Positions 1 to 64,000 of a stretch of DNA of 64,000 bases are shown here, one piece after another (positions within the stretch are counted from its first letter, which is position 1; each line of letters begins with the position of its first letter). A program made the translations under genes and the position numbers. The notes beneath the pieces were generated by a model. The model made no database searches, was not told the origin of the DNA, and was given only the letters and a program-made list of their open reading frames with translations. Source of the stretch: Hahella sp. KA22 (GTDB lineage Bacteria > Pseudomonadota > Gammaproteobacteria > Pseudomonadales > Oleiphilaceae); assembly GCF_004135205.1 (NCBI RefSeq), contig NZ_CP035490.1, positions 2,497,501 to 2,561,500 of the forward strand, written 5' to 3'.

Positions 1-777
1 GCTGTAGATGAGTCCATTCGTCACGCTATCACCAAGATGTCGCAATTACATTTTGTCGCAGCGGAAGCCTACCGCCGCAGAGTCATTCAGCTCGGCGAAA
101 ATCCACAAAGAGTGTTTAACGTTGGCGCGCCGGGGGTGGAGAACATCCTGCGTCTGCCTTTGTTGAGCAAGGACGAGGTGGCGACTCGGTTAAAGGTCGA
201 TATGGAGCGTCCTGTATTACTGATTACCTATCACCCTGAGACGCTGAGTGAGACGGCCCCGGTGGAATCGATGCGGACGCTGCTGTCGGCGCTGGACGAG
301 TACCCGGACACCCTCAAGATTTTTACCTATCCCAATGCCGACGCTTATGGTCGTGAACTCATTGATTGTCTGCACCGTTATCAGGAGCGCCACGGAGACA
401 GCGTGGTGGTCTCCTCTTCCCTTGGGCAGTTGCTTTACCTGAGTGTCATGCGCTGCGCCGACGCTGTAGTCGGCAACTCCTCCAGTGGTTTGATCGAAGC
501 GCCAGCTTTGGGACGGCCGACCGTCAATATTGGCGGCAGGCAAGGGGGACGATTGCAGGCGGCTTCCGTCATCCAATGTGAAGAAGAACGCGCCAGCATT
601 GTCCAGGGGATCGCGCGCGCGCTGGAGCCTGAATTCCTGGCGAGCCTGAACGGGATGACGCCGCCCTACGGAGGTGGCGACACCGCCCGACAAATTGCAG
701 AGGTTCTCAAACAGGTTCCATTAAAGTCGCTATTGCTCAAACCATTTTACGACCTGCCGCAAGGAGATGTGGAATGA
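1..777 (+). CDS. neuC: UDP-N-acetylglucosamine 2-epimerase (hydrolysing), 3' part
   Basis: The reading frame is open from base 1, so the left edge cuts the gene; 258 codons are visible. The family removes UDP or GDP from a HexNAc nucleotide while epimerising C2, giving the ManNAc-type sugar that NeuB condenses with phosphoenolpyruvate. Seen: a TYHPET segment in the middle, then GNSSSGLIEAP followed by NIGGRQGGR, the nucleotide-binding signature of this epimerase family. The stop overlaps the neuB start (ATGA), so the two are translationally coupled. With a PtmE-type protein downstream, the substrate may be a GDP- or UDP-bacillosamine derivative (LegG role) rather than plain UDP-GlcNAc; sequence alone does not decide this. 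Confidence 0.87.
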   Translation, partial: AVDESIRHAITKMSQLHFVAAEAYRRRVIQLGENPQRVFNVGAPGVENILRLPLLSKDEVATRLKVDMERPVLLITYHPETLSETAPVESMRTLLSALDEYPDTLKIFTYPNADAYGRELIDCLHRYQERHGDSVVVSSSLGQLLYLSVMRCADAVVGNSSSGLIEAPALGRPTVNIGGRQGGRLQAASVIQCEEERASIVQGIARALEPEFLASLNGMTPPYGGGDTARQIAEVLKQVPLKSLLLKPFYDLPQGDVE

Positions 778-1865
778 AGACGCTGATCATTGCGGAAGCC
801 GGCGTGAACCACAACGGCGATGAGGCCATGGCGCATCAGCTGATTGAAGTGGCGAGCGACGCTGGCGCAGATGTCGTGAAGTTTCAAACCTTCAAATCGG
901 ATCTTTTGGCCACCGCAGAGGCGCCCAAGGCCACCTATCAGAAACGAGGGGCCAGGGCGGAGGAGTCGCAACTGCAAATGCTGCGTCAGCTGGAGCTGGA
1001 TTACGCGGTTTTTCGTCGCTTGCGGGATGAGTGTGAACGGCGTGGCATCGGGTTTATGTCTACCGCTTTCGAGAGCCGCAGTCTGAAGTTTCTGGTGGAT
1101 GAGCTGGGAGTGGAGCAACTGAAGATCCCTTCTGGTGAAATCACCAACGCGCCTTTTCTCCTTGAACATGCCGCCGCTGTTCGAAAATCAGAGAAAGGGC
1201 GTCTGATTCTCTCTACCGGTATGGCGACTCTGGGAGAGGTGGAGTCTGCGTTAGGCGCGCTGGCCTTTGGACTGTTGGCGGAAAGCGAAGAACAGCCATC
1301 CCCGGAAGCCTTTGCGTCCGCCTGGGGTTGCCGTGAAGGGCGCGAGGCGGTTCGCGCCAAAGTGACCTTGTTGCACTGTACGACAGATTATCCCACGCCA
1401 TTCGACGATGTGCGGCTGCCGGTCATGCAATCCTATCGGCAGGCGTTTGGCGTCCGGGCGGGGTATTCAGACCACACGCAAGGCGTTGCTATTGCACTGG
1501 CGGCGGTTGCCCTGGGCGCTGACATTGTGGAAAAGCACTTCACCCTGGATCGTAACCTGCCGGGGCCGGATCACATGGCGTCACTGGAGCCGGACGAACT
1601 ACGGCAAATGGTGGCGGGCATCCGTGCGATTGAGCAGGCGTTGCAAGAGTCGGTCAAAGTACCCAGCAAAGCGGAAATGGCGAATCGGAAAGTGGCGAGA
1701 AAAAGTCTGGTCGCCGCGAGATTTATCAAAAAAGGGGAGTGCTTCGATACATTGAACGTCTCTGTCAGTCGGCCTGGGGGTGGCATGTCTCCCTTCCTGT
1801 ACTGGCGGCTGCTGGGCGGCTCAGCGACCCGGGACTATCAGGCCGGGGAGCTTATTTGTGAATAA
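774..1865 (+). CDS. neuB: N-acetylneuraminate/legionaminate synthase
   Basis: Condenses a ManNAc-type sugar with phosphoenolpyruvate to a nine-carbon nonulosonic acid in the cytoplasm. 363 aa, the normal family length. Seen: AEAGVNHNGD at residues 8-17, the STGMATLGEVE loop, HCTTDYPTP before the substrate loop, EKHFTLDRNLPGPDH near residue 250, all typical of the NeuB TIM barrel, and a C-terminal antifreeze-like SAF domain from about residue 305. Start ATG overlaps the neuC stop by 4 bases, and the 3' end overlaps neuD by 8 bases. Whether the product is sialic, legionaminic or another acid cannot be read directly; the PtmA, PtmE and PseA homologues nearby favour a legionaminic-type sugar. Confidence 0.92.
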   Translation: MKTLIIAEAGVNHNGDEAMAHQLIEVASDAGADVVKFQTFKSDLLATAEAPKATYQKRGARAEESQLQMLRQLELDYAVFRRLRDECERRGIGFMSTAFESRSLKFLVDELGVEQLKIPSGEITNAPFLLEHAAAVRKSEKGRLILSTGMATLGEVESALGALAFGLLAESEEQPSPEAFASAWGCREGREAVRAKVTLLHCTTDYPTPFDDVRLPVMQSYRQAFGVRAGYSDHTQGVAIALAAVALGADIVEKHFTLDRNLPGPDHMASLEPDELRQMVAGIRAIEQALQESVKVPSKAEMANRKVARKSLVAARFIKKGECFDTLNVSVSRPGGGMSPFLYWRLLGGSATRDYQAGELICE

Positions 1866-2493
1866 GCCCGTGCTGCTGATCGGAGGAGGCGGGCACGCTC
1901 GGGTGCTAATGGACATCCTCATCCTGAACGGGGCGAAGGTTATTGGCGCGCTGGACCCAGGTTTTGCGCAGGGAACGCGATTATGGCGCGGAGTGGAAGT
2001 GTTGGGAGGCGATGAACGCTTGAGCGACTATGACCCCTCAACGGTGGATCTGGTCAATGCGCTGGGATACCTGCCCGGCAAGATGGCGCGCAACCAGCTT
2101 TTCGCCAAATTATCCTCTCAGGGATACTGCTTTCCCACACTGGTTCATCCTCATGCCGTTCTGTCTGACGATATTAGTTTGGGAGAAGGGTGTCAGATCA
2201 TGGCGGGAGCGATCCTGCAACCGGGCTGCGTCATTGGCCCCAATACCATCGTTAATACGCGCGCGGTCATAGATCATGATTGCGTTGTAGGCCCGGACAA
2301 TCATATTGCGCCAGGCGCAGTCTTATGCGGAGGCGTGCAAACAGAGAACGGCGTGTTTATCGGTAGTCATGCGACTGTTCTGCCGCAGGTTCGCATTGGC
2401 GTTAATGCATTGGTCGGCGCTGGCGCCGTTGCGGCAAAAGACATACCTGCAAACGGCAAACTGGCGCCGCCCAGAAGCAGCCTGCTCTCCTGA
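1858..2493 (+). CDS. neuD: NeuD/PglD-family sugar O- or N-acyltransferase
   Basis: Acetyl-CoA-dependent sugar acyltransferase. 211 aa from the GTG at 1858, which gives the family N-terminus NKPVLLIGGGGHARVLMDIL, a Rossmann-like sugar-nucleotide site. Upstream in-frame codons are discarded because they lie inside neuB and do not resemble the family. The C-terminal half (from about residue 95) is a left-handed beta-helix with hexapeptide repeats (I.P...I...A.I..D..V). In legionaminic-type pathways a homologue acetylates an amino group on the sugar; in sialic acid loci it O-acetylates. It overlaps neuB by 8 bases. The next gene is 263 bases away and has its own promoter, so this may end the first transcription unit. 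Confidence 0.85.
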   Translation: MNKPVLLIGGGGHARVLMDILILNGAKVIGALDPGFAQGTRLWRGVEVLGGDERLSDYDPSTVDLVNALGYLPGKMARNQLFAKLSSQGYCFPTLVHPHAVLSDDISLGEGCQIMAGAILQPGCVIGPNTIVNTRAVIDHDCVVGPDNHIAPGAVLCGGVQTENGVFIGSHATVLPQVRIGVNALVGAGAVAAKDIPANGKLAPPRSSLLS

Positions 2494-2561
2494 TGCGGCA
2501 AATCCACGTATTCGCCTTGTGTCGTCTTTGTAACGGACTGTGGCGAAAGCGTAACCGCCAC

Positions 2562-2588
2562 TAAAGAATAAAGGAGAAAAGCCGATTA
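2562..2588 (+). promoter_or_regulatory. sigma-28 (FliA) promoter inside the sugar locus
   Basis: TAAAG (2562-2566), exactly 14 bases, then GCCGATTA (2581-2588). The enterobacterial FliA consensus is TAAAG-N14-GCCGATAA, so only one base differs. It lies in the 263-base gap before the PtmE-type gene at 2757, leaving a leader of about 160 bases. Inference: this part of the nonulosonate locus is transcribed late with the filament genes. Confidence 0.75.
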
Positions 2589-2756
2589 ACAATTATGCAA
2601 CGCGTCGCCAATTCACCCTCTTTCGCCTCTACGCGGCAAGCGTTGAACGAGGCGAATACCCAAGGCGGGAGGACTGGAACGAAGATTGCTGTGTTGCCAT
2701 ATATGTAATCGGGTTGGTCCAGCGGGATTTATCCGACTGGTTTGGAGGGTAGAAGT

Positions 2757-3812
2757 ATGTGTGCCGATTGGCGTCAGGTATTGATCCAGCCGCAAGCAAG
2801 TATCGAACAGGCGATCGAGGTCATAGAAAAAGCCACTTTGCGCATTGCGTTGGTTGTCGACGAGCAGCAGCGGCTGTTGGGTACGGTGACTGACGGCGAT
2901 GTACGGCGGGCGCTGATCAATCACACCCCATTATCCGCTTCTGTCGTGCGGATTATGGAGAGTGAGCCCAAAGTTGCGGAAATCAATGATTCGCGGGCGC
3001 GTATTCTCTCCATCATGGAACGGCGCAAGCTGCTCCATATCCCTATTGTTGACAGTCAGCGCCGGGTAGTGGGGCTGGAAACCCTGTTGAATATCGCGCA
3101 ACAACCACGCTACGACAACCCTGTCATGCTGATGGCGGGCGGTCTGGGAACGCGCTTGCGTCCCTTAACCAACAACTGTCCCAAGCCTCTTTTAAAAGTC
3201 GGCAATAAGCCTATTTTGGAAAACATTCTCGAGAGCTTCGCCTCGTCTGGCTTCTCTAATTTCTATATTTCGGTGTATTACAAGCCGGAAATGGTGATGG
3301 ACTACTTTGGCGACGGCTCTAAATGGGGCGTCAACATTCAGTATGTGCGTGAGAATACGCCTCTGGGCACAGGCGGCGCGTTGGGGCTGCTGCCGAACGA
3401 CATGCCAGATTTACCGGTATTGGTGATGAATGGCGACATACTGACCCGTGTGAACTTCGAACACTTGCTGCGTTTTCACCAGCAGCAGCGAGGGGCCGCC
3501 ACATTATGCGTGCGTGAGTACGAATTCCAGGTGCCTTATGGCGTTGTACAAGCGGAAGATCAACGCATCACCAGTATTGTGGAAAAACCCACGCATTCCT
3601 ATTTCGTCAATGCCGGCATATATGTTCTGGAGCCGCAAGTGATCAGGGATATCAAGCCTGAGCAGCATCTGGATATGCCGACCTTACTGCAACAGTTGAT
3701 GGAGTGTCGTAAGGACGTAGCGATGTTCCCCATTCATGAATACTGGCTGGACATTGGTCGCATGAATGACTTTGAAAAAGCGCAGAAAGATTATATGGAG
3801 GATTTCGCTTGA
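2757..3812 (+). CDS. ptmE: CBS-domain sugar-1-phosphate nucleotidyltransferase (PtmE type)
   Basis: Activates a hexosamine-1-phosphate with a nucleotide; Campylobacter PtmE makes GDP-glucosamine at the head of the legionaminic acid route. 351 aa. Residues 1 to about 115 are two CBS motifs (VVDEQQRLLGTVTDGDVRRA and the later IPIVDSQRRVVGLE). From about residue 123 comes a nucleotidyltransferase domain with MLMAGGLGTRLRPLT and PKPLLKVGNKPI, then VMNGDIL with the metal-binding Asp and VEKPTHS. ATG 2757 is chosen over TTG 2742 because GGAGGG sits 7 bases upstream of it. First gene after the sigma-28 promoter. Confidence 0.85.
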   Translation: MCADWRQVLIQPQASIEQAIEVIEKATLRIALVVDEQQRLLGTVTDGDVRRALINHTPLSASVVRIMESEPKVAEINDSRARILSIMERRKLLHIPIVDSQRRVVGLETLLNIAQQPRYDNPVMLMAGGLGTRLRPLTNNCPKPLLKVGNKPILENILESFASSGFSNFYISVYYKPEMVMDYFGDGSKWGVNIQYVRENTPLGTGGALGLLPNDMPDLPVLVMNGDILTRVNFEHLLRFHQQQRGAATLCVREYEFQVPYGVVQAEDQRITSIVEKPTHSYFVNAGIYVLEPQVIRDIKPEQHLDMPTLLQQLMECRKDVAMFPIHEYWLDIGRMNDFEKAQKDYMEDFA

Positions 3813-3846
3813 GCCGTTTTATCTTCGTTTGTGGAAAGGCGCCTTT

Positions 3847-4572
3847 ATGATCGACGGTAAGCGGGTACTGGCTGTCATTCCCGCGCGTGGCGGCAGCAAA
3901 GGCCTTCCAGGGAAAAATATTCGTCCCTTATGCGGCGTTCCTTTGGTGGGGTGGCCAATCAGAGCGGCCCTTCAGTCCCGCTATGTGGACCGAGTGCTGG
4001 TGTCTACCGACTCGCCGGAGATTGCTGAGGTGGCGAAGAGTCAGGGCGCGGAGGTTCCTTTCCTGCGACCCGATGAGCTGGCGGGCGATTGCGCGCCGAC
4101 AGCGCCGGTGTTGCTGCATACCCTGGATTGGTGCCGGCAGCATGGCGAGTCCTATGATTACTTAGTGCTGCTTGAACCCACGTCTCCACTCACTGAAGCT
4201 ACCGATGTGGATAAAGCGTTGGAAATGTTATTCGGGGCGCGCGAGGCGCAAGCGATTGTCGGAGTGGCGGATGTCGATGTTCATCACCCAGTGTACTGCG
4301 CGGTGATCAATGAACACGGCATGCTGGCTCCTTATCAAGGCGGAGACTTCGCCGCCATGCCGCGCCGGCAGGATATTCCAGACGTATATTACTTTGACGG
4401 CACCCTCTATATTTCCAAAGTTGAGGCTTTACGTGAGAAAGGCGGTTTCTATCACGATCGAACTCTGCCCTACGTAGTGCCCAAGTGGAAAGCCCTGGAC
4501 GTGGATACTTTAACGGATTTCATCTGCGTGGAAGCTGTCATGCAACGCAGAGAAGAGCTGAAGTCTTTGTGA
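3847..4572 (+). CDS. neuA: CMP-nonulosonate cytidylyltransferase
   Basis: Transfers CMP from CTP to a nonulosonic acid, giving the CMP-sugar used by flagellin glycosyltransferases. 241 aa from ATG 3847. Seen: AVIPARGGSKGLPGKNIRPL at residues 9-28, the CTP-binding P-loop-like motif; VSTDSPEIAEVA; LLEPTSPL and the D in VDTLTDF near the C-terminus, all typical of the NeuA/PtmB/LegF family. Codons upstream of 3847 overlap ptmE and are not family-like. A weak ribosome site (GGAAAGG) precedes the start. Followed 19 bases later by an aminotransferase gene on the same strand. Confidence 0.88.
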   Translation: MIDGKRVLAVIPARGGSKGLPGKNIRPLCGVPLVGWPIRAALQSRYVDRVLVSTDSPEIAEVAKSQGAEVPFLRPDELAGDCAPTAPVLLHTLDWCRQHGESYDYLVLLEPTSPLTEATDVDKALEMLFGAREAQAIVGVADVDVHHPVYCAVINEHGMLAPYQGGDFAAMPRRQDIPDVYYFDGTLYISKVEALREKGGFYHDRTLPYVVPKWKALDVDTLTDFICVEAVMQRREELKSL

Positions 4573-4591
4573 ACCCATTAAGCGTGGCCTT

Positions 4592-5908
4592 ATGTCTGAT
4601 TATCAAAGCCGATTGTTGAATGTCATTCCCGGCGGGGCGCATACCTACTCCAGAGGTTTTGACCAGTTTCCCGCTAATGCGCCGCAGATCCTTACGTCAG
4701 GCAAAGGCGCTTATGTATTTGACCCGGACAATAAGCGTTATCTCGATTACGGCATGGCGCTGCGCTCGGTGATTCTGGGATATGCGGATGAAGCGGTAAG
4801 TATGGCCGCCATCGAACAAATATGGGCTGGCAACAATCTCACACGGGCGTCGACCATAGAGCTGGAGGCGGCCGAACTGCTGGTGGACATGATCGACTCG
4901 GTGGATATGGTCAAATTCACCAAGAATGGCTCCACCGCTGTGTCGGCGGCGGTGAAATTGGCGCGGGCTTGTACCGGGCGCGATCTGATTGCGCGCTGCG
5001 GGCAGCATCCATTTTTTTCCTATGATGACTGGTTTATCGGCTCAACGCCTTTGACACGAGGGATTCCGCAGAATGTGGTGGAGCAGACCAAATGCTTTAA
5101 CTACAACGATTTGGCGTCACTGGAGCAACTCTTCGCCGCTTATCCGCAACAAATCGCCTGTGTTGTCATGGAGCCCGCTACATCGGAGCATCCTGCGCCG
5201 TCAGCTACTCACGAGGGCGAAACCTTTCTGCATGACGTGCAGCGCCTGTGCGCGCGCCATGGCGTCGTCTTTGTCCTTGATGAAATGATTACCGGGTTTC
5301 GTTGGGATCTGCGTGGGGCGCAGCATAAATATCACATCAAGCCGGATCTTTGCACATTCGGCAAAGCCATGGCCAATGGCTTTTCGGTGGCGGCGGTGGC
5401 CGGACGCAGAGATATCATGGAGTTGGGGTCTATTGAAAAAAGCGGGACGGAGCGCCTGTTTTTGCTATCCACAACCCATGGCGCGGAAATGTGCGGGCTG
5501 GGAGCTTTCGTGAAAACGGCGGCCATGTTGCGGGAGCGTGATGTCGTTAATCACATCTGGTCATACGGGGCCAAGCTGAAGTCCGGTATGAACGCCCTGG
5601 CGGCGGAAGCGGGAGTGGCGGATTACTTTCGTGTGGAAGGGATAGATTGTTCTCCGGGTTATCTGACGCTGGATCGTGATGGAAATCCTTCGATGGCGTT
5701 GCGCACGCTGTTCAGCCAGGAAATGGTCCGGCAGGGCGTACTGATGCCGTGGATCGCCTTGTGTCGGGAACATGGCGAAGAAGAACTGGAGCAGACCTTG
5801 AGTGCGGTTAAAAACGCATTGAGGGTATACGCGCAAGCGCTGGAGTCGGGATGGGAGGACTTTCTGGAAGGGCCCGTTATCAAACCTGTTTTTCGCAAAT
5901 ATAACTGA
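4592..5908 (+). CDS. PLP-dependent class III aminotransferase (glutamate-1-semialdehyde mutase-like)
   Basis: 438 aa. Seen: IPGGAHTYSRG near the N-terminus (a glutamate-1-semialdehyde aminomutase-like entry), YVFDPDNKRYLDYGM, NGSTAVSAAVKLAR for phosphate binding, FVLDEMITGFR with the PLP-pyridine Asp at residue 230, and TFGKAMANG with the Schiff-base Lys at residue 258. It lies 19 bases after neuA in a surface-sugar locus, so a sugar or sugar-linked substrate is more likely than haem synthesis, for which an authentic HemL should exist elsewhere. The nonulosonate pathways I know use a different aminotransferase family (DegT/DnrJ type), so this gene may act on a linked small molecule. The substrate is unknown. 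Confidence 0.8.
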   Translation: MSDYQSRLLNVIPGGAHTYSRGFDQFPANAPQILTSGKGAYVFDPDNKRYLDYGMALRSVILGYADEAVSMAAIEQIWAGNNLTRASTIELEAAELLVDMIDSVDMVKFTKNGSTAVSAAVKLARACTGRDLIARCGQHPFFSYDDWFIGSTPLTRGIPQNVVEQTKCFNYNDLASLEQLFAAYPQQIACVVMEPATSEHPAPSATHEGETFLHDVQRLCARHGVVFVLDEMITGFRWDLRGAQHKYHIKPDLCTFGKAMANGFSVAAVAGRRDIMELGSIEKSGTERLFLLSTTHGAEMCGLGAFVKTAAMLRERDVVNHIWSYGAKLKSGMNALAAEAGVADYFRVEGIDCSPGYLTLDRDGNPSMALRTLFSQEMVRQGVLMPWIALCREHGEEELEQTLSAVKNALRVYAQALESGWEDFLEGPVIKPVFRKYN

Positions 5909-6073
5909 TCTCAGCTATATAACATTGTATATACGGCGTTTTTCGACGCGGGCGGACGGCTGGCGCTCGAAAATACAATGGCGTACCCATTGCAGTCACT
6001 ATAAAGAACTGGCGGGCGAGACAAATTTTCGTCACCCCGGCAAAGAACAGCAGCCTGTGCGAGAGAGGAAGCC

Positions 6074-6934
6074 ATGACGACTCACAATCCACACGATGAC
6101 TTTGTAGAGATTCAACCTATTACGCAGACCCCAGAATCTGCGCCCAAACCCGCCAAGCTGCCGCCCGTTACGCTGTCGCAACAGGATCTGGCGGACATTA
6201 ACGCTCACCTCAATCAAAGCCCGGTAGACCTGCTGAAAGTGCCGGCAGTGCGAATGATACTGACCCGCAACCGTATGGCCCAGGTGAATCGCGACAGTAT
6301 CGAGCGGGCGGCGAACGTCGATTCCGCCGTTATCGATAATTGTATTGAATACAACATGTCCTGTCTGGCGGATGACGTCACTCATAATCGTCCGGAGCGC
6401 TTGATCGCCCCCTTGTGCCAGATCGGCTACATTGCGCGAAACATGCCGAAAATGCGAGTGCTGACGGTGGGCCCGCGTTCAGAGTCGGAGCTGCTTTGCC
6501 TGATATCCTCAGGCTTTAATGAAAATAATATCCGTGGTCTGGATCTGTTCAGCTTTTCTCCCTATATCGACGCTGGCGACATGCACGCCATGCCTTATCC
6601 GGACCACTCTTTCGACATCATTATCCTTGGCTGGGTGCTGGCGTATAGCAAAGATAACAAGAAGGCGGCGCAGGAGGTTTTGCGGGTGGCCAAGCCTGGC
6701 GCTCACATCGCCATTGGCTGTCAGGTGCAGGAAATTGTGGATGAGGCGTACTGGGAGCAATGGTCGAAAGCCAACAACAAACCCCATGTCACTGCGGGCG
6801 CCAAGTTCAAACACACCAATGAGTTGCTGGCGTTGTTCGGAACCTCCATTGACCGGGTTATTTTTCAGGAGGACGCCCATCCAGAGTTCGAGGGAAAAAC
6901 CTACGACATCATGACGATCTTCCGGCTGAAGTAG
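6074..6934 (+). CDS. class I SAM-dependent methyltransferase-like protein
   Basis: 286 aa. The first ~90 residues are Pro- and Gln-rich, then weakly helical. A Rossmann-type core begins near residue 136 (MRVLTVGPRSESELLCLISSG), with GLDLFSF as the acidic strand-2 end, MPYPDHSFDIIILGWVLAYS as motif II, and EVLRVAKPGAHIAIG as post-motif III of Methyltransf_11 proteins. The SAM loop is VGPRSESE rather than the usual GxGxG, so binding may be altered. It sits after a 165-base gap in the locus and 39 bases before the dioxygenase-like gene. Likely role, inferred: methylating a sugar or its substituent, or a non-catalytic partner. Confidence 0.65.
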   Translation: MTTHNPHDDFVEIQPITQTPESAPKPAKLPPVTLSQQDLADINAHLNQSPVDLLKVPAVRMILTRNRMAQVNRDSIERAANVDSAVIDNCIEYNMSCLADDVTHNRPERLIAPLCQIGYIARNMPKMRVLTVGPRSESELLCLISSGFNENNIRGLDLFSFSPYIDAGDMHAMPYPDHSFDIIILGWVLAYSKDNKKAAQEVLRVAKPGAHIAIGCQVQEIVDEAYWEQWSKANNKPHVTAGAKFKHTNELLALFGTSIDRVIFQEDAHPEFEGKTYDIMTIFRLK

Positions 6935-6973
6935 AGCGAATTCTGGGACTGACGCATATCAGGGGGAGGCTTT

Positions 6974-7855
6974 ATGTCCGCATCTGAAATCATGAAGCAA
7001 GTGTCGGAGCATTATGACCTGCGAACCGGCTGTCGCCAGTATCATCTGGAGTGCCAGCAGGCTTTCACCCGGTATCTGACCATGCCGGGATATTCATCTT
7101 TCTACAATAACGGCTTTGACCGCCTGCAGGTTTTGGATGCGGCGCATTTAGAGCGTGTCATGCAACAGCTGCAGCGGCTGCAGAATGATGATCGCAGCGC
7201 CTGGTTGGACCCTCACGTGGAGACGGTCAGATTCGACTACCGGAATGACGCAGACTGGATAAGAGAGATGTATGGGGCGGTGCTCAACCAGGAAATGGAC
7301 CGCATCCTGGTGAACTTCTTTCAGTCCGAGTACATGGTTCACTCGCTGTGCTTTCATCGCACATTCCCCACGCAAGTGGAGGACGATGTGTCCTACCGCT
7401 GGCATCGGGACGCAGGGCCTACCGGGCATATTAAGATCATTATTTATTTCACTGGTGGAGAAATCAGCGGCGCTGGAACGGAAGCACTGGACGTTAATGT
7501 TACCTATGAGCTGGCGGAGCAGGGGTATTCGTTTCCACCGCTCAACGAACGCCGCTCCGATCTGGGGGAGTACTTCGACCGCGCCAATATTGTTTACAAG
7601 CCTTACGATCATTGCACGCGAGCTGGCGAAGCGCTGGTTTTCCGACCTCGGGACGTGTTGCATCGCGGCGTGTTCTCACGGGACCCGCATTCTCCCAGAT
7701 ACGTTGCGACGATGCTGCTGCTGCCCAGTCCGGTGCACTGGACACAGGCTTATGAGTTGTGGCCGTTATATGCGCAACAACGCTTTGCTGGAAAGTCCAT
7801 TGATATGCAGCATGGGCCTGTCCTGAAGGGGCAAGCCAAGGTGATGGTGCCTTGA
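6974..7855 (+). CDS. PhyH-like Fe(II)/2-oxoglutarate dioxygenase
   Basis: 293 aa. Seen: YRWHRDAGPTGHIKIIIYF, with an HxD iron pair at H144/D146, and LVFRPRDVLHRGVF, with the third ligand H230 and a following R242 (PRY) suited to 2-oxoglutarate. The order and spacing fit the phytanoyl-CoA dioxygenase superfamily, which hydroxylates small molecules and is common in secondary-metabolite and surface-glycan loci. A GGAGG ribosome site lies just before ATG 6974. Inferred role: hydroxylating the sugar or an acyl group attached to it. Substrate unknown. Confidence 0.7.
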   Translation: MSASEIMKQVSEHYDLRTGCRQYHLECQQAFTRYLTMPGYSSFYNNGFDRLQVLDAAHLERVMQQLQRLQNDDRSAWLDPHVETVRFDYRNDADWIREMYGAVLNQEMDRILVNFFQSEYMVHSLCFHRTFPTQVEDDVSYRWHRDAGPTGHIKIIIYFTGGEISGAGTEALDVNVTYELAEQGYSFPPLNERRSDLGEYFDRANIVYKPYDHCTRAGEALVFRPRDVLHRGVFSRDPHSPRYVATMLLLPSPVHWTQAYELWPLYAQQRFAGKSIDMQHGPVLKGQAKVMVP

Positions 7856-7908
7856 GACCAGTCAGAGTCAGTCACATAGATAAGGCGTTATAGAAGTTGA
7901 ACGAATGT

Positions 7909-8685
7909 ATGAAGCAATTGGAAGGGAAAGTCGTCGTTATCACTGGCGGATGCGGTTTGCTTGGCGGCAAGTTTTGTCGCGCAGTACTTCAGGCTGGAGG
8001 CAGGGTGGCGGTAGCGGATATAGATCTATCTCAGGCGAAGTTGTTTGCTGAGAGTCTGCAAAGTGAATTTGGCCAAGAGGCTGCGTGCGCCGTTAAATGC
8101 GACGTCACTGATAAAGAAAGCATCCTGAACGCCATTGCTGCAACCGAACGCGCAATGGGCGCGATCAACGCTCTTGTCAACAGCGCCTATCCCCGCAATA
8201 AACATTACGGCCGCAGCTTTTTTGATGTGGAGTATGAAGACTTTTGCGGAAATCTGTCTTTGCATCTGGGGGGATATTTTCTGGCCTCACAGCAGTTCGC
8301 CAGGCATTTTGTCGCGCAGGGCGGCGGCAATATTGTGAACATCGCCTCCATTTATGGCGTGACGGCTCCCCGCTTCGATATCTATCAGGGGACGACGATG
8401 ACGATGCCCGTGGAATACGCGGCGATTAAATCCGCGCTCATCCATCTTACGCGTTACATGGCGAAGTTCTTGCGCGGAACAGGCGTCAAAGTTAACGCCA
8501 TCAGCCCTGGCGGCATTGCAGATGGCCAGCCGGAAGCTTTTTTGCAGGCCTATGCGGAATATTGCAGCGAAAAAGGCATGCTGGACCCTGACGATATCTG
8601 CGGCGCGCTGGTGTTTCTGTTGTCCGACGCCTCCCGATACATCAATGGCGGCAACCTGATCGTGGACGATGGTTTCTGCCTTTAG
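7909..8685 (+). CDS. ptmA: PtmA-type short-chain dehydrogenase (flagellin modification)
   Basis: Cytoplasmic NAD(P)-dependent oxidoreductase. 258 aa from ATG 7909; a TTG at 7897 would add four residues. Seen: VVVITGGCGLLGG (cofactor glycine motif, TGGxxxLGG), CDVTD, VNSAYPRNKHYG, VNIASIYGV with the active-site Ser, and YAAIK (YxxxK catalytic pair). AYPRNK.YG and SLHLGGYF closely match, from memory, Campylobacter flagellin modification protein PtmA, which supports a legionaminic-type rather than plain sialic acid pathway. Preceded by a weak ribosome site; followed 41 bases later by the amidotransferase gene. Confidence 0.85.
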   Translation: MKQLEGKVVVITGGCGLLGGKFCRAVLQAGGRVAVADIDLSQAKLFAESLQSEFGQEAACAVKCDVTDKESILNAIAATERAMGAINALVNSAYPRNKHYGRSFFDVEYEDFCGNLSLHLGGYFLASQQFARHFVAQGGGNIVNIASIYGVTAPRFDIYQGTTMTMPVEYAAIKSALIHLTRYMAKFLRGTGVKVNAISPGGIADGQPEAFLQAYAEYCSEKGMLDPDDICGALVFLLSDASRYINGGNLIVDDGFCL

Positions 8686-8726
8686 AGCCGTCGCTTCTTG
8701 AAAGTATTAAACTGAATAATATTGCT

Positions 8727-9908
8727 ATGAATACTGCTATGAAAAAGCTGAAGAGATGCACTCGGTGCCTGCTGCCCGAGACATATGAAACCATCGAATT
8801 TGATGCGAATGGCGTGTGCAATATCTGTCGGTCCTGGGAAATCAAGGCGGATCAGATTGACTGGGGCGCGCGCAAGACATTGCTGGATCAGCTGATTGAA
8901 AAATACCGGGGTAAATACGATTACGACTGCATTGTGCCGTTCAGCGGAGGCAAGGACAGCACCTATCAACTTTACTACCTGGTCAAGGAGTATGGCGTCA
9001 AGCCGCTGGTCGTTCGCTTCAATCATGGCTTTATGCGCCCGACTATTGAAGAAAACTGTACGCGCACGTTCAAAAAACTGGGGGTGGACGTTATTGAATT
9101 CACGCCCAACTGGAAGATCGTCAAACGTTTGATGCTGGAGTCTTTTCGTCGCAAGACCGACTTTTGCTGGCATTGTCACACAGGCATTTATTCATACCCC
9201 ATGCAGATTGCGGTTAAGTTCAATGTGCCGCTGATTATCTGGGGCGAGCCGCAGGCGGAGATCACCGCGTATTACGACTATCTGAATGATGAGATCGAGT
9301 ACGAGGATGAGAAGAAATTCAATATGATCCGCAATCTTGGCATATCCGCGGACGACATGTACGGGATGATCAATTCACCTGAAGACCCCATTGATCGCCG
9401 CGATCTGGCCCCGTTCACCTATCCCAGCCTGAAGGACCTCAAGCGAATCGGCTATGCCTCCGTTTGCCTGGGAAGCTTTATCCCCTGGGACTATGAGAAA
9501 CACGTGAAGGTGATCAAGGAAGAGTTGGGCTGGCGGACGGACGAGGTGGAAAGCGCGCCGATAGCGGTGAACACTACTTGCGAGAAAATTGAATGCTTTA
9601 TGCAGGGAACCCGTGACTACATCAAGTATTTAAAGCGTGGTTATAGTCGTATCACGCAAATAAACGCCATGAAGCTGCGTCGCGGCCGTATTTCTCTGGC
9701 AGAGGCTGAGCGATTGAATGAACTGGATGGCCGTCGCCCCGAGTCTCTGGATATTTTCCTGAGTTATGTGGGGCTGACTGAGCAGGAGTTTAATGAAATC
9801 GTGTCTGGAATGGTCATACCGCCTTTTGAGCCAGACTTCGACCATCCAGTCCGCGGCGAACCGCTTTGGGACGCCATCAAATGGTACCGCGAGGATGAGT
9901 CTGGATGA
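8727..9908 (+). CDS. pseA: N-acetyl sugar amidotransferase (PseA/WbpG family)
   Basis: 393 aa. ATP-dependent enzyme that turns a sugar acetamido group into an acetamidino group, using ammonia from a HisH-type glutaminase. Seen: two CxxC pairs (C11/C14 and C31/C34) and a later FCWHCH, probably binding zinc; PFSGGKDSTYQL (PP-loop SGGKDS at 73-78) for ATP; and WGEPQAEITAYYDY, conserved in the family. The stop overlaps the start of the hisH-like gene (ATGA), so subunits are coupled. Campylobacter PseA and Pseudomonas WbpG are the described relatives. Confidence 0.88.
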   Translation: MNTAMKKLKRCTRCLLPETYETIEFDANGVCNICRSWEIKADQIDWGARKTLLDQLIEKYRGKYDYDCIVPFSGGKDSTYQLYYLVKEYGVKPLVVRFNHGFMRPTIEENCTRTFKKLGVDVIEFTPNWKIVKRLMLESFRRKTDFCWHCHTGIYSYPMQIAVKFNVPLIIWGEPQAEITAYYDYLNDEIEYEDEKKFNMIRNLGISADDMYGMINSPEDPIDRRDLAPFTYPSLKDLKRIGYASVCLGSFIPWDYEKHVKVIKEELGWRTDEVESAPIAVNTTCEKIECFMQGTRDYIKYLKRGYSRITQINAMKLRRGRISLAEAERLNELDGRRPESLDIFLSYVGLTEQEFNEIVSGMVIPPFEPDFDHPVRGEPLWDAIKWYREDESG

Positions 9909-10519
9909 ATATCGGCGTATTGAACTATGGCATGGGTAATATTAAATCAGTACTCAACGCCATTGACGCTGTGGGGTACGACGCGCATGTCGTCGCTGCG
10001 CCGGATCAGCTTGCCGAATTGACGCATCTGATTATTCCCGGCGTCGGCGCTTTCGGTAACGCCATGGCCAATCTCGCGTCGGCGACCTTGCTTGAGGCGA
10101 TCCATGAACATGTTCGGCAAGGGCGTCCGCTGATGGGCGTCTGTCTTGGCATGCAATTATTGGCGACCCAGGGTGAGGAGGGTGGGTTGAACGCCGGCCT
10201 TAATCTGATACCTGGCGTGGTGCGCCATTTGGAGGTTGATGCTCCGGTTCCGCATGTTGGATGGAATGCGTTAATTCATCATCAGGAACACCCCATTTTT
10301 CAAGGGGTGAAAAAGCATGTGGATTTCTACTTCGTGCATTCCTACTACTTTGCTGCGCAAGACCGCAGCCATGTGGTCGCGGAAACTGAATATGGCGTGG
10401 CATTCCCCGTCGTGGTAGGCCGGGACAATATCGTCGGCGTGCAGTTTCATCCTGAAAAGAGTCAGGATAATGGTTTAAAAATTCTAGAAAACTTTTGTGA
10501 GTGGGACGGGCGATGCTGA
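9905..10519 (+). CDS. hisH: HisH-like glutamine amidotransferase for sugar amidination
   Basis: 204 aa class I glutaminase. It hydrolyses glutamine and passes ammonia to a partner. Seen: the nucleophile in GVCLGMQLL (C80), VQFHPEKSQ with catalytic H182 and E184, and NYGMGN at the N-terminus. It is wedged between the PseA-type enzyme (4-base overlap) and the HisF homologue (7-base overlap), without other histidine genes. This is a dedicated copy for sugar amidination, as in Wbp/Wbu O-antigen loci, not the histidine operon gene. Confidence 0.88.
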   Translation: MNIGVLNYGMGNIKSVLNAIDAVGYDAHVVAAPDQLAELTHLIIPGVGAFGNAMANLASATLLEAIHEHVRQGRPLMGVCLGMQLLATQGEEGGLNAGLNLIPGVVRHLEVDAPVPHVGWNALIHHQEHPIFQGVKKHVDFYFVHSYYFAAQDRSHVVAETEYGVAFPVVVGRDNIVGVQFHPEKSQDNGLKILENFCEWDGRC

Positions 10520-11280
10520 AAAAGCGCATTATTCCCATGCTGCTGCTGAGCCAGGGGCGCATGGTGAAGGGGAAACAGTTTTCCGCTTTTCGGGACACCG
10601 GCGATCCGGTTTCCGCCGCTCGCATATACAACGCTCAGTTTGCGGATGAGCTAGTGTTTCTGGATGTGGACGCCAACCGCCAGGGAAGCGACTTTGAACA
10701 ATTGTTGAGTCTCATTGATAAGGTGTCTTCCGAATGTTTTATGCCGCTGAGCGTCGGCGGCGGAGTGAACTCAGTGGAGCAAGTACGTCGCCTGGTGCAG
10801 TCCGGCGCCGATAAAGTCGTTATCACTACCGCCGCATTAGAAAATCCGGGGTTGATTAACGACGCTTCGGCTATCTTTGGCCGCCAATGCATTGTCGTCG
10901 GCCTGGATGTGAAACGGGAAGATGGCGCATGCCGCTTGTACTCTCATTGTGGTCGTCATAAAACAGAGCGGGAACTGGAAGAGTTTATTCGCGACATGAC
11001 CCAGCGCGGCGCTGGCGAGTTTATCGTCAACGCTATCGACCGCGACGGCATGATGCAGGGATATGACCTGGATATGATCAAGTGCGCCAAGGCGGTTACT
11101 GATCGGCCCGTACTTGCCGCCGGCGGCGCCGGCACATTCGCGCACCTTGCGGCGGCCTTTCAGGAAGCGAACGCGGATGCGGTGGTGTGCGCGAGTATTT
11201 TCCACTTTGGCGACAACAATCCTATTCGCGCCAGATCACATTTATTGAACGCTGGCGTCCCCATGAAACTCATCAAATAA
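10513..11280 (+). CDS. HisF-like amidation-associated protein (WbuZ type)
   Basis: 255 aa (beta/alpha)8 barrel, full HisF length. ATG 10513 is used; a GTG 12 bases earlier lies inside hisH. Seen: KRIIPMLLLSQGRMVKG aligns without gaps to the HisF N-terminus, but the catalytic Asp11 is Leu11. The second catalytic Asp (VVGLDVK, near 130) and both phosphate-loop regions (VGGGVNS and AAGGAG) remain. Known: a clade of second HisF copies in amidino-sugar loci, named WbuZ, carries this change; they are thought to channel ammonia rather than cyclise imidazole. The neighbours fit that role. Confidence 0.85.
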   Translation: MLKKRIIPMLLLSQGRMVKGKQFSAFRDTGDPVSAARIYNAQFADELVFLDVDANRQGSDFEQLLSLIDKVSSECFMPLSVGGGVNSVEQVRRLVQSGADKVVITTAALENPGLINDASAIFGRQCIVVGLDVKREDGACRLYSHCGRHKTERELEEFIRDMTQRGAGEFIVNAIDRDGMMQGYDLDMIKCAKAVTDRPVLAAGGAGTFAHLAAAFQEANADAVVCASIFHFGDNNPIRARSHLLNAGVPMKLIK

Positions 11281-11282
11281 CC

Positions 11283-11936
11283 ATGCAGCTATCTTTAGCC
11301 CCTGAGCATTTGGCTCATTATGTCAGTAAGCAGCTCGATCATTTTTTTCCGGACGGCCGCAGCGTAGAGACGGCGTTGTCTCAGTCTCTGCCTGAAGCGC
11401 TAAAGCGACTGGAGTTCTGCTTCTCCCATATTCGCCTGAAATACTATGTCGAAAACGACGAGGCCGTGTTTAACCATCTTCATGGCGATCATTACGCTAC
11501 CTTTTTGTATTTTCTTGCTAATCAGGCCTACCGTGACAGTCAGGTGACGCTGGCGGAAAAGGCGTTTCTTCTTAATAAAGCCTTGCACGGTGTCGACGCC
11601 TTCTATGGCGTGGAGCTGCCGCGTATCTTCCTGTTGGTGCACCCGCTTGGAACGGTGCTGGGTTCAGCCTCTTACAGCGACTATTTGACGGTGTACCAGG
11701 GCGTGACCATTGGCTCCACCTATCGCGGCGACTACCCAACGATTGGCGAGGGCGCGGTGTTTTGCTCCGGCGCCAAGCTGATTGGTAACTGTCGCGTCGG
11801 AACTAACGTCACTTTTGCCGCGGATGCGTTCGTGCAAGGTATCGATACGCCGGATGACAGTCTGGTCGTGGGAAAATTTCCTGACTGCCGGATATCGCCC
11901 AATAAACTGGATAATCGACGGGTCAAGTTTGGCTGA
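11283..11936 (+). CDS. serine acetyltransferase-like left-handed beta-helix acyltransferase
   Basis: 217 aa from ATG 11283, two bases after the hisF-like stop; in-frame codons upstream lie inside that gene. The N-terminal ~110 residues are helical (FFPDGR...RLEFCFSHIRLKYY). The rest is a hexapeptide beta-helix with FLLVHPLGTVLGSASY (His of the active site), YQGVTIGSTYRGDYPTIGEG and IGNCRVG. This is the CysE-type arrangement, but the last gene of a sugar locus more likely acylates a sugar. Substrate unknown. Followed about 60 bases later by the convergent terminator of the next gene. Confidence 0.7.
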   Translation: MQLSLAPEHLAHYVSKQLDHFFPDGRSVETALSQSLPEALKRLEFCFSHIRLKYYVENDEAVFNHLHGDHYATFLYFLANQAYRDSQVTLAEKAFLLNKALHGVDAFYGVELPRIFLLVHPLGTVLGSASYSDYLTVYQGVTIGSTYRGDYPTIGEGAVFCSGAKLIGNCRVGTNVTFAADAFVQGIDTPDDSLVVGKFPDCRISPNKLDNRRVKFG

Positions 11937-11989
11937 GAACGGAGTGAGCAGTTGGCGGCTTGAGAGGGATGGCGCAGGGATAGAAAAAG

Positions 11990-12024
11990 GGATAGAAAAA
12001 AACGGCGGGCCTTGCAGCCCGCCG
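11990..12024 (-). terminator. rho-independent terminator of the TPR gene
   Basis: Perfect 8-bp stem CGGCGGGC (12003-12010) / GCCCGCCG (12017-12024) with a 6-base loop. On the - strand it is followed by a T-rich run (complement of AAAAAAC and GATAGAAAAAGGG). It lies 10 bases beyond the stop of the - strand gene ending at 12035, and may also stop the + strand sugar genes. Confidence 0.8.
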
Positions 12025-12034
12025 ATAGTGGCTT

Positions 12035-14035
12035 TTACCTTTTCACAAAATACAGCTTGAGATCGTGGCCGATTACTTTGCCGATATCGGCCCCGAAGAC
12101 TTCGGTCTGCAGTTGTTTCAATATTGCACCTGAGGGTTGCACCTTGTCGTCCCGATCTTTGACCTGCGCCAGCTTCCAGTCCACCTCATTGCTGAGGTGC
12201 GTCAGCACCGATTGAATTTGCGCACGGTCTTCGCCAGCGAACCAGGTGCTGCGACATCCTGTCAGGTTGTAAAAGTGCGGATGGCTGAGCAATGGCGCCC
12301 AGGCGGGGTCGTCTGCATTTTCGATAATGGCCCGGCGCAATAAGCGGATATCATTGGAGCGACGCGTCAGTCGGTAGTGCTCAATGATTGTCTGAGCTTT
12401 ATCCGTCACCTGAGTCAGTTCGCTGTCGCCGGTTGAAACCTGTACGACGCCGCCTTTGCACACCATGCTCTTGATGCTTTCGATCAAGTTAAACTCCGCC
12501 TCGCTGAGAGAAGGAAATTTCTCAATCTTCAGGAAGTGGATCGTTGCGCCGTCCTGGATAAAACGCTGGGCGATGGAGTAGGGCCAGAATACGATATTTT
12601 CCAGATCATATTGTTCCGCTTTGCGAGCGCCAAAAGCGAGGTTCGCCAGATTTTCATCGACAGCGATAACATCCACGTCATCAAAGTAGCGGGCGAATTC
12701 TACCGCTCTTTGTGACGACTCGGCGCCGAGAATCATCGCGCATAAGCGTTCGGGCAATTGCTGCGCACGCGCGCCCAGAACGCTTTCCAATTGCTTGCGC
12801 AGCGATTGCTCGCTGAAGAACTCTATGTTGCGCCACACCGGACAGGCCATGGCGACTTCCGCTGCGTCTTCCAGTAACTCAAGCTGTTTTTCCTGAAAGC
12901 CTTGCTTGTAGCTTTCATCCTCCATGGGTAAGTAGAAGCTGGCTTCCATCAAAAGTTGCATGGACTGCGGCCAGTCGTCCAGGGAGAAGGCCGACAGGTA
13001 GCGCGAGTAAGCCTGAGGGAAGAGAGTGACATACATGGCGGCGAGGATAAGAGCGCCTGCGATATCCGTCACGCTGTTTTCCGTTGTGCAGGAAAGCAGA
13101 ATCTTTCTGTTCAGGGCGCTGATTTGAGCGGTTTCGTCTTCGGCGGCGTAGAGGGCTCCGCCGGTAGCGACATTGTAGACGCCAATGGCGATAGCCAGTT
13201 CCTGCAGCCCTTCGCGTAGTTCGCCGGAGGCCATCGTCTCGTCAAGGATAGCTTTGCGTATCAACGTGACGAACTGCTCCACATCTGCATTCGGCATGAC
13301 GGTCCTGGTTAGCGCCAACAGCAGTAGCGGGTCCTGCGCTGCGTCGTTGATATCGATGCACACGTCAGGATTACGCAGGTCGTATTTCAACGCCAATGTT
13401 TGTGCGGTAATGCGAGCCAGATTCTGGTGAGGCAGATCTTCCTGCCGCAGTAAATCGATCAGATCGCGCTCTATAGTTTCGGAGCGTCGTTCAACCTGCA
13501 GGTGAGCGCAGCACTTGATCATGCCGGCGTACAGAGTGGGCCACTCCAGACCGTATTCCAGTAAGCGCCGATAGTGCATATAAGCAATATCGTAATTGCC
13601 CATCGCCGCCTGGCAGTGTGCGATTCCCAGGAAGGCCGCGGCGTAACTTTTATCCTGATGCAGCGCTTGTTGGAAATATTGCTCCGCCTGGGCGGGCTGG
13701 TTTTCCATCAGGTTCAGATAGCCAAGGTTGGCGATCAGCTGCGGGGCGTTGCGGTCTTGGGCCAGCGCTTGATTAAAGAACCGGCGCGCTTCATTCAGCC
13801 GTCCTTCATCCAGCTCTATTCGACCCAGCAGGCCCAGCGCCGAGGCTTGCGCTGGCTCCAGCGCCAGCGCTTGCTCTATCAGCGCTTTGGCTGCGCCTCT
13901 GTCCTCACTGCGTTGTTGATGTGACGCCCCTGGACGGTTGGAGGCGCGATAGATTTCGTTCGCCTCTATCAGTAGACGGGCGGCTTCAACACGGGTGGAT
14001 TGAAGTTTTTCGTTTGCTTGCGCTGTTGCCTGCAT
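12035..14035 (-). CDS. TPR protein with methyltransferase-like C-terminal domain
   Basis: 666 aa, cytoplasmic (no signal or membrane segment). Residues about 40-190 are tetratricopeptide repeats (ALALEPAQASALGLLGRIELDEG, then NEARRFFNQALAQDRN and AEQYFQQALHQDKSY). The middle is helical and unassigned. From about residue 430 there is a Rossmann-like stretch, ERLCAMILGAESSQRAVEF then DVDVIAVDENLANLAFG, resembling a degenerate SAM-methyltransferase core. Start ATG 14035 has an AGAGGT ribosome site. It begins 35 bases after the flagellin stop with no terminator between, so it is probably co-transcribed with flagellin. Inferred role: filament assembly or modification partner. Function not known to me. 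Confidence 0.6.
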   Translation of the reverse strand: MQATAQANEKLQSTRVEAARLLIEANEIYRASNRPGASHQQRSEDRGAAKALIEQALALEPAQASALGLLGRIELDEGRLNEARRFFNQALAQDRNAPQLIANLGYLNLMENQPAQAEQYFQQALHQDKSYAAAFLGIAHCQAAMGNYDIAYMHYRRLLEYGLEWPTLYAGMIKCCAHLQVERRSETIERDLIDLLRQEDLPHQNLARITAQTLALKYDLRNPDVCIDINDAAQDPLLLLALTRTVMPNADVEQFVTLIRKAILDETMASGELREGLQELAIAIGVYNVATGGALYAAEDETAQISALNRKILLSCTTENSVTDIAGALILAAMYVTLFPQAYSRYLSAFSLDDWPQSMQLLMEASFYLPMEDESYKQGFQEKQLELLEDAAEVAMACPVWRNIEFFSEQSLRKQLESVLGARAQQLPERLCAMILGAESSQRAVEFARYFDDVDVIAVDENLANLAFGARKAEQYDLENIVFWPYSIAQRFIQDGATIHFLKIEKFPSLSEAEFNLIESIKSMVCKGGVVQVSTGDSELTQVTDKAQTIIEHYRLTRRSNDIRLLRRAIIENADDPAWAPLLSHPHFYNLTGCRSTWFAGEDRAQIQSVLTHLSNEVDWKLAQVKDRDDKVQPSGAILKQLQTEVFGADIGKVIGHDLKLYFVKR

Positions 14036-14070
14036 GGTGCTTACCTCTGCTAGCTCAATTCAATCTCTGT

Positions 14071-16122
14071 TTAGCCTTGCAGCAGCTGCAGCACCTGCTG
14101 CGGCTGCGCATTAGCCTGTGCCAGAATCGACAATCCGGCTGACTGCAATACCTGGGTTCGGGACAGCTCGGCGGTCTCCGACGCGAAGTCCGCATCGCGG
14201 ATTCGCGAGTTGGCGGCGGTCAGGTTTTCTGACGCAATCGCCTGGTTGGATATGGTCGACTCGAAGCGATTCTGGATCGCGCCGAGATTCGCACGCTGGA
14301 AGTTGATGGTGTTCAACGCGTTGTCCACCGCACTGAGAGCCAGGATGGCGCCGTCCACTGTGGATATGTCTATGTTTTGCACCAATTGCCCTGTGGAGTT
14401 GGAGCCGTAAGTGCCGACTTCGAACCCGCTCTTTTCTATCTGACCGGTCAGCGTATCCAACTCGATGGCGCCGGCCGAGAGCAGGGTGATGGTGCTGGCG
14501 GTGACGGTGTCCACAGTGCCCAGTCCAATTAAAGACGTGGTTGTAGAGGCGTTGGATATCTGAATGTTCCTGCCGTCGTCGGCGATCATTCTGTAACTGC
14601 TGCCGAAGGCTTCCGCTTGCACCCCGGTTTGTCCGGACTTGTTGTTGATCGCAGTGATAACCGTTCTTTGCACATCCGCGACGGTGTCGTTGGAGCCGTA
14701 GGAGATGTTGATCTGCACGCCATTGATCTGGAAGTTGAAGTTTTGCGCGCTGCCAGTCACTAACGCAGTGGCGTTTTGGATTGTATCGTTTACTTCCGCT
14801 ACGACGCCGGTCTGGTCACTGACCTTGTTGATCGCCACAGCTTTGGCGATGGCGCTGGAGTCCGTTTGCGTGCTGGAGGAAGTGTCAAAATTGGTCTGCG
14901 TCGGGCCGATAGGGACGCCGTTGATAACCAGGTCGCCTGCAGCGAATGGGTTGGCGTCCACCTGGTCACTGATGGCGCCGCTGTTATTACCGCTGAAGGT
15001 GCCTACCGATAGGCCCGCGTTGCCAATGTTGCCGGTTGTAGTGTCGAGTCCAATGGCGCTGCCGTCGCGGGATATGAGCGTAAAGGTGCCCGTATAAGTG
15101 ATTGCGGCGGAGGCGGCCGTGTCGGACGGCGGCAAACCGAAAGCAGTGGAATTGAGCGCGGTGCTTTGGATGACTATGTTGCGGCCATCCTCCGCCGTCA
15201 GCCTGATGCCGACTGTCGGGTTGCCGTCAAACGAGGCGGTGACGCCGGTTTGTCCGGATTTTTCATTGATCGCCGCTGCGACGTTCTCAAGGTTGACCTG
15301 CGATGACAGGTTCGAGGAGATGGTCACTGCGATCGCCACGCCGTTTATCGTCACGGACGCTGACTGGGTGGTGGCGATAAACGTGGTGGAGCCGCTGACG
15401 TATGTGCCGTTAATCACGGCTTCTACGCCGGTGGACTCCGTCAGTTTGTTGATCGCCGCTACTTTGGCGATGGCGCTCTGGTCCTGGTTGGCGCTGGAGA
15501 ACGCATCGTCAACGCCAGTGGATGCGCCGATGGCGATGCCGTTGATCACCAGGTCGCCAGCAGCGAGAGCCGCAGATTCCGGCTCCGAGGATATGCCGTC
15601 GGTTTCCGCAGCCCCCAGTTTATCCACCGTAGCGCCTTCTATACCGAAGGTGACCGATTCGCCTTCGTTGGCTCCGATCTGGAAGGTCACGTCTGTGAAG
15701 GTGCCGTCCAGCAACTTGGTGCCGTTAAAGTTGGTTTGCTCCGATACCCGCTTGATCTCTTGAAGCAGCTGGTTGACCTCTTCGTTAAGCGCCTTGCGAT
15801 CCAGCCCGCTGTTGGTGGCGTTGGCGGATTGCAGCGCCAGGTCGCGAATACGCAGGAGGTTTTCACTCATTGCGCCAAGCGCGCCTTCCGCTGTTTGCGA
15901 CAGCGACACGGCGTCGCCGGCGTTGCGAATAGCGACGCTTAATCCTCGTACCTGGGAGGTAAAACGGGTGGATATCGCCAAGCCGGCGGCGTCGTCCCGC
16001 GCGCTGTTGATACGAAGACCCGATGACAGGCGCGCCAGAGCTGTCTGGTTGGCTGACTGCGAATTATTGAGATTTCGCTGCGCGTTGATCGAGGCGATGT
16101 TGGTATTAATTATCTGAGGCAT
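14071..16122 (-). CDS. fliC: flagellin (sigma-54-type promoter copy)
   Basis: 683 aa, well above the usual 270-500. Residues 1-150 are the conserved D0/D1 domain (MPQIINTNIASINAQRNL, LSSGLRINSARDDAAGLAI). The last ~110 residues are the C-terminal D1/D0 (SRIRDADFASETAELSR, ending in QVLQLLQG). The middle holds two related segments of about 190 residues, starting near 187 (AAGDLVINGIAIG) and 392 (AAGDLVINGVPIG), each with a flagellin hook-IN-like SGQTGV...DDGRNI motif. Ser/Thr-rich surface domains fit O-glycosylation by the nearby Maf. The TPR gene follows 35 bases downstream. Confidence 0.95.
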   Translation of the reverse strand: MPQIINTNIASINAQRNLNNSQSANQTALARLSSGLRINSARDDAAGLAISTRFTSQVRGLSVAIRNAGDAVSLSQTAEGALGAMSENLLRIRDLALQSANATNSGLDRKALNEEVNQLLQEIKRVSEQTNFNGTKLLDGTFTDVTFQIGANEGESVTFGIEGATVDKLGAAETDGISSEPESAALAAGDLVINGIAIGASTGVDDAFSSANQDQSAIAKVAAINKLTESTGVEAVINGTYVSGSTTFIATTQSASVTINGVAIAVTISSNLSSQVNLENVAAAINEKSGQTGVTASFDGNPTVGIRLTAEDGRNIVIQSTALNSTAFGLPPSDTAASAAITYTGTFTLISRDGSAIGLDTTTGNIGNAGLSVGTFSGNNSGAISDQVDANPFAAGDLVINGVPIGPTQTNFDTSSSTQTDSSAIAKAVAINKVSDQTGVVAEVNDTIQNATALVTGSAQNFNFQINGVQINISYGSNDTVADVQRTVITAINNKSGQTGVQAEAFGSSYRMIADDGRNIQISNASTTTSLIGLGTVDTVTASTITLLSAGAIELDTLTGQIEKSGFEVGTYGSNSTGQLVQNIDISTVDGAILALSAVDNALNTINFQRANLGAIQNRFESTISNQAIASENLTAANSRIRDADFASETAELSRTQVLQSAGLSILAQANAQPQQVLQLLQG

Positions 16123-16262
16123 AACTTCCCCCTATTGCGTCTATACCAGCCGGGCCGTTTCCTTCGTAAGAGCCGCTCGGATGCGTAGCAACCGGCTACC
16201 TGACTTTGCCTGCCCCTCTTTGCGAATAAAAATTGCGCAGAAAAGAGCGTTTCCACTGCCTA

Positions 16263-16278
16263 TGCAAAAGCATTGCCA
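16263..16278 (-). promoter_or_regulatory. sigma-54 promoter of the - strand flagellin
   Basis: On the - strand this reads TGGCAATGCTTTTGCA: the invariant GG and GC are 10 bases apart, and 10 of the 12 conserved positions of TGGCACG-N4-TTGCA match. The leader to the flagellin start at 16122 would be about 125 bases. In vibrios the major flagellin is sigma-54 (FlrC) dependent while others use sigma-28, a useful precedent. Confidence 0.65.
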
Positions 16279-16361
16279 GAACTGTTGCTAAATTTTATGT
16301 GTTTGATTTTTAACCGCAAAAAAACGCAGATAGGTTTGCAGGAAAGAGAGGATCTTGGATT

Positions 16362-16379
16362 TTGGCAGGAGTTTGCCAA
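16362..16379. promoter_or_regulatory. inverted repeat TTGGCA-N6-TGCCAA
   Basis: Perfect 6-bp arms (16362-16367 and 16374-16379) about 85 bases upstream of the sigma-54-type promoter. Its position would suit an enhancer-binding activator or a repressor. The spacing of its GG and GC (9) rules it out as a sigma-54 promoter. No regulator assigned. Confidence 0.35.
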
Positions 16380-16580
16380 GGGGCGGTCAAAAAGTTGCCG
16401 CTTGCCGCCAAGGGGAAATTGGAGATTACGATTGTCCGCTGCTTCATATAGATAGCCTGGCCTTACAAAGCAAGGCGCCTGACCTTACGCTTTCCTTTTT
16501 GAAGCGGCTGCGCATATGGCGGCATGATAATTGCCGATCCTGAAGGATAAAGGAGTTAAGCGTGGCGAAAACAGGAGCAA

Positions 16581-16596
16581 TGGCCAGATCACTGCT
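16581..16596 (+). promoter_or_regulatory. candidate sigma-54 promoter of maf
   Basis: TGGCCAGATCACTGCT has GG and GC 10 bases apart and matches 9 of 12 conserved sigma-54 positions. It lies about 100 bases before the maf start at 16694. Weaker than the flagellin site. Confidence 0.35.
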
Positions 16597-16693
16597 ACGC
16601 TAACTGTGTCTGTTCACTAAAAATTTTGCGAGTGACTGAAAATTGCCGCCCCAATTTTCTCGTTCGGAAAAAACTAAAAAAGAGATAGAAGCA

Positions 16694-18757
16694 ATGACCG
16701 ATCAAGCGGAAATACTTAAGCCTTTTATTGAGCGCAGGGAAAAGAATTTAGCCTACTTCAAAGACCACTTTCCCGGTATTTATAAGCACTTCCTGAATTA
16801 TCAGATGAAAAAAGCCAAGCTGAATATCATCCCTGATGCTGGCGAAGTGGACATTCACGATGAAGGCCGCTCCGTATATGGCGGTAAAGCCAAGGCTTAT
16901 GCGCTGAACGAAATCAAGGAATTCACCAAGGTCTACAGTGAAGGCGGCAAGGTGGTTTCCATTGATCCGCCGTTTCCCGGCGATTACTGCTTCCCAAGGT
17001 TCTTCTTCAAAACCGCTGACGCCATTATTCGGAAATCTCCTATTAATAAGTCGAACTTCAATCATTTTTGGCTGGGCGATTCCTATCCCTGTATTGTCTT
17101 CCTCGGGTGCGGCGTGGGGTATCACATTGAAGCCTTTCTGGAGCAGCACAGAGTCAACTATGCTGTGATTTTTGAGCCTAATCTGGACCATTTCGCCGCG
17201 AGTCTGTACGCCGTCGATTGGGCGGAGATTTGCCGCAAGTATGACGGCGCGGAAGGGCGCACTATCCACTTTCTGCTGGGCGGACAGGAAGACGAATACT
17301 CACAATGGGCGCTGCTTTGGAACAATCTGGTTACGACGCCGCCGGCTTTCCCTCTTGCGACGCTGTTTTATAACCATCGCGGCTTGAAGTCCCACGATAA
17401 TTTATCTGAGAAGGTGTGCGATGACCTGTATGTGTTCCTGGTTTCCTGGGGCAATTACGACGATGAGGTCAACCAGCTCAACCAGGCGGCGCACAATATA
17501 TATAGCGGCGTTGAATTATTGCCGCCGCCGGTTAACGACATCACCGACGTGCCGGTGTGCATTGTCGGGGCGGGTCCCTCCCTGGACTTGCGCATTGATC
17601 AGTTGCGGGAAATGCAGCAGCGCGGCGCGTTGATCATTTCATGCGGCTCCTCCATCACTGCGTTGCATCCGATGGGAATCAAACCGGATATTCATGTTGA
17701 ATTGGAATCTGATTATCAATATGTGGTCGGACAGCTGGAGCGGCTTAAAGATCCTGATTATTTGAATTCGATAAAAGTTATTGCTCCTATCCACATTAGT
17801 CCGGTCGTATACCAGTTATTTGGGGAGCGGCGCGCCTATATCAAAGAAGAGTGTGGGCTGGCGACCATGTTCTCCGAACATGGACAGATTATCCGTGGGG
17901 GAACTCCTACTTGCACCAACCTTGGGTTGGCTTGGGCGCTGCACTACGGATTCAAGAATATCCTGTTGTTTGGGATGGATTTTGGGTTCACGGACAGACG
18001 CCACCACCATGCGCAAAGCTCGATCTATTACGACGACGACGCCCACGAAGCGTTCAAGCGCAGTGTGGATTACGACGGCCAGCATGTGTTTAAGGTGGAG
18101 GGTGTTGACGGCGGCTCCGTTTTGACGTCACCGCAATATTTCGCCGCCAAACGCAAAGCGGAAAACAGTCTGCGTGACTTTCCGGAGCGCGGCAAAGTCT
18201 ACAATTTTTCTCATGGAGCCAAGATTGAAGGCGCTGACTGGGTGGCGCCAGGGCCCTTGCCGATTGCCCTGACGGCGCTCAGCGCAAGCAGCGACAAGAA
18301 ACAGAAGGTGGTGGACTACCTCTATGCGTCGCAGCACGAAAAAATACCGGTAGACGTGCTGGAGAAGAAGCGCGACCGCTTGAACGTCCTATTCGGGCAA
18401 TTCAGTGACGATGTTTCCACATTTCTGCAGGCGCCCATTTCCAGCAAGGATGACATGAATAGAGTCTGTAATCGCATCAACACCTACATGGAAGATCAGG
18501 TGCAAACCAAAGCTAAAGAATTTTATTTTCTGTTGCGGGGCTCTATCAGACATTTTCTTTATATCGGTTTCGCGCATGCGCTGGCCATTCAGAATGATGC
18601 GGAGAGGCTGACCTTCATGGAGGAGTGGAGACAAACTATGCTGCGCTTTCTCCTTGATGTACATAAACATTTTCTTCAGGTTATGTACAAAAAATTCGAC
18701 CTTGCGACGGACCCCTGGGTGCGTCGTTCAATCAATGATCCCGATGACTTTGCGTGA
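16694..18757 (+). CDS. maf: Maf-type motility accessory factor (DUF115), flagellin glycosyltransferase
   Basis: 687 aa. Maf proteins are cytoplasmic glycosyltransferases that move nonulosonic acids from CMP-sugars to Ser/Thr of flagellin before export. Seen: the DUF115 core near residue 285 (VCIVGAGPSLDLRIDQL), then ISCGSSITALHPMGIKPDIHV and GGTPTCTNLGLAWALHYGF with LLFGMDFGFTDRRHHH; an N-terminal domain with YPCIVFLGCGVGYHIEAFL. ATG 16694 is preferred over TTG 16643 because homology starts after it. Its place between two flagellin genes and after a CMP-nonulosonate locus supports the role. Confidence 0.88.
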   Translation: MTDQAEILKPFIERREKNLAYFKDHFPGIYKHFLNYQMKKAKLNIIPDAGEVDIHDEGRSVYGGKAKAYALNEIKEFTKVYSEGGKVVSIDPPFPGDYCFPRFFFKTADAIIRKSPINKSNFNHFWLGDSYPCIVFLGCGVGYHIEAFLEQHRVNYAVIFEPNLDHFAASLYAVDWAEICRKYDGAEGRTIHFLLGGQEDEYSQWALLWNNLVTTPPAFPLATLFYNHRGLKSHDNLSEKVCDDLYVFLVSWGNYDDEVNQLNQAAHNIYSGVELLPPPVNDITDVPVCIVGAGPSLDLRIDQLREMQQRGALIISCGSSITALHPMGIKPDIHVELESDYQYVVGQLERLKDPDYLNSIKVIAPIHISPVVYQLFGERRAYIKEECGLATMFSEHGQIIRGGTPTCTNLGLAWALHYGFKNILLFGMDFGFTDRRHHHAQSSIYYDDDAHEAFKRSVDYDGQHVFKVEGVDGGSVLTSPQYFAAKRKAENSLRDFPERGKVYNFSHGAKIEGADWVAPGPLPIALTALSASSDKKQKVVDYLYASQHEKIPVDVLEKKRDRLNVLFGQFSDDVSTFLQAPISSKDDMNRVCNRINTYMEDQVQTKAKEFYFLLRGSIRHFLYIGFAHALAIQNDAERLTFMEEWRQTMLRFLLDVHKHFLQVMYKKFDLATDPWVRRSINDPDDFA

Positions 18758-18815
18758 GCGTAAATTCATGGGGTTAAGGCTTACATTTCATTACAAAGAG
18801 CAGGCAAAAATTAAC

Positions 18816-18842
18816 TAAAGAATCTTCTCCTGAAGCCGTTAC
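18816..18842 (+). promoter_or_regulatory. sigma-28 promoter of the second flagellin
   Basis: TAAAG (18816-18820), 14 bases, GCCGTTAC (18835-18842). The -35 is perfect, and the -10 keeps GCCG and 6 of 8 bases overall. It lies 92 bases upstream of the flagellin ATG at 18935. Confidence 0.7.
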
Positions 18843-18934
18843 TAAGGACAACGGGTTAGCGCAGTTCGACCGGCCCTGCTGTGTAGAAGCGAGAACCTCT
18901 TAACCGAGTGAGAAGGGTTACAGGAGAAGCAAAC

Positions 18935-20995
18935 ATGCCTCAAATAATTAATACCAACATTGCGTCGTTGAATGCGCAGCGTAACCTGAACGCTTCACAG
19001 CGGTCAGGGGATACGGCGCTGCAGCGGCTTTCCTCGGGTCTCCGCATCAACAGCGCAAAAGATGACGCGGCAGGTCTGGCGATTTCAACACGTTTCGACG
19101 CTCAGATTCGCGGCACCAACGTCGCGGTTCGTAACGCGGGAGACGCGATCTCATTGGCGCAGACCGCTGAAGGCGCCTTGAGCTCAATGAAAGACAGCTT
19201 ACAGCGTATTCGTGAACTGTCGCTGCAATCTGCGAACGACACTAACTCCACTATCGACCGCGAAGCCTTGCAAGAAGAGGTTGGCCAGCTGATCAGCGAG
19301 ATTGAAAACATCGCTGCAACGACCAACTTCAACGGTAAAAAACTGCTGGACGGTTCTTTCCAGAACTCCGTTTTCCAAACTGGCGCTAACCTGGGGAACA
19401 CCATTAGCGTGTCCATCTCCAAGCTGGACACCAGCACTTTGGGAACAGCGGACACCAGCGGTATTTCCAGCAGAACGACTACGACTGCTCTGGTTGTAGG
19501 CAGCACCGGCAATGAAATGGTTGCAGGGGACATCGTTATCAACGGCATCTCCGTGGGCGCATCTGTGGGCACCGACGATACGGCTTCCACCAGCCATGCG
19601 GCCTCAAGCGCCATTGCCAAGGCGGCGGCGATTAATGATGTATCCGATCAGACAGGCGTCACCGCTACTGTCGATGCGAACTATGTCGCCGGCACCACGA
19701 CCGCTGATGCGACTGCGGCGAACGTGTCCTTGAACTTGAACGGCGTCAGCATCAGTCTGAGTAAAGGCACCACCTTGACTGTCGAGCAGAACCTGCAAGC
19801 GACAGCGGACGCCATTAACGAAAAATCCGGCGCCACTGGCGTGCGCGCGGTCTTCGACGGCGACACCGCCAAGGGTATCTCCCTGGTGGCTGACGACGGT
19901 CGTAACATTGTATTGACCGAAACTACGAGCAACACCTTGGCCACCTTTGGTCTGGCTGCGGCTAGCTCCCTGGGTAACGCTTATGTCGGCACCTACTCGC
20001 TTTCAAGCGACGACGGCAGCGACATTGCACTGACCACGACTACAGGCAACATCGATAACGCCGGTTTTGAAGTGGGATCATTCAGCGGAAACAACGCAGG
20101 TATTGTGAGCGATAACGGCTCCACCACCGCGCTGGTGACTGGCGACATCGTTATCAACAACGTGGCTATCGGACCCAGCTTGAGCACTGACGACACGGCT
20201 TCCACTGCGAATGCGGATGGTAGCGCCGTCGCGAAAGCGGCTGCGATCAACCGTGCGTCTGATCAGACGGGCGTTACAGCACTGGCTAACGAAAACCGTG
20301 TTAACTCAGGTAACCTGACTACCACGACAGCCTCCGCTACGATCACACTCAACGGCGTGTCTATTACAGCGAGCTTCAGCACTACTGACGACGTTGCTGT
20401 GAAGCAGGCTGCGATCATCGATGCGATCAACCAGAAATCCGGTCAGACAGGGGTGACTGCGGAAGTACTGGATTCTGACTCCTTCACTCTGGTGGCAGCG
20501 GACGGTCGTAACATCGACATCAGCGGCGCCACAGCGATGGCGAGCATCACCACTACGACCTTTGTCAGCTCTGTGACGCTATTGTCTGGCGGTCAGATAG
20601 ACGTTGAATCCAATACCAACTCCGCCGGCCTGGCGAAAGCGGGTCTGAGAATCGGTACATTCGGCGGCGCTGAAAGCGGCTCCCTGCTGCAGGATGTGGA
20701 TATCTCAACTGTAGCTGGCGCTGAAGCGGCTCTGAAGGCGGTGGATAACGCATTGCAGACTGTAACGTCCAAACAGGCGGAACTGGGCGCGATCCAGAAC
20801 CGCTTCCAGAACACGATTGCGAACTTGGAAGTGAACAATGAGAACCTGAACTCCGCCAACAGCCGGATCAGGGACGCAGACTTCGCATCCGAGACCGCAG
20901 CGTTGTCAAGGGCGCAGGTACTGCAACAGGCCGGTATCTCGATATTGGCGCAGGCTAATGCAAGACCCCAGCAAGTCTTGTCGCTCCTGCAGTAA
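18935..20995 (+). CDS. fliC: flagellin (sigma-28 promoter copy)
   Basis: 686 aa from ATG 18935, which has a GGAGAAG ribosome site; a GTG 27 bases earlier is rejected. Ends are the conserved D0/D1 domains (MPQIINTNIASLNAQRNL and SRIRDADFASETAALSR...VLSLLQ). The central region is duplicated: segments begin near residue 198 (GDIVINGISVG) and 402 (GDIVINNVAIG), each with a DQTGVTA repeat and an ADDGRNI- or AADGRNI-type strand, the same plan as the - strand paralogue. Very Thr/Ser/Ala-rich middle. Separate terminator follows. Confidence 0.95.
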   Translation: MPQIINTNIASLNAQRNLNASQRSGDTALQRLSSGLRINSAKDDAAGLAISTRFDAQIRGTNVAVRNAGDAISLAQTAEGALSSMKDSLQRIRELSLQSANDTNSTIDREALQEEVGQLISEIENIAATTNFNGKKLLDGSFQNSVFQTGANLGNTISVSISKLDTSTLGTADTSGISSRTTTTALVVGSTGNEMVAGDIVINGISVGASVGTDDTASTSHAASSAIAKAAAINDVSDQTGVTATVDANYVAGTTTADATAANVSLNLNGVSISLSKGTTLTVEQNLQATADAINEKSGATGVRAVFDGDTAKGISLVADDGRNIVLTETTSNTLATFGLAAASSLGNAYVGTYSLSSDDGSDIALTTTTGNIDNAGFEVGSFSGNNAGIVSDNGSTTALVTGDIVINNVAIGPSLSTDDTASTANADGSAVAKAAAINRASDQTGVTALANENRVNSGNLTTTTASATITLNGVSITASFSTTDDVAVKQAAIIDAINQKSGQTGVTAEVLDSDSFTLVAADGRNIDISGATAMASITTTTFVSSVTLLSGGQIDVESNTNSAGLAKAGLRIGTFGGAESGSLLQDVDISTVAGAEAALKAVDNALQTVTSKQAELGAIQNRFQNTIANLEVNNENLNSANSRIRDADFASETAALSRAQVLQQAGISILAQANARPQQVLSLLQ

Positions 20996-21016
20996 CGGAG
21001 TGAACTAACGTGAAAT

Positions 21017-21047
21017 ACCGGCCGGATGTTCTCTTCCGGCCGGTTTA
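21017..21047 (+). terminator. terminator hairpin after flagellin
   Basis: Perfect 10-bp stem ACCGGCCGGA (21017-21026) / TCCGGCCGGT (21035-21044) with an 8-base loop, followed by only TTT. It lies 22 bases past the flagellin stop and may give partial readthrough into flaG, for which I see no sigma-28 site. Confidence 0.7.
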
Positions 21048-21075
21048 TGCGTTAAGACATGCTAAGAGGTGAGAT

Positions 21076-21522
21076 ATGAATGACGTTAAGACCACTGAAC
21101 TGAGTGTGGCGGCAGTCACTAAACCCGTGAGCCTGCCGTCTGCTCAGTCCGCGACGTCGTCACCTCCGATTGAACCTAAGGTTAAGTCCGGGGTAGCAAC
21201 GTCTACGCCTGATACGCAGGCTGCGAAGCAGAGCTCTGCAGCCCAGCCCACCAACGACATTGCCAACAAGCAACAGCAGCAGTTGGAGAGGGAGCAAAGC
21301 CAGGAGCTGAGGGAAGCGGTGACCAAGTTGAATGAATACGTTCAATCTGTGCAGCGTGACCTGCAGTTCGAACTGGATGAGGACTCGGGAAGAACGGTCA
21401 TTACTGTTTTGGACAGAACCACAAAAGAAGTAGTGAGACAGATTCCTGATGACTTGGCCCTTAAGCTGGCGCGCAACTTGCAACAGGATGAACCAGTTAA
21501 TCTGTTTTCCGCCAAGGCGTGA
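21076..21522 (+). CDS. flaG: FlaG family flagellar protein
   Basis: 148 aa. FlaG proteins influence filament length and are encoded between flagellin and fliD in many polar flagellates. The first ~75 residues are low-complexity Ser/Pro/Gln/Lys. The conserved C-terminal half reads KLNEYVQSVQRDLQFELDED and VLDRTTKEVVRQIPDDLALKLA, the family signature. Start ATG 21076 follows a GAGGTGAG ribosome site. Ends 48 bases before a terminator. Confidence 0.9.
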   Translation: MNDVKTTELSVAAVTKPVSLPSAQSATSSPPIEPKVKSGVATSTPDTQAAKQSSAAQPTNDIANKQQQQLEREQSQELREAVTKLNEYVQSVQRDLQFELDEDSGRTVITVLDRTTKEVVRQIPDDLALKLARNLQQDEPVNLFSAKA

Positions 21523-21570
21523 GGCTTGGCGGGATCAGATAGGGTTCGGAAGGAATTTACGATCCGTAAC

Positions 21571-21600
21571 AAAAAAAGGGGCAAAGTTTTGCCCCTTTTT
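21571..21600 (+). terminator. rho-independent terminator after flaG
   Basis: AAAAAGGGGCAAA paired with TTTGCCCCTTTTT across a two-base turn, with the T-run at 21596-21600. A strong hairpin. It overlaps the sigma-28 promoter of fliD. Confidence 0.85.
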
Positions 21601-21608
21601 GCCGATAA
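21582..21608 (+). promoter_or_regulatory. sigma-28 promoter of fliD overlapping a terminator
   Basis: CAAAGTTT (21582-21589), 11 bases, GCCGATAA (21601-21608). Against TAAAGTTT-N11-GCCGATAA only the first base differs. The -35 lies in the terminator stem and turn, and the -10 starts directly after its T-run. The leader to fliD ATG 21652 is short. Confidence 0.8.
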
Positions 21609-21651
21609 ATAGAGATATGATCGTACACACAATCCGCGAGGTTGGCGTCAC

Positions 21652-23622
21652 ATGGCAAGCGTTTCTTCAATAGGCATCGGCTCGGGAGTATTGACCAGCG
21701 ACTTGATCGAGCAGCTGGCCAGTGCTGAGCGTGAGCCGACGGAAAAAAGGCTGAATCTCAAAGAAGATGAAGTAACGGCCAAACTCAGCGATTTAAGTCG
21801 TCTGAAAAGCGCAATCACCGACCTGCGCTTGTCCGCCAGGACATTGAGTACGCCAGAGTCGATGTCCAGCAATACCGCGACATCCAGCGGCTCTGCGATT
21901 GGCGTCACCGCCAACACCTCTGCGAAAACCGGCTCCTATGCGCTCACCGTCAGCAATCTGGCCGTTGCGCAGTCATTGAGTTCCGGCACATTTGCTGATA
22001 AAGACACCACGACTGTAGGAACAGGCACGCTGTCTTTCACTGTCGGCGGCGTCACCAAGAACCTGACCGTTGATAGCAGCAACAACACGTTGCAGGGGTT
22101 GTCCGACGCTATTAATGATATGGGACTGGATGTTAACTCCTCCGTTATCTACAACGGTTCCTCCTACCAGCTTGTCTTATCCGCTTCAAAAACCGGTGTG
22201 GCGAACGCCATTTCCATTTCGGCGACGGATAACGACGGCAACAGTACGGACGGCTCCGGGATTTCCCAGTTTATTTACAACGCCACCAACCAGAATCTAA
22301 CTCAGGACGTTGCAGCGGAAGACGCCGCCTTCACATTGAATGGCGTATCCATCACCCGCTCATTGAACACCGTGGACGACGTCGTGGACGGCCTGACTCT
22401 GACTTTAAATGCTGAAACCGCAAGCGCAGTCAACGTTACCGTTAGCAAAGATCTGAATGCTGTGACCGAAAGGGTCCAGGATTTAGTGGATAAATATAAT
22501 GCTTTGCAGGAAATCATTAGCGAAGTCACTGCCTTTGACAGTGATACTGGAGAAAAGGGCACGTTGTTGGGCAGCTCCACAGTGCGCACTATCTCCACTC
22601 AGTTGCGTTCCACGCTGAGTTCAATTGTTCCCGGGCTGGAAAGCGCTAACGTGCGCAGCTTGTCTGAATTGGGAATTACGACCAACTCAGAATCGGGACA
22701 ACTGGAGTTCAACAGCCTGACGTTCCAAAGCAAGCTGCAAAGCTATCCGAATGACGTCGCGGCTTTGTTCGCCGACCAGGGGCGTACGACGGATGCACAG
22801 GTCAAATACGTCAGCGCCGGGATAAACACCAAGATTGGCTCTTACGCCATCGATATCACCCAGGTGGCGACGCAGGGCGCTTTCACCGGCAATGTGGCGC
22901 TGGGCGGCTCTACGGTCATTGATGCGGACAACGATACCTTCAAGATCAAAGTCAACGGGGTTGAGTCCAACACTATTACTCTGACTGCCGGGACTTATAC
23001 TGACAGCGAGTTGCTTGCGGAAATTCAGACTCAGTTGGATGCGGACACCAATATCGCAGGCTCTGGTGTGACTGTTTCGTTGGACGGTAGTAACCAGCTG
23101 GTGTTCACCTCTGGAGAATATGGCATTACCTCCAAGGTCGAGATTACCGCTATCGACACTAATACTGCGGCGCAGCTGGGATTGACTGTCGCCACAGGCG
23201 TAGATGGTTTGGATGTCGCTGGCACGATCAACGGGAAAGCCGCTACCGGAAAGGGGCAGTATCTGACCTCTGCGGACGGAGACTCGAAAGGACTCAAGCT
23301 GCAAATTACCGGCGGCGCCACTGGCGCGCGCGGCACGGCGACTTATATTGAAGGGGTGGGTGACCAGATGGTCGACCTGGTGAACAATTATCTGTCCGCC
23401 GAAGGTCTGATTACGGTCGCCATCAATGGCTTTAACTCTCAGCTGGAAAAAATCTCCGAAGATCGCACGGAGTTGAACGACCGAATTACCGCCCTGACAG
23501 ACAGGCTGGCGCGTCAGTTCACCGCCGCGGATTTGATTATCTCCCAGCTCAAGAACACGGAAAACTTTTTGTCCACGCAGTTGGAAGCGCTGGTGGCCAG
23601 CACTACTGGAAGCAAGGGTTAA
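21652..23622 (+). CDS. fliD: flagellar filament cap protein FliD
   Basis: 656 aa, longer than most FliD (about 450-500). The cap sits at the filament tip and helps flagellin polymerise. Seen: SSIGIGSGVLTSDLIEQLASAEREPTEKRL at the N-terminus, the FliD_N entry; TLNGVSITRSLNTVDDVVDGLTLTLN; DLNAVTERVQDLVDKYNALQEI, then SELGITTNSESGQLEFN of FliD_C; a coiled C-terminus (RITALTDRLARQFTAADLIISQLK...FLSTQL). Thr-rich inserted segments between the domains resemble those in the flagellins. fliS follows 61 bases later. Confidence 0.93.
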   Translation: MASVSSIGIGSGVLTSDLIEQLASAEREPTEKRLNLKEDEVTAKLSDLSRLKSAITDLRLSARTLSTPESMSSNTATSSGSAIGVTANTSAKTGSYALTVSNLAVAQSLSSGTFADKDTTTVGTGTLSFTVGGVTKNLTVDSSNNTLQGLSDAINDMGLDVNSSVIYNGSSYQLVLSASKTGVANAISISATDNDGNSTDGSGISQFIYNATNQNLTQDVAAEDAAFTLNGVSITRSLNTVDDVVDGLTLTLNAETASAVNVTVSKDLNAVTERVQDLVDKYNALQEIISEVTAFDSDTGEKGTLLGSSTVRTISTQLRSTLSSIVPGLESANVRSLSELGITTNSESGQLEFNSLTFQSKLQSYPNDVAALFADQGRTTDAQVKYVSAGINTKIGSYAIDITQVATQGAFTGNVALGGSTVIDADNDTFKIKVNGVESNTITLTAGTYTDSELLAEIQTQLDADTNIAGSGVTVSLDGSNQLVFTSGEYGITSKVEITAIDTNTAAQLGLTVATGVDGLDVAGTINGKAATGKGQYLTSADGDSKGLKLQITGGATGARGTATYIEGVGDQMVDLVNNYLSAEGLITVAINGFNSQLEKISEDRTELNDRITALTDRLARQFTAADLIISQLKNTENFLSTQLEALVASTTGSKG

Positions 23623-23683
23623 GCGACGGGCCTGATCCAGGCGCTTAAGATCACAGACGAGTAATTATGAGGTTGCTATTACA

Positions 23684-24079
23684 ATGAACGCGTTACATCA
23701 GTATCAGAGCGTGAATCGTCAGACCAGCATCGTCGATGCGGATGGACATAAGTTGATCCAGCTGTTGTTCGATGGAGCGCTGGAGCGCATTACCATGGCG
23801 AAGGGGCAGATTCTGGCCAATAACTTTGAAGGCAAAAACCGGCTTATCGGCAAGGCGGTTGAAATCGTCGGCGGTTTGCGTGAGTTTCTGGACAAAGAAA
23901 AAGGCGGCGATATCGCAGAGCGTCTGGATGCATTGTACGAATATATGGAGCGCCGTTTATTTGAAGCCAACCTGCAAAATGATGCGACTATCCTGGATGA
24001 AGTGGCGGGCTTGTTGAAGCAAGTCAAAAACGGCTGGGACGGCATTCGTCAGGAAGCGTTGGAAAAAGGTCTCGTCTAA
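23684..24079 (+). CDS. fliS: flagellin export chaperone FliS
   Basis: 131 aa, normal length. Binds the C-terminus of unfolded flagellin and prevents premature assembly. Seen: YQSVNRQTSIVDADGHKLIQLLFDGALERI, GKAVEIVGGLREFLD, ALYEYMERRLFEANLQND, all family landmarks of this four-helix protein. Same strand as fliD, 61 bases after it, no separate promoter seen. Followed by a hairpin at 24116-24148. Confidence 0.93.
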   Translation: MNALHQYQSVNRQTSIVDADGHKLIQLLFDGALERITMAKGQILANNFEGKNRLIGKAVEIVGGLREFLDKEKGGDIAERLDALYEYMERRLFEANLQNDATILDEVAGLLKQVKNGWDGIRQEALEKGLV

Positions 24080-24115
24080 CCTGGCCTGAACAGGCCGCTT
24101 TCTCGCAACCTTATG

Positions 24116-24148
24116 GAAACTCCTTCCGCTGTTGGCGGATGGAGTTTC
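24116..24148. terminator. bidirectional terminator-like hairpin
   Basis: Arms GAAACTCCTTCCGC (24116-24129) and GCGGATGGAGTTTC (24135-24148) pair at 13 of 14 positions over a TGTTG loop. It lies between the convergent fliS and deacetylase genes. No long T-run on either side. Confidence 0.55.
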
Positions 24149-24189
24149 TAAGCAAGGTTAAGCCGTTCTCTCATACTACGTTCGACGCT

Positions 24190-25113
24190 TCAATTCCCCA
24201 TCAAACCTTCCATGTGCGCTTCCACACTGGCGGACAGGGCGTTCAGGTTATAACCGCCTTCCAGAATAGAAACGATGCGCCCACTGCTGTAGACCCGCGC
24301 CACATCCATCAATAAACGCGTGATCCAGCGGTAGTCCCTTTCTTCCAACTCCAGATGCGCCAGGGGATCATGTTTATGGGCGTCGAATCCCGCTGAGATA
24401 AGTATCAGTTGCGGGCGGTGATCCTGCAGGCGGGCGAGCCAGTCCCGCTCAACGCTGCGCCGGAATTGCAGGCCGCGCGTGTGGGCGTCCAGCGGCGTGT
24501 TGATGATATTAGGGCGATCCACCGCATGGTGACTGAACGGATACAGCGGATACTCAAAGCTTGAGCAGAACAGGACCCGTGGATCATCCTGAAAGATGTC
24601 TACCGTGCCGTTGCCCTGATGCACGTCGAAATCCACGATGGCGATGCGCTCCAGGCCATGAAAATCCATGGCGTGGCGGGCGGCGATGGCGATATTGTTG
24701 AAGAAGCAGAAGCCCATGGACTTGCTACGCTCCGCATGATGACCAGGCGGACGCACGGCGCAAAACGCAGTGTTCGCCTGGCCGCTGAGCACCATGTCCG
24801 CCGCTTCCACCGCTGAACCCGCAGCCAGATAGGCGGCGCGCATGCTGTGACGCATCAGGGCGGTGTCCGGATCGACCATGATGCGGCCTTTGTCCGGATT
24901 CAGGTTTTCCAGTTGTTCAACGTAGCGGGAGGGATGCACCCGGATGATTTTATCGCGGTCAGTTTCCTGCGGCTCGACCAGATCCACTTCCTGCAGTATG
25001 CCGGCGTGCTCAAGCCGGTCCATAATCGCCTGCAATCGCATGGGGCTTTCGGGATGCCCCTCGCCCATGTCGTGCAATGTACAGTCTTTATGATAGAAAA
25101 GGGCGGTTTTCAT
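24190..25113 (-). CDS. histone deacetylase-family (AcuC/Hda type) amidohydrolase
   Basis: 307 aa zinc hydrolase that removes acetyl groups from lysines or polyamines. Seen: GEGHPESPMRL near residue 18; RPPGHHAERSKSMGFCFFNN with the catalytic pair H125/H126; DFDVHQGNGT with zinc ligands D163 and H165; SAGFDAHKHDPLAHL with the third zinc Asp; and EGGYN near the C-terminus. Start ATG 25113 has an AAAGGAAAAC ribosome site. It is divergent from the Pat-type acetyltransferase across 246 bases, which suggests an acetylation/deacetylation pair. Substrate not determined. Confidence 0.88.
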   Translation of the reverse strand: MKTALFYHKDCTLHDMGEGHPESPMRLQAIMDRLEHAGILQEVDLVEPQETDRDKIIRVHPSRYVEQLENLNPDKGRIMVDPDTALMRHSMRAAYLAAGSAVEAADMVLSGQANTAFCAVRPPGHHAERSKSMGFCFFNNIAIAARHAMDFHGLERIAIVDFDVHQGNGTVDIFQDDPRVLFCSSFEYPLYPFSHHAVDRPNIINTPLDAHTRGLQFRRSVERDWLARLQDHRPQLILISAGFDAHKHDPLAHLELEERDYRWITRLLMDVARVYSSGRIVSILEGGYNLNALSASVEAHMEGLMGN

Positions 25114-25359
25114 CTTTGTTTTCCTTTTAGAGGCTTTTAGTCTACTGCAAAGCGATAACGGCTTGAAACCGGAGATGGGGCGAATGTTATAGTCCGCGCC
25201 CGCGATTGAGGTGGGCGCATCGAATTACGCCAAGTCAGTCAAAGCGGGGGATCTTGATATCTGTCAAAGTGGCCGGTATTGGTCTATGTATCTTAGATAT
25301 CGGCGGCGTTTCCGCAGCCGCCGGGTCCGGAGCCTGTCAACGCAAATGGAGAAAACAGA

Positions 25360-28092
25360 TTGGGAACCCGACATTTAGAAGCGTTGTTCAACCCTAAGTC
25401 CATCGCGGTGATTGGCGCGTCCGAACGCTCCAATAATCTGGGCGGCATGGTGTTGCGTAATCTGATGTCCACGGACTATTCAGGCCGTCTGGTGGTGGTG
25501 AATGACAAGGGCTATCACGATGTGCATGGCGTCCCCTGTGTGAAACGGCCCCAGCAAATGCCGTTTCGGCCGGATCTGGCCATTATCTGTACGCCGCCGG
25601 AGAGTGTGCCGCGTATTGTCCGGGTGCTGGGAAACGTCAAGGTTAAGACTGCGATGATCTTAACTGGCGGCCTGTCGCGCACTCATAGCCGCAGTGGCAG
25701 GCCGCTGATGTATTCCGTACAGGAAATTGCGTCTGAGTACGGTATTCGTATTCTGGGGCCGGAAACCATTGGCATGCTGTCCCCGGCCAGCAATCTGAAT
25801 GCGACCTACATGCATATGGGCGTGCTGCCGGGCAAGATCGCCTATATCGGCCAGTCCGGCTCTCTCGCCAGTGCGGTCATCGACTGGGCGTTTACGCGGG
25901 GAATCGGCTTTTCTCATCTCACCACATTGGGAGACGGCATCGACGTCGGGCTCGATGACCTGATTGATTACCTGGCCCAGGATCGCAGCACTAAAGCGAT
26001 ATTGCTGCATATGGAGAATATTCATTCGCCCCGACGTTTTATTTCCGCTGTGCGGGCCGTGTCACGGGGGAAGCTGGTGATCGCAGTGAAAAGCGGTCGC
26101 ACTCCGGCATCGCAATGGCGCCCCGCAGAGTTGCCTTTGGGGGTTGTGGACGGCGACAAGATTTTCGATGCGGTATTCCGGCGCGCCGGGGTTCTGCGGG
26201 TTAACGGCGCCGATGAGATGTTCGATGCGTTGGAGACTTTAACCCGGATGAAACCGGTGCGCGGCGAGCCTTTGCACATAATCAGCAACGGTCTGGGCCC
26301 TGGAGTGCTGGCGGTGGATCGGTTGGCGTCTTTGAATGGCGAGCTGGGTTCGCTGTCGCCGGAAACGGTGAGTGAACTGGGCAAGCATCTGCCGCCTTAT
26401 TGGACGCGCCGCAACCCCATCGATCTCAACTACGACGCCAACCCGGAGCTGTATCGCCGTACTCTGGAGATACTCGGACGCGATCCGCATGTGTCCAATG
26501 TATTGGTGTTGTACGCCCCGTCCCTGACCGAGGACAGTCTGCAGGTGGCGGATGCGGTGATTGAGGCGGGCAAGCGTTCTCATTTGAATATTTTCACCTG
26601 CTGGTTAGGGCACAGTACGGTGTATGACGCCAGGGAAGCGTTTTTCCATAGCGGCGTGCCCACATTCTCCACGCCGGACAAGGCGGTGAAAGCCTTCATG
26701 CACATGGTTAATCACCAGCGCAGTCAGCGGGTGCTGCGGGAGACGCCTGAATCCTATACCGACCCAGTGGTGGACCGCTCCCGTGCGCGTAAGACCATTC
26801 AGAAGATATACGCCTCAGGACGGAGAGTGCTGACTAATGCGGAGTCGCGGCAGATTCTCACCGACTACGGCATCAACATGCAGGATACCCGCTACTGTGA
26901 AACGGAAGAGCAGGTAGTGGAAGTCGCGCGTGAATTCGGCTCGCCAGTTGACATCCGCATTTTGCACGAGCATAGCTGTGTCCCTTTTAAAGACGAGAAG
27001 ACCGGTCGCGGCCGCTATAAGGGCCGGGTGAAGGGGCTGGTGGAGGAAGCATCCATTCGCGATTCCTGTCGCTATCTATTGACGCATTATAGAGAGCACT
27101 ATCCCGACAGCGGCTTTCTCGGGTTTGCGGTGCAGCCGAGTTTTCAGACGGTGGGCGGGGTGGGGTTCAGTTTGGGAGTCACCCGCGACCCCGTGTTTGG
27201 GCCTTTAATGGTGTGCGGCGCCAGCGGCGCGGCGGTGAATGTGTCGGCGGATCGCAAGCTCGCTCTGCCGCCATTGAACATGGTGCTGGCCCGGGACTTG
27301 TTGCAACAGACGCATATGTTTCGCCTGCTGAAAGACTATAGCTATAACCCCGAGCAGGACATCGCCAAAATTTGCGAAACCCTGGTGATTCTGTCGCAGA
27401 TCATTATCGACATTCCTGAAATTAAAGGCCTTGAGGTCATGCCGCTGTATTTTGACAAGCACGGGGCGGTGGCGGTCAACGCCATGATTGATCTCGACAA
27501 GCCGGCGAAGTTGGCGATTCAGCCTTATCCGCAGGAACTGCGGGAATGGATCATGCTGCCCAAGTCGAAGCGCAAGGCGGAAATTCGCCCGGTGCGGGGA
27601 GAGGATGAGCCGAGTCACATCGAGTTCTATTCCGGCCTGTCGCCGGAATCGATTCGCTACCGCTTTTTTCACTATCGGAAGTCCTTTACTCACGATGAAA
27701 TGGTGCAGATGCTGCAAATCGACTATGACCGGGAAATGGCCTTTATCGCCATGTCTCCTAAGGAAAGCGGTTATGGCGAGGATACTCTGGGAACGGTGCG
27801 CGCCTGGACGGACGCGGACAATCTGCAGTGTGAGTTCGCCATCATCGTGCGGGATGATCTGCGTGGCGAAAACCTGGGGTGGGTGCTGATGCGCAAGATC
27901 ATTGAGTACTGCCGTGAAAAAGGCACGGTGGAAATGGTGGGCTCAGTGTTGCCGGACAATAAACCCATGCTGTGTCTGGCGGAAAAGCTGGGATTCAGTA
28001 TTCGTTACGATGATGAAGAAGGAGTGATGGCCCTGCGTTTACCGTTAAACGCGCCGGATGAGTGGCAGGCGGAGCGCTTGAAGTACAAATAA
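25360..28092 (+). CDS. pat: Pat-type protein lysine acetyltransferase (NDP-forming acyl-CoA synthetase-like + GNAT)
   Basis: 910 aa. Known: Salmonella Pat acetylates and shuts off Acs. Domain order seen: CoA-binding Rossmann domain (IAVIGASERSNNLGGMVLRNL at 15-35), ligase-CoA domain (LPGKIAYIGQSGSLASAVIDWA), a second flavodoxin-like domain (IISNGLGPGVLAVDRL), an ATP-grasp-like domain from about residue 480, and a GNAT domain from about 741 (IRPVRGEDEP...GENLGWVLMRKIIEYCREKG). Start is TTG 25360 with a TGGAG site 8 bases upstream; no ATG fits. Divergent from the deacetylase, convergent with rdgC. Confidence 0.88.
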   Translation: MGTRHLEALFNPKSIAVIGASERSNNLGGMVLRNLMSTDYSGRLVVVNDKGYHDVHGVPCVKRPQQMPFRPDLAIICTPPESVPRIVRVLGNVKVKTAMILTGGLSRTHSRSGRPLMYSVQEIASEYGIRILGPETIGMLSPASNLNATYMHMGVLPGKIAYIGQSGSLASAVIDWAFTRGIGFSHLTTLGDGIDVGLDDLIDYLAQDRSTKAILLHMENIHSPRRFISAVRAVSRGKLVIAVKSGRTPASQWRPAELPLGVVDGDKIFDAVFRRAGVLRVNGADEMFDALETLTRMKPVRGEPLHIISNGLGPGVLAVDRLASLNGELGSLSPETVSELGKHLPPYWTRRNPIDLNYDANPELYRRTLEILGRDPHVSNVLVLYAPSLTEDSLQVADAVIEAGKRSHLNIFTCWLGHSTVYDAREAFFHSGVPTFSTPDKAVKAFMHMVNHQRSQRVLRETPESYTDPVVDRSRARKTIQKIYASGRRVLTNAESRQILTDYGINMQDTRYCETEEQVVEVAREFGSPVDIRILHEHSCVPFKDEKTGRGRYKGRVKGLVEEASIRDSCRYLLTHYREHYPDSGFLGFAVQPSFQTVGGVGFSLGVTRDPVFGPLMVCGASGAAVNVSADRKLALPPLNMVLARDLLQQTHMFRLLKDYSYNPEQDIAKICETLVILSQIIIDIPEIKGLEVMPLYFDKHGAVAVNAMIDLDKPAKLAIQPYPQELREWIMLPKSKRKAEIRPVRGEDEPSHIEFYSGLSPESIRYRFFHYRKSFTHDEMVQMLQIDYDREMAFIAMSPKESGYGEDTLGTVRAWTDADNLQCEFAIIVRDDLRGENLGWVLMRKIIEYCREKGTVEMVGSVLPDNKPMLCLAEKLGFSIRYDDEEGVMALRLPLNAPDEWQAERLKYK

Positions 28093-28152
28093 GCGCAATA
28101 CGCATATAAGGGCAAATGGGTAAGAACAAATAGAAAAGGGAAGGACAAACAG

Positions 28153-28189
28153 CGCGGGTCGATCCGTTATCGTCTGGATTCGACCCGCG
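28153..28189. terminator. hairpin between convergent pat and rdgC
   Basis: Perfect 10-bp stem CGCGGGTCGA (28153-28162) / TCGACCCGCG (28180-28189), 17-base loop. It sits 12 bases past the rdgC stop. On the - strand it is followed by a moderately T-rich stretch. Confidence 0.55.
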
Positions 28190-28201
28190 TAGAATGCAGA
28201 T

Positions 28202-29125
28202 CTATTCCTGAATCACCGCAGACATGTCTTCTCCGCCCAGGACCTTGATCAGGTCGTCCGTCATGCGGGAAAACTCAAGGGTCATCAGGCTGAAGTCGGC
28301 GGCGAAACGCTCAGCGGCTTCGCCAGTATCGCCATCCTTCAACTGCTCCTGCAGGGTGTCCATAAACTTGATGCGTTTGATCTTCAGGTCATCGCCTACT
28401 GCGAAGCTCAGCTTCTCGTCCCACTCCAGGGACAACTGCGTCACCTGCATGCCGTTTTCAATATGCGTGGAGATAGCGTCCGTCAAAGACTCGGTGCCTT
28501 TGCAGCGAATGACAGTGTCGGAGCCATCGCCGGAACGCAGCTCACAGTTGTCGCCCGAAACGAAAGGCGTCGGCGTGTTGTCTTTCTGCACCCAGTCTGA
28601 GAAATGCACCGCAGGAGCCTCATTCAGCGCCACGAAGCGAATTGGCAGCGTGCCCATGGATTGACGCAGGAAAGAGGTGAACTCGTCCGCACGGGTTCCG
28701 GAAGAGGTATCCACCACCAGCAGACCCTTGTCCAGGTCAATGTAAGCGGACATAAGGCGCGAGCGCTTAAACGCCTGAGGCAGCAGAACCGTGATGACCT
28801 GCTCCTTTAGTTCGTTCTTTTCCTTCTTGCGCAATTTGCGCTGCTCGCGCTCTTCGATTTCCTGAGCGCGTTCTTCCACTTCTTCCTTAATGACGCTGGC
28901 GGGCAGAATTTTCTCTTCCCGTTTCAGAGTCAGCAACAGATAGCGGCCTTGTTGATAGACCAGCGCGTCGCTGACCAAAGGCGCTGCGGGAACCCAGCCC
29001 AGACGATAGGTGTCGTTGGCCTGGCACGGGGTGAAAGCATGTTCGCTCAAACCGGTTTCCAGGTCTTCCAAAGGCCAGGGCACGGGTTTTGTGAAACGAT
29101 AAATCAGTGCGTTTTTGAAAAGCAT
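28202..29125 (-). CDS. rdgC: recombination-associated protein RdgC
   Basis: 307 aa, standard length. Non-specific DNA-binding ring protein that modulates RecA. Seen: MLFKNALIYRFTKP at the N-terminus, the family start, then FTPCQANDTYRLGWVPA, LLTLKREEKILPASVI, a charged coiled stretch (EERAQEIEEREQRKLRKKEK), VVDTSSGTRADEFTSFLR and SFAVGDDLKIKRIKF. Its C-terminus DDLIKVLGGE also fits. Lies 148 bases downstream of the carboxylesterase-like gene on the same strand. Confidence 0.93.
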   Translation of the reverse strand: MLFKNALIYRFTKPVPWPLEDLETGLSEHAFTPCQANDTYRLGWVPAAPLVSDALVYQQGRYLLLTLKREEKILPASVIKEEVEERAQEIEEREQRKLRKKEKNELKEQVITVLLPQAFKRSRLMSAYIDLDKGLLVVDTSSGTRADEFTSFLRQSMGTLPIRFVALNEAPAVHFSDWVQKDNTPTPFVSGDNCELRSGDGSDTVIRCKGTESLTDAISTHIENGMQVTQLSLEWDEKLSFAVGDDLKIKRIKFMDTLQEQLKDGDTGEAAERFAADFSLMTLEFSRMTDDLIKVLGGEDMSAVIQE

Positions 29126-29234
29126 AGGTCTCTATTTTCTTAGTGAAGAAGGAAATCGGGCCGGGAATTATGGTGGACCAGGAGGAATTTGGCTAGTTGA
29201 GGTTTCGTAATTCCCGTCACGCGCGGACGATGGC

Positions 29235-29264
29235 AGGGCTAAGGCGCGCATTGGCGCCAGCCCT
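29235..29264 (-). terminator. weak hairpin after the carboxylesterase-like gene
   Basis: Arms AGGGCT (29235-29240) and AGCCCT (29259-29264) enclose an inner GGCGC/GCGCC pair with an AA bulge. It lies 9 bases past the - strand stop. No T-run, so termination is uncertain. Confidence 0.35.
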
Positions 29265-29273
29265 GATCGGGTA

Positions 29274-30851
29274 TCAATATTTTTTATTGCTGTTGCGGTA
29301 GAGCGTCGTGAAAAACTCAATCCGCTGGCGAAACAATCCCGCCATGGGCTCGGCGGCGTCGCCCAATACCATCATGATCTGATTCTGAGCGTTGTAGGCT
29401 GGCCAGTTCGGCAGCGTAGGATCACTGGGGGAGGCGCTGCGCATGAAATTAACCAGATAGCGTTGAAAGCGCTGCGCCATGGTGATGTCCTGAGGCCGGA
29501 AATTGGCGTACATCTCAGGAATCAGACTATAGGTTCCAAAAGTGAAAGGCAGGTGCCAGCCGTGAGGCGTTCCGGAGAACTGCTCGCGCAGATATTGTGG
29601 CGCGTAGTTGAAGTAGTAGAACCAGGCGCTGGAGCGATTGGATTGCTCCAGCGCCAGCCACCGGTTGGGGGCGTTGTAACGCATGTCGGAAAATACTTTC
29701 TCTGCGAACTGCGTATCGCTCCAGTCCTCCGGATACAGAGCGCGGGCGGCGTCCTTTTGATCGCCCAGCGGCGCCAGAATAGTTTCCTGGGTCAGGCCCA
29801 GTTGCGGCGCGATGCTGACTTCATAGCTGTTGACGCCAGTCAGCAGGGGAACCGGCGCGATCAGCTTGCGATCTACGGCATCCAATAAGGTGTAAGGCGC
29901 CGCCTCGTCGCCGATGATCGGGCCGAACGCCGCATCTGGCGGCAGCTCGCTATTCAGCTTGATCAAAGTTCCGGCGGGAATGGCGCGTAGCTGGGCGGCG
30001 TCCGCATCAGCGGCGACGCCGGCTTGCGTCGCGGCTTTCATGCCAGATTTTTTCGCCTGATTGCGGTCTTCCAGTTTGAGCCAGGGATCGCCGCTTTGAG
30101 CGATGACTTTATGGAACAATCCCAGCGCTTTTGGGGAGGCCATGAGGTAGTAAGCGCTGACCGCGCCAGCGTCGTCTCCCGCCAGGGTGACGTTGCCGGG
30201 ATCGCCGCCAAAGGCGCTGATGTTTTCCTGCACCCATTTTAAGGCTTCGATCTGGTCCAGCAGCCCGAAGTTTGCTGGCGTGGTGACGTCCTCGCGAACC
30301 AGGGCGGGGTGATCAAAGAAGCCAAAATATCCCAGTCGATAGTTGATCGTGACGACTACAACCCCTTGGTTCGCCAGCTGTGCGCCGTTACTCAGCGGAT
30401 AGCTGACGACGCCGCTGCGGAAGTCTCCGCCATGCAGCCAGACCATGACTGGCTTAGGCGCATCGGGCGCGCCTATTGGCGAGGAGGGCGTCCAGACATT
30501 GAGCGTCAGACAGTCTTCACTGACTGAGGGCGCTGGCAGTCTGGTATTGGGGTCTTCTTGCGCGGATTGGGCGCACGCCGGGCCAAACTGAGACGTAACG
30601 CGTACGCCGCTCCAGGGCTGAACCGGCTGCGGCCGCCGCCAGCGGTTTTCTTTGATCGGCGGCGCGGCGTAGGGAATGCCTTTGAAAGCGTGTACGCCAA
30701 GTTCGTTTACGCCTCTGATCAGACCTGATTTGGTCTGCGCCAGCGGGCCGTTAAGGTCTTCCGCCTGGGCGCTGGACAGTAATAACCCGGAAAGCAGCAT
30801 CGCTTTGGCCAATGTTGTTAAGACTTTGTATCCGGTGTTTCCTGAGTGCAT
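29274..30851 (-). CDS. secreted carboxylesterase-fold protein lacking the nucleophilic serine
   Basis: 525 aa, family length. Signal peptide at 1-30 (LLSGLLLSSAQA-ED). The type B carboxylesterase fold is clear: GVNELGVHAFKGIPYAAPP, SEDCLTLNVW, VMVWLHGGDF for the oxyanion hole, ISAFGGDPGNVTLAG. The nucleophile elbow normally reads GESAG but here reads GDDAG, so the serine is Asp227 (codon GAC). The other triad members appear kept: the acid in GVNSYE (E344) and His430 in GTPHGWHLPFTFG. No frameshift is visible, so this may be a pseudoenzyme (binding role) rather than a decaying gene. It lies 148 bases upstream of rdgC. Confidence 0.82.
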   Translation of the reverse strand: MHSGNTGYKVLTTLAKAMLLSGLLLSSAQAEDLNGPLAQTKSGLIRGVNELGVHAFKGIPYAAPPIKENRWRRPQPVQPWSGVRVTSQFGPACAQSAQEDPNTRLPAPSVSEDCLTLNVWTPSSPIGAPDAPKPVMVWLHGGDFRSGVVSYPLSNGAQLANQGVVVVTINYRLGYFGFFDHPALVREDVTTPANFGLLDQIEALKWVQENISAFGGDPGNVTLAGDDAGAVSAYYLMASPKALGLFHKVIAQSGDPWLKLEDRNQAKKSGMKAATQAGVAADADAAQLRAIPAGTLIKLNSELPPDAAFGPIIGDEAAPYTLLDAVDRKLIAPVPLLTGVNSYEVSIAPQLGLTQETILAPLGDQKDAARALYPEDWSDTQFAEKVFSDMRYNAPNRWLALEQSNRSSAWFYYFNYAPQYLREQFSGTPHGWHLPFTFGTYSLIPEMYANFRPQDITMAQRFQRYLVNFMRSASPSDPTLPNWPAYNAQNQIMMVLGDAAEPMAGLFRQRIEFFTTLYRNSNKKY

Positions 30852-31241
30852 TCTAAAACCCTTGAACTATTGACCAGGCAGATAAATAGCGTCCTTCTAT
30901 TTGTCTGCAACGACAGGGCCTGCACAGGTCAGGCCCTGTCTCCCGCGGCTTGACGCCGCGCAGGCGCATCCCTGCGCCTGCGTATTAACATGGCGTTGAT
31001 TTATGGGCGGTTTGCGCCGTGCTTGCTATAGTCCATTTGTTATATTTTGGCGGCGTGATTTAAAAGTCTTTTATAGTCAGGGCGTTAGGAAGCCCGGTAT
31101 GGATGGTGACGCAGGGTGGTTGCGCGGCTTGTATTTATATCCCGCGTCACCCATTAATAGTTTTCAATGGATATCCCGTTTGCAGCCGGATATAACAGTG
31201 AGTCGTTTAATGCGCTCCATGCAACGTCTGAGTCATGTCTC
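30852..31241. other. 390-base intergenic region with the multi-hairpin repeat
   Basis: Between the divergent carboxylesterase-like and YjbR-like genes. The first half is the dispersed repeat (30878-30980). The second half carries nothing I recognise beyond a chance open frame at 31003-31245. Confidence 0.5.
30878..30980. repeat. dispersed four-hairpin repeat, copy 1
   Basis: Four successive hairpins: 30878-30908 (GCAGATAAATAG / CTATTTGTCTGC, one mismatch), 30912-30940 (11-bp stem GACAGGGCCTG / CAGGCCCTGTC), 30944-30960 (CGCGGC / GCCGCG), 30961-30980 (CAGGCGCA / TGCGCCTG). Nearly identical to copy 2 at 43155-43255, including loops. Resembles a BIME/REP-type mosaic. Confidence 0.85.
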
Positions 31242-31613
31242 ATGAATATCGATGAAATCAAACACTACTGTCTTTCACTTCCCGGTGTGGAGCGGATTGA
31301 GTATGGCGAGCCTTCCAATATACTGGTGTTTTACGTGCTGGGACGGAAGTTCGCCTATTTTAAAACCAGCGCGCCGGAACGCTGGCGTTTCAGTGTGAGA
31401 ACCACCCCCGAGCGCTTTCTGGAATTGACGGATCAGGAAGGGGTGAAACCGGCGCGCTACATGCACCGGTTTCACTGGGTGTCTATCGTGGACGCCGCCG
31501 CGTTTAACGAAGACTATCTGCGTGAGCTGGTCGACTGGTCCTACGACAAAGCCGCCGCGGGATTGCCGAAAAAGCGTCGTCTGGCGTTGGCGCAGCTGTC
31601 CTCGGACGCATAA
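31242..31613 (+). CDS. MmcQ/YjbR family DNA-binding-fold protein
   Basis: 123 aa small protein. Seen: MNIDEIKHYCLSLPGVERIEYG at the N-terminus, GRKFAYFKTS, the conserved WRFSVRTTPERFLELTDQEGVKPARYM, and HRFHWVSIVD with a helical end (LRELVDWSYDKAAAGLPKK), the CyaY-like YjbR fold. ATG 31242 is chosen over an in-frame ATG at 31167 because the family N-terminus starts there. Molecular role of the family is not established. Confidence 0.82.
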   Translation: MNIDEIKHYCLSLPGVERIEYGEPSNILVFYVLGRKFAYFKTSAPERWRFSVRTTPERFLELTDQEGVKPARYMHRFHWVSIVDAAAFNEDYLRELVDWSYDKAAAGLPKKRRLALAQLSSDA

Positions 31614-31637
31614 AGCGGAGCGCGGCGGACTAAGGCG

Positions 31638-32402
31638 CTACTTGGTCCAACTGTCGATAATTTCCTGCAGTTTGCCGCTTTGCTTCAATTGCTCTACCGC
31701 CGCTTTCATCTTCGAGATGAAGTCTTCGCGATAGGGAAAGCTCTGGTTCTTGGTATTTGAAAACGCCAGGTAAGCGACCTCTTCACTGATGACCGCCGCC
31801 GGTTCGATCTTCAGGTCTTTCAGAGTCGGGTCGGATCGGTTGTTTTCCAGCGTCCACATGACGGATAGCTTGTCGTTGGGATGACCGTCTATGCGTCCCG
31901 CCGCCATTTTTTTCAGGTTGGCGACGATGTCGGAGGCCTGACTCATGGTGAACATGGCTTTCTCTTCGTCAGACAAAGTGGCGTAACCGCTTTGCAATCC
32001 AATGCGCATGCCTTTGAAGTCATCCGGCCACTTGCTCAATGACTTTTTACTGGCCATGTCCTGCGTGACGAACATCGCCACTGTCTCTGTCAGCAAGGGA
32101 ATGGAGTAATCCATCCAGGGGCGGTCTTCAGGGCGGTAATAAGGCGGAAACAGCGCAAACTCTTCGCCGCTCTCCATTTGCGCCAACGCGCGCTTCCAGG
32201 GCAGCGGCTTTAGCGTGATCGTGTAATCCGGCGCCAGCTTGGCCGCCTCCATGATGATGTCCACATATATTCCCTTGGGTTTGCCGTTTTCCGCATAGCT
32301 ATAAGGAGGATAGGCTTCATCCATCAACAGGGTGACGGACTGCGCGGCGGCGAACCCCACGAATCCCAACATCAGGGCGGCGAATAGAATTATTCTTTTC
32401 AT
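31638..32402 (-). CDS. periplasmic solute-binding protein, family 3 (orphan)
   Basis: 254 aa. Signal peptide MKRIILFAALMLGFVGFAAA-Q. Then LLMDEAYPPYSYAENGKPKGIYVDII, a SBP_bac_3 entry, PLPWKRALAQMESGE, FPPYYRPEDRPWMDYSIPL and MRIGLQSGYATLSDEE. Such proteins usually bind amino acids for an ABC importer, but no permease or ATPase gene is near. It is a close paralogue of the next gene upstream (54 bases away), a tandem duplication. It could serve a distant transporter or act as a sensor input. Confidence 0.85.
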   Translation of the reverse strand: MKRIILFAALMLGFVGFAAAQSVTLLMDEAYPPYSYAENGKPKGIYVDIIMEAAKLAPDYTITLKPLPWKRALAQMESGEEFALFPPYYRPEDRPWMDYSIPLLTETVAMFVTQDMASKKSLSKWPDDFKGMRIGLQSGYATLSDEEKAMFTMSQASDIVANLKKMAAGRIDGHPNDKLSVMWTLENNRSDPTLKDLKIEPAAVISEEVAYLAFSNTKNQSFPYREDFISKMKAAVEQLKQSGKLQEIIDSWTK

Positions 32403-32455
32403 ACGGACTCCTCTTCAGTGGTTGTCATGAGTAAAAAAGCGAGCATGTGGACACA

Positions 32456-33259
32456 TCAATGGCCGGCGGCGGGGGCATTTACGTCTCGGGTCCATTTGTT
32501 GACGATCTGCTGCAACCGGTTCTTATCCCTCATACGCGCCAGGGACTGATTCATTTTGGCGATGAAATCCGCCCGATACGGCCATTGTTCGGGCTGGATG
32601 TTGGAAAAGGCGAGGTAGGCGACCTCCTCGTTAATAATCGCTGCGGGAGTGATTTCCAGAGCGGCCAAAGCCGGGTCCTGGCGGTTGTGCTCCAGCGTCC
32701 ACACTACTGACAGATAATCATTGGGGTGACCATCGATGCGGTTCAGCGCGATTTGTTTCAGATTGGTCAGAATATTAGGCGACTCAGAAATGACGAACAG
32801 CTCCTTTTGTTGCGGTGACAGGGTGGCGAACCCCAGCTGCAGGCCGATACGCAGGCCTTTATAATCCTCCGGCCAGCGAGTGGGCTTGAGACGCTCCAGC
32901 AACTCCGGGGGCGTAAATAGCACGACCGTCTCTTTAAAAAGAGGAACCGAATAATCCATCCAACTGCGACTGACTGGGCGATAGTAGGGAGGGAAAACGG
33001 CGAAGGCGCGCCCGGTTTCAACCAGGTTGAGCGCTCTTTTCCAGGGAAGCGGCTTAAACTTGACCTTATAGTCAGGAATGGCTTGCATCGCCTCTTTGAT
33101 GAAGTCGACATAGATGCCTTTGGCTTCATTGTTTTCGACATAGCTGTATGGCGGATACGACTCATCCATAAGCAGGACTATGCTTTGTGCGTCAGCCCTC
33201 GTATACCCGGCCAGCAGGAGAAATAAGGCGATGATGCTGATTGCTTTCATATGGCCCAT
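32456..33259 (-). CDS. periplasmic solute-binding protein, family 3 (tandem paralogue)
   Basis: 267 aa; ATG 33250 would remove three residues and is equally possible. Signal peptide ends near TRADA-QS. The body parallels its neighbour: LLMDESYPPYSYVENNEAKG, PLPWKRALNLVETGR, FPPYYRPVSRSWMDYSVPL, LRIGLQLGFATLSPQQ and NEEVAYLAFSN. A Pro/Ala C-terminal tail (DVNAPAAGH) is unique to this copy. Divergent from a small membrane protein gene 81 bases away. No transporter genes nearby. Confidence 0.85.
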   Translation of the reverse strand: MGHMKAISIIALFLLLAGYTRADAQSIVLLMDESYPPYSYVENNEAKGIYVDFIKEAMQAIPDYKVKFKPLPWKRALNLVETGRAFAVFPPYYRPVSRSWMDYSVPLFKETVVLFTPPELLERLKPTRWPEDYKGLRIGLQLGFATLSPQQKELFVISESPNILTNLKQIALNRIDGHPNDYLSVVWTLEHNRQDPALAALEITPAAIINEEVAYLAFSNIQPEQWPYRADFIAKMNQSLARMRDKNRLQQIVNKWTRDVNAPAAGH

Positions 33260-33340
33260 AGGCTGGATACGGTTTATTAGAAGATATAGATCAGCGTTGG
33301 TTGTTTTTCAAACGATGTTAGTGGAGATGGATAGAAGGTA

Positions 33341-33673
33341 ATGGCTAAGAAGGTCGTACGGCGCCTGGCAATATTTGTAGCGGTGGCTGGAGTATTCCTG
33401 GGTGGAGTTGTAGTAGGCGTCCGATACAACTTGACAGACCTGCTGTGTCCAATGGAGGCGTCTCCTTACCGGTTGGAGGCGGACTTGGTCAGTGAGGAAG
33501 GAATCGTATTTCCTCAAGGAACTATTGTGCCGTTGCGTCGCTGCGCTGACATGCAACGGTTTGAGTGGAATTTCGCCATTGATAACTCAGTGAGACTCAC
33601 ACCCGCTAAGGTGGAAGACTCCGAACATTACGGCTTTTCCGTCATCGCTCCCGCCGAGCAAGCCCGAAAATAA
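33341..33673 (+). CDS. small membrane-anchored protein of unknown function
   Basis: 110 aa. One N-terminal membrane segment (LAIFVAVAGVFLGGVVVGV, residues 9-27) preceded by KK.VRR, so the rest probably faces the periplasm. The outer part has two Cys (LLCPME and RRCADM) that may pair. Not recognised as any family. It lies 99 bases before the chemoreceptor gene on the same strand. Codon use looks like its neighbours, and the start has an AAGGTA site, so it is probably real. Confidence 0.55.
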   Translation: MAKKVVRRLAIFVAVAGVFLGGVVVGVRYNLTDLLCPMEASPYRLEADLVSEEGIVFPQGTIVPLRRCADMQRFEWNFAIDNSVRLTPAKVEDSEHYGFSVIAPAEQARK

Positions 33674-33772
33674 GCGGGCGCGGATACTGTTTATCCGCCA
33701 TGTTTTTTTGCCCAGCGGGCGTTTTTCGACTTCACTTGTATAGTACTAATGCTTCATTGAAGACGGAAATGG

Positions 33773-35404
33773 GTGACTACTGTGTCAAACCTGAGTATTC
33801 GCTGGAAAATTCAAATCGCATTCTTTGCCGTGGCGGTGGTGACTATTATTTACAACCGCACTCTCGCGGCGGTGGAGTTACAGGCGCTCATTGATCTGGC
33901 GGAAAGCCGTCAGGTGGCGGCGACGACCATCGCCGCCATGCAAGAAGAATATCGCTCATTCATGTTCAATGCGATTTGGGAGTCCAGCCTGCAGTTTCTG
34001 GTTCAGTTCGCCGTCATTTTTGTCCTGGGCAACTATTTTGTGCGCCCGATTCTGGCGTTGACCAAGTCGCTGAAGTCTGTGGAAAAAGGCGACTTCACTA
34101 TCGAAGTGGAAATCACCAGCGAAGACGAAATCGGACAGTTGGGCCGTCAGTGCAATCAGATGCTGGCGACCTTGAACCGGGTGATCGCCAGCGTGAATGA
34201 CTGCTCCGTACATATGGGGCAGTCCGCGTATCAGATCGCCGCCGTCGCCCGGGAGATTGAACGCATCAGTCAGGCGGAAGCGACCCGTTCAGAAGAGGTG
34301 AATGACGCCACGGAAAGTCTGCATCGGATATCCGAGAAGGTGATGGAAATCGCCCAGACCAATCGGGATGAGGCGATCAAGTCCGAGCAAAGCAGCACGG
34401 AAGGCATCGCCCTGGTTCAGGAAGTGCTCGACCTGCTGGTGCGCTTGGCGGAAGAGATTCGCAGCGCCGCCAGTCAGGTGTCCAGTCTGCAGTCCTCGGT
34501 GGGCACCATCGTAACCGCCTTGAAAGATATTCTGGAGATCGCCGATCAGACCAACTTACTGGCTCTCAATGCGGCCATTGAGGCGGCGCGGGCGGGAGAG
34601 CAGGGGCGCGGCTTTGCGGTGGTGGCGGATGAAGTGAGAGCGTTATCCCACCGAACCGCCGAGTCAGCGGAAGAGGTCTCACGCATTATTAACGATCTTG
34701 ATCAGAACGTAACCACCAGCTGTAATACTATGTCGCGACTGGTGGATGAAGTGCAGTCCAATCGTGGCAAGGCGGAGCGCACCCGGGGCATCATCAGCGA
34801 TCTGGAAGTGCATGTGAAAGGCTTTGTCGGCAGCTCGGAAGAAATATTCAGCAATGTGGAGACCCAGCTGAATCAGTTCTCCGCCCTGGAGACGACCTTG
34901 TCCTGTCTGTTTGAAACCTTGCGGGAAAACAGCGCCAAGATCGGCAATACCGCCAACATCAGCGACTCGCTGTTCGGTTTGACGCAACGACTTGATCACG
35001 AATTATCCGGGTTGGATTTCCGGCGACAGAAAGCGGCTGAGGTCAAAACCAAGGACTCGGAAAGAAGGGCGGCGCCAAGGGTGGAAGGGACGCTGCTGGT
35101 GCGTATTGAGTCGGACGGCGGCGGCAGTGAAGGATTGAGTCAGGACGTCAGCGAGACGGGCATGAATCTGGTGGTGAAAGAATACTATGACGTGGGAGAT
35201 CGGCTGGTGTTGTCGATTCGTCTGCCGAGCCGGGATCAGAACCGTTACGATCAACAGCAACCGGTGGCGGTCAACGCCAAAGTGGTTTGGAGAAAAACGG
35301 AAAGCCAGGGACGTTATCGTTACGGCGTGCACTTCATCGATATGAGTCAATCCTCTGCGAGCTATGTGAAAGAGTGCTGTGAATTTTATAAGCATGTCGC
35401 CTGA
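33773..35404 (+). CDS. methyl-accepting chemotaxis protein with C-terminal PilZ domain
   Basis: 543 aa. Two membrane segments (about 10-27 and 73-90) flank only ~45 residues, so there is no real periplasmic sensor domain. A HAMP domain follows ([20 protein letters not shown]). The signalling hairpin tip is near 255-300 ([20 protein letters not shown]). The last ~110 residues are a PilZ domain with RAAPR (RxxxR) and DVSETG (DxSxxG), the c-di-GMP-binding motifs. Start is GTG 33773 with GACGGAA upstream; a second GTG follows three codons later. It likely links c-di-GMP to chemotaxis or motility control. Confidence 0.88.
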
Positions 35405-35598
35405 AGGAGGCGTAAATGCGGATGGTCGGTAAACGGTCATAAAAATATCAAACGCTGTTCATCTGGTTATGGCAGGCTGGCGCCACAATAGGAAACGTCG
35501 ATAGGTATAAGCTCGCGCGTGAAGCCGGTCATCCGAAAGTTAAGTTTTATTCCCCGCCGGTCCGTGCCAATATGAGACGTCAACTAGGGGAGACGAAC

Positions 35599-36243
35599 AT
35601 GTCAACGAAAAATAGGCGGCAGCAAACCCTGGGTGAAGAGATCGTAAACGCTTTGACTCATGGCATTGGAGCTGTGGTGAGCGTTTCAGCAGTCACGTTG
35701 TTGATCGTCTTCGCCAGTCTGCAGGAGGATCCATGGAAGATCGTGGGCGTGTCCATATATGGCGGCGCGCTGATTTTGTTGCTGTTGGCGTCCACCCTGT
35801 ACCACGGCGTACAGCACCCGCGGGCGAAATTCTTTTTAAATCTGTTTGATCACTGTGCTATCTATCTGCTCATCGCGGGCACTTATACGCCGTTTTTGCT
35901 GGTGAATCTGCGCGGCGTTTTGGGGTGGAGCATGTTCGGCGTGGTGTGGGGGCTGGCTCTGGTGGGCATTGTCTGCAAGCTTTGCTTCCACGGACGATTC
36001 AAAACCATCCACCTGTTTAACTATCTGGTCATGGGCTGGGTCGGTATTGTGGCGGCGCCAGAGTTGATGGAGAGTTTGTCCAGTAACGCATTCGCCATGA
36101 TCATCGCTGGCGGGCTGGCTTACACCATTGGCGTATTCTTCTACGTTTGGGACCGCTTTCCCTATGCCCATTCGATCTGGCATCTATTCGTGCTGGGCGG
36201 CAGCACCTGTCACTACATCGCTGTCTATAACGGCGTTCTGTAA
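35599..36243 (+). CDS. trhA: TrhA/hemolysin III family membrane protein (PAQR fold)
   Basis: 214 aa from ATG 35599, which has a GGGGAGA ribosome site; an ATG 27 bases upstream is less likely. Seven hydrophobic segments. PAQR metal-site motifs are visible: THGIG early, STLYHGVQH, NLFDHCAIY and the C-terminal HSIWHLFVLGGSTCHY. Known: bacterial members affect membrane lipid homeostasis; the hemolysin name is historical. No operon partner on either side. Confidence 0.9.
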   Translation: MSTKNRRQQTLGEEIVNALTHGIGAVVSVSAVTLLIVFASLQEDPWKIVGVSIYGGALILLLLASTLYHGVQHPRAKFFLNLFDHCAIYLLIAGTYTPFLLVNLRGVLGWSMFGVVWGLALVGIVCKLCFHGRFKTIHLFNYLVMGWVGIVAAPELMESLSSNAFAMIIAGGLAYTIGVFFYVWDRFPYAHSIWHLFVLGGSTCHYIAVYNGVL

Positions 36244-36269
36244 AAACAAGGCGTAGCTGAGCTGCGCCT
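36243..36269 (-). terminator. rho-independent terminator of the dioxygenase gene
   Basis: AGGCGTAGC (36249-36257) / GCTGCGCCT (36261-36269), 9 bp with one G-T pair and a TGA loop. On the - strand it is followed by TTTTT (36242-36246). It lies 21 bases past the - strand stop at 36291. Confidence 0.65.
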
Positions 36270-36290
36270 CGACTTTACCCATCTATCGCA

Positions 36291-37058
36291 CTAAACGAAT
36301 TCGTAGCTTCCCATGTACAGAGACTGATATGTGTAGGACGCGTGCAGTCTTTGCGCATATTGTCCGTGACTGGCCCCGGCGGCGATAAACAGCGGCGTCA
36401 GATGCTCGTCGGTGGGGTGCGCCTGCACCGCGTTGGGAGCGGAGCGGCGATATTCGAATAACGCTTCCCAGTCATTCTGCGCCAGCTTTTCCTCCAGCCA
36501 GGCGACGAACTCCTGCGCCCACCTCGGCGGCGCCGCTTCATTGGGGCCAATTTCCCGCAGATTATGGGTCACTGAGCCGGACCCCATAATGGCGACTCCC
36601 TGTTCGCGCAAGGGCGCCAGCGTTGCGCCGAGTTCAAATAACTGCCGCGGCGAGAATCGGCGCGGCAGACTGATCGCGACCACAGGGACGCCGCCTTCCG
36701 GGTCCATCAGGCTGAGCGGAGCCCAGACCCCATGGTCCAATGCTTGTGATGTGGCGATCTGCGGCGATAGCGGCGCCAGCGTCGCCAGGACCTGATCATT
36801 CAGTTTGTCGCTGCTGACGGGCGACCAGCGATACCTGTACAGCGCCTCTGGAAAACCGTAGAAGTCATACTGGATATGCGCTGGCGCGGTGACGTTCACT
36901 GTCAGAGCCTCTGTGCGCCAATGGGGTGAAATCGCCACGACGCCTTGTAAATCCGTCAGGCGCGCATTCAACCCGCGCAAGAAGCGGTGGGCGGGCGCTT
37001 CGGCATGAACGATCAAGTCCGGCGATCCGTGAGAAATAAACCAGGATGGCGCTTTCAT
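36291..37058 (-). CDS. LigB-type extradiol dioxygenase (DODA/YgiD family)
   Basis: 255 aa. Class III extradiol ring-cleavage fold, non-haem iron or zinc. Seen: SWFISHGSPDLIV with the metal His near residue 10, VAISPHWRTEAL with the second His, DHGVWAPLSLM with the substrate-site His, and GSGSVTHNLREI. Length and order match the DOPA 4,5-dioxygenase-like YgiD family. Same strand as the DoxX-like gene 134 bases upstream; a partial copy of the dispersed repeat lies between. Probably controlled by the divergent LysR gene beyond doxX. Confidence 0.85.
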   Translation of the reverse strand: MKAPSWFISHGSPDLIVHAEAPAHRFLRGLNARLTDLQGVVAISPHWRTEALTVNVTAPAHIQYDFYGFPEALYRYRWSPVSSDKLNDQVLATLAPLSPQIATSQALDHGVWAPLSLMDPEGGVPVVAISLPRRFSPRQLFELGATLAPLREQGVAIMGSGSVTHNLREIGPNEAAPPRWAQEFVAWLEEKLAQNDWEALFEYRRSAPNAVQAHPTDEHLTPLFIAAGASHGQYAQRLHASYTYQSLYMGSYEFV

Positions 37059-37096
37059 GGCGATCTCCTCATATCTAACAGTACGCGATTAATACG

Positions 37097-37127
37097 GCGG
37101 ACAAATAACGTTCTTCTATTTGTCCGC
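37097..37127. repeat. dispersed hairpin repeat, partial copy
   Basis: Perfect 11-bp stem GCGGACAAATA (37097-37107) / TATTTGTCCGC (37117-37127) with a 9-base loop containing TTCTT. It corresponds to the first hairpin of the repeats at 30878 and 43155. The other three hairpins are missing or decayed here (CCACAGGCTCAGCGC follows). Confidence 0.7.
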
Positions 37128-37192
37128 AAACCACAGGCTCAGCGCATTCAGGCGTCTGTTTATCAACAGCTCGGCGCTTATCAAGCTCAGGA

Positions 37193-37630
37193 TCAAGACT
37201 GGTGTAATGCGGCGCGATGAGCGGACTTCCCGCTGACAAGGTCGCGCAAGGAGAAAGCGCCGTCACCCAACAGGGCCTGCACCAGCGATGCGGCTAACAA
37301 AAATGCAGGATACTCCCAACCGCCGCCCTCAGCGCTGAACGCCCACCCATTGGCGCCGTGCACAAAAACGATGGCGCCCAGCAGAATTGGCGTCAACGCC
37401 AGAGCCACCCACTGTGTGCGATAGCCGATAATCAGCAAAGCGCCGCCGCCCAGCTCGGCCATGATGGCGAGGTAGGCGAACCAGCCGGGAAGGCCCAGTG
37501 ACCCGAAAAATCCGGCGGTCCCGGCGGGAGTGAACACCAGCAGTTTCAACAAACCGTGAGCGAGAAACATTACACCCAGAGACAGGCGCAACAGTAAAGC
37601 AGCGTAGGGGGCGGTAGAGGTATTAATCAT
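37193..37630 (-). CDS. DoxX family membrane protein
   Basis: 145 aa with four membrane segments (LLLRLSLGVMFLAHGLLKL; FGSLGLPGWFAYLAIMAELGG; VALALTPILLGAIVF; ALLGDGAFSLRD end). The motifs AHGLLKL and LGGGALLIIGYRT.W are typical of DoxX/YphA proteins, thought to take part in quinone-linked redox or thiol stress. It starts the - strand unit that continues to the LigB-like gene, divergent from the LysR gene across 127 bases. Confidence 0.85.
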   Translation of the reverse strand: MINTSTAPYAALLLRLSLGVMFLAHGLLKLLVFTPAGTAGFFGSLGLPGWFAYLAIMAELGGGALLIIGYRTQWVALALTPILLGAIVFVHGANGWAFSAEGGGWEYPAFLLAASLVQALLGDGAFSLRDLVSGKSAHRAALHQS

Positions 37631-37696
37631 GACTGTTACTCCGAAAATGTTTATTGGGTTAAGTTGTGAACAGTATGATTTCTCTTTTAATGGCTA

Positions 37697-37740
37697 ACAA
37701 TTGATCGTATTGTGACAACACTGTTAACGATACATTAACA
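37697..37740. promoter_or_regulatory. candidate LysR operator pair
   Basis: Two inverted repeats in the doxX/lysR gap: ACAAT-N7-ATTGT (37697-37713) and TGTTAA-N7-TTAACA (37722-37740). Their centres are about 26 bases apart. LysR proteins typically use such paired dyads (T-N11-A type) near divergent promoters. Confidence 0.5.
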
Positions 37741-37757
37741 ATGGCGTTGTTCCTGTT

Positions 37758-38666
37758 ATGGATACTGTGACTTCAATGAAGGCGTTTTGCGCGGTGGTGC
37801 AGGAGGGTGGATTTTCCGCCGCCGGCAGGAAACTGAATTTATCCAAAGTGCTGGTGAGCAAATACGTTGGGCAATTAGAGGACCGACTAGGAGCCCGACT
37901 GTTTCATCGCACCACCAGGAAGGTCAGGTTGACGCCGACCGGCGAGGCGTATTATTTGCGCGTCACGCCCTTGTTGCATGAACTGGATGACATCGAAGCG
38001 CGAGTGCGGGATGAACACGGCGAGCCGGAAGGCCTGCTGCGCGTCGCGGCGCCTACCTCGTTCGCGGAAATTCACTTGATGCCGCTTGTCGCTGTCATGC
38101 TGGATAAGCACCCGGGGCTGACGCTTGATATACGCTTGGCGGATCGTTATGTGGATTTGCTAGAGGAGCAGGTGGATCTGGCTGTGCGCATTGGCCACCT
38201 GCAGGACAGCAGTCTGGTGGCGCAAAAACTCGCGGATATTCCTATTGTCTGGTGCGCCAGCGCAACCTATCTGGAGCGTCAGGGAACGCCGCAGATTCCT
38301 GAGGATCTGATGCGGCACAGAGTGGTCTTCGACAGCAATTACAGCGGAGGCGACTACTGGCCCGTGGCGCAGGAAGGCGGCGTTGCGCGGTTGCCTTTAC
38401 ATAAGCGCGTCAGCGTCAACAGCGCGCGAGCGGCGAAAGAACTGGCGCTCGCCGGTATGGGGCTGGCGCGTCTGCCGGCCTTCGTTATCGGCGATGAGCT
38501 GGCGTCCGGGAAATTACGCCCGGTGTTGCAGGAATACTGGCCGGAGGCGTCCGCTGTTTATGCGGTTTATCCCCATCGCAGACATCTGTCCGCGCGGGTG
38601 AGACTGTTCGTGGAGGAGGCTAAAGCTTATTTCAGTACCAATCCGCCGACTCCTCCCTTAGTATGA
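37758..38666 (+). CDS. LysR family transcriptional regulator
   Basis: 302 aa. N-terminal winged HTH at 1-60 (MKAFCAVVQEGGFSAAGRKLNLSKV...VSKYVGQLEDRLGARLFHRTTR) and a periplasmic-binding-like effector domain from about residue 90 (LRVAAPTSFAEIHLMPLVAVML and QVDLAVRIGHLQDSSLVA), the CrgA/YhaJ-like subgroup. Divergent from doxX/ligB-like genes, which it probably controls through the inverted repeats between them. Effector unknown. Confidence 0.9.
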   Translation: MDTVTSMKAFCAVVQEGGFSAAGRKLNLSKVLVSKYVGQLEDRLGARLFHRTTRKVRLTPTGEAYYLRVTPLLHELDDIEARVRDEHGEPEGLLRVAAPTSFAEIHLMPLVAVMLDKHPGLTLDIRLADRYVDLLEEQVDLAVRIGHLQDSSLVAQKLADIPIVWCASATYLERQGTPQIPEDLMRHRVVFDSNYSGGDYWPVAQEGGVARLPLHKRVSVNSARAAKELALAGMGLARLPAFVIGDELASGKLRPVLQEYWPEASAVYAVYPHRRHLSARVRLFVEEAKAYFSTNPPTPPLV

Positions 38667-38817
38667 TTGCCCGTTCAAGGGCGAACTTTGCTTATACAAT
38701 GGTCGTACGTAGTTTTATCTATGATACGACTTGAATAAAAAATGCCGAAAAAAATAACTGTTAACCAGGATCACACAATTAAATAACAAAGATCGCAAAC
38801 CAAGATAGAGGGAGTTT

Positions 38818-40770
<1,953 letters not shown>

Positions 40771-40793
40771 TCCAGGCTTTTGAAATGACAACG

Positions 40794-40829
40794 AAGCCCC
40801 TCCGCCGTCAGGCGCGAGGGGCTTTTTTT
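40794..40829 (+). terminator. rho-independent terminator of acs
   Basis: AAGCCCCTC (40794-40802) / GAGGGGCTT (40816-40824) with a 13-base loop and a T-run to 40829. It lies 23 bases past the acs stop. Confidence 0.9.
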
Positions 40830-40899
40830 GTTCCCGCCGGATAATCCGGGCTAGAATAGCCGCCTGTTTTTATCGAGCTTTCCACTGGAACAACCGCTT

Positions 40900-41163
40900 A
40901 TGCGCACTTTTAAGTTGTACGGAACCCTTGGCTGCCATTTATGCGATGTGGCGGAAGAGGTGATCAACGATGTGCTGGAAGCCAATCCTGACGCATTGAA
41001 CTTTATCACCCTCACGAAGGTCGATATCAGCGACAGTGATAATTTGATGACGACGTACGCCGAGCGTATTCCGGTGCTCGCCTGCGCGGAGACACAGGCG
41101 GAACTGGCCTGGCCCTTCGATCATCAGGCGTTTGTGAATTTCCTGAATCAGAACCTGAGGTAA
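40900..41163 (+). CDS. glutaredoxin-like protein (DUF836)
   Basis: 87 aa, thioredoxin fold. Seen: KLYGTLGCHLCDVAEEVI with a CHLC active-site pair at 12-15 and ERIPVLAC with the cis-Pro typical of the fold. The Cys after it could form a second thiol. Known family members are small thiol oxidoreductases of unclear partner. It lies 2 bases before yaaA, so the two are one operon; YaaA limits peroxide damage, which fits a redox role. Confidence 0.85.
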   Translation: MRTFKLYGTLGCHLCDVAEEVINDVLEANPDALNFITLTKVDISDSDNLMTTYAERIPVLACAETQAELAWPFDHQAFVNFLNQNLR

Positions 41164-41165
41164 AG

Positions 41166-41936
41166 ATGCTGATTGTTGTATCTCCAGCCAAAACGCTGGA
41201 TTACGAAACCCCCGTACCCACCACTGAGAATACACAACCACGATTTCTTTCCCAGAGCGCTGAGCTGGTGGATATCCTCAAGCAGCAGGAGCCCTGGCGC
41301 TTGAGTGAATTGATGAGCATCAGCGATGAATTGGCGACACTGAACGCCAACCGTTATCACTCCTGGTCGTTGCCGTTCGACAGCAACAACGCCAGACAAG
41401 CGCTATTCGCCTTTAAGGGTGACGTTTACACCGGCCTCGACGCCTATAGCTTGAGCCAGGACGCCATAAGCAATGCGCAGCGTCAGTTACGCATTCTGTC
41501 GGGTCTGTATGGGGTTTTACGTCCGTTGGACCTGATGCAGCCTTATCGTCTGGAGATGGGGACGCGTCTGCAAAATCCCCAAGGCGCGAATCTGTATCGT
41601 TTCTGGGGCGATACATTGACCCAGTCGCTCAACGAAGAAGCGAGGGAGACAGGGGCGGATGTGTTGATCAATCTCGCCTCCAATGAATACTACAAGGCGG
41701 TGAATGAGAAGAAGCTTGCCGTACCGGTGATTACGCCCGTGTTCCTGGACATGAAAGGCGGCAAATATAAGGTTGTCAGCTTCTGGGCGAAAAAGGCGCG
41801 GGGCATGATGACCCGCTACATATTGGAAAATCGTTTGCAGCGACCTGAAGATATCAAAGGCTTTGATACGGACGGCTATCGCTACAATCCTGCGCTGTCC
41901 GACGGCGCGCAATGGGCGTTTACCCGGGATCACTGA
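41166..41936 (+). CDS. yaaA: peroxide stress protein YaaA
   Basis: 256 aa, standard length. Known to lower free iron and protect DNA and protein under peroxide stress. Seen: MLIVVSPAKTLDYETP, the family start, AFKGDVYTGLDA, LRILSGLYGVLRPLDLMQPYRLEMG, LINLASNEYYKAV and ARGMMTRYI. Starts 2 bases after the glutaredoxin-like gene. Confidence 0.94.
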   Translation: MLIVVSPAKTLDYETPVPTTENTQPRFLSQSAELVDILKQQEPWRLSELMSISDELATLNANRYHSWSLPFDSNNARQALFAFKGDVYTGLDAYSLSQDAISNAQRQLRILSGLYGVLRPLDLMQPYRLEMGTRLQNPQGANLYRFWGDTLTQSLNEEARETGADVLINLASNEYYKAVNEKKLAVPVITPVFLDMKGGKYKVVSFWAKKARGMMTRYILENRLQRPEDIKGFDTDGYRYNPALSDGAQWAFTRDH

Positions 41937-41996
41937 GCGAAGCGTTCGGGGCGTCGCCAGGGAAACAACGAATCTTAATGACATGAGCTGATCCAC

Positions 41997-43121
41997 GTGA
42001 GTGAAAAGACCACCAAACCTAAACGAGAAATTCTGTTTACCCTGATCTCCGTTATGATCGCTGTTGCGGTGGGGCTGGCAGGCGTTGAGTTCGCGCTGGG
42101 CTATCTGTCGAAACAGGCCGCCGCCAGTGAAAAAATGGACCCGGGACTTCTGCAATACGACGCCCAGTTGGGGTGGCGACTGGGGCGAAGCTGGAGCGGG
42201 ACCCACGAGCACCAGGACTTCAAGGTGCATTATCAGACCAATCCATTGGGGTTGCGCACGCCGGTTTCCACTTTGTCGGCGGATAAAAAAGTGGCGGTGG
42301 TAGGCGATAGCTTCGTATTTGGTCTGGGCGTTAATGATGGCGAGACCTTTACGGATCTGTTGAACGAGCGCAGCCCGGAGTGGCGTTTCGCCAATTTTGG
42401 AACGCCGGGCTATAGCACCGACCAGGAGTTACTGCTGTACCGGGATTTGGTGAGCAAATTCAAGCCAACCAAGACGCTGTTGGTGGTCTATCTGGGCAAT
42501 GATCTACTGGATAATCGTCTTGCGTACCCCTTGCAGGCGATATACGGCAAGCCCTTCTTTGCATTGAACAGCGGTGAGCTGGAGCTGCGTAATTCGCCTG
42601 TGCCGCAAGCGCCGAAGCCGGCTGGGTATCCTTATACATTCTCCAGTGAAATGACCCGAGGGCTGCCGGAGGCCGCCTGGAAAAGCAGTCTGCGTTCTTT
42701 GCATATCGGACAGCGGCTGTTGGCTTTGATGGATGATCCTGAGCAATATCGTCCACACTTTGCCGAGAAATTCGAACCAGACCTGCAACTGATGCAGGCT
42801 CTGGTGAGCGCGATGCGCAAAGAGGCGGAAACCGTCGGCGAAGGGGATAACGCATTCATGGTCGCGTTGCTGCCGGGACGCTCTTATATTGCTCAAACCC
42901 GCTCTTTGCCAGCCTATTATCAGGAATTTGTCCGCGGCGCTCTGAGGCGACAGTTTGAAGCGATGGGCATACCGGTTCTGGACGTGGCGGAGGAACTGAG
43001 CGCGCAGGCGCAACAGGGCGAGGGGGATTGGTATCATCCAAATGAAGGGCACTTTACCCCCGCCGGCCATAAAGTGGTTGCGGACATACTCTGGAAGAGC
43101 CTGCAGGGGCGGTTGCAATAA
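41997..43121 (+). CDS. membrane-anchored SGNH-family hydrolase
   Basis: 374 aa from GTG 41997. One N-terminal membrane segment (ILFTLISVMIAVAVGLAGVEFAL), so the catalytic part is periplasmic. Seen: VAVVGDSFVFGLGV, block I with nucleophile Ser105; FGTPGYSTDQEL (block II Gly); VVYLGNDLLDN (block III GND); and DWYHPNEGHFTPAGH with catalytic D344/H347. This is a GDSL/SGNH esterase or acyltransferase fold of the AlgX/DltD-like type, often acting on polysaccharide O-acetyl groups. Substrate unknown. 60 bases after yaaA. Confidence 0.78.
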   Translation: MSEKTTKPKREILFTLISVMIAVAVGLAGVEFALGYLSKQAAASEKMDPGLLQYDAQLGWRLGRSWSGTHEHQDFKVHYQTNPLGLRTPVSTLSADKKVAVVGDSFVFGLGVNDGETFTDLLNERSPEWRFANFGTPGYSTDQELLLYRDLVSKFKPTKTLLVVYLGNDLLDNRLAYPLQAIYGKPFFALNSGELELRNSPVPQAPKPAGYPYTFSSEMTRGLPEAAWKSSLRSLHIGQRLLALMDDPEQYRPHFAEKFEPDLQLMQALVSAMRKEAETVGEGDNAFMVALLPGRSYIAQTRSLPAYYQEFVRGALRRQFEAMGIPVLDVAEELSAQAQQGEGDWYHPNEGHFTPAGHKVVADILWKSLQGRLQ

Positions 43122-43154
43122 CCAACAAGGTGATGGGCTATATATTAATCCGGG

Positions 43155-43255
43155 AGACAAATAGCTTCCTTCTATTTGTCTGCAACGACAGGGCCTGCAC
43201 AGGTCAGGCCCTGTCTCCCGCGGCTTGTCGCCGCGCAGGCGCGTCCATGCGCCTG
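43155..43255. repeat. dispersed four-hairpin repeat, copy 2
   Basis: Hairpins at 43155-43181 (AGACAAATAG / CTATTTGTCT, perfect), GACAGGGCCTG / CAGGCCCTGTC (within 43187-43215), CGCGGC / GCCGCG (within 43219-43235), and CAGGCGC / GCGCCTG (43236-43255). It lies between the SGNH gene and the DUF2788 gene. Here CGGGAGACA (43151-43159) can also pair with TGTCTCCCG (43212-43220), giving an alternative long-range fold. Confidence 0.85.
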
Positions 43256-43379
43256 GTGATTAACATGCCAATATCATTGCCATGTTAATAACATTGAGCT
43301 TTAGGCGGGCCGGTTCTTTGTCTGTTTACTTATTAACCTTGCTGCGTATAATGGGCCCCGAATTTGGGAGGAGAAATTT

Positions 43380-43580
43380 ATGTCCGTTGAGCAGTTTGAA
43401 AACCTGAGCCTGGTGGTTTTAATTTCGGTGTTGGTCGGTTTCATGGCCTTCATCATTTACGATTTGGCGAAGCGTTCCAAAGCAGGCAAGTTCGGTACTT
43501 TTATCCTGTTCACTGCTTTGGGACTGGGTGTCCTGGGCTTTGTGATCAAAACCGTTCTGGTTGAAGTGTTGAACGTCTAG
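43380..43580 (+). CDS. DUF2788 small membrane protein
   Basis: 66 aa with two membrane segments (LSLVVLISVLVGFMAFIIY and GTFILFTALGLGVLGFVIKTVLVEVL) joined by DLAKRSKAGKFG, the positively charged cytoplasmic turn of the DUF2788 family. A GGAGGAG ribosome site precedes ATG 43380. Ends before a strong terminator, so it is a single-gene unit. Function unknown. Confidence 0.85.
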   Translation: MSVEQFENLSLVVLISVLVGFMAFIIYDLAKRSKAGKFGTFILFTALGLGVLGFVIKTVLVEVLNV

Positions 43581-43595
43581 TCGTCACAGATTTGC

Positions 43596-43633
43596 AAAAA
43601 AGCCGCCCCGGAGCAATCCGCGGCGGCTTTTTT
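43596..43633 (+). terminator. bidirectional rho-independent terminator
   Basis: AAAAAAGCCGCC (43596-43607) / GGCGGCTTTTTT (43622-43633), 12-bp stem. It can end both the + strand DUF2788 gene and, in part, the - strand LacI gene that stops at 43687. Confidence 0.9.
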
Positions 43634-43686
43634 AATGCTCTTGCACTCTGCTTTTCTGGAGAAGAAGCGTGCAGAGTGGAGGTGGG

Positions 43687-44721
43687 TTAACAGGATTCCC
43701 GCACTACCAGCTGCGCTGTCAGCAAACGATTATTGCTGGTGTCTCCTTTCAGAACCGCCTGTGCGGCCAGACGCCCTTTGGCGACGCTGGGCTGATGGAC
43801 TGTCGTCAGGCTGGGACGCCAGTGCGCGGCGTCGGGAATATCGTCGAATCCAACGACTTTAACGTCGTCGGGAACTTTGAAGCCCAGGTCCAGGCTGGCC
43901 TGGATCGCGGCCAAAGCGAGACGGTCGCTCATGCACAGTAGAATGCGCGGACGCGGACTGGCGGATAAGGCTTCGCGAGCAGCCTGATAACCGTTCTGGA
44001 AGTTGCTGTCAGGGGTGTGCCAGATCATATCCGGACGGATGTGTCGGTCCATGGCTTCTGCGGCGGCAAGATAGCCGTTGAGGCGGCGTCTTGAAATCGA
44101 TATCTCATCCCCAAACATCTCGGCGTCTTTAATGCGCTGCACTTCATTTATGTTGAGCAGGCGCAGGCCGATAATAGCCGCCTCGCCGTCTGAGCGCTTA
44201 AAGGCGTGTTCCGCGCTTTCGCGAGCGCCGCTGAAATTATCCACATTGATGGAGGCATGGCTTTCGCCGAGATCGAAGTCGACGGTGATCAGCGTTTTCT
44301 GTTGCTGGAGAATGCGCTCTACGATGCTTTCGTCATTGGGGCGGCCGTACATGATAAAGGCGTCGGGGACGGACTCAATGGAGCGGTGCTTGTAATAATC
44401 CGCGCGGGTAGGCAGCAGGAACATGTTGACGCCATTACTGTCGAATACCTCGGCGACGCCTTGCAGGAACTGGCTGGCGACAGGATCGGTAAAGTTAAAA
44501 TGCAATCGGTCCGCCACCATGACGCCAATAATGCCGCTGGTGCCGCGACGCAGGCTGGCGGCTGTGGCGTTAGGGCCGTTGTAGCCCAGTCGCAAACATT
44601 CTTTGAGGATGTGGCTCCTCAACTTGGCCGATAGTTGATCCGGCCGGTTATAAGCGTTGGATATGGTCGCGGTTGATACACCCAGCTCCGACGCCACATC
44701 TTTCAAGGTCAATTTCTTCAC
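43687..44721 (-). CDS. LacI family transcriptional regulator
   Basis: 344 aa from GTG 44721, with AAGGAG 6 bases upstream. HTH at residues 4-23 ([22 protein letters not shown]) is the LacI head; the hinge region and a periplasmic-binding-like domain follow ([71 protein letters not shown]). It lies next to a polysaccharide-degradation cluster. LacI-type palindromes occur before the chitinase (46431) and GH16 gene (48899), so it is the obvious candidate regulator. Effector unknown. Confidence 0.9.
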
Positions 44722-45113
44722 GGTTGCTCCTTGTTATTCGTCGCCGTCGTTCGGCAGGTTTTAATAAACATTCCACTTCCTTGTATGTTGATGAGTCCGG
44801 TTCGGCCCCTCGTGAGGGCATTCGGATAAATAGAGGGTCCTGTCGCACAAGGGGTACAGCGCGACATGGCGGCATAGGGAGTCTAATTGGCTGGAAATTT
44901 ATGTCCACTAATTTTGCGGCGAAAATTAGGTATTTTTACGTAAAAAGTGAAAGTATAGCGTAGTTTGTGCAGATAAACTTGTATTGTGGGAAAATTGTTA
45001 ACGAGTGTTCACTTTTTTTTGGGGGTGACTATAATGCGCGTCCCTTTTGTTGTTCTCCTCATTTTCGAGGAGGTTCCTTTGTAGTTTTGGGAAGTTCCCA
45101 TCAAGGTAGTTTC
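44722..45113. other. 392-base intergenic region, lacI to beta-barrel gene
   Basis: Clearly AT-rich from about 44900 on. Holds the ribosome site of lacI, a sigma-70 promoter (45008-45035) and the leader of the beta-barrel gene. No other gene seen; an in-frame extension of the beta-barrel ORF upstream of 45114 is not protein-like. Confidence 0.5.
45008..45035 (+). promoter_or_regulatory. sigma-70 promoter of the beta-barrel gene
   Basis: TTCACT (45008-45013), 16-base spacer, TATAAT (45030-45035, perfect -10). The leader to ATG 45114 is about 72 bases. Confidence 0.65.
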
Positions 45114-45743
45114 ATGAAGTCTTTTGTTGTTAATGCGCTGGCAGTTGCAGCCCTGTCCGTTTCTTGTATGTCCGTCCAAGCGGAAGAAATTCAAGATTCC
45201 CGTAGCCTTTACTTTGCTTTGACTGGAGGTTTTACCTTCGGTGGCGATGATATAGCAAAGTTTGAATACACTAATGGAGACACTGAAGAGGTTGAAGCTG
45301 GCGGTTTGGTTAATTTAGGTTTGGGTGCATTGTGGCAGTCTAAGGAGCAGCCAATCGCTGCTCAGGTTACCTTGAACTACCAGTTTGACCATACCAGTGC
45401 TAAAAATGGCGACGCTACGTTTGGTCGTGTTCCCCTTGAGGCAGTAGTTTTCTATACGGGCGTTCAAGACTGGCGGTTCGGTGCAGGGGTACGCTATGTC
45501 GCCAACCCTGAGTTAGATGTGGAAATTGATGGGGTGGATGGAAACGTAGAATATAAGTCTACTGTTGGTTTGGTTGTAGAAGCTGGTTATCGAGTTACTA
45601 ATAACCTTTGGGTGAACGTTCGTGGAGTCAGCGAAAAATACGAAGCTGAATCTGCTAGCATCGAAGGTTATAAGTTCCCTGTTGATTCCGACAAGAAGTT
45701 CAGCGGCAACCACGTTGGCGTGAACTTGGTTGCGCTATTCTAA
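45114..45743 (+). CDS. outer membrane beta-barrel protein
   Basis: 209 aa from ATG 45114 (AAGG ribosome site). Signal peptide MKSFVVNALAVAALSVSCMSVQA-EE. The mature part alternates polar and non-polar residues (SLYFALTGGFTFGG, GLVNLGLGALWQ, AAQVTLNYQFD, RFGAGVRYVANPELDVEI, STVGLVVEAGYRVTNNLWVNVRGV) and ends in aromatic F (GVNLVALF), as barrels recognised by BAM do. Probably eight strands, OmpA/OmpW-size. Lower G+C and strong promoter suggest high expression. Specific cargo unknown. Confidence 0.75.
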   Translation: MKSFVVNALAVAALSVSCMSVQAEEIQDSRSLYFALTGGFTFGGDDIAKFEYTNGDTEEVEAGGLVNLGLGALWQSKEQPIAAQVTLNYQFDHTSAKNGDATFGRVPLEAVVFYTGVQDWRFGAGVRYVANPELDVEIDGVDGNVEYKSTVGLVVEAGYRVTNNLWVNVRGVSEKYEAESASIEGYKFPVDSDKKFSGNHVGVNLVALF

Positions 45744-45770
45744 TTAGCCGCAGCGAACTCTCGTGTGCAA

Positions 45771-45806
45771 GAGCCTCCCGCCGTAAGGTCGGAGGCTTTT
45801 CTTTTA
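45771..45806 (+). terminator. rho-independent terminator of the beta-barrel gene
   Basis: AGCCTCC (45772-45778) / GGAGGCT (45791-45797), 12-base loop, T-rich tail to 45806. 28 bases past the stop. Confidence 0.85.
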
Positions 45807-46166
45807 TATAGGGGCTGTCCGCCTGCGCTTATTATCCTTCTCTTTACTTCTCCCGCCTCACCTCGACTATAAGTCCAATTCAGGGTTGGTCGTACCCTTT
45901 CAATACCATTTTTGTTGACCAATAAGACCACTTTTTCTTCCAGATAAACGTGGTGGTCCTCCGCCTGCAACTTTCGGCGTGATATGGACACTAACGCCGA
46001 ACGATTGAAATATAAGGGTTTGTCACGATGTGCAATTGTTCACACAAATTGACTAGGCTCTTGGGCGGATTGTCTTGGCAGGGGGAATCCCTACACTGGT
46101 ATGCGCCTTGGTACGTCGCATGCATACCTGTTAGAAAAAACAGAAGACGTCAGTTAAGCAAATTAA

Positions 46167-46274
46167 ATACCAAAAAACTACCATATTGGAATATAGGAAC
46201 TGGTTATCACTTTTGTGGTATCTAAATGGTATTTTTAAATTGACTGAAAGTCTCAAATAGGTATTATCTGGTAT
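46167..46274. promoter_or_regulatory. helically phased TGGTAT/ATACCA sites
   Basis: ATACCA (46167) and CTACCA (46178), 11 bases apart; TGGTAT (46216) and TGGTAT (46227), 11 apart; AGGTAT (46259) and TGGTAT (46269), 10 apart. A further pair, GTACCC (45892) and ATACCA (45903), is also 11 apart. Such spacing puts half-sites on one face of the helix. Confidence 0.45.
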
Positions 46275-46430
46275 ATGAAAGCATTTCCTTGCGCTTTTTT
46301 GTGATTTGCCGCTTACGGATATTGTGAGGAATACATAGGGCAATGCGACCTGATTTTCGGAGAGAAAAAGGAAAATTTAAAAGAGGTTCCGAAAAAGGGG
46401 CGACTGTGAAGTCCAGGTTGGATTGTGTTA

Positions 46431-46444
46431 TGAAAGCGCTTTCG
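46431..46444. promoter_or_regulatory. LacI-family operator before chitinase
   Basis: TGAAAGCGCTTTCG contains the perfect 12-base palindrome GAAAGCGCTTTC with the central CG pair typical of LacI-family sites. It lies 171 bases upstream of the chitinase ATG. A sister site is at 48899. Confidence 0.65.
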
Positions 46445-46614
46445 TTCAGTGATGGGTTGTGTAGCGTCGGCTGATGGGCGAACGGGAGAAAAGCTCTGGT
46501 TGATGAGGCTTCATAGATGAAGTCTGCGCCGGAGTTGCGCCGATTGTGATCGTTAAGATGGCGAACGGACTTTTCCTACTTCTAATAACGAATCGATAAC
46601 CTTAGGACGATCCT

Positions 46615-48609
46615 ATGTATATGGACAAAAAACACAGCAAATCCGGCTTTATGAAGACCGCGCTCTGTGCGGGTCTCATCGCCGCATCCCAGGCTTCCTG
46701 GGGCGTTGAATGCAGCCAGGTGTCCGGCGCCTGGCAAGACGGCGGGAATTACACCGCCGGTCAATACGTCACTTTTAATTCCGGTATTTACTCCGCTTTA
46801 GTCAATCACACCGCTCACCTGGGCGCTGGCTGGACGCCGGCGGTCGGTTCGTTGTGGCGTTATGAAGAGCCGGATCATTGTGTTGGCGGTGGCGACACTG
46901 GTGGAGATAACGGCGGCGACACCGGTGGTGACAATGGAGGAGATACGGGCGGCGACAACGGTGGCGACACTGGAGGAGATAACGGCGGCGATACCGGCGG
47001 TGACAACGGTGGAGACACTGGAGGCGATACCGGCGGCAACAATAACGGCGGCGATGATTGCGACGCCAGCGCGCCAGCCTGGAGTTCCTCTACTGTTTAT
47101 ACCCAGGGTAAGGAGGTCTTGCACAAAGGCGCTGTTTACAAGGCCAAATGGTGGACGCAAGGTGATGAGCCCGGCGCCAGTGAATGGGGCCCATGGGAAT
47201 TGGTGGACGCGTCCGGTTGTCCTGGCGATGGCGGGGATAACGGAGGCGACGACGGCGGTGACAATGGCGACGGTGGAGATAACGGAGACGGCGGCGATAA
47301 TGGCTCCGATGATCCGATCGACACTACTGGCTGGCCGAAGCCGTTGATGGAGAACAACAAGCCCTATCAGAACACTACAAACAGTGTTGTCGGCACTTAC
47401 TTCGTTGAGTGGGGCGTCTACGGCCGCAACTTCCCGGTAGAGAAAATACCGGCGCAAAACCTGACTCACCTGTTGTATGCCTTCATCGCCGTGTGCGGAC
47501 CTAATGAATCATTACGTGAGGCGAACCCGCAAGGCCACTCTGTGTTGATGAATGAGTGTAGCGATCAGCCTGATTACACTGTCACCATTCATGACCGCTT
47601 CGCCGCGCTTGAGAAGAGCTACCCTGGCGACAAGTGGGATGATCCCATGCGCGGGAACTTCGGTCAGTTGAGGCGTCTGAAGAAAACCAATCCCGACATC
47701 AAGATCCTGCCTTCCATTGGCGGCTGGACGCTGTCTGATCCGTTCTTCTACTTCGCCAACGACGCGCAGAAGCGTGCGGTGTTCGTCAATTCCGTGGTCG
47801 ACTTCCTGAAGACTTATAAGTTCTTCGACGGCGTCGATATTGACTGGGAATACCCTGGCGGCGGCGGAGCCAACACAGGACTGGGCTCGCCTCAGGATCG
47901 CGATGGCTACGCTGAGTTGATGCATGATCTGCGCGCAGCGCTGGATACGCTGGAAGCGGAGACCGGCAGAGACTACCAGTTAACTTCGGCGGTAGGCTCC
48001 GCGCCAAGCAAGATTGACGCTGTGAACTACTCCACTGCCGTGCAGTACATGGACTACGTCTTCGCTATGACGTACGACTATTACGGCGGCTGGAACAATC
48101 AATTAGGTCATCAGACCGGCCTGTACGCAGGCGATCATGAGATCCATGAGGGCTTCAGCTCCGACGCCACCATCAATAACCTGATGAGCGCAGGCGTGCC
48201 CGCCAACAAACTGGTGCTGGGCGCGGCCATGTACGGACGCGGCTGGAAAGGCGTGACTGGCGGTACAGAGACTGATCCATTCGCAGGAACCGGCGGCGGT
48301 AAGCATGCAGGCACCTGGGAGGACGGCGTGCTGGATTACCGCGCTATCGAGCAGAAGTTCCTGGGCGGCGCCAACGGCCAGGGCATCGATGGCTACAAGT
48401 ATTTCTACGATGAAAAGGCGGAAGCGCCATTCTTGTGGAACTTCTCCAACGGCTCGTTGATCACTTTCGATAACGCCCGTTCGGCCAAAGCCAAAGGCGA
48501 ATATGCGCGTGACAAAGGTCTCGCGGGCGTATTCACCTGGGAAGTTGATGCGGATAACGGAAATATCCTCAACGCTGTTCATGAAGGCTTGGGGCATCCG
48601 CAAAAGTAG
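46615..48609 (+). CDS. secreted GH18 chitinase with two chitin-binding modules
   Basis: 664 aa. Signal peptide near residues 1-31 (LCAGLIAASQASWG-VE). A CBM5/12-like module lies at about 33-86 and a second at 150-203 (APAWSSSTVYTQGKEVLHKGAVYKAKW in two halves), each followed by a Gly/Asp linker. The GH18 domain spans about 250-660: YFVEWGVYGRNF, SIGGWTLSDPF, and DGVDIDWE (D405, D408, D410, acid E412), then AMTYDYYGGW. Hydrolyses chitin outside the cell. Preceded by a LacI-type operator; ends in a strong terminator. Confidence 0.94.
   Translation: MYMDKKHSKSGFMKTALCAGLIAASQASWGVECSQVSGAWQDGGNYTAGQYVTFNSGIYSALVNHTAHLGAGWTPAVGSLWRYEEPDHCVGGGDTGGDNGGDTGGDNGGDTGGDNGGDTGGDNGGDTGGDNGGDTGGDTGGNNNGGDDCDASAPAWSSSTVYTQGKEVLHKGAVYKAKWWTQGDEPGASEWGPWELVDASGCPGDGGDNGGDDGGDNGDGGDNGDGGDNGSDDPIDTTGWPKPLMENNKPYQNTTNSVVGTYFVEWGVYGRNFPVEKIPAQNLTHLLYAFIAVCGPNESLREANPQGHSVLMNECSDQPDYTVTIHDRFAALEKSYPGDKWDDPMRGNFGQLRRLKKTNPDIKILPSIGGWTLSDPFFYFANDAQKRAVFVNSVVDFLKTYKFFDGVDIDWEYPGGGGANTGLGSPQDRDGYAELMHDLRAALDTLEAETGRDYQLTSAVGSAPSKIDAVNYSTAVQYMDYVFAMTYDYYGGWNNQLGHQTGLYAGDHEIHEGFSSDATINNLMSAGVPANKLVLGAAMYGRGWKGVTGGTETDPFAGTGGGKHAGTWEDGVLDYRAIEQKFLGGANGQGIDGYKYFYDEKAEAPFLWNFSNGSLITFDNARSAKAKGEYARDKGLAGVFTWEVDADNGNILNAVHEGLGHPQK
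46885..47055 (+). repeat. in-frame tandem repeat coding a GGDTGGDN linker
   Basis: About five units of 24 bases encode GGDTGGDN. Synonymous codons vary between units (GGT/GGC/GGA, GAT/GAC), so the repeat is protein-conserved rather than newly copied. The acidic, Asp-rich linker may bind calcium. A shorter relative follows at 47224-47320. Confidence 0.85.
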
Positions 48610-48617
48610 CCCTTGTT

Positions 48618-48648
48618 GGGGGTAGAATCGGCACTACCCCCTTTTTTT
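48618..48648 (+). terminator. rho-independent terminator of the chitinase
   Basis: GGGGGTAG (48618-48625) / CTACCCCC (48634-48641), 8-base loop, TTTTTTT to 48648. It lies 8 bases past the stop. Confidence 0.92.
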
Positions 48649-48773
48649 GGCTATTACGGTTTTGACTATGACGGCTTTGACAGACGACGGTTTTAACCAG
48701 AGATGGTTATAACAAGCAGAGAAGGTTGTCGCTAAATCATCACTGACTTAGATCAAGTAGTAGCCGTAACGCT

Positions 48774-48804
48774 AAACCGGATGGGCTAAGCCCCCATCCG
48801 GTTT
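48774..48804. other. strong hairpin of unknown role
   Basis: Perfect 12-bp arms AAACCGGATGGG (48774-48785) / CCCATCCGGTTT (48793-48804), 7-base loop. No T-run on the + strand, and the chitinase already has a terminator 125 bases before it. Could be a leader structure or a second terminator on the - strand. Confidence 0.6.
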
Positions 48805-48898
48805 CCAAAGGACAGCGATGAGATCGCGTGCGGTAATCAACATTTTTTCGGATAAACACTAAACCGGCATTGACTGCCTTTGTCCAACGAGTGAAAAA

Positions 48899-48912
48899 TG
48901 AAAACGCTTTCA
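48899..48912. promoter_or_regulatory. LacI-family operator before GH16 gene
   Basis: TGAAAACGCTTTCA has TGAAA and TTTCA arms around ACGC, one base off a perfect palindrome. 12 of 14 bases match the site before the chitinase. It lies 112 bases upstream of ATG 49024. Confidence 0.65.
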
Positions 48913-49023
48913 TGCAGAAGAGTGGTAAGTCAGCGCATTTTTCCTTTTTGAACAGCTGAAGTGTCTATCCGAAAAAGTGCTCTGGTTTCTCCATTCAAAA
49001 AACCAATAAATAAGGAGAACTCG

Positions 49024-50751
49024 ATGAACAAGAAACACTGGCCGGCTTCCGCGCTAATGGCGGCGTCTATCGTCGTCGCGGGTTGCGGCAGTTTCGCCGC
49101 CAATGCGGAGATTCCGGAAGGGGTCTATCAGATTAAATCCAAAAAAAGCGGCTTATGTCTGGACGTGTGGAGCGGTTCCACGCAGCAGGCCGCGCGCATC
49201 GTTCAATGGCAGTGTCATGACGGCAATAATCAGCGCTGGAAAATTACGCCAGCAGGCGGCGGCGCCTATCGCTTGCTGGCTATGCACAGCGGACTGGCGA
49301 TGGATGTGGAGTCCGCTTCCACCGCCAACGGCGCCGGGCTGCAGCAGTGGCCGGATAACGGTTCCGGGGCGCAGCGCTTCAAATTTGAAGATCTCGGCAA
49401 TAATGAGTTCCGCATCATCAATAGCGGCAGCGGCAAATCCCTGGATATCGAGGAAGCCAGCGTCGAGCCGGGCGTCAGGCTGCAACAATGGGACTGGAAC
49501 AGCGGCGACCATCAGCGTTTCTATCTGATGACGGACGGCGGTCCCACGCCTCCTGGCGCGTCCATTCCCGGCAAGATTGAAGCTGAAGATTACAGTGCGT
49601 TCTCCGACACCACGCCGGGAAATACCGGTGGCGGTTATCGTCAGGATGACGTGGATATCGAAGCGACGGCGGATCAGGACGGGGGCTTCAATGTCGGCTG
49701 GACGGCCCCTGGCGAATACCTGCGCTATAACCTGAACGCCGCCGAATCCGGCGAGTATAAAGTCAGTTTACGAGTCGCTTCCATTTACGCCGGTAAACAG
49801 GTGGTAGTGAAGCTTGACGGCGCAGACGTCAGCGGCGCGCTGGCGGTACCCAACACGGGCGGTTGGCAGAACTGGGCGGACATCAGCTTCAATGCGAACC
49901 TGTCATCCGGCGCGCATCAGCTGGAAGTCGCTTTCCTGACTGACGGCATTAACCTGAATTACATCAATTTCGCCAAAGGCGGCGATCCTACCGATCCCAC
50001 TGATCCGCCAGGATGGACGCTGGTATGGCGGGATGAATTCAATGGCGACAGCATTGACCTGGGCAAGTGGGAGCATGAAGTCAACGGCAATGGCGGCGGC
50101 AATAATGAGCTGCAGTACTACACTGCGCGTTCGCAAAACTCATGGGTGTCCGGCGGCAAGTTGCACATTCAGGCGTTGAAAGAGCGCTACACCGGACCGG
50201 AAGGAACCCGTGACTACACATCCGCCCGTTTACGCACGCTCAACAAGGGCGACTGGAAATACGGTCGTTTTGAAATTCGCGCCAAGCTGCCATGGGGGCA
50301 GGGCATGTGGCCGGCTATCTGGATGTTGCCGACAGACTGGGTTTATGGCGGCTGGGCGGCCAGCGGCGAGATCGACATCATGGAGGCGGTCAACCTGAAA
50401 GGGGCTGGCGGCAATGAAATCTACGGCACGCTGCACTATGGCGGCGAATGGCCCAACAATACCCACACCGGCGATCACATGGCGCCTTCCTCCAGCGTGG
50501 TGGACCAGTTCCATACCTACGCATTGGAGTGGGAGGAAAACGAAATTCGCTGGTATATCGACGGCGTGCATTATCAGACGCAAACCAGCTGGTACTCCAC
50601 CGCTGCGCCTTATCCTGCGCCGTATAACCAACGCTTCCATATGATTCTGAATCTGGCTGTGGGCGGTAACTGGCCAGGCAATCCGAATGGATCAACGGTG
50701 TTTCCGCAGTCGATGGAAGTGGATTACGTGAGGGTGTATCGCAAAAACTGA
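49024..50751 (+). CDS. GH16 beta-glucanase lipoprotein with ricin-type and CBM6 modules
   Basis: 575 aa. ATG 49024 has AAGGAG; an upstream frame from 48961 is rejected. The signal ends in VVAGC, a lipobox, so it is probably a lipoprotein (cleavage at ANA-E is the alternative). Order: ricin-B/CBM13 lectin (about 30-170, two QRW/QRF repeats), CBM6 (about 180-315, KIEAEDYSAFSDT and INLNYINFA), PTDPTDPP linker, GH16 (about 330-575) with nucleophile E449 and acid E454 in GEIDIMEAVN. The laminarinase-like type cuts beta-1,3-glucans, as in algal or fungal walls. Confidence 0.92.
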   Translation: MNKKHWPASALMAASIVVAGCGSFAANAEIPEGVYQIKSKKSGLCLDVWSGSTQQAARIVQWQCHDGNNQRWKITPAGGGAYRLLAMHSGLAMDVESASTANGAGLQQWPDNGSGAQRFKFEDLGNNEFRIINSGSGKSLDIEEASVEPGVRLQQWDWNSGDHQRFYLMTDGGPTPPGASIPGKIEAEDYSAFSDTTPGNTGGGYRQDDVDIEATADQDGGFNVGWTAPGEYLRYNLNAAESGEYKVSLRVASIYAGKQVVVKLDGADVSGALAVPNTGGWQNWADISFNANLSSGAHQLEVAFLTDGINLNYINFAKGGDPTDPTDPPGWTLVWRDEFNGDSIDLGKWEHEVNGNGGGNNELQYYTARSQNSWVSGGKLHIQALKERYTGPEGTRDYTSARLRTLNKGDWKYGRFEIRAKLPWGQGMWPAIWMLPTDWVYGGWAASGEIDIMEAVNLKGAGGNEIYGTLHYGGEWPNNTHTGDHMAPSSSVVDQFHTYALEWEENEIRWYIDGVHYQTQTSWYSTAAPYPAPYNQRFHMILNLAVGGNWPGNPNGSTVFPQSMEVDYVRVYRKN

Positions 50752-50812
50752 GGAAAACGAATTTCCTCAGTATGGACTGATTAAGACAGTATCTCGTTAA
50801 CAACAAGAAAGT

Positions 50813-50841
50813 CCCCGCCGCGACATCGGTCGCCGGCGGGG
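50813..50841 (+). terminator. hairpin after GH16 gene
   Basis: CCCCGCCG (50813-50820) / CGGCGGGG (50834-50841), 13-base loop. No T-run, only GCTAAAA. About 60 bases past the stop. Confidence 0.45.
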
Positions 50842-50961
50842 CTAAAACCGCGGCCCGCCTGTTGGCAGTTAGGGTTGGTCGGCACAGCGTTCGCACTGAA
50901 TAGATAACAACAATGTGTAACAACGCAACGCCTCCAAGGGCATATAAAGGAGAACGTTCTT

Positions 50962-53610
50962 ATGACATACCGAGGAAATCAAACCCGCTTGAAGCGTTTA
51001 TCTCTGTGTGTGGCCATGCTGGCCGCAATGCAGGCGCAAAACGCGGCGGCGGAAACTCTGCATACCGCTGCGGCGCCCACCGGTTTTGATGCGCAGCAGT
51101 CGGCGCAGACGGTGTCGGAATTGGGGGTGACCTGGCAGGTGACGGACAATTTGCAGGACAGCTATAACAGCTTTCTGGCGGATTTGACCATTCATAACCG
51201 CGGCGCCACGGATCTGGAAGCGTCCGGGTGGACCATCTATTTCAACTTTGTGCGCGACGTGCTGGCGGTGACGCCGTCGGATCAGTTCAATGTCGAGCAC
51301 ATCAACGGCGATTTTTTCAAACTCACTCCGGCGGCGGGCTTCACTGGCCTGAAAGCGGGGGAGTCTCTCAAGATTCAACTTAAAGCCAGCTTCTGGGCGA
51401 TCAGTAAGTCCGATGCCCCAGCCGGCTTTTATATCGTTAAAAATGACGGCTCTGGCGGCCAGAGCGTTGAGGCGATCACGGATGTGACGCTGGGCGCGCA
51501 AACTACGCCGGAGCAAACGCAGCGCTTTGATGGCGACAATATGCCGTTGGACACAGCGGAAGTACGCTTTGAGCGCAACCGCCAATATCTGGCGGCGGCG
51601 CAAACCGGACCAACACTGTTGCCGACGCCGGCGTCCATGACTGTGAACGAGGCGGAAAGCCTCACGGTCGCGGCGCCTTTCAAACTTTACTTCGACCGTC
51701 GTTTCATGCGTGAAGGACGTTATCTACAAAGCCAGCTTCAAGCGCTGGGCGTGCCGGTGGAAGTGGTGCGCCGTTGCACCGACGCGGCCAACGCCATCTG
51801 CTTGCAAGGCGCGCAAAGTCAGGGGCGTCCTGGCTCCGATGAAAGCTACCAGCTGAGCACCAGCACGGCTTCCGGCGTACGCATCGCGGCGGACTCTCCC
51901 ACTGGCATGTTCTATGGCGTGCAATCCTTGTTGGGTCTGCTTCCTCTGGAGACATACCAGGGTGGCGGACTGCCGGTGCGCCTGCCGGTGGTGGAAATTT
52001 CCGACGCGCCGCGTTTTTCGTACCGGGGCATGCATCTGGATGTGGCGCGACATTTTAGTCAGCCCGAAAGCGTCAAAAAGCTTATCGACGTCATGGCGCT
52101 GTACAAACTGAACAAACTGCATCTGCACCTTTCCGATGATGAAGGCTGGCGTCTGGAAATTCCCGGTCTGCCTGAATTGACCTCCGTTGGGGGTAAACGA
52201 GGGCATTCCGAGAACGAGTTGGATAATCTGGTTCCTTCGTTCGGCTCTGGACCCTTTGCGGACAGCAATAACGGCTCCGGTTATTTCTCCCGTCAGCAAT
52301 ACGTTGAGCTGCTGCGCTACGCGGCTGAGCGTCATATCGAAGTGGTGCCGGAGTTCGATCTGCCCGGCCACGCCAGAGCGGCGATCAAATCCATGGAATC
52401 CCGCGCGAAGCAGTTCGCCGACGCGGGTAAGCCCTATCAGGGCAGAAATTTCCTGCTGAGCGATCCTGAGGACAAGTCGGAATACAAGTCTGTGCAGGGC
52501 TGGAAGGACAACGTCGTGAACCCTTGTATGCCAACCACTTACTTCTTCATCGACAAAGTGGTCGGCGAGGTGTCGCGCATGTACCGTCAGGCCGGTCTGC
52601 GCATGCCCGCTTTCCATGTGGGAGCTGATGAAGTGCCGGCGGGCGTCTGGAAGAAATCCCCCGCCTGTACCCGGATGTTCGGTTCGGAGGAATTGAGCGC
52701 GGACGACGTGGAAATGCTGAACCGCTTCTTCAACGCTACCGTGACCGGTATTGTCGCCGCCCACGGAACCAAGATCGCCGGCTGGGAAGAGCTGGCGTTC
52801 ATGCATGAAGACGGCGGCAAAGTGGTCAACCCGCATTTTGTCGGCGGCATCATGATTCCCTATGTCTGGAACAATGTGTGGGGCTGGGGCACAGAAGATA
52901 ACGCCTACAAACTGGCTAATGCGGGTTACCCGGTAGTGTTGGCCAACGCCACCAACCTGTACTTCGATCTGGCCTACCAGAAAGACCCGGAAGAACCTGG
53001 TTATTACTGGGCTGGTTTTGTGGACACCCGTCGTGTGTATGAATTCACGCCGATGGATGTATTCAAAGCTGCGTGGGTGGATCGCATGGGCAATCCGTTG
53101 ACAGACGATATGTGGAATGACCGCACCCGTCTGGCGGCGGATAAACAGGACATGATTCTCGGCGTGCAGGGCGAACTGTGGAGCGAGAACGTGAAAACGG
53201 AATCCGATCTGTTCTATCTGGCGCTGCCCAAGTTGTTGGGATTGGCGGAGAGAGGCTGGTCGCCGCAACCGGATTGGGCGAATGAAACAGATCAGACGCA
53301 ACGTCTGAGCGGGCTGAATCAAGCTTGGAGCGGATTCGCCGCACGGGTCGGCGCCTACGACCTCAAGCGTCTGGACAGCTGGAACGGCGGTTATGATTTC
53401 CGCGTACCGCCTCCCGGCGCCAAGGTGGCCGACGGCATGCTGGAAGCGAACTTGTCCTTCCCCGGTCTGGAGATCCGTTACACCCTGGACGGCTCCGAAC
53501 CAACAACCGAATCGCCACTGTATGACGGGCCTGTCGCCGTCAGCGGCGGCGTTAAACTCAAAACATTTACCCCTTCGGGTCGCGCCAGCCGCACAGTGGA
53601 ACTGAACTAG
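50962..53610 (+). CDS. GH20 beta-N-acetylhexosaminidase (chitobiase)
   Basis: 882 aa, chitobiase length. Splits chitobiose and longer GlcNAc oligomers made by the chitinase. Signal peptide MTYRGNQ...AQNAAA-ET. Order: CHB_HEX-type carbohydrate-binding domain (about 45-190, WQVTDNLQDSYNSFLADLTI), GH20b (about 210-340), GH20 barrel (about 345-800) with FHVGADEVPAG (catalytic D556/E557), and a C-terminal Ig-like CHB_HEX_C (GLEIRYTLDGSEPTTESPLYDG). An AAGGAG site precedes ATG 50962. No LacI-type palindrome was found in its leader. Ends in a strong terminator. Confidence 0.94.
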   Translation: MTYRGNQTRLKRLSLCVAMLAAMQAQNAAAETLHTAAAPTGFDAQQSAQTVSELGVTWQVTDNLQDSYNSFLADLTIHNRGATDLEASGWTIYFNFVRDVLAVTPSDQFNVEHINGDFFKLTPAAGFTGLKAGESLKIQLKASFWAISKSDAPAGFYIVKNDGSGGQSVEAITDVTLGAQTTPEQTQRFDGDNMPLDTAEVRFERNRQYLAAAQTGPTLLPTPASMTVNEAESLTVAAPFKLYFDRRFMREGRYLQSQLQALGVPVEVVRRCTDAANAICLQGAQSQGRPGSDESYQLSTSTASGVRIAADSPTGMFYGVQSLLGLLPLETYQGGGLPVRLPVVEISDAPRFSYRGMHLDVARHFSQPESVKKLIDVMALYKLNKLHLHLSDDEGWRLEIPGLPELTSVGGKRGHSENELDNLVPSFGSGPFADSNNGSGYFSRQQYVELLRYAAERHIEVVPEFDLPGHARAAIKSMESRAKQFADAGKPYQGRNFLLSDPEDKSEYKSVQGWKDNVVNPCMPTTYFFIDKVVGEVSRMYRQAGLRMPAFHVGADEVPAGVWKKSPACTRMFGSEELSADDVEMLNRFFNATVTGIVAAHGTKIAGWEELAFMHEDGGKVVNPHFVGGIMIPYVWNNVWGWGTEDNAYKLANAGYPVVLANATNLYFDLAYQKDPEEPGYYWAGFVDTRRVYEFTPMDVFKAAWVDRMGNPLTDDMWNDRTRLAADKQDMILGVQGELWSENVKTESDLFYLALPKLLGLAERGWSPQPDWANETDQTQRLSGLNQAWSGFAARVGAYDLKRLDSWNGGYDFRVPPPGAKVADGMLEANLSFPGLEIRYTLDGSEPTTESPLYDGPVAVSGGVKLKTFTPSGRASRTVELN

Positions 53611-53634
53611 CCGCGGATTGGTAATCCTTGACCT

Positions 53635-53675
53635 ACACTCCGGAGTTTTTGCTGGGAACTCCGGGGTGTCTTTTT
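53635..53675 (+). terminator. rho-independent terminator of the hexosaminidase
   Basis: ACACTCCGGAGTT (53635-53647) / AACTCCGGGGTGT (53657-53669), 13 bp with one G-T pair, 9-base loop, TTTTT at 53671-53675. Confidence 0.92.
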
Positions 53676-53795
53676 CTCGCTTGCGCGGGCTTCTATTCAG
53701 GCGGACAATGCCTTTTCCGGATCAATGACATGCTGCGGTAGGAGTACGAATAGGGCGCTGTATTCGGATACACGCAACCCCGCCACGGAGGTCCT

Positions 53796-54269
53796 ATGAG
53801 CAAGCAAGTGAAACCCATCCCGGACGGCTATCATTCCGTCACTTCTTATCTGACTGTCAAAGGCGCCGCTGACGCACTGGCGTTTTATAAACGCGCTTTT
53901 GACGCCGAAGAAATCATGCGCATGAATGGCCCGCATGGCGACATCGGGCATGCGGAAATAAAGATTGGCGATTCCCGCGTCATGCTCTCCGATGAGTGCC
54001 CCGAAATGCAATTCGTTGGCCCGCAAACGCTGGGTGGAAGTCCTGTCGCACTGATGTTGTACGTTCCAGATGTGGACGCTACCTTCGCCAGGGCGATAGC
54101 CGCCGGCGCCAAAGAGCGGTTAAAGGTGGAAGACAAATTCTATGGCGATCGCAGCGGTAGCCTGGAAGATCCATTCGGCCATGTCTGGCACATCGCCACT
54201 CATATTGAAGATGTCAGTGAGCAAGAACTGATGGCGCGCGCGAAGAAGTTTATGGAAAGCCAGAGCTGA
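53796..54269 (+). CDS. VOC/PhnB-like glyoxalase-fold protein
   Basis: 157 aa. PhnB-like fold with IPDGYHSVTSYLTVKGAADALAFYKRAF, HAEIKIGDSRVMLSDE and GDRSGSLEDPFGHVWHIATH. The VOC fold often holds a divalent metal; the usual ligands His/Glu are plausible here (the H in GYHS, the D/E in SDE, the H in GHVW). Role unassigned; members include stress, resistance and demethylase-like proteins. Single-gene unit. Confidence 0.85.
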   Translation: MSKQVKPIPDGYHSVTSYLTVKGAADALAFYKRAFDAEEIMRMNGPHGDIGHAEIKIGDSRVMLSDECPEMQFVGPQTLGGSPVALMLYVPDVDATFARAIAAGAKERLKVEDKFYGDRSGSLEDPFGHVWHIATHIEDVSEQELMARAKKFMESQS

Positions 54270-54276
54270 CGAACAC

Positions 54277-54343
54277 AAAGAGGCATGCTGGAGTTCTCGT
54301 GTAACGGATTCCGGCTGCTTCTCCTTCCTTTTGCAGCCTCTTT
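54277..54343 (+). terminator. terminator-like hairpin after the VOC gene
   Basis: AAAGAGGC (54277-54284) / GCCTCTTT (54336-54343), continuing TTT. The loop is long (51 bases) and can form smaller stems, so efficiency is uncertain. Confidence 0.45.
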
Positions 54344-54538
54344 TTACTCCCTCTCTTTACTCCCAAACGCCTCGTATATTTGCTTTGTTAAGCGGCGGGT
54401 TTGGCTTGTCGCACTGACCTAAAGTCGTGTTTTTATTCCCCCTTGGACGTGATTTTATCGAAACCTCAGCGTGGTGGACGATCGTGCGTATGGCTCGCGT
54501 CTGCGACGGGACTTATCGAATCAGAAGGAAAATGCGAG

Positions 54539-55708
54539 ATGAAAATAGCCATTCTGGGCGGCGGAGTCGCCGGCGTCGGCACGGCAATTGCGCTGACGCA
54601 AAAGGGCTTTGACGTAGCTGTATACGAGCGTCGTTCAGCGCCAACGGATGTTGGCGCAGGCATTGTGATATGGCCAAACGCAGCGTATGTGCTCGATCAG
54701 CTTGGCGTTCTGAATGACATTGCCGCGTTATCCGGGCGCCCCACGCGTATGCGCAGAATTTCTCACCACGGCGAGGCGCTGGGCTCCGTGGATATTCTCG
54801 ATATCAATCGGCGCATGGGCTATCCCAGCCTGTCTGTATTGCGGCGGGATCTGCAAAAGGCTTTGCTGGCGAAGCTCCACGCGTTGGGCGTTGAAGTTCA
54901 TTATGGTTATGCAGTGGCGGATATTGAGCAAGAGGGCCGAGACCGAGCCTGCATATGCTTTGGAAACGGCGCGCGGGTGATGGCTGATGTGGTCATCGGC
55001 GCCGACGGGCGCATGGACTCCCCATCAAGGCGCTACGTGCATGGCGACAGTCGGCCGGTATATCAGGGCTTTATCAACTGGGTTGGGGTCTATGAAGCGC
55101 AAGAGGACGTCTTCACTGATATGGCGGTGCGTGATTACTGGGGCGTGGGGGAACGTTTCGGCATCGTGCCGGTTAGCAAGCGGGCGGCGTATTGGGCGGG
55201 CGCGATAGTCAGTAAGTCCATAGAGGAGGGCAATCCGGAGCGGTATAAAAAGGAGCTGCTATCGGTCTTCTCCGCGTGGCCGTCGCCTGTCGCTAAGGTC
55301 ATCGAAGAAACCCCCGTCGAGAGCATTCATAAGGTTTATGTGCATGACCACGATCCCATCGCGTTATGGCATAAACGCAATGTGATTGTCATCGGCGATG
55401 CGGCTCATGCGCCGCTGCCCACGTCCGGGCAGGGCGCTTGTCAGGCGCTGGAGGACGCCTGGCATCTGGCGAACTGTCTGCAAGAAAATCCCCGCGACCT
55501 CAATGCGGCGTTTACGGTTTTCACCGCAGTGCGCTCGGAAAAGACGGCGGACATTATTCGGGCGGGACGCGCTTTGGCCGCGGCGCTTTTTAATACGGAC
55601 GCATCGTTTTGCGAAGCGAGAAACGCCAGCAGCAAAAGCTCAGACTTTGCTGAGGTCGCCAAAAGCATGGCGCAGTTTTGGGGGCGTGGTTTGCCCTTAA
55701 ATGTGTAA
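54539..55708 (+). CDS. FAD-dependent aromatic-type monooxygenase
   Basis: 389 aa from ATG 54539, preceded by GAAGGAAA; an upstream frame from 54401 is rejected because the Rossmann start begins at 54539. Seen: MKIAILGGGVAGVGTAIALTQKGF (GxGxxG ADP-binding), an Arg near residue 105 (LRRDLQKALL), DVVIGADGRMDSPSRR (DG motif) and VIGDAAHAPLPTSGQGACQALEDA (GD motif, riboflavin contact). This is the PheA/UbiH-like group A flavoprotein hydroxylase fold. Substrate unknown. No neighbour gene on the same strand. Confidence 0.88.
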   Translation: MKIAILGGGVAGVGTAIALTQKGFDVAVYERRSAPTDVGAGIVIWPNAAYVLDQLGVLNDIAALSGRPTRMRRISHHGEALGSVDILDINRRMGYPSLSVLRRDLQKALLAKLHALGVEVHYGYAVADIEQEGRDRACICFGNGARVMADVVIGADGRMDSPSRRYVHGDSRPVYQGFINWVGVYEAQEDVFTDMAVRDYWGVGERFGIVPVSKRAAYWAGAIVSKSIEEGNPERYKKELLSVFSAWPSPVAKVIEETPVESIHKVYVHDHDPIALWHKRNVIVIGDAAHAPLPTSGQGACQALEDAWHLANCLQENPRDLNAAFTVFTAVRSEKTADIIRAGRALAAALFNTDASFCEARNASSKSSDFAEVAKSMAQFWGRGLPLNV

Positions 55709-55779
55709 CTTGCGCTGTCGTATGCCGGGCCCCTGAGGGCCCTGAATAGAGGGGCGCAGATGGTGATTTCCGTCGAAAC

Positions 55780-55995
55780 TCAGCTGTTCTCGATACGGAA
55801 GCCGACTTTCAGGCTGACTTGAAAGTGGCCGACTTCGCCGTTGACAATGTGGCCGCGGGTTTCCGTAACTTCGAACCATTCGAGGTGCTTGATAGTGCGG
55901 GAGCATTCCCGAATGGCGTTTTGAATGGCTTCATCGATGCTGTTCTTGGATGAACCGACCACTTCCACTTTCTTGTAGGTATGATGATCTGACAT
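55780..55995 (-). CDS. dodecin flavin-binding protein
   Basis: 71 aa, family length. Dodecins form 12-mers that store or buffer flavins. Seen: YKKVEVVGSSKNSIDEAIQNAI, then HLEWFEVTETRGHIVNG with the stacking Trp, and QVSLKVGFRIE. ATG 55995 follows a GGAGAG site. Convergent with the FAD monooxygenase, which may benefit from flavin buffering, though this is only proximity. Confidence 0.93.
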   Translation of the reverse strand: MSDHHTYKKVEVVGSSKNSIDEAIQNAIRECSRTIKHLEWFEVTETRGHIVNGEVGHFQVSLKVGFRIENS

Positions 55996-56058
55996 GTGAA
56001 CTCTCCTTTGTTTCTTTGACGGACGCTCCTTCGTCAGTGTAGCAAGAAATATCCTTGC

Positions 56059-56361
56059 TTAAATGTCGTCGTCGGAACGGTTTGCTTCCGCCTGCTCTGA
56101 CATTTTCATCATCAACGCCATGTTAAGATCCCGGTCGAAGCTCTCGCAGCAGGCTTCCGTGCGGATTTTGCACTGTCCGCTTTCGGACTCGTAATTCAAT
56201 TCGTAGCCGGTTTTTTCGCCATGCTCAGAGCAAACCATGTCGCCCAGGGTCTCCTGGTAGGCGTTGACGAGGAAGTCTTCCGCCGCGGTTCTGTCTTCAT
56301 CTTGGCGAAACTCTTCAGCGCTGACTTCCACGCCGTCCACTTTGTATTTAACGTTGCTCAT
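56059..56361 (-). CDS. uncharacterised small acidic Cys-containing protein
   Basis: 100 aa, acidic. Four Cys: one in DMVCSEHGE, one in GQCKIR and an adjacent pair in EACCES. Not recognised. The start (ATG 56361) has no strong ribosome site. It lies 63 bases upstream of dodecin on the same strand and could be co-transcribed with it. Cytoplasmic by composition. Probably real because length, frame and codon use resemble the neighbours. Confidence 0.55.
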   Translation of the reverse strand: MSNVKYKVDGVEVSAEEFRQDEDRTAAEDFLVNAYQETLGDMVCSEHGEKTGYELNYESESGQCKIRTEACCESFDRDLNMALMMKMSEQAEANRSDDDI

Positions 56362-56523
56362 AATTCTGAACCCTTTGATGTTGTGGGGTGCAAGGATAAA
56401 CCCTAAGCGATCTGGTTTGAAGGCTTGATCATGGCGAGGTGGAGAGCGTGATGACGAGGCAAGGAAAGGGGTGAAGAAAGCAGTGAAGAAAGTAGTGAAT
56501 AAAGGGCGGAGAAACAGCGCTTC

Positions 56524-57375
56524 TCAAGGTGAAGCGGTTTCCTCAGGGGGCGAGTCCAGATGGATAACCCTGCGCTGCGACAAGTTCAATTCGGCGAGGT
56601 CTTCTCCCCAGTATTTCTTTATTAAACGATCTATCAAACCACTGCTGCGCGCGCGATTCATACTGTCCGTCATCGCGTCTACATGGGCCTGGGCGTCGTG
56701 AGAAAGATAGAAATAGAAATCGCTTTGGTATTGCAGCAACAGATTTTTCTCAATGTCCAGGCCGGGATATTTGTGTGACTCGCGGATAATTTCGTTTGCT
56801 CCCCGGGGGAAATAATCAATGCCGCGATTTCCCTGCGCCAGTGGGCGAAATGCGGCAGTCCAGTCGCCGTCAAAAATCATCACCGGCAAACGGTTATATT
56901 CCCAGACGCGCCGGTCGTACCATGTCTTGCCGATCGCCGCCACTTTGTTCAGGGTGCGAAAATCCTCCAGGTTGCGAACCTGATCGTAAATAGCCTGACG
57001 ACCTTCCGGGATCAGCATAATTCGCTTGCTGATCAAGCCATTGGTGATAGGGATCGGCACCCGGACGTGGTGATTGTCGCGCTCTGCTGTGGGAAGCATC
57101 CAGGCGATCGTCACGTCGCCTTTGTCCAGCATCTGAATTACCCGCTTCTGTGGGAATGGTTGAGAGGTGATGATTTCGTACTCGTAGCCCGCCTGCGACA
57201 GTGCGCTTTCTATTAATTCCCTATAGTAAGCGCCGTCTTTGCCTGCTTCGGCGAAATGAGCGACCTTAAGCTTAACGGTTTCTTTTTGGGCCCAGGCCGA
57301 CGCAGACGAGAAAGCAGTCAGCAGACAGATCAGTCCGGCCAGGTAGCGCTGTGTTAGAAAAAGTATGTGAGTCAA
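56524..57375 (-). CDS. periplasmic solute-binding-like protein (orphan)
   Basis: 283 aa. Signal peptide ends in SSASAWA-QK. The mature part resembles SBP_bac_3-like proteins: LKVAHFAEAGKDGAYYRELIESAL, KRVIQMLDKGDVTIAWMLPT, LISKRIMLIPEGRQ, VAAIGKTWYDRRVWE and YFYLSHDAQAHVDAM. It is divergent from the two family 3 proteins at 31638-33259. No transporter genes nearby; such orphans sometimes feed sensor kinases. Function unknown. Confidence 0.7.
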   Translation of the reverse strand: MTHILFLTQRYLAGLICLLTAFSSASAWAQKETVKLKVAHFAEAGKDGAYYRELIESALSQAGYEYEIITSQPFPQKRVIQMLDKGDVTIAWMLPTAERDNHHVRVPIPITNGLISKRIMLIPEGRQAIYDQVRNLEDFRTLNKVAAIGKTWYDRRVWEYNRLPVMIFDGDWTAAFRPLAQGNRGIDYFPRGANEIIRESHKYPGLDIEKNLLLQYQSDFYFYLSHDAQAHVDAMTDSMNRARSSGLIDRLIKKYWGEDLAELNLSQRRVIHLDSPPEETASP

Positions 57376-57560
57376 TCAATATGCCTCTAAGCGTCAATAC
57401 CGGGACCCTCCTTGACAACATCCCTTGCTGGCGGCTGGATCAGGGACTGGCGACTCCCTCAGGCTATATGAATGAAGGTGGCGTCAGTCGCTGGTAGACA
57501 CAGAGAATACTGCGCATCTATTAAGTTTAGCAGGGGATGGAAATATTTCCGGGCGGAGAA

Positions 57561-58166
57561 TTATGCGGGGTGCGCAGCATAGGGGGCGTATCGATAGTAC
57601 TTGGGCGTGACGCAGATGCGCGCGTGAAGCCAGGACACGCCAAGACCCGCGGTGCTGAGCCAGACGGGCTGCTCGCCAATACGCGCGAGCGTCTCTCGGG
57701 CCAGATATATCCAGAACGCGTCCACCTGTTGCGGCGGCGCGTTGCGGATAAAGCGAGCCAGGTGAGCGTAGTCGCATTGTTTGGTCTGCGGGCGGGGCGA
57801 CACCAGGCGGGCGTCCCCGCCCAGATTGTTGAACGCCGCCACCAGATCGGACTGGCGAGAAGCGCGAAACGGCTTGGCGAAAGGCCGCCAGTCCGGCTGC
57901 AGGCGTGTAAGCGGACCGCTGTTAATCAGGACAAACTCACAAGCCTGGTTCTCATTGACGCTGGATAATGGCGGCGACTCCCAGAAATAGCCTGGGCTAT
58001 CAGCGGAGGCGAAAATCGAATTGAAGAACGCTCGGAACGCCGGATTTTCCTCCAGAAGCTGTAAGGCTTCCAGATAGCTGAGCGGAACCTCTTGATGAAA
58101 CAGGGCATACCGACAGCCGTCGTAATGTGCGAGCTGGGTTTCTTCTACGCTGAATTCTGTCATCAC
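57561..58166 (-). CDS. uncharacterised conserved protein (DUF6940-like)
   Basis: 201 aa, no signal peptide. Seen: SYLEALQLLEENPAFRAFFNSIF, YFWESPPLSS, CEFVLINSGPL, SWLHARICVTPKYYRYAPYA near the C-terminus. From memory this resembles a family of uncharacterised proteins (DUF6940) with a WLH...PKYYRY motif; I could not verify. It lies 10 bases after batD on the same strand and may be co-transcribed, but nothing indicates its role. Confidence 0.55.
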   Translation of the reverse strand: MMTEFSVEETQLAHYDGCRYALFHQEVPLSYLEALQLLEENPAFRAFFNSIFASADSPGYFWESPPLSSVNENQACEFVLINSGPLTRLQPDWRPFAKPFRASRQSDLVAAFNNLGGDARLVSPRPQTKQCDYAHLARFIRNAPPQQVDAFWIYLARETLARIGEQPVWLSTAGLGVSWLHARICVTPKYYRYAPYAAHPA

Positions 58167-58176
58167 GGCGAGCGGC

Positions 58177-59906
58177 TTAAGTGGGATATAAGGGCGCGGG
58201 CTCGCCCTGGGTGTTGGACTCCGCTTTTATCGTCTGCTCGCTGCTTGCCACTAACTTCAGCGCGAACTCGCTTAAATCCGCATTGGCGGTATTGGCGTTC
58301 GGTCCATACAGATCGCGTTGCAGCTGGTTGAGCGGCTCCCGGCTCAGTTCGCGCAGCTGATTGAGCACATGGTGGGCATAGCGCTGCTCCAGGGCGGCTT
58401 GCTGCAGCCAGCGGGTATATAGGTCCACGAATTTGACGACATCACTTTTCGCCAGCTTCTTCAACTGACTCAACTCGATATGCTGAGCGCCTTGGCGCGG
58501 ATGCTCCCGCATGACAGGTTTGACGATAATCGGCTTTCTCCACCAGGCGTATAGGGTGGCCAGCCAGGCGATCAGCAGCAGCCCGGACAAGGTGGGCCAA
58601 AATACGCCAGAACCTGAGGGAGCGGGAGTGGGCGTGGACAGAGGTTCGGGTGTTGAGTCCAGGGTTAAGTCGGTTTTGTCGTCCGCCAGCGTTGTCTGCG
58701 ACGGCGCCGCAGGCGTATTGACGACGGCGGATTGAGCGCCGGGCAATACTGTAATAGTGCGTTCCGGCAGCGTCGCCACGCGCTCTACATCGTTCGTCAC
58801 GTCCCACCATGGAATGCTGACGGCGGGCAGGGTGTAGGTTCCCGGCTTGATCGCCACCAGGGCCTGGGTTTCCTTGCGTTGGCCGGTGACGCCTGCCGCG
58901 TGCTCTTCCGTGTCGATGCTTTCAGGCTCTGGATAGACTTTTACGCCCTCCACACTGACGCTATTCAGCGGGGGAATCTGTACGCCTTCGATGCCCAAGG
59001 CCTGTACGCTGATGGTTCGGGTTAAGGAGTCGCCGACCTTGATTTCCCGCGCCGGATCACTCCACACGTCGCGGATGCTCAGGCTTTGCGCCGGCACCCA
59101 TTGTTTGCCGGAAAACGAAGCGGGCGGCGCTTTGACGTCAATCTCCACAGCAGGCGACTTTTCCTCACTGTAGAAACGGCGTCCAATGCGACGCTGAGCC
59201 AGGGTACCGGTGAAAATCTGCTCGGGGATGGCGATCTTGCCGGCTTTCTGCGGGAAAATAACGTACTGACGCTCCACCACGCTGAAGCGGCGGGAGCCGA
59301 CGTAACGGGTGTATTCCTTTTGTTTGCCCAGCTGTTTGACCAGAATGTCGGGATGGTCAGGGTGCGTCAGCTCGCCCCGCAGCATATCGTCGCTGTAAAA
59401 CAGGCGGATGGTGTAAATCAGTTGCTGTTGCACGTAGACGGACTTGTTGTCCACCTCCGCTTCCAGGAAGACGGGTTTTTCTTCTTTCGCCACCGCTTGT
59501 TGGCTGGTCTCAACCACCTTTATGGCGATTGGCTGTGATTCGTTGTCCTTGTACTTGACCGCCGGGATCTCCAGGTCGCCGCTGCGCTTGGGTAGCAGGG
59601 TGTAGACCCAGGTGATGATGGAGTTGTTCTTGTTGTTCTCGATCTGCACCCGATAGCTTTGCTGACGGTCCATGACTTCGAAGTCTTTGTCCAGCTCGCC
59701 GACATCCGGCTGCGGTACGGACAAGGTGTTCAGGTTGAAAAAGTCCAAAGCGGAGTCGACTTCCAGCTTGCTGGTGATCGTCAGCTGCAATGATTCATTC
59801 TGTCTGACTTCCTGGCGGTCCACACTGACGTTCAGGCTGTCCTCCGCCCAGGCTCCCAGGCTGAGAACACATAGCATGAGCAGGCATAAAAATCGGTTTA
59901 CAGGAG

Positions 59907-59913
<7 letters not shown>
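58177..59913 (-). CDS. batD: BatD-like membrane protein
   Basis: 578 aa. Signal peptide MVTPVNRFLCLLMLCVLSLGAWA-ED, a large periplasmic beta-rich region (SLNVSVDRQEVRQNESLQL, KYKDNESQPIAIKV, VWSDPAREIKVGDSL), a membrane segment near residue 445 (VFWPTLSGLLLIAWLATLYAWW) and a cytoplasmic helical tail. This is the BatD/BAM-like layout of the aerotolerance (Bat) operon. Overlaps the preceding gene by 7 bases, as expected within an operon. Function of Bat proteins is still unclear; they are linked to envelope stress and MoxR chaperones. Confidence 0.88.
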
Positions 59914-61915
<2,002 letters not shown>

Positions 61916-61919
<4 letters not shown>

Positions 61920-62950
61920 GGCGCCTTCTCCAGCTGCGTTGGCGCGCTCCTGCGAGTCAGTCCGGCAAGGGCGGGCGCCAGCCAGCACAATGACAACAGG
62001 GCAACTGCGACTAACAAGGGCGCCCAATACCACTCTGTTTTAGGACGGAAGAAGCGCTGCTGCTGTTTGATCGGCTCCAATTGGTTGATGGATTCATAGA
62101 TTTGCTCCAACTCCCCGGTGTTGCGGGCGCGGAAGTATTGCCCGCCTGTCTGGTCGGCGATGCTTCGCAGCAAAGTTTCGTCCAGATCGGCGGACGGGTT
62201 TTCCTTACGGTAGCCGAAGATGCCGCGGCGGATGATTTCATCTGCGCCCACGCCGACGGTATAGATTTTAATGCCGGCTTCTGCGGCCAGTTTGGCGGCT
62301 TGCTCGGGGGAGACTTCGCCGCCGGTGTTGGCGCCGTCAGTCAGCAGCACCAGCACTCGGGAGTCGGCGGGGCGCTCCCGCAGGCGCTTGATTCCAAGCC
62401 CAATGGCGTCCCCAATGGCGGTGGCGTTGCCAGCGATGCCCAGGGTGGCTTCATTCAGCAGTTCGCCTACGGTAATCAGGTCGTAGGTCAGCGGCGCCTG
62501 AATGTACGGTTGGGCGCCAAACAGAATCAGTCCCAGCCGATCTCCCTGACGGACCTGGATAAAGTCGGTGACCACGGACTTCACCACGTCCAGCCGGGTG
62601 GCTTGATAGCCTTTCAGCTGCAAATCGGTTTCCTGCATGCTGGGAGAAATATCCACCGCCAGCATGAGATCGCGGGCTTCGTAGTCCATGGGGATGGGCT
62701 CCCCCTGCCACTGCGGCCGGCAAACCGCCAGCACCAACAAGGCCCAGGCCAGGACTTGTAGTACCGCGCTCCAACGTCCGCTGGGCGCGTTGCTTGAACC
62801 CGCTTCGGCGCCTTCCAGCACCAGTGCGGCCTGTTGATAGAAGGGAACCCGCAACGCCAGATTGCGTCCTTCTTCATTCTTTTGGCGCTTTTTCATTAAC
62901 CAGGGAAGGGGGAGCGCCAACAACAACCATGGCCAGGCGAGGGTCAGCAC
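61916..62950 (-). CDS. batA: BatA-like von Willebrand A domain membrane protein
   Basis: 344 aa. Membrane segments at 1-20 (LAWPWLLLALPLPWLM), 61-80 (VLQVLAWALLVLAVC) and near 312-330 before the C-terminus. vWA domain from about 90 with MIDAS residues DISPSM, T in GNATAIGDAIG and TDGANTGG. The vWA faces the periplasm or cytoplasm as in Bat proteins, with unknown ligands. Overlaps the next gene by 4 bases and lies a few bases from the DUF4381 gene, one transcription unit. A MoxR ATPase gene would be expected beyond the right edge. Confidence 0.9.
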
Positions 62951-63408
62951 CGCAGCCTCCTTATCCAGCGCTGCGCGGCTTGGTAGGCCACGTCTGGGGA
63001 AAGCGCGGGACGTGGGCTGTAAAGGCTTTGCAGGTAGGCGTCGATGTCTCCATGTTGCCCTTTGGGCAGCCGATCTTTCAAAAAGGCGCCCCAGGCGTCG
63101 CCGGATAGCGGCAGAGCGGCTTTCAGGCCCAGGGTGCGGCAGTGGCGTTTCAGCACGAGATTGACGTTGGCGAGAAAGTCGCCGGGACGACCATGGTCAT
63201 TGAATTCGCGCCAGTGATGTTCCAGTACGGACAACGAGGCTTTGGTTCGCTTGTGGCGGCGATACAGCCATATTCCGAGCCAGATGAGTCCCACCAGCGC
63301 GAAAAAACATTCCAGAATCACGAACCACCATCCCCAGGGCAGCGGCCACCAGCCGGAGGGAGAGGGGTCCATGATATCCAGCAACTGTAAGGATTGCGTC
63401 GGGTCCAT
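62944..63408 (-). CDS. DUF4381 single-pass membrane protein
   Basis: 154 aa from ATG 63408, which overlaps the stop of the DUF58 gene by one base (TGATG); the longer in-frame start at 63537 lies inside that gene. One membrane segment (WWFVILECFFALVGLIWLGIWLY), then a basic cytoplasmic part (YRRHKRTKASLSVLEHHWREF) and helices with ALSPDVAYQAAQRWIRR. Matches DUF4381 proteins between DUF58 and batA in Bat operons. Overlaps batA by 7 bases. Function unknown. Confidence 0.85.
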   Translation of the reverse strand: MDPTQSLQLLDIMDPSPSGWWPLPWGWWFVILECFFALVGLIWLGIWLYRRHKRTKASLSVLEHHWREFNDHGRPGDFLANVNLVLKRHCRTLGLKAALPLSGDAWGAFLKDRLPKGQHGDIDAYLQSLYSPRPALSPDVAYQAAQRWIRRLRC

Positions 63409-64000
63409 CAGGCGGCTCCTCGTGCGCCGTTGGAGAACTGCAGTTGATGCAGTTTCTCCGCCGGATCTTCCCAGGTGGAGAGGCGGGCGCAGGCCAGACC
63501 AATAGAGGCGAGTTCCTGCAGCAATTGGTTTTGCCACTGCTCGTATTCATTTTTCAGGCGCAGGGACAGGCGTTCGTTGCGGGTATCCAGGTCCAGGTGG
63601 GAACTTCCGTCGGTAATACGAAAGTTGCCGGGCGGCAAGGTCTGCTCCAGTGGGTCAAATACCTGAAACGGCAACACCTGGCTGTGTCGGCGCAAATCGA
63701 ACAGCAGATTTTTGCTGGTGGCGTCGAACTGTCGCCAGTCGGAAATAATAAAGCATTGGCTTCCGGGGCGGGCGATACGGCGCAACTCCAGCAACGCATC
63801 GTTAAAACTGAATCTGGTCTCGCTCTGTTGCAGGCTCAGCGCCTGATTGAACGAGTTGACGCATTCCAGAATACGCAGCGCCTGACGGGGATGTCGGGAG
63901 GGCTTCAGCGCTTGATGCCCCAAATGGGAGAACACCAGTCCGCCGATACGATCGCCTTGCGCCAGACCGGCCCAGGCCAGTAGCGAAGCGATTTCCGCCG
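63408..64000 (-). CDS. DUF58 domain protein, cut by right edge
   Basis: The frame runs to base 64000, so the start is outside the window; about 196 codons are visible. The GTG at 63935 lies within the conserved segment GDRIGGLVFS and is not the start. Seen: vWA-like DUF58 core with GDRIGGLVFS, LLELRRIARPGSQCFIISDWRQFD, DPLEQTLPPGNFRITDG and a coiled C-terminal part (LKNEYEQWQNQLLQEL). DUF58 proteins accompany MoxR ATPases and Bat proteins. Its stop overlaps the DUF4381 start. Confidence 0.85.
   Translation of the reverse strand, partial: AEIASLLAWAGLAQGDRIGGLVFSHLGHQALKPSRHPRQALRILECVNSFNQALSLQQSETRFSFNDALLELRRIARPGSQCFIISDWRQFDATSKNLLFDLRRHSQVLPFQVFDPLEQTLPPGNFRITDGSSHLDLDTRNERLSLRLKNEYEQWQNQLLQELASIGLACARLSTWEDPAEKLHQLQFSNGARGAA

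What the first reader, a model, noticed from the sequence alone, without database searches (positions are those of the whole stretch)
2562..2588. Sigma-28 promoter inside a nonulosonate biosynthesis locus
TAAAG-N14-GCCGATTA is one base from the FliA consensus with exact spacing, 169 bases before a PtmE-type gene. It would switch sugar activation on together with late flagellar genes. Such a link is expected but rarely visible in the sequence.
Basis: partly seen in the sequence, partly recalled or inferred. Interest (0 to 1): 0.7.

Follow-up and report, generated by a model that had tools for sequence, protein, structure and literature searches.

The report
Flagellar sigma-factor promoter inside sugar operon
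In a marine Hahella bacterium, a switch normally used for late flagellum genes sits in the middle of a sugar-making gene cluster next to the flagellin genes, so the sugar that probably coats the flagellum would be made when flagellin is made; this is well supported by sequence but untested, and a similar case was already predicted in Shewanella.

Summary
The site is real: TAAAG-N14-GCCGATTA at 2562-2588, 168 bases before the ATG of a PtmE-type gene. It is very probably a sigma-28 (FliA) promoter. The same site lies at the same place in the four Hahella genomes (of seven searched) that carry this gene. One of them (G002) has the perfect -10, GCCGATAA, and a changed spacer still 14 bases long. 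G002 has only three perfect sites in 7.2 Mb: before flgM, before motY, and this one. A matrix built from Hahella flgM, motY, flaB and fliD sites, without ptmE, scores it between flaB and fliD. The gene run lies beside two flagellins, a Maf glycosyltransferase, FlaG and FliD. Where neuD directly precedes ptmE in relatives, the gap is under 50 bases in 57 of 59; in Hahella it is 263 and holds the promoter.

Limits: no expression data; "one base off" holds for the 13-base core only (three off over 16). Three other Hahella species with other sugar genes at a like island show no such site before their labelled sugar genes, so it is clade-specific. A FliA consensus before a NeuB-type flagellin-modification operon is already in print for Shewanella oneidensis. 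Confirmed; a new member of a known kind.

The parts
2562..2566 (+). -35 element TAAAG (TAAAGAAT, the same eight bases as the motY and flaB sites of this genome)
2567..2580 (+). 14-base spacer; sequence differs in G002 but length is kept
2581..2588 (+). -10 element GCCGATTA (GCCGATAA in G002)
2594..2597 (+). expected transcript start (inferred from consensus geometry, not measured)
   Evidence: inference
2540..2561 (+). perfect inverted repeat GTGGCG-N10-CGCCAC touching the -35; possible activator site, or chance (a repeat with 6-base arms and loop 3-12 occurs in 1018 of 20,000 random 37-base stretches of the window)
   Evidence: one arm base differs in G005
2525..2616 (.). conserved block around the promoter: 8 of 92 columns vary among four genomes, against 23 of 93 in the adjoining non-coding stretches 2494-2524 and 2617-2678
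   Evidence: boundaries chosen after seeing the alignment
2494..2756 (.). 263-base gap between neuD and ptmE; under 50 bases in 57 of 59 loci outside Hahella where neuD directly precedes ptmE
2744..2749 (+). ribosome-binding site GGAGGG before the ATG at 2757
2757..3812 (+). ptmE-type gene: two CBS domains plus nucleotidyltransferase (no model named PtmE was hit; the name is recalled)
3847..4572 (+). CMP-nonulosonate synthetase-type gene (CTP_transf_3; PseF model below its cut-off)
4592..5908 (+). aminotransferase class III (PRK06209 family)
6074..7855 (+). methyltransferase-like gene (models below cut-off) and a gene with no Pfam match (6974-7855)
7897..8685 (+). short-chain dehydrogenase (PRK09186 over cut-off; flagellin modification protein PtmA model 272.6 bits, below its cut-off of 350)
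8727..11936 (+). WbuX-type amidotransferase, HisH-type, WbuZ/HisF-type (glycosyl amidation) and hexapeptide acyltransferase-like genes
1..2493 (+). upstream half: neuC (partial), neuB, neuD; legB-type and LegC-family genes lie before the window (L152)
14071..16122 (-). flagellin FlaA; best FliA-like site within 400 bases upstream has 5 mismatches
16643..18757 (+). Maf-type flagellin glycosyltransferase (Maf_flag10_N, MptE-like); best FliA-like site within 400 bases upstream has 5 mismatches
18816..18842 (+). FliA-like site TAAAG-N14-GCCGTTAC before flagellin FlaB (18935-20995)
21582..21608 (+). FliA-like site CAAAG-N14-GCCGATAA before fliD (21652-23622)

Best explanation
The site is a sigma-28 (FliA) promoter placed inside a legionaminic-acid-type nonulosonate gene cluster. 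When the hook is finished and FlgM leaves the cell, free FliA would start transcription near base 2595. The mRNA would have a leader of about 160 bases and run through ptmE, the CMP-sugar synthetase and the modifying genes to about 11936. The activated sugar would then appear together with flagellin, for Maf to attach it. The upstream half (legB, legC, neuC, neuB, neuD) would have its own promoter, and read-through from it may add a basal level. Shown: the motif, its spacing, its conservation and the gene neighbourhood. Inferred: FliA binding, the start point, operon length, timing and the use of the sugar on flagellin.
For: Exact place and spacing. FliA is encoded (TIGR02479, 277 bits, over cut-off). 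The site is present in 4 of 4 Hahella genomes with ptmE (4 of 7 Hahella genomes have it), perfect in G002 with a changed spacer of equal length. G002's three exact sites are flgM, motY and ptmE by alignment to the own-genome loci, whose genes match the FlgM and MotY_N models. A matrix from 12 Hahella flgM/motY/flaB/fliD sites without ptmE scores own ptmE 22.26 and G002 ptmE 27.08; the sites it was built on score flaB 22.06, fliD 25.36, flgM 26.95, motY 27.08. In 363,002 own-genome positions (window and L147-L152, both strands) only four sites come within 4 bits of it or above (fliD, ptmE, flaB, one at L147 12697); 5 million random bases give none that reach it. Conserved block. No sigma-70-like site in 2400-2800. 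Flagellin/Maf/FlaG/FliD neighbourhood, kept in G001 and G002.
Against: No expression or binding data. Sites with one mismatch are common genome-wide (29 against 14 control). The four genomes are close (90-93% DNA), so conservation alone is weak, and the block around the site is conserved as a whole. In G003, G004 and G006, which carry other nonulosonate genes at a like flagellin-Maf island, no site with at most 2 mismatches stands before a labelled sugar gene, although G004 and G006 have such sites before flaB and fliD (genes labelled only by similarity to window proteins). Of 80 related loci only Hahella and one Desulfobulbaceae MAG show an intergenic site (at most one mismatch) before a ptmE-containing run. 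FlaA and Maf, which would work with the sugar, have no site under 5 mismatches in 400 bases upstream.
Confidence: 0.88

Rival explanations
1. Chance match: the genes are read through from the promoter before legB, and the motif has no function.
For: At one mismatch about half of the genome's matches are expected by chance. Most relatives with adjacent neuD and ptmE have almost no gap between them, which fits one shared transcript there.
Against: Perfect consensus in G002, whose only other exact sites are flgM and motY; spacer length kept while its sequence changed; 17 of 40,000 shuffles; a gap of 263 bases exactly here.
Confidence: 0.08
2. A promoter of another kind (sigma-70 or sigma-54) lies in the conserved gap, and the FliA-like letters are incidental to it.
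For: The conserved block reaches beyond the FliA elements, and 2679-2756 is also conserved (4 of 78 columns vary).
Against: No sigma-70-like pair in 2400-2800; no sigma-54-like site (GG...GC core, at most 3 mismatches) in 2494-2756. Promoters off these consensus forms would be missed.
Confidence: 0.03
3. The conserved stretch is the ribosome site and start of a small gene (ATG 2595, 37 codons), not a promoter.
For: AAAGGAG stands at 2570-2576 in this genome, and an open frame starts 33 bases after the first base of TAAAG in all four genomes.
Against: The spacing of 18 bases to the ATG is too long; the protein changes at many residues and is 51 codons in G005.
Confidence: 0.01

Closest known systems
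sfmABCDE flagellin-modification operon of Shewanella oneidensis (SO_3261-SO_3265), passages of PMC3765264
   Same: A FliA consensus TAAAG-N14-GCCGTTAA is predicted 57 bases before a NeuB-domain gene of an operon needed for flagellin modification; a Maf gene lies next to it. Same 14-base spacing.
   Different: There the promoter stands at the head of a different, five-gene operon. Here it stands in the middle of a legB-legC-neuC-neuB-neuD-ptmE cluster and before ptmE. The Shewanella site was also a prediction (Song 2008, seen only as a citation).
Class IV (FliA) promoters of polar flagellates, e.g. flgM, motY, flagellin
   Same: Core TAAAG-N14-GCCGATAA; the -35 octamer TAAAGAAT is shared with Hahella motY and flaB.
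   Different: Drives sugar biosynthesis genes, not flagellar structure or motor genes; leader of about 160 bases (inferred).
Legionaminic-acid genes beside polar flagellar genes, Plesiomonas shigelloides (passages of PMC4481668)
   Same: Leg genes adjacent to polar flagella genes.
   Different: No FliA promoter of the Leg genes is mentioned in the passages seen.
Legionella-type clusters ptmE-ptmB-AT-SDR-WbuX-HisH-HisF (L044, L052, L056)
   Same: Same order downstream of ptmE, ending in the acyltransferase in L044 and L052; WbuX 76-80% identical.
   Different: neuD-ptmE gap of 2-5 bases, no FliA-like site within one mismatch listed in these loci, no flagellin hit within the fetched DNA.
aer promoter of E. 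coli (PMC2859248, passages)
   Same: A FliA promoter with an off-consensus -10 (GCCGACAT) that needs an activator (CRP) bound upstream; a model for the imperfect -10 plus upstream repeat here.
   Different: The repeat here does not resemble a CRP site and is not shown to bind anything.

Membership tests
Sigma-28 (FliA) dependent promoter | -35 TAAAG(TTT) and -10 GCCGATAA separated by 14 (11) bases | tested here: met
   12 of 13 core bases, 13 of 16 of the full consensus; 13 of 13 core bases in G002
Sigma-28 (FliA) dependent promoter | The genome encodes FliA and uses this motif at standard target genes | tested here: met
   FliA 277 bits; exact sites before flgM and motY; that these are standard targets is (flgM, passages) and recall (motY)
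Sigma-28 (FliA) dependent promoter | Position conserved among relatives | tested here: met
   4 of 4 Hahella genomes with ptmE; no such site before labelled sugar genes of the 3 Hahella without ptmE
Sigma-28 (FliA) dependent promoter | Transcript start about 7 bases after the -10, lost without FliA | not testable with these tools
   needs RNA
Flagellin nonulosonate glycosylation island | Nonulosonate biosynthesis genes next to flagellin and a Maf transferase | tested here: met
   order kept in G001 and G002
Flagellin nonulosonate glycosylation island | Flagellin carries the sugar and depends on it | not testable with these tools
   needs mass spectrometry
Legionaminic acid (GDP-linked) pathway | LegB, LegC, NeuC/LegG, NeuB/LegI, PtmE and CMP-synthetase genes together | tested here: met
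   LegC family over cut-off; NeuC, NeuB, NeuD over NCBIfam cut-offs; LegB-type by Pfam only and CBS+NTP_transferase PtmE by architecture
Legionaminic acid (GDP-linked) pathway | The product is legionaminic and not another nonulosonic acid | tested here: inconclusive
   the synthase matches the N-acetylneuraminate synthase model over cut-off and the CMP-transferase comes nearest the pseudaminic PseF model below cut-off; sequence models do not settle the sugar

The most novel reading that the evidence does not exclude
In one Hahella clade a compact nonulosonate operon, of an order seen today in Legionella-type clusters without flagellin nearby, was split between neuD and ptmE by a 263-base regulatory segment carrying a FliA promoter plus an upstream palindrome for a second regulator. 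This would put both the entry (GDP-sugar) and exit (CMP-sugar) steps under the flagellar checkpoint while the middle steps stay on another promoter: a surface-sugar operon rewired to the flagellum at its two gating steps.
Probability: 0.3. Interest if true: 0.5.

Novelty: new member of a known kind. Interest (0 to 1): 0.36.

Why it matters
If true, it gives a simple transcriptional reason why flagellin and its sugar donor appear together, and a genus in which the link can be compared between species that have it (four genomes) and species that seem to lack it (three). It also offers a clean test of whether gating only part of a sugar pathway is enough. The general idea is already in print for Shewanella, so the gain is a well-supported further case with an evolutionary contrast.

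Tried and rejected
Small leader gene at 2595: rejected, the protein changes freely and its length differs in G005. Sigma-70 promoter in the gap: none found. Sigma-54 site: none with at most 3 mismatches in the gap. Structured leader: z = -1.22, not notable. RNA family in the window or L002: none at Rfam's gathering scores. The gap as a repeat elsewhere: one match per genome, at this locus, in 4 of 7 Hahella genomes. Terminator between neuD and the promoter: none found in 2400-2800. A general rule that nonulosonate operons carry FliA promoters: not supported. Over 86 loci (1.59 Mb) the pattern with at most one mismatch is enriched, 22 against 3 for the reversed control. But (80 of the 86 loci, -10 read as GCCGWTAA) 26 such sites were listed and 12 were intergenic: 7 before flagellin or fliD, 1 before ptmE (Hahella), 1 before hisF of a Desulfobulbaceae sugar run, 3 before no labelled gene. 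Three Rheinheimera exact sites at -1853 lie inside coding sequence. The one-mismatch sites of the own genome were examined in 26 of 29 cases. Three weak sites of the G003 and G004 islands were checked: two lie inside frames of the other strand and one is over 6 kb from the next frame.

Full report
Observation. The letters TAAAG-N14-GCCGATTA stand at 2562-2588 on the + strand. The printed E. coli consensus is TAAAGTTT-n11-GCCGATAA (PMC2859248, passages seen). The ATG of the next gene is at 2757, 168 bases after the -10, with GGAGGG at 2744-2749. The gap between neuD and this gene is 263 bases.

Genome. The window is bases 2,497,501-2,561,500 of a 6.96-Mb single-contig genome of the genus Hahella: the nearest named relative is Hahella sp. 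HN01, 93% identical over the first 6.1 kb.

Chance. With one mismatch the pattern is not rare: 29 places in the genome, 14 for the reversed control. At the stricter level TAAAG-N14-GCCGATWA there are 5 places in this genome and 0 controls, and 25 against 2 in seven Hahella genomes. By alignment to the own-genome loci (for G004 and G006 by flanks that align on both sides of the site) these 25 are: motY 6, flgM 5, ptmE 4, an intergenic site near an amino-acid-dehydrogenase-like gene 4, others 6. Shuffles of the gap itself gave a site this good in 17 of 40,000. Of the own genome's 29 one-mismatch sites I looked at 26. Seven stand before a gene or in non-coding DNA: ptmE, motY, flgM, fliD, an unknown 435-residue protein, a MotA/ExbB-family protein and the spacer near the dehydrogenase. 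The motY site falls inside the longest frame that the mechanical search gives, but the MotY_N domain starts only at residue 67, after the site. The other 19 lie inside open frames.

Native yardstick. FliA itself is present (277 bits, over cut-off). The motY and flgM genes carry the exact motif, confirmed by Pfam MotY_N and FlgM. In Hahella species whose DNA around these genes is only about 66-76% alike, the two elements are kept while the spacer letters change. This defines the Hahella FliA motif without using ptmE. A matrix from 12 such sites (flgM, motY, flaB, fliD) scores this ptmE site 22.26; the sites it was built on score flaB 22.06, fliD 25.36, flgM 26.95 and motY 27.08. The G002 ptmE site, also not in the matrix, scores 27.08. 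In 363,002 positions of own-genome DNA (window and L147-L152, both strands) only fliD, ptmE, flaB and one site at L147 12697 score within 4 bits or above. Five million random bases gave none that reached the ptmE score.

Conservation. Four of seven Hahella genomes have ptmE, and all four carry the site. In G002 the -10 is perfect and the spacer reads AATAAGGAGAAAAA instead of AATAAAGGAGAAAA, still 14 long. The block 2525-2616 varies in 8 of 92 columns, against 23 of 93 in the adjoining non-coding DNA (binomial 8e-5, but I chose the block after seeing the alignment). Five of these eight changes lie in the promoter itself: four in the spacer, and one in the -10 that is towards consensus in G002. 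The conservation therefore reaches beyond the promoter elements, and something else may be kept there too: a 6-base-arm inverted repeat at 2540-2561 touches the -35, but such repeats are found in 1018 of 20,000 random 37-base stretches.

Neighbourhood. Before the window lie legB-type and LegC-family genes, then neuC, neuB and neuD, then the gap with the promoter, then ptmE (CBS plus nucleotidyltransferase), a CMP-sugar synthetase, an aminotransferase, and modifying genes to 11936, among them a PtmA-like dehydrogenase (below that model's cut-off) and the WbuX, HisH and WbuZ types tied to sugar amidation. Beyond them are a TPR protein, flagellin FlaA, a Maf glycosyltransferase, flagellin FlaB, FlaG and FliD. 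The order is the same in G001 and G002, with the flaB and fliD FliA-like sites kept. FlaA and Maf themselves have no site under 5 mismatches within 400 bases upstream. That the sugar goes onto flagellin is an inference from this neighbourhood. Which nonulosonic acid is made is not settled: the synthase fits the N-acetylneuraminate synthase model and the CMP-transferase lies nearest PseF, below its cut-off, while LegC and the GDP-type genes point to legionaminic acid.

Comparison. In 60 of 86 related loci neuD sits directly before ptmE. In the 59 outside Hahella the gap is -11 to 146 bases and under 50 in 57; in Hahella it is over 260 (distances run to the start of the protein match). The promoter thus occupies a segment longer than any gap seen there. 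Three other Hahella genomes (G003, G004, G006) have a flagellin-Maf island of a like kind with other nonulosonate genes. G004 and G006 keep FliA-like sites (at most 2 mismatches) before flaB and fliD (in G003 neither gene was found in the fetched stretch), but none of the three shows one before a labelled sugar gene. So the arrangement belongs to one clade. Outside the genus one Desulfobulbaceae MAG (L045) has a one-mismatch site 75 bases before hisF of a hisF-hisH-wbuX-ptmE-legB-neuC-neuB run.

What is known. A FliA consensus TAAAG-N14-GCCGTTAA before the NeuB-domain gene of the sfm flagellin-modification operon of Shewanella oneidensis is in print (PMC3765264, passages seen), credited there to a 2008 prediction of sigma-28 promoters that I saw only as a citation. 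In Caulobacter, flagellin-sugar genes are tied to the flagellar programme through CtrA (PMC7591256, passages). In Campylobacter, ptmG is repressed by a small RNA (PMC8687705, passages). The search for Hahella with flagella and glycosylation terms listed 11 papers, none by its title or abstract start on Hahella flagellin. Six other searches (listings, and passages of eight papers) showed me no paper on FliA control of a ptmE-type gene; the library lacks most subscription journals. The finding is therefore a further case of a known link.

Mechanism, step by step. Shown: motif, spacing, conservation, neighbourhood. Inferred from general FliA knowledge: release of FliA after FlgM export, start near 2595, one transcript to about 11936 (scans of 3780-12100 found terminator-like and sigma-70-like sites at no more than the shuffled level, 7 against 7.9 and 6 against 6.8, so internal starts are not excluded), joint appearance of sugar and flagellin. 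By recalled pathway knowledge PtmE makes the GDP-linked precursor and the next gene the CMP-sugar, so both the entry and the exit step would be under FliA while legB to neuD are not.

Verdict. The result is useful but not surprising to a specialist: interest 0.36.

Noticed in passing
window 21570-21608: The FliA-like site before fliD overlaps a terminator-like hairpin after flaG (GGGGCAAAGTTTTGCCCC then T-run), the spacer being part of the hairpin; the site is kept in G001, G002, G004, G005 and G006.
   Followed up: partly
L002 1501-1527 (own genome 915237): An exact FliA consensus in a spacer between an amino-acid-dehydrogenase-like and a GntR-like gene (both models below cut-off), with no clear gene downstream, present in G001, G004 and G005 (diverged spacer in G004). 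About 60 bases on lies a conserved inverted repeat. It may drive an untranslated or antisense RNA (no Rfam match).
   Followed up: partly
window 14071-16122: Flagellin FlaA has no FliA-like site under 5 mismatches in 400 bases upstream, unlike FlaB, so the two flagellins may be controlled differently.
   Followed up: no
window 2757-11936: The downstream half of the cluster matches Legionella-type clusters in gene order, with the WbuX-type protein 76-80% identical, which suggests horizontal transfer.
   Followed up: no
G003, G004, G006 flagellin islands (L169-L174): Flagellin-Maf islands of a like kind in other Hahella species carry different nonulosonate genes, as if the sugar cassette had been exchanged.
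   Followed up: partly
L014 1501-1527 (own genome 2804575): A one-mismatch FliA-like site shortly before an unknown 435-residue protein with no Pfam match; similar site strings are listed in G002 and G005.
   Followed up: no
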